In this document: positions 1 through 34,610 of the stretch, piece after piece
How positions within the stretch are numbered: position 1 is the first letter of the stretch
How the letters are laid out: every line of letters starts with the position of its first letter
IMG/VR virus record: IMGVR_UViG_3300005515_000665
Coordinates: 1-34,610 of that record
From: a virus
Strand: one strand, 5' to 3'
Length of the DNA: 34,610 nucleotides
Translations under genes and position numbers: made by a program
Notes under the pieces: generated by a model
Seen by the model: the letters and a program-made list of their open reading frames with translations, nothing else
What the model was told of the DNA's origin: nothing
Databases searched by the model: none

Positions 1-1008
1 ATGGCATCGTTGCAAAAGACAGGGACTGGATGGCGCGTTCAGATCGACGTGAAGGGCCATCGCGAGAGCAGGTGTTTTCCGAATAAGGCACTTGCCCAGG
101 AATGGGCGGATCGGCGCAAGTCCGAACTCCGGTCGCTGCAAGGCGGTAAGGGCAGCAAAACACACACCATCGGCGACGTCCTGGACGACTACCAGCGCAA
201 AGTCAGCCCGACAAAGCGTGGCGCCCGGTGGGAAAAGCTCCGCCTGGACCTCATCGGCCGCAAGGAGATCGAGGGCAGCCCGTTCCGCGACATCCTCCTG
301 GTCAACCTGCGGCCCGCCCACATCGCCGCCTGGCGCGACGCGCGGCTGCGCGATGGCGTGGCCGGGTCGTCTGTGTCCCGCGAAATGTCCCTGCTGTCGC
401 ACGCCCTGCAGGTGGCGCGCACCGAATGGGGCTGGCTGGTGACCGACCCGATGAAGGAGGTGCGCCGGCCGCCCGACAACCCGCCGCGCGAGCGGCTGAT
501 TCCCCAGGCGGAGATCGACGCGGTACTGATCGCCCTGGGCTACATCGAAGGCATGCCGGTCGTGCGGGCTTCCCAGCGCGTCGCCGTGGCTTTCCTGTTT
601 GCGCTGGAGACGGCCATGCGGTCAGGCGAGATAATCGGCCTGACCAGCTTCACAGTGGATTTTGAGCGGCGGGTGGCGCGGCTGCCGCTGACCAAAAACG
701 GCCTGGCGAGAGAGGTACCCTTGTCGGGCCGCGCCATCGAGCTGCTGCGGATGCTGCCGGCGGTGGACGAAGGGGCGCCGCTGTTCAGCCTGGTACCAGC
801 CAGCCGCGACGCGCTGTTCCGCAAAGCCAGAAACAAGGCCTGCATCGTCGACCTGACGTTCCACGACACACGGCACGAAGCCATCACCCGCCTGGCGAAG
901 AAGCTGCAGCCGCTGGACCTGGCCCGCATGACAGGCCATACCAACCTGCAGGAACTGATGACTTACTACAACGAGTCGGCGTCCAGCATCGCGCAGCGCC
1001 TGGGCTGA
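1..1008 (+). CDS. int: Tyrosine site-specific integrase
   Basis: This 335-aa phage integrase is expected to recombine attP with a host attB. The tyrosine-recombinase catalytic set is visible: R207 in ETAMRSGE, K232 in a beta-hairpin, H288-x-x-R291-H292, H313 in MTGH, and a tyrosine nucleophile at Y322 or Y323. The N-terminal 55 residues form a small arm-type DNA-binding domain, followed by a core-binding domain at about 55-155. The ATG is the first base of the window, so its promoter and ribosome site cannot be seen. The start fits because integrases of this class begin with a similar short lead-in before the first beta strand. The gene converges on the excisionase-like gene at 1033. This differs from P2 itself, where int follows the repressor. 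The 5' end faces outward, which suggests the attachment site lies just left of base 1. Confidence 0.95.
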   Translation: MASLQKTGTGWRVQIDVKGHRESRCFPNKALAQEWADRRKSELRSLQGGKGSKTHTIGDVLDDYQRKVSPTKRGARWEKLRLDLIGRKEIEGSPFRDILLVNLRPAHIAAWRDARLRDGVAGSSVSREMSLLSHALQVARTEWGWLVTDPMKEVRRPPDNPPRERLIPQAEIDAVLIALGYIEGMPVVRASQRVAVAFLFALETAMRSGEIIGLTSFTVDFERRVARLPLTKNGLAREVPLSGRAIELLRMLPAVDEGAPLFSLVPASRDALFRKARNKACIVDLTFHDTRHEAITRLAKKLQPLDLARMTGHTNLQELMTYYNESASSIAQRLG

Positions 1009-1032
1009 CGCCGCAGGCGCTGCAACGCGTGG

Positions 1033-1341
1033 TCAATCCGCCTTGCGCGGGCGGCCACGCGGCTGATCCTTGTACGATTCCGCCCAGGCCACCACCTCGG
1101 AGGCCCTCCAGCGGGGCAGCGCCTTGGCCGGCGCCCCACCGCCCGATTGCACGGAAGGTATCCGAATCGCCTTCGGAAAGTCCGGCAGCGTAACAATCCG
1201 TTCCCGCACCACCTTGGGCGAGCGCACCAGGAATTCCGCGATCCGGTCCACATCCCAAAGCGCCACGCTCACCGGCAGCGCCGGCCGCACGTGATCCGCC
1301 ACGGCCAAGGCGATGCGTTTGATCAGGTGCCCGTCATTCAT
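1033..1341 (-). CDS. Small HTH DNA-binding protein, possible excisionase (AlpA/Cox-like)
   Basis: This 102-aa protein is the last gene of the leftward early operon. I chose ATG 1341 because it overlaps the upstream stop (tca at 1334-1336) by 8 nt, and because the longer reading frame upstream is only a shadow of that gene. Residues about 28-92 read like a winged-helix or MerR/AlpA-type domain: a DVDRIAEFL helix, a second helix at VVRERI, then a PRWRASEVVAWAES strand and helix typical of excisionases. A basic tail follows (GRPRK). Its position directly convergent with int supports a role as recombination directionality factor. That role is inferred from position and fold pattern; no specific family member is recognised. 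Confidence 0.75.
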   Translation of the reverse strand: MNDGHLIKRIALAVADHVRPALPVSVALWDVDRIAEFLVRSPKVVRERIVTLPDFPKAIRIPSVQSGGGAPAKALPRWRASEVVAWAESYKDQPRGRPRKAD

Positions 1342-1831
1342 CCCGTGCTCCCTCGATGCGTGCATGCACCGCGCGCCACCGTGGCGCATTGTCGCCGTGG
1401 TTTTGCTGGTCTTCCACCGCCAACGAAACCTCCAACAACTCCCTCCTGGTACACATCCTCTGAATCTCATCCGTCAGATTCAACGCCCGCCCGATCACCC
1501 GATACTCGTCGCCAGTAACCCCCAGCCGGCCGCGCGCCCGATACCGCTTTCCCACAGCGGCAATCGCTTCCACGGCTGCATCCATCGCCTCGCGCAGCTC
1601 ACGGTTTTCCGCAAAGTAGAGCGCCGCCGCCAGCTGGCCGACGTTCACACGGAAGCCCAGGGTGAACCAGGCATTCTCCGTGGCTGTGCCGTCCAGGATC
1701 TTGCTCAGCTCCACATGGGGAATGAGCTGCAGATCCACCTCGGCCTTGTTGCTGAAGCGATAACAAGACGGCAGGCGGGCCACACGCGGCTGGTGCGCGC
1801 GGCGGTTCTTCCGGTGTTTGCTTGCTGGCAT
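1334..1831 (-). CDS. Conserved phage protein of unknown function
   Basis: This 165-aa protein in the early operon starts with ATG 1831, 2 nt after the stop of the upstream gene. The N-terminus is basic (MPASKHRKNRRAHQPR), followed by a mixed alpha/beta body and a middle helix rich in Ala and Glu at about 75-95. No catalytic motif or membrane segment is visible. The C-terminus is charged and overlaps the next gene by 8 nt, which points to translational coupling. Early location and co-transcription with the primase-helicase suggest a replication-phase or host-takeover role, but this is not demonstrated. I do not recognise the family. Confidence 0.8.
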   Translation of the reverse strand: MPASKHRKNRRAHQPRVARLPSCYRFSNKAEVDLQLIPHVELSKILDGTATENAWFTLGFRVNVGQLAAALYFAENRELREAMDAAVEAIAAVGKRYRARGRLGVTGDEYRVIGRALNLTDEIQRMCTRRELLEVSLAVEDQQNHGDNAPRWRAVHARIEGARDE

Positions 1832-1833
1832 GG

Positions 1834-2052
1834 TCAGTCCTCAAAGTCGCCGGCAGCGCGGCGTTTTAGGTCGATGGAAAGGGCGCGTGGCCGGGCCTGG
1901 CCGCGCGCAGCCATGTCTCGCGCAGCCATGGCACGGGCTGCGGCGGCTACGGTGCGGCGCAGCAGGTCCGACATGGCGTCGAAGGGGGTGGCGATGCGAA
2001 GCGCCTGGTGCGTGCGCCGCAGCTGCGCTTCGGTGACGAAGGGTTTATCCAC
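1834..2052 (-). CDS. Small early protein of unknown function
   Basis: This 72-aa protein has helical composition and is rich in Ala and Arg. A long amphipathic stretch at residues 8-55 contains repeated MAAR units. It overlaps the upstream membrane-protein gene by 8 nt and ends 2 nt before the next start, so it fits the tightly packed leftward operon. An opposite-strand frame of similar size covers the same bases; I prefer the minus strand because of operon continuity and the overlapping stops. No family is recognised. Confidence 0.65.
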   Translation of the reverse strand: MDKPFVTEAQLRRTHQALRIATPFDAMSDLLRRTVAAAARAMAARDMAARGQARPRALSIDLKRRAAGDFED

Positions 2053-2287
2053 GGGCGCCTCCCTGGCGAATGAACCCGTCCCACACGCCCCGGCCGTAGC
2101 ACAGCGTGAAAAACAGGCTGACCACGAACATGCCGGGCTCGTCGGTGGCCATCGTCAGGTGCAGCCACGCGGGCTGTCCGACCAGGCCGATCAACGCGCC
2201 CCAACGCACCCGATGCGCGCCGGCGTTGAACAGGTAGACGGAGGCCACAGCCGTGGCGATCATCCAGACATTGAGCAGGGCGTACAT
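2045..2287 (-). CDS. Small inner-membrane protein of early operon
   Basis: This 80-aa protein has two probable hydrophobic helices: residues about 3-22 (LLNVWMIATAVASVYLF) and about 28-65, the latter broken by polar residues and including FVVSLFFTLCYG. The start codon overlaps the stop of the upstream 52-aa gene (TGATG), so translation is probably coupled. Small membrane proteins in P2-type early regions are sometimes involved in exclusion or host membrane effects, but nothing here identifies which. Function is unknown. Confidence 0.7.
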   Translation of the reverse strand: MYALLNVWMIATAVASVYLFNAGAHRVRWGALIGLVGQPAWLHLTMATDEPGMFVVSLFFTLCYGRGVWDGFIRQGGARG

Positions 2288-2445
2288 CAGGCAGCCCTCC
2301 CGATGGCGGTAGCGCGGCAGAAGCGGGGTGGCTCGGTCAGGCAGTCCAGCGCGCCCAATTGCGCATCGAGGCGCGTACGGGCCAGCCTGGTGAACTCGAT
2401 GCGGACGCCGGCGTGGGAAACGATGCAGACGAGGAAAGCAGACAT
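2287..2445 (-). CDS. 52-aa early protein of unknown function
   Basis: This short gene lies between the primase-helicase and the membrane protein. The frame is open further upstream, but ATG 2445 is preferred: it lies 2 nt beyond the primase-helicase stop and has a GGAG about 6 nt upstream (GGAGCGTGAGT-ATG). The product has a short hydrophobic start (SAFLVCIV) followed by a charged, Leu-rich segment. It carries three cysteines (residues 7, 35 and 43) without a clear zinc-binding spacing. No family is recognised. The operon overlaps on both sides support it being real. Confidence 0.65.
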   Translation of the reverse strand: MSAFLVCIVSHAGVRIEFTRLARTRLDAQLGALDCLTEPPRFCRATAIGRAA

Positions 2446-2447
2446 AC

Positions 2448-5156
2448 TCACGCTCCTGTGTTCGCCGGCCGATCCTCGAACACCCAGCACTTCACAGTGG
2501 CAGGGCGTTTCGGCTGGTGGATGTGCTCGGCGTTGAATCGCGCGTTGATTGCGCTGTTGACGACCCGCAGATCAATGAACTTGCGGTGCCGGGATGTCTT
2601 CAGCACGCGTTTCAGTTCGGGCAGCGGGGGAAGGTTCAGGCGGCGGTCGTTTGCCACCTGTTCGAAATGGCGCAGGCTGATGGCGATGACGCCATTGCCT
2701 CGGGCGTGGTTCAGCACGGCCTGGTCGTCGGCGGCGGATTCGAGGTGGTCGTACAGTTCCCAAAAGTCCTGTACCAGCGGATGGTCTGCGCCGATGGCTT
2801 GCTGGCGCTCCACGGCCATCTGCACCAACTGGCGCTGTGCGGCGTCGCGGTACTCAGCCGGCAGCGGCAACACAATGGGCAGGCAGTCGACCATCGCCAT
2901 GATCTGTGCGTGGTTCTTCGCCAGGCGCTGGTTCTTCACGTCCGGGTTGCGGATCAGCATGTCCTGGTAGTGCGGCATGCGCTCGACAAAGCGCGCCAGG
3001 ATCTCGCTTTCCTTCAGGATGGCGGACAGCAGAAAGCCCGACACGTCCTCCACCGGCATCTGCTCCAGCGCGCGGGCGGCGGCAAAGGTGTCGGCGTTCT
3101 GGCCCGAGCGGTCGAAGTACAGGTGGACGATCCGCTGCAGGATGGCGTCGCTGGCGCACACGTCGGCGTTCTGGCTGATCACCACGGCGCCACGGAAGGG
3201 CGATTCGTCTGTCTCGTTGCCGGAATTCTTCACGCCGCGCGAGCGTGAGCTGCGGCCGTTGTAGGCGGTCTTCAGTTCGTTCCAGTCGAAACCCTTGACC
3301 TTCGCACCATCGTCACCACGGTCGGCCTCGATCATCACGACCGGCAGGTTCGACACCTGCGAGAAATTGCGCGCCCGCGCCGCAATCGACGCCTTGGACG
3401 GGTCGAAGCCCTCGTAGTCACGCCGCCCACACAGCTTCCACAGGAACTCGATCAGCGTCGATTTGCCGGCGCCGGGTTCGCCCACCACTTCCAGAAACGG
3501 GTAGCTCTTTTGCTTGATGCCGTCGCCTTCGCGGATCTGCTCCACAAACAGCGACCCCAGCCAGAACGCCAGCGCGACGATGGCCTTCGCGCCGAACGCG
3601 CGCCACAGGGTGTCCAGCCAGTCGTGCCGAAACGCCTTCAGGTCCGTGTTAAGCGACAGGCCGGCCGAGCCGAGAATGCTCTTGATCGACAGCCGGCCGA
3701 TGTCGAAGAAGTCCTCGTCGTTGAGGGTGTAAAGCTTGCCGTCCTTCACCGCCACGTCCGAGTACACGTAGCAGCCGCTCTCCCTCGTGTACCCGACATA
3801 GTTGATCGTCTGCACGCTCTTGATGCGGTGCATCTGCTCCTTCAGGTAGGCGTCCAGTTGCCCGTTCGATCCGGTGTAGAACGCCCCCGGCGCCACGGCC
3901 AGCAGGCGCTTCTTGAACTCCGTGGCCGACGCCACCTGCGCGCTGGTGAATGTGTTCCTGATCGGCGCGGCATCGTGCGGGAAGGCAACGCGGAAGTAGT
4001 ACCAGGCTTCGTCGGTCGCAGCGTTCGCCTGGTAGTAAAGGACGGTGGGCAGACACGTCGCGATGTTCGTGACCACGCCGGCCTTGAGCATCGCCTCGTC
4101 GCGGATCTCGGTTTCATCCATGTCGCCGTGCGCGCTGCGCACGGCGTCCATCTCGCGTGTCAGCGCGTCCAGGTCCAGCTTGAACCAGTAGAGCCGGCTC
4201 TCGAAGTCGAACGCGAACTGGCTCATGCTGGTGCGGCCGTAGATCAGCCGGGCCTTCTCGGCCGCCGTGGGTGCGGCCAGCAGGTCGCCCAGGTAGCGGT
4301 ATTCGGCAATGTCCGGCTCGGTCAGCTTGTCCAGCTGGTGCAGGTCGTTCCAGTCGAGCTTTTTCTTGCCTTTCTGCTTCGGCAGCGCGATGGAGGCTTC
4401 CCAGCCTTCCTCGCGGCTGCGCTTGAGCCATTGCATGGCGTACCGCATGCCGGCCTTGTCGGCATCCAGCGCCCACACCAGCCTTGGCCGAGGATTGCCG
4501 TTCGCCGCGCACTGTTCGGCCAGGCCGCGCAACGCCTGCGCGGGGTAGTTCGTGCAGGACAGGGCCGACGCTGCGGTGATGCCGTGGTGGAGCAGGGCGA
4601 TGGCATCGAACACGCCCTCGACGATCCACAGTTCTTCTGCGCCGCAATGGGTAGCCCCCGGCGGCTGCCACCACATGCCCCCATAGCTGCCATGGAACGT
4701 CGCCTTACGGTCACCGAAGCGGTGTGCCTGGTCGATGATCCGTTCCCAATAGACGCCGAGCGCCAGCGCAAAACGCACCGTGGCGCTGCCAATCTTGAGT
4801 TCGTGGCTGTAATAGCTCTCCTGGGTGTACCAGTCGCGCACCTTGTCCAGATCAAAGCCGCGGCCGTCGCGCATATACGCATCGGCCGACGCCTTCGGGT
4901 TCTCAGGTGTCGGGCGAAAGCGGTCCGACCAGCTGTCAAAAAGATCCGGGTACAGATCCTTGATGTGCAGCTCGGCGCCGCAGTTGTTCAGCCGATTGCA
5001 GCGGATCACCCACGGCGCATCGCCGAACGCCCACAGCGCCTTCTTGCCGCAGGACGGGCAGTGGCCGGCTTCCAGCTTCGCACCGGACTGTTTCTGCTTG
5101 AACGCGTAGTCGCGCAGCAGGCGGCTGGTGACATCGGAGTGCAGGGATGGGTCCAT
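2448..5156 (-). CDS. Phage primase-helicase with zinc finger, TOPRIM and P-loop domains
   Basis: This 902-aa replication protein combines primer synthesis and DNA unwinding. The domains in order are as follows. A CHC2-type zinc ribbon has C33, C36, C53 and C59. A TOPRIM fold has the acidic strand WIVEG around E180 and the DAD metal-binding pair at D231 and D233, followed by KKLDWNDL. A P-loop ATPase has Walker A GEPGAGKST at 559-567, Walker B VVMIEAD at about 606-612, and a sensor-like SQNAD at 661-665. This arrangement is known from large TOPRIM-helicase proteins of betaproteobacterial P2-like phages; P2 itself uses a different gene A initiator. The start ATG 5156 has only a weak ribosome site. 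It is followed 2 nt downstream by the 52-aa gene. It probably drives replication on induction. Confidence 0.93.
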   Translation of the reverse strand: MDPSLHSDVTSRLLRDYAFKQKQSGAKLEAGHCPSCGKKALWAFGDAPWVIRCNRLNNCGAELHIKDLYPDLFDSWSDRFRPTPENPKASADAYMRDGRGFDLDKVRDWYTQESYYSHELKIGSATVRFALALGVYWERIIDQAHRFGDRKATFHGSYGGMWWQPPGATHCGAEELWIVEGVFDAIALLHHGITAASALSCTNYPAQALRGLAEQCAANGNPRPRLVWALDADKAGMRYAMQWLKRSREEGWEASIALPKQKGKKKLDWNDLHQLDKLTEPDIAEYRYLGDLLAAPTAAEKARLIYGRTSMSQFAFDFESRLYWFKLDLDALTREMDAVRSAHGDMDETEIRDEAMLKAGVVTNIATCLPTVLYYQANAATDEAWYYFRVAFPHDAAPIRNTFTSAQVASATEFKKRLLAVAPGAFYTGSNGQLDAYLKEQMHRIKSVQTINYVGYTRESGCYVYSDVAVKDGKLYTLNDEDFFDIGRLSIKSILGSAGLSLNTDLKAFRHDWLDTLWRAFGAKAIVALAFWLGSLFVEQIREGDGIKQKSYPFLEVVGEPGAGKSTLIEFLWKLCGRRDYEGFDPSKASIAARARNFSQVSNLPVVMIEADRGDDGAKVKGFDWNELKTAYNGRSSRSRGVKNSGNETDESPFRGAVVISQNADVCASDAILQRIVHLYFDRSGQNADTFAAARALEQMPVEDVSGFLLSAILKESEILARFVERMPHYQDMLIRNPDVKNQRLAKNHAQIMAMVDCLPIVLPLPAEYRDAAQRQLVQMAVERQQAIGADHPLVQDFWELYDHLESAADDQAVLNHARGNGVIAISLRHFEQVANDRRLNLPPLPELKRVLKTSRHRKFIDLRVVNSAINARFNAEHIHQPKRPATVKCWVFEDRPANTGA

Positions 5157-5237
5157 GGAATCCAGGCAAAAGGGTGTCCCTCACGGTGCGCCGGACGCGC
5201 CGTGAACGAAAGAAACCGGAATGGGAAAGTCAGGCCG

Positions 5238-5486
5238 CTACGTAGGCAGCAAATCCATCTGCCGCGTGTCCTGCGGCGTGCCGCGCGCCCTGCCTTGCGG
5301 CAGGTACGCCTTGGGGTTGGGCATCATGCTCGGCGCGATGGTGTGCACGGCCGACAGCAGCATCTTGCAGGTGTAGGCGCACTCGACGTTCGGGCACTGC
5401 GCGTACAGCTCTCGGGAGAGCAGCGAGACGGCGCGGCTGGTGCGAATCTGCAGGCGGTAGGTGCAGTGGGGGCAGAGCATCATCAT
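5238..5486 (-). CDS. ogr: Ogr/Delta-type zinc-finger late transcription activator
   Basis: This 82-aa protein has the signature C-x2-C-x22-C-x4-C (C5, C8, C31, C36) of P2 Ogr and P4 Delta. Those proteins bind DNA dyads upstream of late promoters and recruit RNA polymerase through its alpha subunit. Three ATG codons are in tandem. I use the first (5486), which overlaps the stop of the upstream ribbon-helix-helix gene and has GGAG about 9 nt upstream. In P2, ogr is beside the tail genes. Here it is the second gene of the early operon, so early transcription would directly make the late activator. The dyads at 9589, 18553, 23357 and 31736 are its likely targets. The C-terminal 30 residues are Pro- and Gln-rich. 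Confidence 0.92.
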   Translation of the reverse strand: MMMLCPHCTYRLQIRTSRAVSLLSRELYAQCPNVECAYTCKMLLSAVHTIAPSMMPNPKAYLPQGRARGTPQDTRQMDLLPT

Positions 5487-5707
5487 CTCGCGTTGCTCCG
5501 CAGTGGGATCGTGCGTGCCGGTTTGCACTCGTAGGCAGACAGCCCTTCCAGCAGGATCAACCGCGCCAGGCTCGACAGCGAGCGGTTCTCGACCAGCGCC
5601 AACTGCTCCAGCTGCTCGCGCTCCTTGGAGAGCAGACGCATGCTGATTGGCTTGTCCTTCAGCACCCCACGCGGGGCGCGACTTACCGGCGTTTTCGCAC
5701 GAGACAT
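5483..5707 (-). CDS. Ribbon-helix-helix regulator, first gene of early operon
   Basis: This 74-aa protein has a predicted beta strand (PISMRLL, residues 20-26) followed by two helices (KEREQLEQLALVE and SLSSLARLILLEGL). That is the pattern of Arc/MetJ-type ribbon-helix-helix DNA-binding proteins, which bind as dimers of dimers. The N-terminal 19 residues are basic and Pro-rich. It is transcribed away from the repressor gene across a 70-bp switch region, so it may act as the Cro- or Cox-like opponent of the repressor. No strong Shine-Dalgarno is visible before ATG 5707, and an internal ATG is possible. It overlaps ogr by 4 nt. Confidence 0.8.
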   Translation of the reverse strand: MSRAKTPVSRAPRGVLKDKPISMRLLSKEREQLEQLALVENRSLSSLARLILLEGLSAYECKPARTIPLRSNAR

Positions 5708-5777
5708 GGCGGATATACTCTGTGTGAAAGTTAGCGATGCACAACACGCAGTGTCTTACCAAGAGGAAAGTTTTTCA
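5708..5777. promoter_or_regulatory. Early/lysogenic divergent control region with imperfect inverted repeat
   Basis: This is the 70-bp gap between the divergent early operon (-) and the repressor (+). It contains an imperfect inverted repeat, actctgtgtg at 5717-5726 against cacgcagtgt at 5745-5754 (8 of 10 paired), a plausible repressor operator. A TATACT hexamer at 5714-5719 could serve as a -10 box for rightward transcription, but no convincing -35 was found. A purine-rich AGAGGAAAG at 5762-5770 is the likely ribosome site for the repressor. Operator identity is inference. Confidence 0.5.
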
Positions 5778-6212
5778 ATGATCTCAAGGGAAGAAAAGGA
5801 AGGTTTAGGAAAACGCCTATACGAAGAACGGAAGCGGGCGGGGCTCACGCAGGCCGCGCTCGCAGCGATGGGCGGCGTCTCGCCAAAAACGCAGGTGTTC
5901 TATGAGAAGTCTGAGCGCGTTCCGGACGCTGCCTACCTGGCCGCGATTGCGCGGGAGAGCTTCGACGTGATGTACATCCTGGTTGGCGAGCGAACATTCG
6001 AACCCCTGTCGGTTGAAGAAACCGCCCTGGTGTCCGGGTACCGTCGGCTCAATACGCGAGCACGCGCCGGCGTCATGGCCCTGCTCAGCGGCATGCAGCC
6101 AGAGCCCGAGCAACGGGTACACGTCAAGGGCGACGTGGGGCAACTGATCGAAGGCAATTTGCACACGTCAGCGCCGGTCACCATCAACATGGGAAAGAAG
6201 CGAAAGAACTGA
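5778..6212 (+). CDS. XRE-family phage repressor with C-terminal GDVGQ...INM tail
   Basis: This 144-aa helix-turn-helix protein is in the position of the lysogeny repressor, divergent from the early operon. The XRE domain occupies residues about 10-71 (RLYEERKRAGLTQAALA, then SPKTQVFYEKSERVPD), followed by a helix at 78-105. ATG 5778 is chosen over an upstream in-frame start because it follows a good AGAGGAA site and begins directly before the HTH. The C-terminal 30 residues (115-140) form a distinct beta-like segment with GDVGQ and INM. The same segment recurs at the N-terminus of the next protein. There is no LexA-type self-cleavage domain, so induction is probably not by RecA-driven autoproteolysis. 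Confidence 0.88.
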   Translation: MISREEKEGLGKRLYEERKRAGLTQAALAAMGGVSPKTQVFYEKSERVPDAAYLAAIARESFDVMYILVGERTFEPLSVEETALVSGYRRLNTRARAGVMALLSGMQPEPEQRVHVKGDVGQLIEGNLHTSAPVTINMGKKRKN

Positions 6213-6289
6213 TTCACACAGTGCGCGTGCCACGACGCGCGCCAATGGCAGGGGTCGACCGTAGTCGTAGTTTCTTTTTTGGGAATGCG

Positions 6290-6748
6290 ATGAGGAAAGA
6301 AAAAAGCGATCTGGTGGTTGACGGAGATGTGGGCCAGGTAGTGATGGCGTCGAGTGTGGTGTATCACGCGAGCAGCGGGCCAGGGCAGGTTAGCAACGCC
6401 ATAAATATGTCCGGATCGGTAGAGCAGGCCGACGCCGGCACTGAGCCCGAATGTAAGCCCTCGGCGAAGTGCCACAAGTGCGCCGCAGTAGCGCAACGCT
6501 TCCGCCGGATCAAGCTGGCCGTGGCCCTCGCCGCAGCAGCTGCGTGCGGGGCTCTCGTGGCTACCGTCCGAAGCCACTTCGCGGAATGCGAACCAGCTCA
6601 GCCGGTGGCAAGCCAGTGCCATTTCGATGGTCGGCAATACTCAGCCGGAAGCATCGTCAAGATGTCCGATGGCCTCGCCCGAGAGTGCCTGGAGTCAGTC
6701 GGCGGCAGGGCTCACAAATGGTCGGAGTTTGCGTTACGGCCAATCTAG
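6290..6748 (+). CDS. Single-pass membrane protein sharing the repressor's GDVGQ...INM segment
   Basis: This 152-aa protein lies downstream of the repressor. Residues 9-43 repeat the repressor tail pattern (VDGDVGQVV ... AINM). Cysteines follow at C55, C61 and C64 (CHKC), then one hydrophobic helix at about 76-92 (LAVALAAAAACGALVA). The C-terminal part has paired cysteines (C110, C133) in a CHFDGRQYSAGS / DGLAREC context that resembles the small DUF1496-like periplasmic fold. A cytoplasmic N-terminus and periplasmic C-terminus would follow from the charge pattern. ATG 6290 has only a weak GGGA site; an upstream in-frame ATG at 6221 is possible. Position in the lysogenic strand suggests expression in the prophage state. 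Exclusion or signalling is a guess. Confidence 0.7.
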   Translation: MRKEKSDLVVDGDVGQVVMASSVVYHASSGPGQVSNAINMSGSVEQADAGTEPECKPSAKCHKCAAVAQRFRRIKLAVALAAAAACGALVATVRSHFAECEPAQPVASQCHFDGRQYSAGSIVKMSDGLARECLESVGGRAHKWSEFALRPI

Positions 6749-6819
6749 GTTTTTTGAATCGAAGCGCCCCCTAACAGATTGTGGCTCATGAGAATGAAGC
6801 CGCGCTATGGGAGGTATCG

Positions 6820-7470
6820 ATGTTCGGAGCAGGATTCAAAGCCGTATTGAAGGCGGTGTTCGACGACATATTTGCTGTGCCCCGGCCTCCGCAGCCGCCG
6901 CATATTCCATCGGAGGCCACGGCGACGGCGCCCGTTAGAACGGAGCCCAAGGCGAAGGACGAGCCTGCCCAGGGAAAGTCGAACGAAAAGTCGGGCCGGA
7001 CCGTGTCGAAGGTGATAGCCAAGCCGGTCGTCCCACAGCCCAAGGTGTGGGCCTCTCCCGCTGTGAGCGCGTCGAAGCCAAATGCAGTGCCGGTCGACAC
7101 GGAAGCGAAGGTCCAGGCCGAGATAGCCGCACTGCGAAGGATGGCGCCACTGAGACCGCGACAGTCTGTGAGATACGACGCCTACATCGAAAGATTCGAC
7201 GAGGATGACGAGGACGACGGGCTGGGCATGGTGTCACTAGCCGAAACAGAGCATGTCATCTTTTCCTACCGTGACGCTGGTGGCAACGAGACCGACAGGC
7301 ACGTGATGGTCGAGCGTGCCGGCGAGGATCACTTTCAGGGTTTTTGCATGATGCGCATGGACACGCGTACGTTTCTATATTCGCGCATCATTGGAAAGGT
7401 GACGCGGTTGGACACGGGGGAAATCCTGACGAAGGCTAAATGGCGGCGTGGATTGGTCGATATCGACTGA
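6820..7470 (+). CDS. WYL-like domain protein of the lysogenic accessory cluster
   Basis: This 216-aa protein starts at ATG 6820 behind a strong GGGAGG (6809-6814); a GTG start at 6781 is less likely. A short N-terminal helix (FKAVLKAVFDDIF) leads into a long Pro/Lys/Ala-rich linker at about 20-110. An acidic patch follows (DEDDEDD, 128-134). The C-terminal domain at about 145-200 contains VIFSYRDAGG, then HFQGFCMMRMDTRTF and SRIIGKV. This spacing closely matches WYL domains, where a Cys-containing strand is followed by an Arg-Thr-Phe turn and an RI helix. WYL domains bind ligands or nucleic acid and are common in phage-defence regulators. Whether this one is a regulator or a partner of the following nuclease is unknown. 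There is no separate HTH. Confidence 0.72.
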   Translation: MFGAGFKAVLKAVFDDIFAVPRPPQPPHIPSEATATAPVRTEPKAKDEPAQGKSNEKSGRTVSKVIAKPVVPQPKVWASPAVSASKPNAVPVDTEAKVQAEIAALRRMAPLRPRQSVRYDAYIERFDEDDEDDGLGMVSLAETEHVIFSYRDAGGNETDRHVMVERAGEDHFQGFCMMRMDTRTFLYSRIIGKVTRLDTGEILTKAKWRRGLVDID

Positions 7471-7522
7471 GGGGGACGCATTGTCCAGTTGTTGGACTCT
7501 TGATCAAAAGAACAGGTCGATA

Positions 7523-8512
7523 ATGAAGAAGATCACGCGCATTGCGTATAACACCGCGGGCTGGCGCCGCCCGTCCGGCGACGCTGGAGCACTCGAGACA
7601 TCGAAAACCTATGCTCGGGAGTTTGGCTTTGCACACGAGGAGTGGTTGTTTCGAAATCAATGGGTTCATCAAGGATGGCGCTATGCATTCTTGCAGGGAG
7701 TAGGGAAAAGCCACAAAAAGCTTCAGGAGGAAGGTGCCTTTGATGTGACGCTTTACACGATAGAGCCCTTCAAACAGCGTCGCCTGGTGGCAGAGATCCT
7801 CCAGGCAGAGGCCATTAGTGACGATGACGCTGAGATGGCCTTCAAGGCATTCCGGAAAAACGGATGGCTGAAGATCATGCAGAAGGAAATTGATGCACTC
7901 GGCCGCAAGGCGTTGAATTTGGCAAGGGTCGATTCCGCGAGGAGCCTCTTCAACGTTCGGTTTCGCGCGAAGAACGTCCATATGTTTCCTGCGGGCTCGT
8001 ACATTGAGCGAAGCCACGCTGCGTGGAGGCAAAGCCGGTACATCATTACGGGCCTTACGGATGCTTCGCATGTTTCTCCGAGTCAGCGCAGGAGTCGGCG
8101 TGCAGACCCAGTTCTATCTGAGATTGAAGCGTATGTCCGTGTTGGAACGAAACCGGTGCGAGTCACACAGCATCATCGAACAATGCAACGACGACTCTTT
8201 GAGAGGCTGAAGAAGGAGTATCCAAACGCTGTAGTCGAAGCCGAGAAGAATTTCGTGGATGTGCTTGTGCAAACCGAAACAGAGATCCGGTTGTACGAAA
8301 TCAAATCTGATCGCTTGGCCCGCGTGGCAGTACGCAACGCGCTAGGGCAATTGCTCGAGTACGCGTATCACGCGGTGGACGCAACTCACAGAAAGGTACA
8401 GCTCATTGTGGTTGGACCAACGAAGCTGGACTCCGACAACTCGAAGTACATCAAGTATTTGCAGTGCACCTACGGCTTGCCGGTTGACTACGAAGTGATG
8501 TCGTTTAAGTAA
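7523..8512 (+). CDS. PD-(D/E)XK-type nuclease with N-terminal PUA/EVE-like module, candidate defence gene
   Basis: This 329-aa protein has clearly lower GC than the phage backbone. The C-terminal domain shows a PD-(D/E)XK core: acidic E239, FVDVLV with D246, YEIK with E259 and K261, and a following helix with Q276-LLE-Y280. That QxxxY pattern is seen in RecB/Cas4-like nucleases. The N-terminal 25-95 region (HEEWLFRNQW, GWRYAFLQGV, DVTLYTI, RLVAEI) is strand-rich and resembles PUA/EVE/ASCH-type modules that read modified bases or RNA. That resemblance is pattern recognition, not a proven hit. ATG 7523 is chosen because a weak AGG lies just upstream and the earlier frame overlaps the WYL gene. 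It ends tail-to-tail with the methyltransferase, sharing 25 bp. A modification-dependent restriction role is inference. Confidence 0.75.
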   Translation: MKKITRIAYNTAGWRRPSGDAGALETSKTYAREFGFAHEEWLFRNQWVHQGWRYAFLQGVGKSHKKLQEEGAFDVTLYTIEPFKQRRLVAEILQAEAISDDDAEMAFKAFRKNGWLKIMQKEIDALGRKALNLARVDSARSLFNVRFRAKNVHMFPAGSYIERSHAAWRQSRYIITGLTDASHVSPSQRRSRRADPVLSEIEAYVRVGTKPVRVTQHHRTMQRRLFERLKKEYPNAVVEAEKNFVDVLVQTETEIRLYEIKSDRLARVAVRNALGQLLEYAYHAVDATHRKVQLIVVGPTKLDSDNSKYIKYLQCTYGLPVDYEVMSFK

Positions 8513-9240
8513 CGGGTGGGAGGCGATGCTACTGCGGCACGCAATCGAGCTACAGAGGCCGCGTGATACGCAGCCTCAATTTCACACCCAATCCACCGAT
8601 GCCCGTGCTCCTTCGCCGCAGCCAGGAACGTGCCTGAGCCGGCAAACGGATCGCAGACAACACTGCCCGCCGGCACCAGGCGCACGACTTCGCGCGCCAG
8701 GCCGGCGGGCTTCTGCGTCATGTGAGACTTGGGGCGGGGCAGGCGTTCGGCGAAGACGCCTGGCAGATGTACTTTGTGGTCGGTGCGCACCGCGCCCTTC
8801 GTCGCCCACACCATGAACTCTGCCTGCTGCGAAAACCCGCCCAGGCGCGGCCGCGCGCCGCCGGCGGTCTTGTCCCAGACGGCCACGCTGCGCCAGATGA
8901 AGCCGGCGCCCTGAATGGCGTCAGTCAGGCTGGGCAACTGCCGCCAGTCGATGAAGCAGACCAGGTGGCCACCGTCCTTTGCAGCGCGGAACGCCTCGCT
9001 TAGCCAACTCATGCACCAGTAAGTCCAGGACCGCTGGTCCTTGTTATCGTGGCTGAATTCGGGATAGACGGTCTTCACGTCCGCGCCGATGTACTTCTGG
9101 CCCGGGGCCTGAGCGCGCGTGCTGGCGTGCAGGCCGCCGGACGAGTAGGGCGGGTCGGTGAAAAACAGGTCCACCGACTTGTCGGGCAAGCCGCGCAGCA
9201 TGTCAAGGGCGTTGCTTTGGTAGAGGCGGTCGAGCTTCAT
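8488..9240 (-). CDS. DNA methyltransferase of the DPPY type (N6-adenine or N4-cytosine)
   Basis: This 250-aa SAM-dependent DNA methyltransferase has catalytic motif IV (TDPPY, 28-32) before the SAM-binding motif I (DPFAGSGT, 197-204). That is the beta-class order. HMTQKP at 173-178 is also typical. ATG 9240 is chosen over 9249 because GGAG lies 9 nt before it. The gene start lies inside the Com-like gene, overlapping by 38 nt, so translation is probably controlled by or coupled to Com. There is no adjacent cognate restriction enzyme of known type, although the convergent PD-(D/E)XK gene is a conceivable partner. The likely role is protection or marking of phage DNA late in infection, given the Ogr-like site upstream. 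Confidence 0.92.
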   Translation of the reverse strand: MKLDRLYQSNALDMLRGLPDKSVDLFFTDPPYSSGGLHASTRAQAPGQKYIGADVKTVYPEFSHDNKDQRSWTYWCMSWLSEAFRAAKDGGHLVCFIDWRQLPSLTDAIQGAGFIWRSVAVWDKTAGGARPRLGGFSQQAEFMVWATKGAVRTDHKVHLPGVFAERLPRPKSHMTQKPAGLAREVVRLVPAGSVVCDPFAGSGTFLAAAKEHGHRWIGCEIEAAYHAASVARLRAAVASPPTRYLNDITS

Positions 9241-9400
9241 CGCGGGCATCTCCGATACACGAAGCTCGCGGGCTCTCGGGGACGGGGCGCTCGGCCCTCA
9301 GTTGGTTCATCGTGCCGCAGCGCGGGCACTTGATGGCAAGGCAAACGTAGTCGCCCATGCCGAGCTTGCGGTTACAGCTACCGCAGCGGATTTCCTGCAT
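9203..9400 (-). CDS. com: Com-like zinc-finger translational regulator
   Basis: This 65-aa protein has two CxxC pairs, C6/C9 and C25/C28, in the context EIRCGSCNRKL ... IKCPRCGTMNQL. This closely resembles phage Mu Com, a zinc-finger RNA-binding protein that opens the start region of the mom mRNA. In Mu, com and mom overlap; here com overlaps the downstream methyltransferase by 38 nt. ATG 9400 is preferred to a GTG at 9409 because GGGAG lies about 8 nt upstream of it. The C-terminal 30 residues are Pro- and Arg-rich and are encoded within the overlap and beyond. Function by homology: activation of methyltransferase translation. Confidence 0.85.
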   Translation of the reverse strand: MQEIRCGSCNRKLGMGDYVCLAIKCPRCGTMNQLRAERPVPESPRASCIGDARDEARPPLPKQRP

Positions 9401-9753
9401 GATTTGCACTCCCAGCGTGTGCTAGGATGCCTGCGCCTCGCGAGGTGGCGCGGCCCTGGCCGGACTGGCAGGCTGGTTCTGCTGGAACGGGGCGTGGTTG
9501 GTGCGCTAACACCAGTCCCGTCGCCGCGTCTTTCTTTCTGCTGACGAATCGATTGTCACGCGCGTGTGCGGGGAGCGCACATGGAGCCTGTAGTTGCTCA
9601 CACGCTTACAACAACGCGACAGCGCGGGAAGTCTGGCGCTTCCACGAAGAAATGCTGGAGAGCCGGCTGACGGCGGAGTTCGGCCAAAAGCGGCCGGTCG
9701 GCATACCTGGCGATTTGAATATGGGATCGCACCGAATTGGCCATGGGGACGCA
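9401..9753. other. Com leader and intergenic stretch, no convincing gene
   Basis: About 350 bp separate com from the next leftward ORF. Several open frames exist on both strands, but none has a plausible start, composition or family match. The part that would be transcribed ahead of com (9546 to 9401 on the minus strand) includes a small hairpin (TGGTG-TTAGCG-CACCA). The late-promoter-like dyad lies at 9589-9613. Confidence 0.5.
9589..9613 (-). promoter_or_regulatory. Ogr-type late promoter dyad upstream of com (one mismatch)
   Basis: TGTAGT at 9589-9594 and ACAACA at 9608-9613 are separated by 13 nt. This is the same arrangement as the three exact TGTTGT-N13-ACAACA copies elsewhere in the window, with one mismatch. 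Reading leftward, a GACAAT hexamer at 9557-9552 sits where a -10 box would be. It predicts a start near 9545, about 56 bp from the dyad centre, as at P2 late promoters. The com ATG is about 145 nt further on. Confidence 0.6.
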
Positions 9754-10035
9754 TCATTTCCATTGGTACGATGCAGCCCGCACGAACGGCCTACGGGCGT
9801 CCTCAGGCAACCACGAGAACTGTATTTTGAGTCCACAGTCGACTGCATCGCAGGCCTTCGATATGTCCGCCTGCTGCCAGTGGTCGGCACGGCATGCCTC
9901 GGCCCAGATTTGCGAGAGCGTGTCTGGGTCCTCGGAATCACGAGATAACTGACTCAAAACAGTCGAATAGAACGTCCATGGCTTTTCCCAATCCTGGAAC
10001 GCGTTTACAACTTCAGTAAGGTCGGATCTGGGCAT
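9754..10035 (-). CDS. 93-aa hypothetical protein of the cargo region
   Basis: This 93-aa ORF has a composition that looks protein-like: Trp-rich, acidic, mostly helical, with few of the Arg/Pro-rich artefacts of shadow frames. Segments such as DWEKPWTFYSTVLSQLSRD and SQIWAEACRADHW suggest a compact helical fold. There is no clear Shine-Dalgarno before ATG 10035, and no conserved motif or membrane helix. It is isolated from its neighbours by about 350 bp on the left and 320 bp on the right. It may be a small real gene or the remnant of a chromosomal gene carried in with ridA and lysR. Confidence 0.45.
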   Translation of the reverse strand: MPRSDLTEVVNAFQDWEKPWTFYSTVLSQLSRDSEDPDTLSQIWAEACRADHWQQADISKACDAVDCGLKIQFSWLPEDARRPFVRAASYQWK

Positions 10036-10356
10036 GATGCGAAAGCTCGAACAATGAGGGGTTACGATATTACGTCGGACGTCTGCTTTCGAGATATCCG
10101 TCCGTCCGCTTCGGGTCGGTCAGAGCCCGCCGGCCATGACGGCGCCGTCACCCGGTGGGCCGAGACCGGCCATTTTGCGTCAATGGTGCTAGTTAATATG
10201 AATGGCCTTTGAGCCCCCAATGCCGGCCACTCATGGCGCAAATCTGCACGCCAAAAGTGCATCTTTGCGCTCTTGCAGCCGGCCTCAGATGTTAGGCTTC
10301 AACCGTTCTAAGCCCATCCGTCGGCTCCGCTCTATCTTTTTCCCTAGGAGGTAAGC
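10036..10356. other. Intergenic cargo region upstream of ridA
   Basis: This stretch of about 320 bp has no supportable gene. It looks like decayed chromosomal sequence, with a strong 14-bp inverted repeat at 10236-10270. An AT-rich TAATAT at 10194-10199 could be part of a promoter for ridA, but no well-spaced -35 box is evident. A strong AGGAGG ribosome site for ridA lies at its right end. Confidence 0.4.
10236..10270. repeat. 14-bp imperfect inverted repeat (hairpin or operator) upstream of ridA
   Basis: The arms are gcgcaaatctgcac (10236-10249) and gtgcatctttgcgc (10257-10270). They pair at 12 of 14 positions across a 7-nt loop. No T-run follows, so a rho-independent terminator is unlikely. 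It lies about 87 bp before the ridA start and may be an operator or a transcript hairpin. Confidence 0.6.
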
Positions 10357-10821
10357 ATGACCACGAATCAAAATTCGCTCGAAAAGAAAACCGCCTATTG
10401 GGGTGTTCCGTGGGAGGACGCATATGGCTATGCGCAGGCAGTCCAAGTAGGCGAAGACATCTATGTGTCCGGACAACTGAGCCATGATAGCAACGGACAA
10501 CTTGTCGCTCCGGCCGCTCTTGACGAAGCAGGGAAGCCTCGCGATTTTTCCACGATGGAAGCACAAATGCGTGCCACGTACGAGAACATCGCCACACTTC
10601 TCGGGAAATTCGGTGCAACGCTCGACAATGTTGTAGAAGAAACGCTGTACGTTCTGGACGTCGACGCGGCATTCGCAGCCGCCGGCAAAGTACGCAAAGC
10701 AGCGTATGGTACTGAACGCCCTCAATGCGCCAGTAACCTTATCGGTGTCTCGCGCTTGGCCATGCCGCCGCAATTGATTGAGATTGCCTGCAAGGCGGTC
10801 TTGCACAAACCGGGCACCTAG
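10357..10821 (+). CDS. RidA/YjgF/UK114-family protein lacking the usual catalytic arginine
   Basis: This 154-aa protein shows the RidA family pattern: DIYVSGQLSHD near the N-terminus, the helix MRATYENIATLLGKFGATLDNVVEETLYV, and the C-terminal strand PPQLIEIACKAV. Classical RidA deaminates reactive enamine/imine intermediates using an Arg in a PARS motif. Aligning on the following RL pair puts Ser126 at that position here (RPQCASN), so this is probably not a canonical imine deaminase and belongs to a divergent Rid subgroup. A near-perfect AGGAGG site precedes ATG 10357. The gene ends in a terminator and converges on a LysR-type regulator. It is chromosomal-type cargo rather than a phage structural gene. 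Confidence 0.88.
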   Translation: MTTNQNSLEKKTAYWGVPWEDAYGYAQAVQVGEDIYVSGQLSHDSNGQLVAPAALDEAGKPRDFSTMEAQMRATYENIATLLGKFGATLDNVVEETLYVLDVDAAFAAAGKVRKAAYGTERPQCASNLIGVSRLAMPPQLIEIACKAVLHKPGT

Positions 10822-10835
10822 CCGACCCGGTTTTT
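10807..10835 (+). terminator. Rho-independent terminator at the end of ridA
   Basis: AAACCGGG (10807-10814) pairs with CCCGGTTT (10826-10833) across an 11-nt loop containing the ridA stop codon. The right arm runs into a stretch of five Ts (10831-10835). It sits exactly between the convergent ridA and lysR genes and may act weakly in both directions. Confidence 0.8.
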
Positions 10836-11803
10836 CAGAACCTTCCGATTGGATTCGTTTCGCGGCCTTCGATCAACGCCTTCTGCTTTGCTACCGCCGC
10901 AGCACAAAAGCTCATAAACGCTTGGACGCGTCGTGTCCGCCGAATATCGGGATGTGTGAGCAGCCAAAGCTCATCCTCCAGCTCGGGGACCACAGGACCG
11001 ACGCGGACCAACTCGGTCGTCAAATCGCCCAGCATGCACGGAAGGTAACCCATACCGAGCCCGGCAGCGACCGCTTTGCTCACGGCAGCAACTGAGTCGG
11101 AACGGTATGCAATGTTGATCGGTGCAACGCGGCTTTGAAGGTAATGGAATGCTTTGAGCCCCGCCAGTTTCCCGGTGTAAGAGGCCCACGTCATATCAAA
11201 AATTCGATCCGCTGCAGGCCGCTTCCGGCGAAATTGAAGGGCGCTTCCGTACGGCGCCCACGCAATGCTCGCAAGCTTTCGCCCCACTAGATTCTCCAAT
11301 GGACTCCGTGTTGCTCTTATCGCGATGTCCGACTCGTCCCGGGCGAGATCAAGTGTGTCATTTCCGACCAGCACGTCAACTGACAAGGAAGGGTTGCGGG
11401 TCCTGAATTCGGCGAGGATTGGAGTCAGGAAATACAGCAACAGCGAATCGCTTGTGGTAATACGAAGGGTACCCAACGGCCCATGTACTGCACCTGCGAC
11501 CCGTCGGGCTACGCTGACGACATCCAACTCGACACGCTCGCTCAGCTCCCGCAGCTCCACCCCTTCAGGGGTCAGCTTGTAGCCAGCACGTCTCCGGTCA
11601 AACAACGCAACGCCCAATGCGGCCTCGGCCTGCGCTACCCGGCGCGAAACGGTGGACGCGTTGATGCCCAATCTTTCGGCGGCAATCGCGCGACTGCCGC
11701 ACTCGCTTAGCATTTTGATGATGCGGAGATCGTCCCAAGAAAATCGAAGAGCCGCATCACTTATTGCTATTACTTTGCGATCTGGCACAGTTGAGGATGG
11801 CAT
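10835..11803 (-). CDS. LysR-type transcriptional regulator
   Basis: This 322-aa protein has a winged HTH at residues about 22-82 (SWDDLRIIKML, then AIAAERLGINASTVSRRVAQAEAALGVALFDR), followed by a linker helix and a periplasmic-binding-protein-like effector domain at about 108-310. The order is standard for LysR proteins, although the N-terminus is about 15 residues longer than usual. ATG 11803 is used because no internal Met precedes the HTH; no good Shine-Dalgarno is seen. Unusually for LysR genes, its probable partner (ridA) is convergent rather than divergent. Its GC is lower than that of the flanking tail genes. Target and ligand are unknown. Confidence 0.9.
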   Translation of the reverse strand: MPSSTVPDRKVIAISDAALRFSWDDLRIIKMLSECGSRAIAAERLGINASTVSRRVAQAEAALGVALFDRRRAGYKLTPEGVELRELSERVELDVVSVARRVAGAVHGPLGTLRITTSDSLLLYFLTPILAEFRTRNPSLSVDVLVGNDTLDLARDESDIAIRATRSPLENLVGRKLASIAWAPYGSALQFRRKRPAADRIFDMTWASYTGKLAGLKAFHYLQSRVAPINIAYRSDSVAAVSKAVAAGLGMGYLPCMLGDLTTELVRVGPVVPELEDELWLLTHPDIRRTRRVQAFMSFCAAAVAKQKALIEGRETNPIGRF

Positions 11804-12062
11804 GAGTCTTAATAATGAAAACTGTACGTTAAGGCCTTGCGCAAGCCTTTCGCCGAAAACGCGCATCATCTCACAGTAGGATCACGAATTTGAAGAGAGC
11901 TGGTACCGGCGGAGAAGCTGGGCCTGCCGGCCAGAACACAGCTCACCCAAATTTCCTCAACAAACGGTTGCTTCTGGCTGCCTCACTCACGGTACTGAGA
12001 TAGTTGGCAGGGGAGCGGCTCTGCACGGTCGCTGGGCACGGCGCTCACTTGGCTCCTCCGCC

Positions 12063-13256
12063 CTACATTGCGGCCGCTCGAGGCGTATGCGCTCGGTGGC
12101 CGAGAAGGGTCGATACACGACCTTCAGGACTCGTCGGCAACTTCCGTACACGAGTGGCCACTTCCATCTCTAACGCCGATGTGAATCCATTCCCCGAGTA
12201 TGCGTGCGTAACCTTTGCGACCACCCACCCCGTCCCATCAATCTCCGTCTTCCACCCCCTCACGCTCGCCGCCAACTCCGGAAACACCTCCGGCCGCCCT
12301 CGAGCCAGGGTGATCCGGAACGACGCGACCCCACGTTGGATCCTCTGCCATTCCGCCCGTGCTGCGCGCTCAGCGTTGGACTTGGTGGCATAGGTATGCC
12401 GCAGCACCTTCAGGTTGTCCGGATCGGAGTTCGCCAGGACGTTGGCCGCCGTAGGCTCTCCGGCCGAAGATGAACTGGCGGCAGCTTCCATCCCGTTCGA
12501 CCCATCCACCACCACTTCACCTTTCTCTGCCCGCCGTGCGTCCTGGTAGTACGCCTTCACGCCGTTGTAGTTGTCCCGATCCGCGACCGTAAAGCTGTGG
12601 GTGTCCCCGCTGGCCCGTGTGATCGTAACGGTGGGCAGCGGCACGCCTGACGCGCTCTGCGCCGCGCCGGTGCTGATGAACAGCAGCTTGCCTTGCTTGA
12701 CCGTGGCGATGGCGTCGTGGTCCTTAGCCAGGCGCGTGAGGAAGTTGGCATCCGATTCGCCGGTCTGATCTATATGGTCGATGACCAGGTGGTCGAGGGC
12801 GGCGGCGATTGCGGCTGTCAGGCCATGCCGCGCGGCGATGGCCCGGACGATGACGCCGATGGTTTGGCCGCGGTACGACTGTTCCTTGCGCGTGGTAAGG
12901 CCGCTGGCGAGGTCGGCGCTGCGGGCGCGGATGGTTAGGCGGTCTGGTGGGCCGGTGTGTTCCAGCTCGTCGACCTTGTACGTGCCCTTGTCGACCACGC
13001 CCGTGTCCTGCCAGCCCAGGGCCAGTGACAGCGTGGCGCCTTTGTCGGGCAGGTCGAGCATACCGTCTGCATCGTCCAGTTCGATGTCCAGCTGGTCGGC
13101 TTCGAAGCCACGGTTGTCGGTCAGCGTCAGGGAGATCAGCCGGCCCTGGAAGCGGCTGGTGATGTCGTGCTTCCCCTGCATCAGTCGGTACACGGGCACA
13201 GCGGCGGTGCCAGAGATACTGTCGGGCAGGGTGGTGGTCGGCGGGATGGCTGTCAT
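12063..13256 (-). CDS. D: Phage late control protein / tail hub D
   Basis: This 397-aa gpD homologue forms the hub at the base of the contractile tail, between the tube and the spike V. Recognisable features are the N-terminal beta barrel (VYRLMQGKHDITSRF, residues 22-36) with LSLTDNRGFEADQLDIELDD-like strands, and a middle domain with RAIAARHGL and ESDANFLTRLAKDHDA that matches the family. The C-terminal 15 residues are basic and poorly conserved. ATG 13256 overlaps the stop of U by 4 nt. It is the last gene of the FI-to-D operon; beyond it the strand continues into LysR cargo with about 260 bp between coding regions and no obvious terminator. Confidence 0.93.
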   Translation of the reverse strand: MTAIPPTTTLPDSISGTAAVPVYRLMQGKHDITSRFQGRLISLTLTDNRGFEADQLDIELDDADGMLDLPDKGATLSLALGWQDTGVVDKGTYKVDELEHTGPPDRLTIRARSADLASGLTTRKEQSYRGQTIGVIVRAIAARHGLTAAIAAALDHLVIDHIDQTGESDANFLTRLAKDHDAIATVKQGKLLFISTGAAQSASGVPLPTVTITRASGDTHSFTVADRDNYNGVKAYYQDARRAEKGEVVVDGSNGMEAAASSSSAGEPTAANVLANSDPDNLKVLRHTYATKSNAERAARAEWQRIQRGVASFRITLARGRPEVFPELAASVRGWKTEIDGTGWVVAKVTHAYSGNGFTSALEMEVATRVRKLPTSPEGRVSTLLGHRAHTPRAAAM

Positions 13257-13693
13257 AGGCCTGGTGTCGTGCGTGGCAGCATACCGAAGAGACCGCCACC
13301 GATGACATCCTCGGCCTGGCCGTCCACTCGCGTCAGCCGAACGGAAAACTCGATGCGCCGCGCCTTGCCGTCGCGGAAGAAGAGGGTGCGGGTGATTGAT
13401 AGCGAATCGATCTCGAACATGCCGTAGTACCGGCCCGAGCCCTCGATAAGCACGTAGGGCTGGCCCGTGTCGCCCATTTGCCGCAGCAGGTCGATGGTGT
13501 TGTCGCCGCCACTCAGCTCGGGCAGCAGCACGCCGGACAGGGTTACGGTCTCGTCATCCAGCCCGGTGTACTGGCGCGATGGCCGGCGACCCACCCGGTT
13601 GTTCGACGGGTGGCGCCAGCCGATCTGCTGCTGGAATTCCTGGTAGGGCGCCGTCTCCAGGGCGAAGACGAACAACCCGAGGGCCATCATCAT
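13253..13693 (-). CDS. U: Tail terminator protein U
   Basis: This 146-aa P2 gpU homologue caps the growing tail tube and helps fix tail length. Features include the hydrophobic start LGLFVFALETAPYQEFQQQ, the GWRHPSN...RPSRQYTG segment and the C-terminal DGQAEDVIGG, all typical of gpU. Three Met codons in tandem (13693, 13690, 13687) make the exact start uncertain by 2 residues. It lies 3 nt after T and overlaps D by 4 nt, so translation is coupled through the operon. Confidence 0.92.
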   Translation of the reverse strand: MMMALGLFVFALETAPYQEFQQQIGWRHPSNNRVGRRPSRQYTGLDDETVTLSGVLLPELSGGDNTIDLLRQMGDTGQPYVLIEGSGRYYGMFEIDSLSITRTLFFRDGKARRIEFSVRLTRVDGQAEDVIGGGLFGMLPRTTPGL

Positions 13694-13696
13694 GGG

Positions 13697-16297
13697 TCAG
13701 TCCCTGTCGGTGAGCCGGGACCGGGCGCGGGCGGCGCGCTGCGCCTCCAGCCGCTCGATCCGCTCGGCCACCAGGCGCGCGATCAGGTGCTCGTCGGCGC
13801 CGGCTGGCGGGTGGATGTGGATAACGACCGGCGCCGAAGCCGCCGGCGGCGCAGCAGTCGCGGCGCGGGAGGGGGCTGCGATGGGCGGCCGGGTGTCAAA
13901 CCGCACGGCTGCGGTGGCTTGGCCGGTGCCGATGGCCAGGCCGGCGCCGATACCGGCCATCGCCGTGGCGACGCGGGAGACGATGCCCAGCGGGCCGTCC
14001 TGGGCGCGTGTGAGCCCGCGTTCCAGCCCCTGCATGGTGAAGCCGCCCAGCTGGGCGAAGACGCGGCTGGGCGAGCGGATGCCGAGCTTGTCTTTGAACC
14101 AGCCCACCACGCTGTCGCCCACCGACGAGATAGCATCACGGACAGCGGACACTCGGCTCTTGATGCCAGCCACCAGCCCCTGCAGCAGGTTGGTGCCGAA
14201 TTGGCTGAAGCGCGCGGGGAGATCGATGCCGAACCAGCGTAGGACGGGCGCCATCACGTTGTACAAGGTGCCGAGCAGCGACCAGTTCGCAACCAGAGCA
14301 AGCACGCCGCCGAGGCCGCCCTGGAACGTGGCGGTCACCCGTGCCCAAAGGCCAGTAAAGAACGCCTTGATCGGCTCCCAATACTTGATCAGCAGGTAGG
14401 CGCCGAGGGCGATGGCTGTGACGGCCAGACCGATGGGATTGAGCAGGAACGCGCGGCCAACGAACGCGAGCGTCTTCATCAGGAAATTGAAAGCCCCGGC
14501 CAGGCGGGTTGCAATACCGACACCACGGCCAAGCTGGATACCCAGCATCGCCATCCCATAACGCGCAATCACCAGCGGACCGAACGCGGCCGCCAGCGCC
14601 AGGGTCAAGGCGCCCAGCACCGTCAGCAACGCACCCACGGAGGCGGCACCTTTGAGAAGCCAGGACACAAGCTGCGGATGCGCCTGGGCGAAGGCGTTGA
14701 AGCGGTCGATCAGGCGTCCCACCGTATCCATCAACCCGACGAGCGTCGAGCGCAGCGCCCCGCCTCCGGCGCTGCTGGTATTGAACATCTGGTTCTGCAG
14801 GCGTTGCCAGCGGGCAGAAACCGTGTCCTGCCGCGCCGCGAATTCGCGCGACATGGACCCCTGAGCCTTCGCACCGTTGGCCAGGTCAAGTTGGCGCCGC
14901 AGCTCGTCAGGCTTGTCGACAAGCTTGGCCAGTGTGTCCGAGTGCTCCATGCCGGCAAGCTCCACCATCACGCCGATGCGCTTGTCGCTGGGTAGCTTGC
15001 GGATGGCGTCGATGACCGTGAAGAGCGTGCCCGTTGCGTCGGTCGCCATTCCCCGCTGGACGGCGGCCGTCGAAAGGCCGATCTCATCCATGGCGGCGCG
15101 GAACTTTTTTGACCCTTTCTCGGCGGCAGCAAACTTCTGCGTGATGGCGTTGATGGCCGTGCCGGCGGTTTCCCGGCGCTCCCCCAGTGTCAACAGCGTC
15201 GAAGCCAGTGCGGCTGCATCGGATGCCGGCATGGCGACACCCGACACAACTCCCGACACGCGGTTCAGGACGTTGATGATGTCGTCGCCTCTGCTGATTG
15301 CGTTATCGTCGAGATAGTTGATCGTGTCGGCCAAGCCCATGATGGCGCCAGTGGGGATCCGGAAGTTCTTGGCGACCTTGCCCATGCTCTCGGCGATCTC
15401 GTCGGGCACGGCATCGAAAGCCGTGGCCATCATCGTGACCGTCCGGGTGTACTCGATCAGGGCGTCGCGCGGCACTTCCATCCGGGCGCCGGCCGTTACC
15501 ATGTCAGCGATTTGTGCCGTAGGGACGGGAAGCTCGCGGGCCAACTGGCGGATCTCGCGCGCCATGTCGTGGTAGACGACGGTTAGCTTGCCGCCTTCGT
15601 CGCGCGCACCCTCTACCTGGCGGGCGATGCCGAGCATGGCGTCCTCGAAGGTCACGTAGTCCTTGACCGTCTTGACGACTGGCGCCAGTATCGCGCCGCC
15701 GCCGGCCATGGCCGATGCACCAGCATTGAGCAGAGCATTCCGCGCTGCCATGCCTTTCTGGTACTGCGCCTGGGCGGCAGCCATCCGGCTGTTGCGCTCG
15801 CTCACAGCCTTGAGCTGGGCTTCTTGCTTGGCAAGGGCGGCAGTGACCGAGGTGATCTTTTCCCGCAGATCCGCCTGGCCTCGCCGCAACGTCTGCGTGC
15901 TGATGCCGGCAGCTTGCAGCCGTTCCTTGACGCCGCCCAGGCTCCGTTGCAGTTCCGCGCTCTTTTTGCTTAGTGCGTCAACTTCGCGATCTGCCTTGTT
16001 GAACGCGCGGGTCATCGCAGCCGTGGGCCGGCCGGCGGCGTCCATTTCCAGCCCCAGCGCCTTCATCTGGGCCTTCGCCTTGCGCAGCGCATTGTCGGCA
16101 ATCGCTGCATCCTTCGACAGCTTGCGGAAGCTCTCGGTGTCGGCCTGGACGCGGTTCAGCTCCTTCAGCTGGTCCCGCGTGGCCTTGACCGTCTTCGCCA
16201 GCTTGCTGCTGCCGCCCATGATCGCCTTGAACGGCCGCGTCATCTTGTCGACGGCCTGCAGCACGACTTCCAGCCTGAGATTTCTCGGGGTGCTCAT
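13697..16297 (-). CDS. T: Tail tape measure protein T
   Basis: This 866-aa protein fits the usual size for P2-type tape measures and sets tail length; it is expected to be ejected with the DNA. Residues about 30-170 are coiled coil (Lys/Glu/Ala/Gln-rich, with RDQLKELNRVQAD and AALAKQEAQLKAVSERN). A TP901-like core at about 230-480 follows. Hydrophobic helices lie at about 190-210, 545-585 (LLTVLGALTLALAAAF) and 620-650. The C-terminus is Ala/Pro-rich, ending in a charged helix. The start ATG 16297 overlaps the end of the E' frame (stop 16294-16296), matching the P2 E-E'-T layout. Confidence 0.95.
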   Translation of the reverse strand: MSTPRNLRLEVVLQAVDKMTRPFKAIMGGSSKLAKTVKATRDQLKELNRVQADTESFRKLSKDAAIADNALRKAKAQMKALGLEMDAAGRPTAAMTRAFNKADREVDALSKKSAELQRSLGGVKERLQAAGISTQTLRRGQADLREKITSVTAALAKQEAQLKAVSERNSRMAAAQAQYQKGMAARNALLNAGASAMAGGGAILAPVVKTVKDYVTFEDAMLGIARQVEGARDEGGKLTVVYHDMAREIRQLARELPVPTAQIADMVTAGARMEVPRDALIEYTRTVTMMATAFDAVPDEIAESMGKVAKNFRIPTGAIMGLADTINYLDDNAISRGDDIINVLNRVSGVVSGVAMPASDAAALASTLLTLGERRETAGTAINAITQKFAAAEKGSKKFRAAMDEIGLSTAAVQRGMATDATGTLFTVIDAIRKLPSDKRIGVMVELAGMEHSDTLAKLVDKPDELRRQLDLANGAKAQGSMSREFAARQDTVSARWQRLQNQMFNTSSAGGGALRSTLVGLMDTVGRLIDRFNAFAQAHPQLVSWLLKGAASVGALLTVLGALTLALAAAFGPLVIARYGMAMLGIQLGRGVGIATRLAGAFNFLMKTLAFVGRAFLLNPIGLAVTAIALGAYLLIKYWEPIKAFFTGLWARVTATFQGGLGGVLALVANWSLLGTLYNVMAPVLRWFGIDLPARFSQFGTNLLQGLVAGIKSRVSAVRDAISSVGDSVVGWFKDKLGIRSPSRVFAQLGGFTMQGLERGLTRAQDGPLGIVSRVATAMAGIGAGLAIGTGQATAAVRFDTRPPIAAPSRAATAAPPAASAPVVIHIHPPAGADEHLIARLVAERIERLEAQRAARARSRLTDRD

Positions 16298-16721
16298 TCG
16301 TCGGATCCGCTACGCTCGTAGGCGCGCTGGCGCCATTCCATCAGTTCGGCGATTCCCATGGCGTACATCACGTCTGGGGGCCAGTGGAAGATCACTGCAA
16401 TGTCGGCGACGGCGTGATCGATTCGGTCTGGAAGTTGTCCTCCCTGGCCGACTTCGGCAGCAAAAAACCGGTTACCGCCGTGCCGAGCTGGGTCAGGTCT
16501 GCCGGATCCAGCCTGCCGACATCATGCTGCGTCAGCGTCGGGTTGGTGATGCGCGGCAGCACGAGGTGAAGGGCGGACACGTCCATGCGCATCAGGTCGA
16601 TCAGGCTGCAGCCGCGCAACTCGCCGGAGCCAGGCTTGCGCACCTGGATCTTCGAGATGGTCTGCCCGCCGCGCTGGATGGGGTGGTCGAGGTCGATGTC
16701 TACGGTGGTGGGTGGGGTCAT
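16294..16721 (-). CDS. Tail assembly chaperone E+E' (programmed -1 frameshift product)
   Basis: The extended form shares the first 87 codons of E and then slips back one base at T TTT TTG (16467-16461). It continues in the -1 frame for 55 residues to a stop at 16294-16296, giving about 142 aa. The E' tail reads as a genuine conserved protein: AVIFHWPPDVMYAMGIAELMEWRQRAYERS is interrupted by no stop and has the Pro-Pro/Glu-Trp-Arg features of GpE'. Its stop overlaps the T start codon. In P2 this two-product arrangement is established and is conserved in most long-tailed phages. The frameshift here is inferred from sequence, not measured. Confidence 0.85.
16392..16721 (-). CDS. E: Tail assembly chaperone E (zero-frame product)
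   Basis: This 109-aa gpE homologue is made without frameshifting. It is thought to bind the tape measure during tail assembly. Family features are the start DIDLDHPIQRGG, LRKPGSGELRG-like text, and a Leu-rich helix before the frameshift site. Downstream of codon 87 (the slippery site) the zero frame adds 22 residues of low conservation. ATG 16721 has a weak ribosome site, with no better alternative. It lies 32 bp after FII in the tail operon. Confidence 0.9.
   Translation of the reverse strand: MTPPTTVDIDLDHPIQRGGQTISKIQVRKPGSGELRGCSLIDLMRMDVSALHLVLPRITNPTLTQHDVGRLDPADLTQLGTAVTGFLLPKSAREDNFQTESITPSPTLQ
16461..16467 (-). other. Slippery heptamer T TTT TTG for the E/E' frameshift
   Basis: On the minus strand the bases read T TTT TTG in the E frame, with TTT and TTG codons at 16466-16461. 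Shifting back one base gives TTT TTT GCT and opens the E' frame. The same heptamer type is used by P2 E/E'. Confidence 0.85.
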
Positions 16722-16753
16722 GATCGTTCAGACACAAGGTGGTTGGGGGAGGG

Positions 16754-17263
16754 CTACAGGCCCATCGCGCGGCGTTGCTCCGCCAGGCGGTCGACGCCGA
16801 AGATGATCTCGATAAAGTTCGCGTGGTCGATCTCGCACCAGACTTCGCCGTTGACGGTGAGCTTGTAGTAGCTGATGGAGGACTTGACCTTGAACTGGCT
16901 GTTGTCGCCTGCCTTGGCGGCGCCCATGTCCAGCTCCGTATGCCGGCCGCGGATGACGACCTCTACCGCATCGACCGCGTCGGAGTCGTCGCGCTGATAG
17001 GCGCCAGCGAAGCGCAGCAGCACGCCGTCTACCGCCGTGATGCCCCATGCCTTGAAGGGCTCGCGCATCAGGCCGCCGTAGGTCGCTTCCGTTTCCATCT
17101 TCTCGGCGCCCAGGTCGATATCGACGGGACCGTTCATGCCGCCGGCGCGATACTCCTCCAGCTTGCGGGCCAGCTTGGGCTGCGTGAATTCCTCGCATTC
17201 GCCCACGTAGCTGACGCCGTCGTGGAACACGTTGAAGTTCTTGAGTTTGCGTGGCAACGCCAT
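16754..17263 (-). CDS. FII: Major tail tube protein FII
   Basis: This 169-aa P2 FII homologue (172 aa in P2) builds the inner tail tube. The start MALPRKLKNFNVFHDGVSYVGE is the usual family N-terminus. The body has the alternating strands expected for the Hcp-like tube fold (EATYGGLMREPFKAWGI, VDAVEVVIRGRHTELDMGAAKAGDN), and the C-terminus ends in the conserved HANFIEIIFGVDRLAEQRRAMGL region. It starts 34 bp after the sheath gene stop, with no overlap. No frameshift or oddity is seen. Confidence 0.95.
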   Translation of the reverse strand: MALPRKLKNFNVFHDGVSYVGECEEFTQPKLARKLEEYRAGGMNGPVDIDLGAEKMETEATYGGLMREPFKAWGITAVDGVLLRFAGAYQRDDSDAVDAVEVVIRGRHTELDMGAAKAGDNSQFKVKSSISYYKLTVNGEVWCEIDHANFIEIIFGVDRLAEQRRAMGL

Positions 17264-17297
17264 GGTCTGTTCCTTCGAGTGATGGCCGGTCGAACAC

Positions 17298-18470
17298 TCA
17301 CGCGGTGACCGCGCGGGCGAACTGCATGAGGTAGCGGTCGGTGATGCGCTGGCGCAGCGTCAGGTTCTCCAGCGGCGGTACCGGCCCGTAGTCGTAGTCG
17401 ATGGCAAGCTGGCCGGCTTTCAGCGTGTCTTGGGTATTGACTTCCGGGTCGAACCAAGCCTCGCCGCCCAGCAGGTAGCCGTTGCGCTTGAGACCGCGCA
17501 TCTTGGCATTGATGCCTTCCAGGATGTCGCGCACCAGCGAAGGGTGCATCGGCAGATCCATCGCCCAGGCGTGGGCTTCGGCCATGGTGTCGGCCAGGAC
17601 TTGTGCCGTGCGGGTGTAGTTCTCGAAGGCGAAGAGCGGGTCCGCGCTGCAGGTGCGTGAGCCCCAGAAGCGGAAGCCCTGGAAATTGACGAGCGTGGTG
17701 ACTTCGTTCCGGTTCAGGTAGCCGGCATCGGTGGCCGGATCCTGCAGATCCCAGAACACGTCTTTCGACAGCCCGGTCACGCCGTTGACGGCCACGTTCG
17801 ACAGGGTCTTGTGCCAGCCCACCTCGTTGTCGAGCTTGGCCCGCAGGCCCAAGGCGCGGGCCGTGGCCCAGAGCGTGGATTCGGCGTTGCTGACCGTGTT
17901 CCACCCGACAAACTCCGGCCAGATCGTCATCAGCTCGCGCTGGCCGAAGTTGGAACGGTAGGCCACCGCTTCTTCCTTCGTTTCGCAGCCGAAGGCGGAC
18001 ACGTAGGCAAAGGCCCGCAGCTTCTGCGCGATGGCGGCCAACTCGGCGGCTATGGGCAGGCTGTCCAGGCCGGGAATGCCCAGGATGCGCGGCGTCACGC
18101 CCAGCGTGTTCTTCGCGGACAGCAGCGCCTTCATGCCGGTAAAGCGTCCGTTGGCGTCGGTGCCGCCGATCAGGTTGGTAGTGGTCTCCGCAACCGTTTC
18201 GCCCTCCGGCACGCGCACGACGACCGTCAGCGGATTCGCCTGGTCGGTGATGGCATCGAGCGTGTGGGCCAGCGTGCCCGTATCGCCGGCCTTGCCCAGG
18301 GAAGCCATGGGGTTGGTCAGCAGGACGGGCCGGTTCATTGGAAAGACCGCCGCATCGGCGTCGTCGGCGGTGCAGACGATGCCAGGCACGGCGGTCTCGA
18401 TAGTGCGGATAGGGCGGGTGCCTTCGTTGATTTCAACGACACGGACGCCGTGATGGTAGCCAGTTGGCAT
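17298..18470 (-). CDS. FI: Tail sheath protein FI
   Basis: This 390-aa contractile sheath protein is close in length to P2 FI. The N-terminus [18 protein letters not shown], the [12 protein letters not shown] strand and the C-terminal [15 protein letters not shown] are typical. The long open frame continues far upstream, but ATG 18470 is chosen because GGAGG lies 5 nt before it and because upstream residues are the shadow of DUF1353. It is the first gene of the FI-to-D operon. A TGTTGT-N13-ACAACA dyad is centred 95 bp upstream, so it probably has its own Ogr-dependent promoter, the counterpart of P2 PF. Confidence 0.95.
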
Positions 18471-18552
18471 GCAGTCCTCCGGGGTGGGCCAGGTGATGGC
18501 CGGGATCGTCCGGTAAGGATGCGGCGTACGCGCGAGGGTGTCGCGAAGAGGG

Positions 18553-18577
18553 TGTTGTGCCAGCATCTGAGACAACA
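18553..18577 (-). promoter_or_regulatory. Ogr-type late promoter dyad upstream of FI (PF counterpart)
   Basis: TGTTGT (18553-18558), a 13-nt spacer, then ACAACA (18572-18577). The pairing extends to GGTGTTGT/ACAACACC. A transcription start about 55 bp leftward (near 18510) would give a 40-nt leader ending in the FI GGAGG site. A weak CATCCT at 18521-18516 sits at -10. It is identical in core to the sites at 23357 and 31736. Confidence 0.75.
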
Positions 18578-18598
18578 CCTGGTGGGGCATTGGGCGGG

Positions 18599-18955
18599 CT
18601 AGTAGGCTCCCCGTCCCCCGACCCGCACCGCCCAATACATCAGCCAGCGGACTGGCCGCGAAACGCCGAGTACTTCCATGGCTTCCCGAAACGTCCGATC
18701 CGCATACGCCTTGCTGCCAATCGCGTTGGCATACAGGTAGTCGTGGATGATCGCCGCCTTCGCCCACCGTCCATGCGGCGGGAACAGTGCCCAGAGCAGG
18801 CGCGGCACACTGGCCAGGTCGGTGATGGTGCCTGCGGGCACGCAGATCACGTCGGCGCTGGGGTAGTCGCCGACGTGGTATTCGAACGCCGCCAGCAGCT
18901 GCCAGCGGTAGTTGTCCAGCATGCGCAGGTCGGCAGGGCGGGTGAAGCTCGACAT
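18599..18955 (-). CDS. DUF1353-family protein
   Basis: This 118-aa protein has the DUF1353 hallmark [32 protein letters not shown] at residues about 45-76. It includes the conserved Asp, Ser-Val-Pro and His-Asp that have suggested a small hydrolase-like or structural role in phages; the function is not established. ATG 18955 is chosen over longer frames overlapping the tail fibre assembly gene. It is the last gene of the V-to-G operon, just before the FI promoter. P2 has no gene here, so this is an accessory inserted between G and FI. The C-terminus is basic and short. Confidence 0.85.
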
Positions 18956-18960
18956 GCCGG

Positions 18961-19572
18961 TCAGCGTTGCAGCCTGGACGCGGCGGCGTGTGCCGCTTCT
19001 GTCTGCGCGGTAAGGATGTCGGTGATCTCGGCTTCGTCCTTCGCGGCGCGGATGGCGGTGCGTGCGTCGTCGCGCAGACGCTCGGCCAGGCCGACGATCT
19101 TGGCGTACGCGGTGGCGTTGGCGAGGACCGAAGTCGCCCATGATCGCCTGGCCGCCGCGTCATTCAAGCCAGCCGCGGCGACAAACTGCTCGCCCGCAGC
19201 AGAAAGCTCGGAACCAGCCGTGATGGCGCCTGCCGTTTCAAGCTTCAGTGCCCACGTGTCCTTTTCGACCTGTGTGGGGTTGTCTACCATGGTTTGAACG
19301 GCTTCGGCATGGAAGGCGTCAACGCGCAGCAGAGCTTGTTTCTTTGCCTCTGCAAGCGATTGCGCCGCTAGTTCGTCATCGAGGACGTAGCTCTGTCCGT
19401 CCCACTGGCGCGCGCCATCGAAGGGAAGAGGCACGCCCCCGTCTGCGACAAAGTCCTGAAACTGCCGCCAGGTCTCGTTGAATTCATCCTGTGGCACCTG
19501 TACGCCGGCGGCGATGATGCCCGGCATCCGGACGCCGGCTACGGTTGGCATTTCCATGTAGATGTTCTGCAT
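18961..19572 (-). CDS. Tail fibre assembly / tail-associated protein (G position, DUF4376-like)
   Basis: This 203-aa protein sits in the position of P2 G, immediately after fibre H (1-nt gap; ATG 19572). An N-terminal segment ([20 protein letters not shown]) leads into [40 protein letters not shown], a helical region typical of tail proteins with a DUF4376-like domain. Ala-rich helices fill the rest. It probably acts as a chaperone or cap for the fibre encoded upstream. It is not closely similar to P2 G, so the two genes (H tip and G) were probably exchanged together. The start could also be a Met a few codons later. Confidence 0.8.
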
Positions 19573-19573
19573 G

Positions 19574-20731
19574 TCAGAGTACCTTGTTGCCATAAAACGC
19601 AAATGCGTTGTAGTTGCCGCCGCGAATGCGGACAGTGCCATGCCCGGACGGAATGCTGCCGTTGTTTTTCAGGACGAACCTCACGGTAGCCATTGCTGAA
19701 AAGACCCGCACAACGAACGGCGACTGGTTATAGGGCGAGGGATTGACCTGTGGCACGTTGGTGAAGCCGGATTCACCGATCCCTGCGTCAAATTGCGCGA
19801 AGCACGTGAGGTAGTAGGAGCCGTGGCTGTTCTCAATTTCGAAGCCGCAGTTGTAAGGCGCGATGACATAAACACCGCGCGCCAGCTGGATCTGAGGGGT
19901 ACGCAATTCGTTGGCGATCCCAACTTCCACTGTGACGCCGACAGCGGCGTAGGCCGCACGATCGCTGGGTAGCGTGGCATTCCAGCGCCATGGCGACCAG
20001 GCGCCATCGGCATTGCGCGTGCGCACGAACAGCTCGCCGCTTCTTGACTGGCATAGTTGGGACACCCACTGCGAGTCCTCACGCCAGACCTTCATGACAC
20101 CTGCGTCACTCGGCGCGTTTGGATTCGCGCTGGAGTAGAAGTACTCGCCGGGCGTCACCAGCGCGTTGAGGTCGCCCGCCGCCGCATTGGTCACGGCTAG
20201 ATCCGCGCCCACACCTGCGGCCGTGCCCAGGACGGCGGGAAGGCTGGCGGCAGTGCATGCGCCAAATCGGTTGTCGACGTACTCGCGCGTGGCCAGCACG
20301 GCAGAAGCGTCGATCTTCAGCTCGACTTTGACTTGACCAGTGACCAGGACGACCAGTCGGATCACCTGCGTGCGGCCGGACCCTTCCGCCAGGCGCGGCT
20401 TGTACGTCTCCGGCAGGTTGCTGTAGTAGCAGAGCATGCCATCTTCGTCGTAGAGGCCGGCTTCGCGCATCCACCATCCTCCGACTTCGGCAGGGATCAC
20501 CTGCTCGGCGATGTACTGGCCGGGGTTGTCCGGATCGGGCGACAGCATGTTCAGCGGTGCGCGGCGTTTTTCGTTGACCAAGGCGGAGCGCTGGCGGCTA
20601 GGCTCGGGCAAGGCACCGTTGCCATCGCCCACGGCCATGTGGGTCAGCCTAAATGGCTTGCCGAGTGCCTGGGCATTGGCGATGCGGGCTTCGCCGGCCG
20701 CAGTGGGCATCAGGAAATATCGTTGGGTCAT
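19574..20731 (-). CDS. H: Short tail fibre protein H
   Basis: This 385-aa protein is much shorter than P2 H (669 aa). The N-terminal part (MTQRYFLMPTAAGEARIANA, then FRLTHMAVGDGNG and GGWWMREAGLYD) is the conserved baseplate-attachment domain (DUF3751-type collar fibre). A pyocin-knob-like segment lies at about 185-250 (LNALVTPGEYFYSS, SQLCQSRSGELFVRTRNADGAWSPWR). The last 130 residues are beta-rich and do not match any fibre tip I know; they would form the receptor-binding tip. It overlaps I by 4 nt. Host range is probably set by the C-terminal third. Confidence 0.9.
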   Translation of the reverse strand: MTQRYFLMPTAAGEARIANAQALGKPFRLTHMAVGDGNGALPEPSRQRSALVNEKRRAPLNMLSPDPDNPGQYIAEQVIPAEVGGWWMREAGLYDEDGMLCYYSNLPETYKPRLAEGSGRTQVIRLVVLVTGQVKVELKIDASAVLATREYVDNRFGACTAASLPAVLGTAAGVGADLAVTNAAAGDLNALVTPGEYFYSSANPNAPSDAGVMKVWREDSQWVSQLCQSRSGELFVRTRNADGAWSPWRWNATLPSDRAAYAAVGVTVEVGIANELRTPQIQLARGVYVIAPYNCGFEIENSHGSYYLTCFAQFDAGIGESGFTNVPQVNPSPYNQSPFVVRVFSAMATVRFVLKNNGSIPSGHGTVRIRGGNYNAFAFYGNKVL

Positions 20732-21432
20732 AGCGACAGTTGGGTGACGGTGACGGTATCGGTAACGTGGAATGCTGCTCCCTGCGCCAGGCGCCCCGAC
20801 ACCTCGACGGGGCTGGTGGGGCCAGGGTGTACGGTGAGGGTGTCGATGACGTGAAACGCGCCGCCATGACGCAGGCCCCCACGGACTTCGACAGCGTGGG
20901 AGAGATTTGGATGGACGGTGATGATGTCGCCCAGGATTGGGGCGCCGCCAATCCGAAGGTGCCCACGCGTCTCCAGTTGCATGGTCAGCGCCGTGAGGTG
21001 CCGCGCCAGCGGCTTGGCATCATCAATGAGCCGAGCGATTTCCTCGTGAAGGTCTTCGGCCACGCCACGTTCACCGACTTCGACCTGTATGGCGAACGTG
21101 CCGCGACGGCCCACTGGATCCATCTCGTACCAGGGCACCAGCCGCACCCGGTAGCCAAGCGGCTCGATGGCGCGGCGGATGGCGCCGACCGTGCCCTTGC
21201 GTTGATGCACCAGGAACGCGGCGTCGATCACGGCGCGCTTGGTGGCTTCGGGCCAGTCGGGATCCCATCGGTCTACGGAGCGTTCCCAGGCGAGGAACGG
21301 CAGGACGGCGGTGGGGCAGGTGGCCGAGTCGCCAATATCCCGAATTGGGATCGGAATCTCCGCGATGGCCGCGCCCGCCGCAGCCAGGTTGCGCTCCAGC
21401 GGCGTGGCGTTGGGTGGCAACAGGCTACTCAC
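20728..21432 (-). CDS. I: Baseplate protein I with a repeated C-terminal extension
   Basis: This 234-aa gpI homologue is longer than P2 I (176 aa). Residues 1-160 are the family core (LLPPNATPLERNLAAA, FLAWERSVDRWDPDWPE, RKGTVGAIRRAIEPLGY). The extension holds two 28-residue repeats (169-196 and 197-224), each containing (I/T)VHP, VEV.G, and GAFHV followed by Asp-Thr/Ile. They may form a beta-ribbon that meets the fibre. The gene overlaps J by 8 nt and H by 4 nt. Function: baseplate wedge component connecting the fibre. Confidence 0.9.
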   Translation of the reverse strand: MSSLLPPNATPLERNLAAAGAAIAEIPIPIRDIGDSATCPTAVLPFLAWERSVDRWDPDWPEATKRAVIDAAFLVHQRKGTVGAIRRAIEPLGYRVRLVPWYEMDPVGRRGTFAIQVEVGERGVAEDLHEEIARLIDDAKPLARHLTALTMQLETRGHLRIGGAPILGDIITVHPNLSHAVEVRGGLRHGGAFHVIDTLTVHPGPTSPVEVSGRLAQGAAFHVTDTVTVTQLSL

Positions 21433-22339
21433 GCGCGCCCCCGTCCACGATGTTCACGGCCGTGCAGTAGCCGGCCTGGGTGTCGTCCAGCGCCACGTCG
21501 ACGTCCGGCAGACGGATCTCCACGCGCGATACGCCCTCGGCGAACAGGGCGTTGTTGATGGCAGATCGGTCGATGTCGCGGCCCAGGCGTCGGCTGGCTT
21601 TGCGATAGGCGTCGGCGCGCTTGCGCGACTCTGCCAGTACCAGTTCGCGTTCGGGGCCGTTGGTCTTGGTGTAGACCGTGGCGTCGATCTCGTAGCGCAC
21701 GATACGCGCGGACTGGACGGTCAGGCGGTCGGCCATCGGGCGGACGTCCTCGTCGCTCAGGGCTGTTTCTACGTTGTGGAGCAGGTCCTGGCCGACTGTG
21801 CCGTCTCCCTCGATGCCGAGCACGGTGATCACCACTTCGCATGGTTCCGGGCTGGTGGCGCTGACATCGGCAATGCGGCCATCGGCGCTGCGCGCATGGA
21901 ACTTGTATCCCTCGCGCGGTCCGGCGGTCGATAGACCTTCGAAGGCAAGTTGCGTGCGCTCGGTCAGGGAGTCGTCGTCTTCCATCACGGCGGCGGCGGG
22001 CGGCGTCGCGGCCGGGTTCGCCGGTGATACCACCAGGCGCCGGACGTTGTAGTTAGCCGCGATGTGTTCGAGATCCTTGCCTTCGGCGTAGGCCAGCATG
22101 CGAGCCCGCGCCGCGTCGTTGATGCGCTGGCGCAGCACGATTTCGAGGTAGGCGTTTTCCTGCAGCAGCTTCAGGGCCGGCTCGGATTCCAGCTGGAGCG
22201 CCTTGGCCACGGCGGCGCGCTGTTCGGGCGGGTGCAGGTCGATGTACCGCGCTCTACGCCTGGCGAGGATGGTTTCGAAGTCGAGCGTTTCGACCACGTC
22301 GGGCGCGGGCAGGCGGGACAGGTCAATCGGGGAGGTCAT
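21425..22339 (-). CDS. J: Baseplate assembly protein J
   Basis: This 304-aa P2 gpJ homologue (302 aa in P2) is part of the baseplate wedge. It shows the family start IDLSRLPAPDVVETLDFETI and RARYIDLHPPEQRAAVAKALQLESEPALKLLQENAY. The middle AYAEGKDLEHIAANYNVRRLV segment and the C-terminal NALFAEGVSRVEIRLPDVDV follow. ATG 22339 overlaps the stop of W by 4 nt; longer frames upstream are shadows. No oddities. Confidence 0.94.
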   Translation of the reverse strand: MTSPIDLSRLPAPDVVETLDFETILARRRARYIDLHPPEQRAAVAKALQLESEPALKLLQENAYLEIVLRQRINDAARARMLAYAEGKDLEHIAANYNVRRLVVSPANPAATPPAAAVMEDDDSLTERTQLAFEGLSTAGPREGYKFHARSADGRIADVSATSPEPCEVVITVLGIEGDGTVGQDLLHNVETALSDEDVRPMADRLTVQSARIVRYEIDATVYTKTNGPERELVLAESRKRADAYRKASRRLGRDIDRSAINNALFAEGVSRVEIRLPDVDVALDDTQAGYCTAVNIVDGGARE

Positions 22340-22698
22340 CGCTTGGCCTCTCGTACAGGGATGGAGAGCCTGCCCATGGCGCTGGCCCGCGCGCCGTCGA
22401 TGCGATCCGCATCCAGGTCGACCACCATGCCGCCTGCGGCGTCCACGGAGAACCAGGCCGCGTTGACCTGTACCCGTGGCTCCCACTGGACGATGGCGGC
22501 CACGGACGCCGACATGACGCGCAGCCGCGTAATGTCGTTCAGCGGCTGATCGATCAGCATCGGCACGTCCGAGCCGTACCGGCGCCGCATGAGGCGCGTG
22601 CCGACAGGGGTGGTGAGGATATCGCGGATTGATTGCTGGATGTGGTCCAGATCCGCGATGGGGCCACCAGTGGCGCTGTTCAGGCCCTGGTATGTCAT
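22336..22698 (-). CDS. W: Baseplate assembly protein W (gp25-like)
   Basis: This 120-aa P2 gpW homologue carries the gp25/lysozyme-like fold used as a baseplate wedge component. Features: DLDHIQQSIRDILTTPVGTRLMRRRYGSDVPMLIDQPLND, including the central Glu/Arg-rich turn and the DQPLN motif. It starts with ATG 22698 and overlaps both V and J by 4 nt, in the V-W-J order typical of P2. Confidence 0.94.
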   Translation of the reverse strand: MTYQGLNSATGGPIADLDHIQQSIRDILTTPVGTRLMRRRYGSDVPMLIDQPLNDITRLRVMSASVAAIVQWEPRVQVNAAWFSVDAAGGMVVDLDADRIDGARASAMGRLSIPVREAKR

Positions 22699-23312
22699 TG
22701 CGGACCTCCCGTGCGATCCCCGCCACGCCGCACGCCGCCGTGGTCGTGCTTGTGGACGACAACGCCGTTGGAGGACAGATCCCCACCCGAATGGGTGATA
22801 TCGCCCTGAATGGCGTTGCCGTTGGCGCCGGCCTGGCCGGAGATGCCGTTTTGGTAGGAGAGCAGGCCGGTAACGGTGACGTCGCCTTCGAAGGTGGTGT
22901 TGGGGGATTTCACCAGGACGCTGGTGGCGGCTTCAATCGTGACCCGCTGGACGCCGATAAGCGTTAAGACGCCGGATGTGTGGTTGTAGCGCGTCGTCGC
23001 ACCATCCGGATACAGCGTCACCGTTTCGTCGGGGCTGTGGCTGGGCGTGTCGTTGGTGTCGCACGGGATGCCGCAGAGGACGATGCCGTTGCGGAGGTCG
23101 CCGCTGGGGCAGAGCATGAGGACCTGTTCGCCGATGGTCGGCGGGTTCCAGGTGCGGGTGGAGCCGGCGCGGCGTTCGAGCCAGGGGAGCCAGTCGGTGG
23201 TCAGGCCGCCGGCTTGGACGCGGACGCGGGGTGGGGTGGTGTGCTGCAGCTCGGTGATGGTGCCGAGGCGCAGGAGGTTTTCGAGTAGGCGGAGGAGGCT
23301 GACGGAAGACAT
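22695..23312 (-). CDS. V: Baseplate spike protein V
   Basis: This 205-aa P2 gpV homologue is the membrane-piercing spike. The N-terminal OB domain shows ITELQHTTPPRVRVQAGGLTTDWLPWLERRAG, the conserved WNPPTIGEQVLML, and an intermediate DGATTRYNHTSG turn. The C-terminal beta-helix ends in GDITHSGGDLSSNGVVVHKHDHGG, the HxHxH iron-binding type tip. ATG 23312 is first in the V-to-DUF1353 operon. The dyad at 23357-23381 is centred 57 bp upstream, leaving almost no leader if transcription starts at the P2-like distance. Confidence 0.95.
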   Translation of the reverse strand: MSSVSLLRLLENLLRLGTITELQHTTPPRVRVQAGGLTTDWLPWLERRAGSTRTWNPPTIGEQVLMLCPSGDLRNGIVLCGIPCDTNDTPSHSPDETVTLYPDGATTRYNHTSGVLTLIGVQRVTIEAATSVLVKSPNTTFEGDVTVTGLLSYQNGISGQAGANGNAIQGDITHSGGDLSSNGVVVHKHDHGGVRRGGDRTGGPQ

Positions 23313-23356
23313 GACCGCCAGCGTGCCTCAGGCGCGCGGGGCTAGCATTGGTTGCG

Positions 23357-23381
23357 TGTTGTATGACGGAGCAAGACAACA
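23357..23381. promoter_or_regulatory. Ogr-type late promoter dyad between V and the HNH gene (PV counterpart)
   Basis: TGTTGT (23357-23362), a 13-nt spacer, then ACAACA (23376-23381), core-identical to the sites at 18553 and 31736. The dyad is symmetric, so it could serve V leftward (ATG 57 bp from centre) or the HNH gene rightward (ATG 77 bp from centre). The V operon would otherwise lack a visible late promoter, which favours V. Confidence 0.75.
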
Positions 23382-23445
23382 AAGATGGGCGATAGAATGC
23401 GTCCTCAGAATAAATGCACTCGCAGATCCCCGAGGAGGTGACCAC

Positions 23446-24435
23446 ATGGCGAAAATGGATAGAGCAACGGACGAGCGGTTTACCGCCTTTTTGCGTGAGA
23501 AGGCAGCTGAAATCAAAAGAGATACTGGTTATCCGCCCAACCAGTTCATCAAGATGCTGAACGCCGATGGCGGCTACGCCACGGCGTGTAAGTTGCTGGC
23601 AGGAAAGTACCCTTCAGATGGCTTTGTCGAGCTTTCCAATAAGCACCGGCTGGATCTGAGTGTCGAAGCACTGGTGCTGGAAACTGAATGGATCGCCTAC
23701 TTCGATGAACTTCTGTTGAAGGAAGCAGAACGAAAGCTCAAGGGCGCATACAAATTCGTTCGTTACCAGCCTGTGGGAGACAACAATCGCTGGCCAGTCG
23801 ACGTGCTCGAAAAGGTAACTGCCGAACATTTGTTCGAGGCGGTCCGCCAGTTTAGGGAAGGTACCGCTCAACATGTGTTTGCACCTTCGACCGACTACGA
23901 CCTGCTTACCGAGGATGGTCGGAGGTTTCCCCCGAAGGCCGTTTTTGGGGTCGCTCTATCGATGGCCCTAGGCGGTGAAACTGTTGAACCGAAGCACTTT
24001 TCGGGGGGCGAGTCGTCCGCTTGTTTTCGCATTTTGCGTGAAGCAGGCTATGTCGTGGTCCCCAAGGATTCTGTCGAACCTTCTCAGCCAGAGACGGATC
24101 CGGACAAGGAATGGCACGAAGGAAAGCCTCGGCTAGTGTCGCATCTCAAGCGAGAGAGAGCAGCAGGGCTATCAAAAGCAAAGAAGGCCCAGTTTCGTCG
24201 ACTCCACGGAGCTTTGCGATGCGAGCGTTGTGGTTTCGATCCCGCGAAGCACTACGATGAGGAGCATGCCGAATCGTGTATCGAAGTGCATCACGCAGAA
24301 ACTCACGTTAGCAAGATGGAGAGCGGGCATGTGACAACTCTCGATGACGTGCAGTGCTTATGCGCAAATTGTCACCGCGTCGTCCATAGCGTCCTGCGCG
24401 CTGAAACCGTACGCGCAAAGCGGGTCGGCAACTGA
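23446..24435 (+). CDS. HNH endonuclease with ScoMcrA-like recognition module
   Basis: This 329-aa moron protein starts behind a strong GAGGAGG (23432-23438). Residues 10-95 form a helical domain (DTGYPPNQFIKML, PSDGFVEL, RLDLSVEALVLETEW) common in defence nucleases. Residues 148-205 (DYDLLTEDGRRFPPKAVFG, FSGGESSACFRILREAGYVVV) resemble the module before HNH in ScoMcrA-type modification-dependent enzymes, where it recognises phosphorothioated DNA. The C-terminus is an HNH zinc-finger nuclease with CxxC pairs C259/C262 and C306/C309, catalytic-type H282/H283, N308 and H314. GC is lower than in the flanking phage genes, and it is inserted opposite to the structural operons. A modification-dependent restriction role is inference; the HNH fold is clear. 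Confidence 0.88.
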   Translation: MAKMDRATDERFTAFLREKAAEIKRDTGYPPNQFIKMLNADGGYATACKLLAGKYPSDGFVELSNKHRLDLSVEALVLETEWIAYFDELLLKEAERKLKGAYKFVRYQPVGDNNRWPVDVLEKVTAEHLFEAVRQFREGTAQHVFAPSTDYDLLTEDGRRFPPKAVFGVALSMALGGETVEPKHFSGGESSACFRILREAGYVVVPKDSVEPSQPETDPDKEWHEGKPRLVSHLKRERAAGLSKAKKAQFRRLHGALRCERCGFDPAKHYDEEHAESCIEVHHAETHVSKMESGHVTTLDDVQCLCANCHRVVHSVLRAETVRAKRVGN

Positions 24436-24633
24436 GTATTTTTGGTGCTGCGACGTGGAGTGACGGGCGAAGTGGTGTCGGCATGCCATTCTTGCTGGGG
24501 GTATTGGCGGAGGATTTCAAATGCGAAGATTTACCGGTGGCAAGAAGCGGTACCGCACAGCGACGTGCTCTCATCCGCGCGAGAGCAATTGCTCTGGAAC
24601 TAGCAAATTGGACGTTCTTTCTAAGGATTCGGC
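24436..24633 (+). promoter_or_regulatory. Control region of three small genes, with a perfect palindrome at 24582-24595
   Basis: The 198-bp gap after the HNH gene holds a perfect 14-bp palindrome, agagcaattgctct (24582-24595), about 39 bp before the first small gene. An extra half-arm, gctctc at 24567-24572, can pair with gagagc at 24581-24586. This is a plausible operator for an autoregulated operon. An open frame at 24483-24698 overlaps the next gene out of frame and is not accepted. Confidence 0.5.
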
Positions 24634-24831
24634 GTGACATACATCTTGGCGACCACGGACGAAACGGTGCGGTGGTACAAGTTCAGATACAACGGTGACT
24701 TGGAACCGGGTCAGTTTGAGCTCTTGGACAAGCTGGAATTGAAGCAAGTCCCGCACTTTGCCGACAAGGAGACGGCCAAACTCGCGGCCCAAGCTCTCGG
24801 GCTGAAAACGTGGAGGTACGTGCGCATATGA
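24634..24831 (+). CDS. 65-aa protein of unknown function (first of three coupled small genes)
   Basis: This small protein starts at GTG 24634, preceded by AAGG about 8 nt upstream. Its composition looks real: beta-like start (TYILATTDETVRWYKFRYNGD), then a Leu/Glu/Lys helix (FELLDKLELKQV) and a final helix with DKETAKLAAQALGL. No catalytic motif or membrane segment is visible. The stop overlaps the next start (ATGA), so the two products are probably made together. No family is recognised. Confidence 0.7.
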   Translation: MTYILATTDETVRWYKFRYNGDLEPGQFELLDKLELKQVPHFADKETAKLAAQALGLKTWRYVRI

Positions 24832-25136
24832 GTAATCAGTTCTTCTTTATCGTGCTGCGGATCGAGAAGCTGGAAACCTCACTGTACGAGTGGGTGGCCG
24901 AGGCGGATTCGGGCGGGCCGCCTGCGCTGGATTCTGGCAATGGGACCAGCATCGAGGAATGTTTGCGAGATGCCGTTGGGATTCTCGGCGTGTCCCACGG
25001 AGTGGAACTCCGCTATGACGGATATTGCGCGGGTACGTTCGTCGGTGCCGAAGTGGCAGAGCGTCCCGCAGAGTTTGCCGCCAAGGCAGCTGCGGTCACG
25101 AAGTATTTCAAAGCAGTCCAGTTTGCTGCAGGCTGA
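24828..25136 (+). CDS. 102-aa protein of unknown function (second coupled small gene)
   Basis: ATG 24828 overlaps the previous stop by 4 nt; GGAGG lies at 24812-24816. The protein begins with a strand (FFFIVLRIEKLETSLYEWVAEADSGG), continues with a helix (SIEECLRDAVGILGV) and strand (VELRYDGYCAGTFVG), and ends in an Ala/Lys helix. It is acidic at the N-terminus, and there is no signal or membrane helix. A compact alpha/beta fold is likely. Its function is unknown. It is translationally coupled to the next gene (TGATGA). Confidence 0.72.
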   Translation: MSNQFFFIVLRIEKLETSLYEWVAEADSGGPPALDSGNGTSIEECLRDAVGILGVSHGVELRYDGYCAGTFVGAEVAERPAEFAAKAAAVTKYFKAVQFAAG

Positions 25137-25270
25137 TGATCAGCCCGAGTCTTCCACAACGTCTACAAACGGCTTTCGATCAGCGATCTCAGATGGGCCT
25201 GACTCAGCGTCACAAGGAAGCCATCAAGTATCTCGAATGGCACCGCAAGCTGCTATTCGCTTCTGAGTAA
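25136..25270 (+). CDS. 44-aa protein, third coupled small gene
   Basis: A very short ORF starts at ATG 25136, overlapping the previous stop by one base. It encodes 44 residues that are helical and basic at the end (RHKEAIKYLEWHRKLLF). A longer frame from 25025 covers the same end, but its extra N-terminus looks like shadow sequence. The overlap pattern and lack of bias argue for a real gene; its small size leaves doubt. It ends 26 bp before the end of S on the opposite strand. Confidence 0.5.
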   Translation: MISPSLPQRLQTAFDQRSQMGLTQRHKEAIKYLEWHRKLLFASE

Positions 25271-25295
25271 AGCGCAGGCACGATGATCATTCGCA

Positions 25296-25757
25296 TCAAA
25301 GGGTTTCGCGTGGCACGACATGGCTAAGTACCATGTCGGCCAACCGATCCACATCCCCCTCCGCGAACCCCAACAACTCCCGCCGCGCATACCTCACCTC
25401 AAGATTCCCCTTCCGATTCACCCGATCCCGCAACCCGTACTGGTGCACCGCCGCGATATTCCCGGCGTAGCCAGCAAACAACACCACCGCGCTGCCCGCA
25501 TCCGACTGGGCCTTCATCGTCCGGGCCATCCTCAGCCGGGCGAACATCGTACGGCGCAGCCGGCCTTGCTTCTTCCTGAGCTGCGGCTTGCGCGGTTCGT
25601 AGGCCGACCCATCGGGGTTACGCTGCGCCGCAATCCGTGCGGTCTGGCGCCGCCGCAGTTCGGTGACGACCGCCCGCATCAGCGCCCGCCGTTGCCGAGC
25701 GTCCAGCGTCTGCACAAGGGCGCCGGCCCAGGTGGTCAGTTCGTCCAGATCTTTCAT
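25296..25757 (-). CDS. S: Tail completion protein S (virion morphogenesis)
   Basis: This 153-aa P2 gpS homologue (phage virion morphogenesis family) is needed for tail completion. It contains the Arg-rich DARQRRALMRAVVTELRRRQTARIAAQRNPDGSAYEPRK segment typical of the family, then GRLRRTMFARLRMARTM and the AAVHQYGLRDRV motif. ATG 25757 overlaps the stop of R by 4 nt; an earlier Met at 25775 lies inside R and is less likely. It is the last gene of the O-to-S operon, convergent with the small-gene cluster. Confidence 0.93.
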   Translation of the reverse strand: MKDLDELTTWAGALVQTLDARQRRALMRAVVTELRRRQTARIAAQRNPDGSAYEPRKPQLRKKQGRLRRTMFARLRMARTMKAQSDAGSAVVLFAGYAGNIAAVHQYGLRDRVNRKGNLEVRYARRELLGFAEGDVDRLADMVLSHVVPRETL

Positions 25758-26194
25758 CGCGCGGGCAGCTTCCATCCGGACGGATCGTCGTATGGATCCA
25801 CCGGCTCGTCCGCGTGGGTGACCTCATACCTCCCGTCGGCCACCTTCACGATCACGCGCTCAGTCAGCGGCAGCTTCACCAGCAGATCCACGCAGTCGTG
25901 ATTCAACACGTCCGTTTCGAACTTGAAGCCATCCAGCCGTTTGTCGGGGTTCGTGAACAGCTCGGGCTGGTTCTCCCGCAGCCACGCCAGCACAGGCACG
26001 GTGATGGCGTCGGCACTGTCGGCGAAGTCGGTCACCAGCAGGCTAAGGGTGTACTGGTATTCGAAGGAGAGGGACTTCGCGCCGGTGGCCACCAGGCGGC
26101 CTTCCTCGACGAATAGGTGCAGCTTCTCGGGGTTGCGCTGCAGGTCGGGCACCGCCGCGGTGATGGCGGCTCGCAACTGGGCGGGTTTTTTCAT
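25754..26194 (-). CDS. R: Tail completion protein R
   Basis: This 146-aa P2 gpR homologue is involved in tail completion. Family features: MKKPAQLRAAITAAVPDLQRNPEKLHLFVEEG, then LSLLVTDFADSADAITVPVLAWLRENQPEL and FETDVLNHDCVDLLVKLPLTERVIV. It overlaps S by 4 nt, and its start overlaps the end of the displaced LysB C-terminal frame (stop 26191-26193). This confirms that the lysis frame just upstream normally runs to here. Confidence 0.93.
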   Translation of the reverse strand: MKKPAQLRAAITAAVPDLQRNPEKLHLFVEEGRLVATGAKSLSFEYQYTLSLLVTDFADSADAITVPVLAWLRENQPELFTNPDKRLDGFKFETDVLNHDCVDLLVKLPLTERVIVKVADGRYEVTHADEPVDPYDDPSGWKLPAR

Positions 26195-26448
26195 GGTGCC
26201 GGTTCCGCGATGATGGTGACGTCCTGGGCGCGCAGTGTGTCCTGGAGCGCTGTCAGTTGGGCGGCGTTGGCGTGGCCGGTGGTGTAGTTGGTGGCGACGG
26301 TTGCGGCGACGGCAGAGAGTGGAACGCCTGAGGGGGCCGCATCAGGATCTCCGGGATGCGGATCGAGCATTGCACCGGCTGCGGCGGCGTTGTGCAGGCG
26401 GACAAAGCCAGCAGGCACACCAGGCAGCATCAGCCTCGACGGTGACAT
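26191..26448 (-). pseudogene. Out-of-frame C-terminal part of LysB/Rz
   Basis: This frame contains the family-typical C-terminal text VPAGFVRLHNAAAAG and LSAVAATVATNYTTGHANAAQLTALQDTLRAQ. It ends at 26191, overlapping R by 4 nt as an intact gene would. It starts with an in-frame ATG at 26448, but that ATG lies inside the first part and has no ribosome site. A +1 shift near 26420-26430 would fuse it to the first part; loss of one TG in TGTGTG-like sequence would explain it. Confidence 0.65.
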
Positions 26449-26698
26449 AGCGGGGTACCTCCTTGATGATGGTGTTGCCTTTGAGCCGGATGGTTTTGAC
26501 GCGGTCTACGTAACGGATGACTTCGACCACGCCGACGTCGGTGCTGTCGAGTTGGGCGCGCAGCGATGCGACCAGCGTCTCGGCGGCAGTGGCGCGCTGC
26601 TGGGCGGCGCGGTACTGGCTGGTGAGCCACGCGCCAGCGCCAGCGATGCCGAGGACGGCCAACAGCGCGGCCAGGGCGATGTACAGGGTGCGGTTCAT
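26342..26698 (-). CDS. lysB: LysB/Rz-like inner-membrane spanin, frameshifted (N-terminal part)
   Basis: This 118-aa open frame overlaps the lysozyme stop by 4 nt. Residues 4-26 form an N-terminal membrane anchor (LYIALAALLAVLGIAGAGAWL), followed by a coiled-coil periplasmic stretch (QYRAAQQRATAAETLVASLRAQL) and VIRYVDRVKTIRLKG. This is typical of the P2-type Rz spanin. After EADAA (about 26420) the frame reads into WCACWLCPPAQRRR, unlike the family, while the expected VPAGFVRLHNAAAAG continues in another frame down to 26191. The gene therefore seems broken or frameshifted. No Rz1 lipoprotein with a lipobox was found in any frame here. Confidence 0.7.
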   Translation of the reverse strand: MNRTLYIALAALLAVLGIAGAGAWLTSQYRAAQQRATAAETLVASLRAQLDSTDVGVVEVIRYVDRVKTIRLKGNTIIKEVPRYVTVEADAAWCACWLCPPAQRRRSRCNARSASRRS

Positions 26699-27501
26699 GC
26701 GGCCTCCCGATCTTCGGCCTCGTAGCGTGCGTAGGCGCGCGCCAGCCTGACGTCGTATAGGTTGTCCTTGTACGCCGGGCCGTTGTAGCCGGCGGCGAAG
26801 GTGGCCCAGCGGCGGGCTTTCAGCGCCTTGTGGAGCGCCGGGTCGGCCAGCACGAAGCGCACGAAGGCATCGAGTTGGTCCGCTTCGCTTTGGCGCATGG
26901 CGTCGGCGAACGTCTCGACGCTGGCGTAGCCCAGGCGCTCCCAGTGGTAGCCCATGACCTGGAACATGCCCCAGCTGGCCGACGCCAGCGCGCAGGCCTG
27001 GTTGATTTCCGCCGCGCGGGTCAGGCGCATGTGCTCGGCCGCCTTGCCCATGTAGCCTCCGCGCTTCGGGTTGACGATGTTCGGGTACTGGCGGGCCAGC
27101 GCATCGGCATCGAGGCCGAGCGCGCGTACCTGCCGGTACATGATGTGGCGCTCGAACAGGATGACCGGGCGGCCGTCCGGCAGGAAGCCGGGGCCGGCGC
27201 TTTCCACTTCGTTCACGGCGCGGACACTGGCCAGCGGCACTTCGAGCTGGGCGGCCGCGCGGCGCAAGTCGTCGGCGCCAAGCTGGCCGGGCTGCCGGCC
27301 GTCCAACTGCAGGGCAATCAGCGTTTTGGGACCGGCCAGGCCGTCCACGACCAGGCCGTAGCGGGCTTGGGCGGCCAGGACGGCTGCGACCGTCGCCCCG
27401 TCGAATTCGGCGGTCAGTTCGATTTGTGCGCCACGCGTGCGCAGCAGGCGCTGCAACTCGCGCACATCGGCGCCGACGTTACCGCGTCGCAGGATCGTCA
27501 T
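26695..27501 (-). CDS. Endolysin: N-acetylmuramidase with peptidoglycan-binding domain
   Basis: This 268-aa lytic enzyme degrades the cell wall at lysis. Residues 1-65 form a peptidoglycan-binding domain of the PG_binding_1 type (ADVRELQRLLRTRG, DGLAGPKTLIAL). Residues about 80-265 form an N-acetylmuramidase domain (DUF3380 type) with VNEVESAG (catalytic Glu98 or Glu100) and the conserved LFERHIMYR and ASASWGMFQVMGYHWERLGY. There is no signal peptide, so release depends on the holins. ATG 27501 is chosen over the upstream frame, which is a shadow of the holin gene. It overlaps that gene by 23 nt. Confidence 0.92.
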   Translation of the reverse strand: MTILRRGNVGADVRELQRLLRTRGAQIELTAEFDGATVAAVLAAQARYGLVVDGLAGPKTLIALQLDGRQPGQLGADDLRRAAAQLEVPLASVRAVNEVESAGPGFLPDGRPVILFERHIMYRQVRALGLDADALARQYPNIVNPKRGGYMGKAAEHMRLTRAAEINQACALASASWGMFQVMGYHWERLGYASVETFADAMRQSEADQLDAFVRFVLADPALHKALKARRWATFAAGYNGPAYKDNLYDVRLARAYARYEAEDREAA

Positions 27502-27826
27502 GGCGGGATCTCCGGAGCAGGCGAAGCAGGAAGGAATCCCCATCGGCGGCGCGATCGAGCCCCGTGATGCGGAACAGTTCGACCACGTTGCCGCGCACGG
27601 CGTAGATGGCCAGGCATAGCACGGCGGTGATGCCGTTCTGAGCCAGCAGCGCCCATTCATAGCGACCGCAGAGTCCGCCGATGGCGCCGGTGCTGGTCAG
27701 CACGATCAGGCCATAGGCCAGGCGGGCTGCCCAGGGCCGGTGGACGCCACCGGCGCGGCGGAACAGCAGCAGCCGGACGGCGATCAACGCGCACAGCAGC
27801 GCCTGGAGGATGAACAGCAGCTTCAT
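27479..27826 (-). CDS. Three-TM holin (Phage_holin_3 / pfam05449-like)
   Basis: This 115-aa membrane protein has three hydrophobic helices at about 3-22, 33-55 and 62-80 (LLFILQALLCALIAVRLLLF, AARLAYGLIVLTSTGAIGGL, GITAVLCLAIYAV). It ends in a basic, Arg-rich tail. The pattern LLFRRAGGVHRP, then RGNVVELFRI, is typical of small phage holins in P2-type lysis cassettes. It overlaps the upstream holin-like gene by 4 nt (ATGA) and the lysozyme by 23 nt. With its neighbour it would permeabilise the inner membrane to release the endolysin. Confidence 0.85.
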   Translation of the reverse strand: MKLLFILQALLCALIAVRLLLFRRAGGVHRPWAARLAYGLIVLTSTGAIGGLCGRYEWALLAQNGITAVLCLAIYAVRGNVVELFRITGLDRAADGDSFLLRLLRRSRHDDPATR

Positions 27827-28212
27827 TTGCCACTCCTTTCATGGTGACCACGGATCAGGGACATCAGCCGGTCGCTGCGGTCGGCCAGCCGGATCAGCGC
27901 CAGCAGGAGCTTGACCAGGACGGCCGAGGCGACCAGGGCGCCGACGCCGTGGCTGACCTCGGTGTCGGACGGCAGCAGCCGCGCCAGCAGCGATGCGGCG
28001 AGCGGGGCGGTGAGCCAGCCCATGACGATCGACAGCAGCAGGAAGGCGACCTTCTTGCCGGTGGACAGCTCGTCCGAGTTCAGCGCGAAGACGGCGGCGC
28101 CAGCGAAGGCGCCCAGCACGGTGGCGGCGTCGACGCCTGGCAGCAGGGAGACGGCGCCGACGCCGGTTACCGCGAGGGCGGCGGTCGAGCTGGTGGAGAT
28201 GGGTTCAGCCAT
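27823..28212 (-). CDS. Putative second holin (pfam16931-like)
   Basis: This 129-aa membrane protein has AVTGVGAVSLLPGVDAATVLGAFAGAAVFALNSDELSTGKKVAFLLLSIVMGWLTAPL at residues 13-70 and a further hydrophobic segment at about 88-107, giving three to four helices. The spacing matches the small putative phage holin family of betaproteobacterial P2-like phages. It starts at ATG 28212 with AGGA about 7 nt upstream, inside the 3' end of X (46-bp overlap). The C-terminus is basic (HHERSGK). Confidence 0.85.
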   Translation of the reverse strand: MAEPISTSSTAALAVTGVGAVSLLPGVDAATVLGAFAGAAVFALNSDELSTGKKVAFLLLSIVMGWLTAPLAASLLARLLPSDTEVSHGVGALVASAVLVKLLLALIRLADRSDRLMSLIRGHHERSGK

Positions 28213-28442
28213 GTTGGTCCTTGCTTGGTCCTTGGTGTCAGTCCCACAGCTGGGACGCGCTTCACATCCGGCTGGGGTGGCAGGTCGGGCAGGTTCACGA
28301 CCGTGCCGTGGGGAAGGACCGGGCCGAGATCGGCCAGGCCCGGATTCGCTTCTAGGACCGCCTCGGTGATACCGGCGGTCTGGCCGTAGACGCGGTGGCA
28401 GATGGCGTCCACGGTGTCGCCCTGCATGGCGATGGCGCGCAT
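28167..28442 (-). CDS. X: Tail protein X (LysM-like)
   Basis: This 91-aa protein has an N-terminal 60-residue LysM-like core (MRAIAMQGDTVDAICHRVYGQTAGITEAVLEANPGLA, LPHGTVVNLPDLP) typical of P2 X, which is about 67 aa. The last 30 residues are Pro-rich and read through the start of the holin gene, so they may be a relaxed tail rather than a domain. ATG 28442 overlaps the L stop by 1 nt. Its role is tail assembly; the LysM fold suggests peptidoglycan or structural contact. Confidence 0.9.
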   Translation of the reverse strand: MRAIAMQGDTVDAICHRVYGQTAGITEAVLEANPGLADLGPVLPHGTVVNLPDLPPQPDVKRVPAVGLTPRTKQGPTWLNPSPPARPPPSR

Positions 28443-28909
28443 CAGATCAGGTCCACGGTGCTGCGCTGGCGCCCGACGATGTCGCTGACAGCCCAGCGGG
28501 CGTCGCGGCGCAGGTCTTCCACCGCCTGCATCAGCGCCTCGGCCTTGCGGTCGCCGGCAGCGGTAGCGTCATAGTCCCGATAGCGTTCGATCAGACCGGC
28601 GCGGGCCTCGCAGTACACCGCGCGCAGGTATCGGTGGACGTGGGCGGGCTTGCCGTCGATCTTGTCGGTCGGTACGGCTTCGAGCCTGGCGTGGCCGGCG
28701 GTCTGCCGGGCGACCCGCCATGACGCCAGGTCTTCGTTCACCGACAGGATGGCCTCGACGAGCGCCGCGCGCAGGCGCCCCGCGGTGACGGTGCCGTCCT
28801 GGCGCATCGCGGCCATGGCGACGCTGACATCGATGTCGGGGAAGAAGCCGTCGTTGGCGATGACGGTCTGTCCGGGTGGCGCTGGCGCTTTGGCGAGGAA
28901 CGAAGACAT
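28442..28909 (-). CDS. L: Head completion/stabilisation protein L
   Basis: This 155-aa P2 gpL homologue completes the DNA-filled head. Family text: NDGFFPDIDVSVAMAAMRQDGTVTAGRLRAALVEAILSVNEDL, then PAHVHRYLRAVYCEARAGLIERYRDYDATAAGDRKAEAL and the C-terminal ARWAVSDIVGR. It is separated from M by about 120 bp (28910-29029), where I see no gene, and is followed directly by X. Confidence 0.93.
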   Translation of the reverse strand: MSSFLAKAPAPPGQTVIANDGFFPDIDVSVAMAAMRQDGTVTAGRLRAALVEAILSVNEDLASWRVARQTAGHARLEAVPTDKIDGKPAHVHRYLRAVYCEARAGLIERYRDYDATAAGDRKAEALMQAVEDLRRDARWAVSDIVGRQRSTVDLI

Positions 28910-29029
28910 GGCTGGACCTGTTGGGGACAGTAGAGGCGATGGAGGCGGTGGACGGGGTGACTGTCGGTGCGGCGCGTGGCCTGGCCTTGGGCACCCCGTG
29001 CCGCCTGGTGCGCGGGGTCACGCTCGGGG

Positions 29030-29761
29030 TCAGCCGGATCCGTCGCCTGGCTTGTCTTCAGGCGGCGCGGCGGTGGCTGCGTTTCGGATCTCGCGCTCCA
29101 GGCGCTCGATGTCTTTCTTCACGCCTGACTTGTCGTGCAGCGTCAAGGCGCGTTGCAGATGAGCGAGGGCGGCCTGCCGGGCGCGCTGCTGCTGGTCGGC
29201 CGGCAGGGCGGGGATGCCGGTCAGGCTGCTGTAGCCGATGGCCTTGTGCAACTTCGCGCGCACCTCGTCGGGCATGTCTTCGCCTTCCACGAGTTGGGCG
29301 ATGTCGGCCAGTGCGTCGGTATCCACGGGATCGCCGGCCTCGGCAGCCTTGATGGCCATGGTGGCGTACTCCTCGGCGATCAGGCAGGCGGTGGTCCGCT
29401 GGTACTGGTCGGGCATGGCCAGGCGGTGGCGGATGGCGTGTCGCGCCAGCGGCAGGGCGCCAGTGAAGTCGCCCACGTCGATGTGCCAGACCATGACGGT
29501 CATGAAGACTTCGTCCTGGACGGCGGCGTCGGCGGCGATAACGCCTTCGATCCAGGCCTGGTACTCGGGCAGCATCGTGCGCTTGGCGTCGGCCTTGCGC
29601 TTGATGGACTGGATCAGCTTCAGGGCGCGCTTGTGCTCGGCAAGCTGAGCCAGCATCAGCTCGTAGCCGGTGGCGTGGCGGAGCGGGTTGTCCGCTTCGG
29701 CATCAGCTGCGGAGCGTGCAGCGGCCATGCGGAGGAAGTGGCTGCGGGCAGGGCTGGTCAT
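29030..29761 (-). CDS. M: Terminase small subunit / endonuclease M
   Basis: This 243-aa P2 gpM homologue (247 aa in P2) recognises cos and cleaves it with P. The family core is visible: TGYELMLAQLAEHKRALKLIQSIKRKADAKRTMLPEYQAWIEGVI, then DEVFMTVMVWHIDVGDFTGALPLARHAI. The C-terminus (QQQRARQAALAHLQRALTLHDKSGVKKDIERLEREIRN) is helical and charged. ATG 29761 overlaps the N stop by 4 nt. Longer upstream frames overlap the capsid gene and are not real. Confidence 0.93.
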   Translation of the reverse strand: MTSPARSHFLRMAAARSAADAEADNPLRHATGYELMLAQLAEHKRALKLIQSIKRKADAKRTMLPEYQAWIEGVIAADAAVQDEVFMTVMVWHIDVGDFTGALPLARHAIRHRLAMPDQYQRTTACLIAEEYATMAIKAAEAGDPVDTDALADIAQLVEGEDMPDEVRAKLHKAIGYSSLTGIPALPADQQQRARQAALAHLQRALTLHDKSGVKKDIERLEREIRNAATAAPPEDKPGDGSG

Positions 29762-30783
29762 ACGTCGACCACCTCGATGTTTTCGGCCATCGCCACGCAT
29801 TCGAAGTCCTCGACCACGTAGGCGTCGTTGCTCGATTCGTAGTTCTCGATGCGGTCGCGTTTGGCGTTGTCGACGATGGTGCGGCGGCGGCTGCCCTCCT
29901 GCCAGTAGATCGACAGGTTGTCCAGGCGGGTCACGAGCAGGGCGTCCGGCGGGAAATACGGCACGCGGATGGCGGGCAGGTTGCCGATGCGCTTCTGGCT
30001 CATGATGATGTCTGTGGCCAGCTTTTCGGTCGGTTCCCGGTCGCGGTTGACTAGCGGGAAATACTTGTCGGCCAGCAGCTTGCGGCCACAGATGACTACT
30101 AGGTCCGGATCTTCGGCGTACCACGGCGCGATCAGGTTGTTGCACAGGTCGAAGACCAGGGCGTCGAGGCTGGCGTAGTCGCGGCCCGGTTCGCCATCGA
30201 AGCCGCCTACGACGATCTTGTCGGCCGCCTTGGCGCCGGTCATGACGCGCTCCTTTGCTTCCTTGCGCAGGTGTTCCAGCCAGCCCGTGTTCACGTCCTG
30301 CAGCATCGGATTCGCCTTGCGGTCGGACGTGGCAGCGCGGCCAATGCCGTGGAAGCCGATCATGATGCGGTCCAGTGCCTGGCGGCGCAGGATGGCGTCG
30401 CGCAGGCGCGTCTGGAAGTCTGGAAACTTGGCCCAGGTGTCCAGGCGCTGGTAGGTGATGTGCGTGTCGGAGTCGGTCTTCTCGCAGCGGTACTTGCGAT
30501 TGTCGAGCGCGGCCAGATCGGTGGTCTGGCGTTCCTTCTTCGACGTATCCGTGGTGCTGGCCACGGGGCCGGATACGCCCAGGCCGACCTTCTCGCCCTC
30601 CAGCTCGGGCACGCCAATGATGTTGATCCGCGAAAGGAATTCGCTCGATTCCTGCACGCGGGTTTCCAGCTTCTGCTGGATGGTGGGCGCGACGCTGAAC
30701 TTGCGGTCGACGCGGTCCACGTCGTTCAGTTCTGCGATGCGTTGTTCGTAGGCCGTGTACAGGCGGCGGGTGTCGTTGCGCAT
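29758..30783 (-). CDS. N: Major capsid protein N
   Basis: This 341-aa P2 gpN homologue (357 aa in P2) forms the T=7 head, normally processed by O. The start ATG 30783 has GGAG about 8 nt upstream. Family features: TRRLYTAYEQRIAELNDVD, KFSVAPTIQQKLETRVQESSEFLSRIN and MIGFHGIGRAATSDRKANPMLQDVNTGWLEHLRKEAKERV, plus the C-terminal strand segment SNDAYVVEDFECVAMAENIEVV. It is 31 bp after O. Confidence 0.95.
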   Translation of the reverse strand: MRNDTRRLYTAYEQRIAELNDVDRVDRKFSVAPTIQQKLETRVQESSEFLSRINIIGVPELEGEKVGLGVSGPVASTTDTSKKERQTTDLAALDNRKYRCEKTDSDTHITYQRLDTWAKFPDFQTRLRDAILRRQALDRIMIGFHGIGRAATSDRKANPMLQDVNTGWLEHLRKEAKERVMTGAKAADKIVVGGFDGEPGRDYASLDALVFDLCNNLIAPWYAEDPDLVVICGRKLLADKYFPLVNRDREPTEKLATDIIMSQKRIGNLPAIRVPYFPPDALLVTRLDNLSIYWQEGSRRRTIVDNAKRDRIENYESSNDAYVVEDFECVAMAENIEVVDV

Positions 30784-30814
30784 GGGATGGGCTCCGGAGG
30801 AATGGGGTGTCGGG

Positions 30815-31666
30815 TCAGCAGTCGGTCGAGGCGGCGGTGCTGCCGTTGCCCCCTGTGGCCGGTGGGCGGCGGCTGTACGACTCGGTCGAATCGAGCGCGG
30901 TTTTCAAGGTGGAGAACTCGGCCTTGTCTTTTTGCTGCTCGGACTGGATCGTGTCGACGCGACTGGCGATGGATTCCAGCGCCTGGGTGACCTTCGTGAA
31001 GGTGCCGCCCATCGCGTGGATCTCGCGGGCCAGTTGCTCGACGGCCTCGCGTGTGTCCGCGTGCTGCGCCTGGCTGCCGGCTTCGGACTTGTCGACGCAG
31101 CCGAACAGGCGCTTGATGGATGCGGCCAGGCCGTTGGTGGGCTGGGCAGGTTCGCTCGGATCGTCGGCGGTGAAGTCGAGTTCGACTTCGACGGCTTCGG
31201 AGAACAGGTTGTTCGGATCCTGCTTACGGTCGGCCAGCGGATTGACCTTGGCCTTGGCGCTGAATTGCAGCATCTCGCAGCCCAGGCTGGCCGGATTGTC
31301 CGTGACGGCCAGACCGGTCAGGTAGGCCTCGCCGGTATCCGCAAAATCGGGGTTCACCTCCATCGAGCAGAAGATTTTCTGGCGAGCTTTGGTGAGCGAT
31401 ACCAGTTCGGGCGTGGGGTCGAGCTGCGCGAAGAGCCGCATCTTGCCGTCTTGTTCTTCGGCTTTCAGGGCCAGGACGTCGCCGTAGGCCTGGAACATGC
31501 CCTTGGGGTCGATGCCGCGAATGTGTTCGAGGTTGATGCGGGCGCCGTACGTCTGCGGCGTATAGCTGGCGGCCATCTGCAGGAGCATCTGGCGGTCGAT
31601 CACGCGGCCGTCGCTGGTGGCGCCTTCGGTGGCGATGCGGAAGAACTTGGGCTTGCTGCTGGCCAT
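30815..31666 (-). CDS. O: Capsid scaffolding protein and maturation protease O
   Basis: This 283-aa P2 gpO homologue is expected to scaffold head assembly and cleave itself and the capsid and portal proteins. The N-terminal serine-protease domain has the Asp-His-Ser set at about D19, H48 (INLEHIRG) and S101 (FCSMEV), in the order known for P2 O. The C-terminal part is a helical scaffold (TREAVEQLAREIHAMGGTFTKVTQALESIASRVDTIQSEQQKDK, about 205-250) and ends Ser/Thr-rich. It is divergent from P, sharing the 31667-31803 promoter region. Confidence 0.94.
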   Translation of the reverse strand: MASSKPKFFRIATEGATSDGRVIDRQMLLQMAASYTPQTYGARINLEHIRGIDPKGMFQAYGDVLALKAEEQDGKMRLFAQLDPTPELVSLTKARQKIFCSMEVNPDFADTGEAYLTGLAVTDNPASLGCEMLQFSAKAKVNPLADRKQDPNNLFSEAVEVELDFTADDPSEPAQPTNGLAASIKRLFGCVDKSEAGSQAQHADTREAVEQLAREIHAMGGTFTKVTQALESIASRVDTIQSEQQKDKAEFSTLKTALDSTESYSRRPPATGGNGSTAASTDC

Positions 31667-31735
31667 GGCTGTCTCGTCGGTGAATCAGTGGTGTTGCCAT
31701 GGTGAGCAGGCGGACTCGCGCGGGCAACGTCGCGG

Positions 31736-31760
31736 TGTTGTTGGCGCCGGGCAGACAACA
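31736..31760. promoter_or_regulatory. Ogr-type late promoter dyad between O and P
   Basis: TGTTGT (31736-31741), a 13-nt spacer, then ACAACA (31755-31760), core-identical to the sites at 18553 and 23357. The dyad is centred 56 bp before the P ATG and 82 bp before the O ATG (leftward). One symmetric dyad may serve both PO and PP. For O, a CACCAT at 31703-31698 fits a -10. For P, the predicted start lies almost on the ATG. Confidence 0.75.
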
Positions 31761-31803
31761 TCGTCCGCGTGGCACGCGTGCGCGCGAACGGTAGCGTTGC
31801 GGC

Positions 31804-33585
31804 ATGACTACGCTGCCGCCCATTTCCACGCATCAATTCGACCCGCAGATGGACCCGCGCCGCATTGCGCGCGGGCTCTACTGGCAGGGATACCGCGTCG
31901 CGCGCATCGCCGAGATGCTCGGCATCAAGGCCGCGACCGTGCATAGCTGGAAGCGCCGTGAGGCGTGGCACAAGGCGGACACGGTGGACCGCGTGGGCGC
32001 GAGCCTGGAGGCGCGGATGGCGCTGCTGGTGGCCAAGGACCAGAAGGAGGGCAAGGACTACAAGGAAATCGACCTGCTGGGCCGGCAGATCGAGCGGCTT
32101 GCGCGTGTGCGGCGTTATGAGGCCAGCGGCAACGAGGTCGACCTGAATCCCAAGGTGGCCAACCGGAACAAGGGCGCTCGGCGCAAGGTGGAGCGCAACG
32201 CGATTAGCGAGGCGCAGCAGGGCGAGCTGGTGGACGCGTTCATGGATTCGATGTTCGCGTATCAGCGACTCTGGTACGAGGCAGGCCTGGCCGAGCGGAT
32301 CCGCAACATCCTGAAGAGCCGGCAGATCGGCGCGACCTGGTACTTCGCGCGCGAGGCGCTGGTCGATGCGCTGACCACGGGGCGCAACCAGATCTTTCTG
32401 TCGGCCAGCAAGGCGCAGGCGCACGTCTTCAAGCAGTACATCATGCAGTTCGCCAGGGATGCCGTCGGGGTGGACCTGAAGGGTGACCCGATGGTGCTGC
32501 CGAACGGCGCCACGCTGTACTTCCTGGGCACCAACGCGCGCACGGCGCAGAGCTACCACGGCAACCTGTACCTGGACGAGTATTTCTGGATCCAGCGTTT
32601 TCAGGAGCTGCGCAAGGTGGCGTCGGGGATGGCCATCCATTCGAAATGGCGGCAGACATATTTCTCGACGCCTTCGAGCCTGGCGCATGAGGCGTACCCC
32701 TTCTGGTCCGGGGCGCTGTTCAATCGGGGGCGGAAGAAGCAAGACCACATCCGCGTGGATGTGAGCCACGCGAACCTGAAGGGCGGCCGGCGTTGCGCGG
32801 ACGGGCAGTGGCGGCAGATTGTGACCGTGGAGGATGCGATTGCCGGCGGTTGCAACCTGTTCGACATCGAGCAGCTGCGCCTGGAATACAGCGATGCCGA
32901 CTTCGAGAACCTGCTGATGTGCGGGTTTATCGACGATACGGCGTCGGTGTTTCCGCTGTCGATGCTGATGCGCTGCACGGTGGATAGCTGGGAGGTGTGG
33001 GAGGACTTCCGGCACTGGTCGCCGCGACCGTTTGGCAACCGGGATGTGTGGGTGGGCTATGACCCGAACGGTGGCGGCGGCGACAGCGCGGCGCTTGTGG
33101 TGGTGGCGCCGCCGCTGGTGGCCGGCGGCAAGTTCCGGGTGCTGGAGAAGCACCAGTTCCGCGGCATCGACTACGAGGAGCAGGCGGCGGCGATCAAGCG
33201 GGTGTGCGAGCGGTACAGCGTGGCGTACATCGGCATCGACCGGACGGGCATTGGCGATGCCGTGTTCCAGCTGGTCAGTAAGTTCCGGCCCGATGCGCGG
33301 GGCTTTACCTATTCCGTGGACGTGAAGACCGGCCTGGTGCTGAAGGCGCACGACGTGATCAGCAAGGGGCGGCTGGAATTCGATGCCGGGTGGACGGACT
33401 TCGCCGCGTCGTTCATGTCTATCCGGAAGACCACCACGGCTGCCGGGGGGCGGGTCACCTATCAGGCCGGCCGGTCGGAGGAAACCAGCCACGCGGATCT
33501 GGCCTGGGCCTGTATGCACGCCATCGCGCACGAGCCGTTGGAGGGTGTGACCACAACGAACACCAGCATTATGGAGATGTCATGA
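31804..33585 (+). CDS. P: Terminase large subunit (ATPase/nuclease) P
   Basis: This 593-aa P2 gpP homologue (590 aa in P2) drives DNA packaging. An N-terminal HTH (LYWQGYRVARIAEMLGIKAATVHSWKRREAW, about 25-55) matches the family. The ATPase has a Walker A-like SRQIGAT at about 172-178 and Walker B LYLDEY at 255-260. The nuclease domain has D420 in VWVGYDPNGGGGDSA and D479 in YIGIDRTG, with a late HADLAWA. ATG 31804 is the family start; the dyad at 31736 is its likely promoter element. It overlaps Q by 4 nt. Confidence 0.96.
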   Translation: MTTLPPISTHQFDPQMDPRRIARGLYWQGYRVARIAEMLGIKAATVHSWKRREAWHKADTVDRVGASLEARMALLVAKDQKEGKDYKEIDLLGRQIERLARVRRYEASGNEVDLNPKVANRNKGARRKVERNAISEAQQGELVDAFMDSMFAYQRLWYEAGLAERIRNILKSRQIGATWYFAREALVDALTTGRNQIFLSASKAQAHVFKQYIMQFARDAVGVDLKGDPMVLPNGATLYFLGTNARTAQSYHGNLYLDEYFWIQRFQELRKVASGMAIHSKWRQTYFSTPSSLAHEAYPFWSGALFNRGRKKQDHIRVDVSHANLKGGRRCADGQWRQIVTVEDAIAGGCNLFDIEQLRLEYSDADFENLLMCGFIDDTASVFPLSMLMRCTVDSWEVWEDFRHWSPRPFGNRDVWVGYDPNGGGGDSAALVVVAPPLVAGGKFRVLEKHQFRGIDYEEQAAAIKRVCERYSVAYIGIDRTGIGDAVFQLVSKFRPDARGFTYSVDVKTGLVLKAHDVISKGRLEFDAGWTDFAASFMSIRKTTTAAGGRVTYQAGRSEETSHADLAWACMHAIAHEPLEGVTTTNTSIMEMS

Positions 33586-34610
33586 GCATGGGGAAATTTC
33601 GTCGGAAGGGTGGCACGGCGGCGCGCGCTGGCGCCGGGGCGTTGGAGGCGTTCACGTTTGGCGACCCGGTGGCCGTGCTGGATCGGCGCGAGCTGCTGGA
33701 CTACGTGGAATGCCTGCGCGTGGGCGACTGGTTCGAGCCGCCGATGCCCTGGGAGGGGCTGGCGCGCACGTTTCGCGCGGCGGTGCATAACAGCTCGCCG
33801 ATTTACGTGAAGCGGAACATCCTGGTGTCGACGTTCATCCCGCACAAGCTGCTGTCGCGGTCGGCGTTCGCGCGGTGGGTGCAGGATTTTCTGGTGTTCG
33901 GGAATGGATACCTGGAGCGGCGCGACAACGTGCTGGGGCGGCCGGTGGCGCTGGAGCCGGCCCTGGCAAAGTACATGCGGCGGGGGCTGGATCTGGACAG
34001 CTACTTCTTCGTGCAAAACATGCAGGACGTGCATCGGTTCAAATCTGGTAGCGTGTTCCACCTGATGGAGCCAGATATCAACCAGGAGGTGTATGGGCTG
34101 CCCGAATACCTGTCGGCGCTGAACGCGACCTGGCTGAACGAATCAGCGACGCTGTTCCGGCGGCGGTATTACAAGAACGGCAGCCATGCCGGGTTCATCC
34201 TGTACATGACGGACGCGGCGCAGAAGCAGGAAGACGTGGACGCGTTGCGCGAGGCGCTGAAGAACAGCAAAGGACCGGGAAATTTCCGGAACCTGTTTAT
34301 GTATGCGCCTTCGGGCAAAAAGGACGGGATTCAGTTGATTCCTGTTTCCGAGGTGGCTGCCAAGGATGAGTTCTGGAATATCAAGAACGTGACGCGGGAC
34401 GACCAGCTGGCCGCGCATCGGGTGCCGCCGCAGTTGATGGGGATTATTCCGGCTAATACTGGGGGATTTGGGGATGCTGAAAAAGCGGCTTTGGTTTTTG
34501 CGAGGAATGAGGTGAAGCCGCTGCAGGAGCGGCTGGCGGAGGTGAATGAGTGGGTTGGGGAGGGGGTGGTTAGGTTTGGGGGGTATGGGTTGAACGATCT
34601 GCCTGTTTAG
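33582..34610 (+). CDS. Q: Portal protein Q
   Basis: This 342-aa P2 gpQ homologue (344 aa in P2) forms the head-tail portal through which DNA is packaged. ATG 33582 overlaps the P stop by 4 nt and has GGAG 5 nt upstream; an ATG two codons later is possible. Family text: LEAFTFGDPVAVLDRRELLDYVECLRVGDWFEPPMPWEGLARTFRAAVHNSSPIYVKRNILVSTFIPHKLLSRSAFARWVQDFLVFGNGYLERRDNVLG and FHLMEPDINQEVYGLPEYLSALNATWLNESATLFRRRYYKNGSHAGFI. The last 150 bp use unusual codons and are very G-rich (34540-34595). The stop codon is the last triplet of the window. Confidence 0.95.
   Translation: MSMGKFRRKGGTAARAGAGALEAFTFGDPVAVLDRRELLDYVECLRVGDWFEPPMPWEGLARTFRAAVHNSSPIYVKRNILVSTFIPHKLLSRSAFARWVQDFLVFGNGYLERRDNVLGRPVALEPALAKYMRRGLDLDSYFFVQNMQDVHRFKSGSVFHLMEPDINQEVYGLPEYLSALNATWLNESATLFRRRYYKNGSHAGFILYMTDAAQKQEDVDALREALKNSKGPGNFRNLFMYAPSGKKDGIQLIPVSEVAAKDEFWNIKNVTRDDQLAAHRVPPQLMGIIPANTGGFGDAEKAALVFARNEVKPLQERLAEVNEWVGEGVVRFGGYGLNDLPV

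Follow-up and report, generated by a model that had tools for sequence, protein, structure and literature searches.

How does a P2-like prophage of Ralstonia coordinate its late genes, and how far does that control extend beyond the structural operons? The window analysed here is the 34,610 nucleotides of virus record IMGVR_UViG_3300005515_000665 (positions 1–34,610), a P2-like Ralstonia prophage. A sequence-only reading had picked out a dyad, TGTTGT-N13-ACAACA, in exact copies before FI, before V and between O and P, where P2 has its PF, PV and PO/PP promoters, and a near-perfect copy upstream of com. The coordinates proved right, with no mismatches in the three exact copies and one in the fourth (Table 1), and PHROG matches confirmed the gene context of FI, V, O and P; family searches of the window also confirmed genes Q and D. 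That reading counted three late operon starts: the three exact dyads stand, but the O/P dyad serves two divergent operons, so that four late operons are involved, and the four dyads together serve five promoters (P, O, V, FI and com). A LysR-type regulator, an unusual cargo for a P2-like phage, is encoded downstream of tail gene D (10835–11869, minus strand).

Table 1. Dyads, predicted promoter elements, leader RNA and genes of the late regulon in the window
Feature	Positions	Strand	Details
O/P dyad	31736–31760		TGTTGT-TGGCGCCGGGCAG-ACAACA, exact; common to divergent promoters PO (−) and PP (+)
V dyad	23357–23381		TGTTGT-ATGACGGAGCAAG-ACAACA, exact; conserved in relatives with different spacers
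FI dyad	18553–18577		TGTTGT-GCCAGCATCTGAG-ACAACA, exact; conserved in relatives
com dyad	9589–9613	−	TGTTGT-AAGCGTGTGAGCA-ACTACA, one mismatch; exact in L023, L025, L028, L029 and L176–L178
PP −10	31792–31797	+	TAGCGT; fixed offset, +44 to +49 from dyad centre
PP start, predicted	31804	+	From offset +56; A of the P start codon
PO −10	31699–31704	−	CACCAT; predicted start 31692
PV −10	23320–23325	−	CACGCT; predicted start 23313, one base before the V ATG (23312)
PF −10	18516–18521	−	CATCCT; predicted start 18509; leader of about 39 nt with GGAGG before the FI ATG
com −10	9552–9557	−	GACAAT; predicted start 9545
Structured leader RNA before com	9407–9533	−	About 127 nt, conserved; covariance model 127 bits, E 8e-33 (model built from 25 sequences, the window among them)
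P, terminase large subunit	31804–33585	+	PHROG 3746
O, head scaffolding protein	30815–31666	−	PHROG 73
V, baseplate assembly protein	22695–23312	−	PHROG 9992
FI, tail sheath	17298–18470	−	PHROG 23; opens the F operon
com, Mu-like Com zinc-ribbon protein	9203–9400	−	Pfam PF10122 (Zn_ribbon_Com) 6e-15; start codon at 9400
N6/N4 DNA methyltransferase	8488–9249	−	Pfam PF01555 1e-30, PHROG 67; overlaps the com end
Ogr/Delta-like zinc-finger activator	5238–5486	−	82 aa, CX2CX22CX4C; Pfam PF04606 8e-15, PHROG 603

A pattern search allowing up to two mismatches returned five matches in the window, against a mean of 0.38 in shuffled sequence, and none of 100 shuffles reached five. The fifth match (7490–7514) lies within an ORF and has no promoter context. 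When TTGT-Nn-ACAA was counted for n from 8 to 23, four pairs were found at n=13 and at most one at any other spacing. As had been noticed from the letters, other TGTTGT hexamers are unpartnered: those at 10629, 13498 and 16900 have no second arm.

The same architecture recurs in related phages. The genome of Ralstonia sp. 25mfcol4.1, which encodes a tail sheath 100% identical to that of the window, contains all three exact dyads, spacers included. In about 20 IMG/VR relatives the sites are mostly exact TGTTGT-N13-ACAACA with unrelated spacers. The O/P dyad occupies the same place in all relatives in which the O/P region was read. Burkholderia phages KS5, AP3, Carl1 and Mana have mostly GGTTGT-N13-ACAACC at the same three places, and one or other form with N13 was found throughout the Ralstonia, Cupriavidus and Burkholderia P2-like phages examined. 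Alternative spacings (N11–N15 were counted) were rejected as a genuine motif, only N13 being enriched: good dyads (score up to 0.8) in relatives numbered 55 at N13 and three at N11, with N12, N14 and N15 yielding none, some contigs being represented by more than one locus. Taken across these sequences, the 6+6/N13 dyad is a trait of the clade and not a peculiarity of the window phage. The FI dyad is degraded to GGTTGT-N13-ACATCA in the close relatives L031–L033 and L083, so that degradation is tolerated there or the dyad is inessential. A sister group (L050, L054, L056, L058, L066 and L075) carries TGT-N14-ACAACG before FI, together with the CGCGCG tract described below, and perhaps represents a further spacing class.

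The sequence-only reading had stated that many copies outside late promoters would count against it; in the host this did not occur. Three complete host genomes (6.3–6.8 Mb) contained 11 exact copies, all in the late regions of P2-like prophages, against none for the backward control; these lay at O/P, V or FI, except that one Cupriavidus prophage has a copy ahead of an ORF that looks by eye like gene R. In locus L083 (Cupriavidus sp. D384) an extra exact dyad (1613–1637), with a phased −10 (CACGCT), precedes a tail-gene-R-like ORF as an internal late promoter, of a kind not seen in the window. Among 300 family genomes, 49 had a match. Single copies were about as frequent as control hits, whereas approximately 19 genomes had at least two copies and the control never exceeded one per genome; the multi-copy genomes that were examined had P2-like late-operon genes at the dyads. 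One lone dyad, TGTTGTACCATTCGGTCCGACAACA, is identical in G126, G141, G148, G155, G222, G234, G240, G264 and G289, and because it recurs in this way it is probably an unrelated conserved chromosomal site.

To define the promoter beyond the dyad, we collected 67 promoters from related phages and reduced them to 31 nonredundant examples (more than 20% different downstream). Information content approaches 2 bits per base in the dyad arms and stays below 0.5 in the spacer. Within the arms the inner positions hardly vary, while at the outer ends the left arm begins with T or G and the right arm ends mostly in A or C. An nAnnnT hexamer is phased to the dyad in 30 of the 31 promoters, its A at position +45 and its T at position +49 counted from the centre (shifted controls reached at most 10); in the one exception the CATCCT hexamer sits a single base further on. 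The A and T seen at these positions correspond to the two most important positions of a sigma70 −10 box. A TGAC-like −35 lies 17 bp upstream of the −10, its G kept in 28 of 31. Because the −10 phase fixes the start, transcription is predicted to begin at +56 from the dyad centre. All four window dyads have a −10 on the strand of the gene at the right phase, and these boxes are weak except that of com. The distance from dyad centre to initiation codon is 56 bp for P, 57 for V, 82 for O and 95 for FI. Decoy matches at 1744, 7490, 23761 and 27842 have no −10 at the right phase and were rejected as extra promoters.

The dyad itself is already known. The description of phage phiRSY1 in 2017 reported four late-promoter regions with TGTTGT-(X)13-ACAACA, an exact match to that of phiRSA1 (PMC5694545), for which the phiRSY1 paper cites Fujiwara 2008 as the source. 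The window phage is a new member of this type, sharing the identical motif, its place in the 5′ regions of four late operons and a zinc-finger Ogr homologue. The dyads of phiRSA1 and phiRSY1 lie 50–90 bp from the initiation codon; those of the window fall at comparable distances, with FI slightly beyond. The phiRSY1 paper reports seeing no sigma70-type promoter there (PMC5694545); relative to that description, our analysis adds the phased −10, the com dyad and the predicted leaderless messages of P and V.

The promoters also resemble those activated by Ogr and Delta in P2, 186 and P4, with the same operons, a weak −10 and divergent O and P sharing one site. The −10 phasing predicts a dyad position of −56 in the window, close to the value near −55 for P2/186/P4, and in the P2 record the activator sites lie 55–57 bp from the starts, and the transcript start of V is placed at its start codon. 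The window promoters differ in having a spacer of 13 bp and not 11–12 bp, full 6-bp arms on both sides, a GC-rich CGCGCG tract between −35 and −10, and the extra com promoter. The authors of the Smp131 report cite TGT-N12-ACA for P2, and P2's own sites in its record read TGTTGT-N12-CCA and TGTTGT-N11-ACAAA. Because these are less symmetric than the window dyads, Ogr contacts could be mapped only by analogy.

Does the longer motif define a separate specificity, with P2-type N12 sites unusable by this clade's Ogr and N13 sites unusable by that of P2? The sequence-only reading had proposed that the Ogr of this phage forms a distinct specificity class. The 13-bp spacer and the longer arms indeed set the motif apart from TGT-N12-ACA, but the class is not private to this phage, the same dyad being present in phiRSA1 and phiRSY1. 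The P2-type N12 spacing was not encountered, the spacer being 13 in every clade member while P2 sites have N11 or N12, and the window Ogr is merely some 32% identical to that of P2. In locus L061, where Ogr is 51% identical, N13 is kept but the arms are altered (TGTTTT-N13-AAAACA), suggesting that arms and Ogr co-vary. Against this, the P2 sites themselves vary between N11 and N12, so that a one-base change may be tolerated, and V sites of the form GGTTGT-N13-ACAACC occur in L077, L062 and L092 (one of them from Variovorax), where Ogr is 38% identical or was not found. We consider the odds of mutually exclusive specificities to be evenly balanced; that the N13 spacing reflects Ogr specificity is plausible. 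In phage KS14, for which the published description lists no Ogr, tblastn revealed an Ogr-like frame (NC_015273.1, 3596–3772, minus strand) with no annotated gene over it.

The fixed geometry has a consequence for translation. In each of the eight relatives in which the O/P region was read, transcription is predicted to begin at the A of the P start codon; for V, the predicted start falls 0–2 bases ahead of the start codon in 18 of 18, counting from the true ATG (starts derived from tblastn were off by 3–15 bases in some). A Shine–Dalgarno sequence precedes FI in 25 of 25 cases, P in none of eight and V in three of 18, these three being a distant GAGG. In phiRSA1-like prophages, which were taken from host genomes to represent the phiRSA1 type, P lies at +57 and V at +56, in agreement. 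As the start codons of P and V fall at the predicted start and lack a Shine–Dalgarno sequence, their messages are probably leaderless; this, like the exact starts, is a prediction.

The fourth dyad, which had merely been noted before, turned out to be a real and conserved site. Its −10 is at the exact phase, and in relatives the com −10 boxes at the right phase read GATAAT, CATCAT, GATCCT and GATGCT. Could the copy at 9589 nevertheless be a chance or decayed match, with the com–methylase pair read from another promoter? It has one mismatch and stands 201 bp from com, and no com dyad was found in KS5, AP3, Mana, L182, L184 or L185, all of which possess com. However, exact dyads with unrelated spacers occur at about the same place, approximately 280–285 bp before com, in L023, L025, L028 and L029 (distances 3 bp too long, as the com query began at codon 2), and approximately 267–273 bp before com in the phiRSA1-like prophages L176–L178, where com and the methylase occupy their other genomic position, just before FI. 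With GACAAT or GATAAT at the exact phase in addition, a chance match is very unlikely. The com promoter appears instead to be genuine but optional, given the six phages and loci that carry com without a dyad.

The assignment of all these sites to P2/Ogr-type late promoters is strongly supported by their position, −10 phasing, conservation, occurrence in prophages only and the CX2CX22CX4C pattern of the window Ogr. The sites, spacing, phasing, conservation, restriction to prophages and Ogr family were computed directly; from family and geometry we infer that Ogr binds, and it is highly likely that the dyads are the activator sites of late promoters read by the host RNA polymerase. That they are operators of some other phage or host regulator acting at the same promoters (a late repressor, or an Arc-like or HTH early-region protein) is very unlikely, for while perfect dyads resemble many repressor operators and the window encodes an Arc-like protein, a centre 56 bp ahead of the start matches the classical location of the P2 Ogr/Delta activator and is too distant from the −10 for simple repression, the geometry equals that of annotated P2 activator sites, and the dyad is present whenever a close Ogr is present.

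Our data are consistent with a model of Ogr-dependent activation in which an Ogr dimer, or two dimers, would bind the two TGTTGT half-sites and recruit polymerase to the weak −10, which is accompanied by only a rudimentary −35. The symmetric O/P dyad would fire in both directions and the others towards V, FI and com. The P and V messages would start no more than two bases from the start codon, those of FI and O would have short leaders, and that of com a structured leader of 145 nt. Together, these switches would turn on four structural gene blocks and a pair of DNA-methylation genes.

Conservation in the segment separating com from its predicted start site exceeds that of the promoter itself. 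A covariance model gathers 51 examples of this leader, which was noted in the window and in loci L148, L176–L178 and L188–L219. Of 28 pairs, 24 show two-sided compensatory changes, with 126 cells affected compared with 35 in shuffles (0 of 500). These counts lean towards this structure because the alignment was fitted to it; an unfitted MAFFT alignment already shows such changes in 11 pairs, and slid structures collapse in the covariation test. Folded as a single sequence, the window leader shows no unusual stability (z −0.9), so that the case rests on covariation. The leader is present in 29 of 300 family genomes and seven of 299 phylum genomes; nearly all of 27 more divergent leaders checked have com or a D12-type adenine methylase directly after them, and the leader also precedes D12 adenine methylases in phages that lack com. 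No Rfam 15 family reached its gathering threshold for the window leader, and nothing relevant was found for its relatives; the best candidate, DUF3085 RNA, was rejected (score 16.7 bits, cut-off 40.6, E 2.2). A partial literature search found no paper describing the RNA. An N-terminally extended Com was also rejected as an alternative to a leader RNA: in the window, read by eye, no open frame runs in line into com, although one does in L023, and the changes are compensatory for stems.

The 3′ hairpin of the leader (window, approximately 9435–9450) reads CCTCGCGAGG. Its apex is usually a perfect palindrome that differs among phages (TCGA, CGCG, GATC, CCGG, CTAG, TGCA or GTAC). The mean palindrome length is 9.5, against 4.3 in shuffles, a difference that is in part expected because shuffling ignores the stem. 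A varying apical palindrome suggests a loop that may pair with itself. We do not favour the palindrome as the target of the methylase, since the related methylases of L216, L217 and L219 have different palindromes.

The arrangement recalls the com–mom module of phage Mu under late activator C (PMC4461284). There too, Com precedes and overlaps a DNA-modification gene that the late activator of the phage turns on. It differs in that the predicted activator is of the Ogr type and not C, the modification gene encodes an N6/N4 methylase (PF01555) and not mom, and a structured leader precedes com. On balance we favour a reading in which the com dyad is the front of a mobile cassette, composed of an Ogr-dependent late promoter, an undescribed leader RNA usually bearing a palindromic loop, com and a methylase. 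In this view the leader would form a new cis-regulatory RNA family that governs DNA-methylation genes of phages.

Overall, the dyad was known; this analysis extends it with the phase of the −10, the prediction that P and V are leaderless, a com promoter and a leader RNA. The anatomy of the late promoters of beta-proteobacterial P2-like phages (arms, spacer, −10 phase and start) could be fixed from sequence alone, which allows late operons and accessory genes to be located by sequence scans. The contrast between N13 and the N12 of P2 makes the half-site spacing of Ogr directly testable. The com site shows a route by which an accessory methylase enters the late regulon, and it led to an apparently undescribed leader RNA before phage methylase genes.
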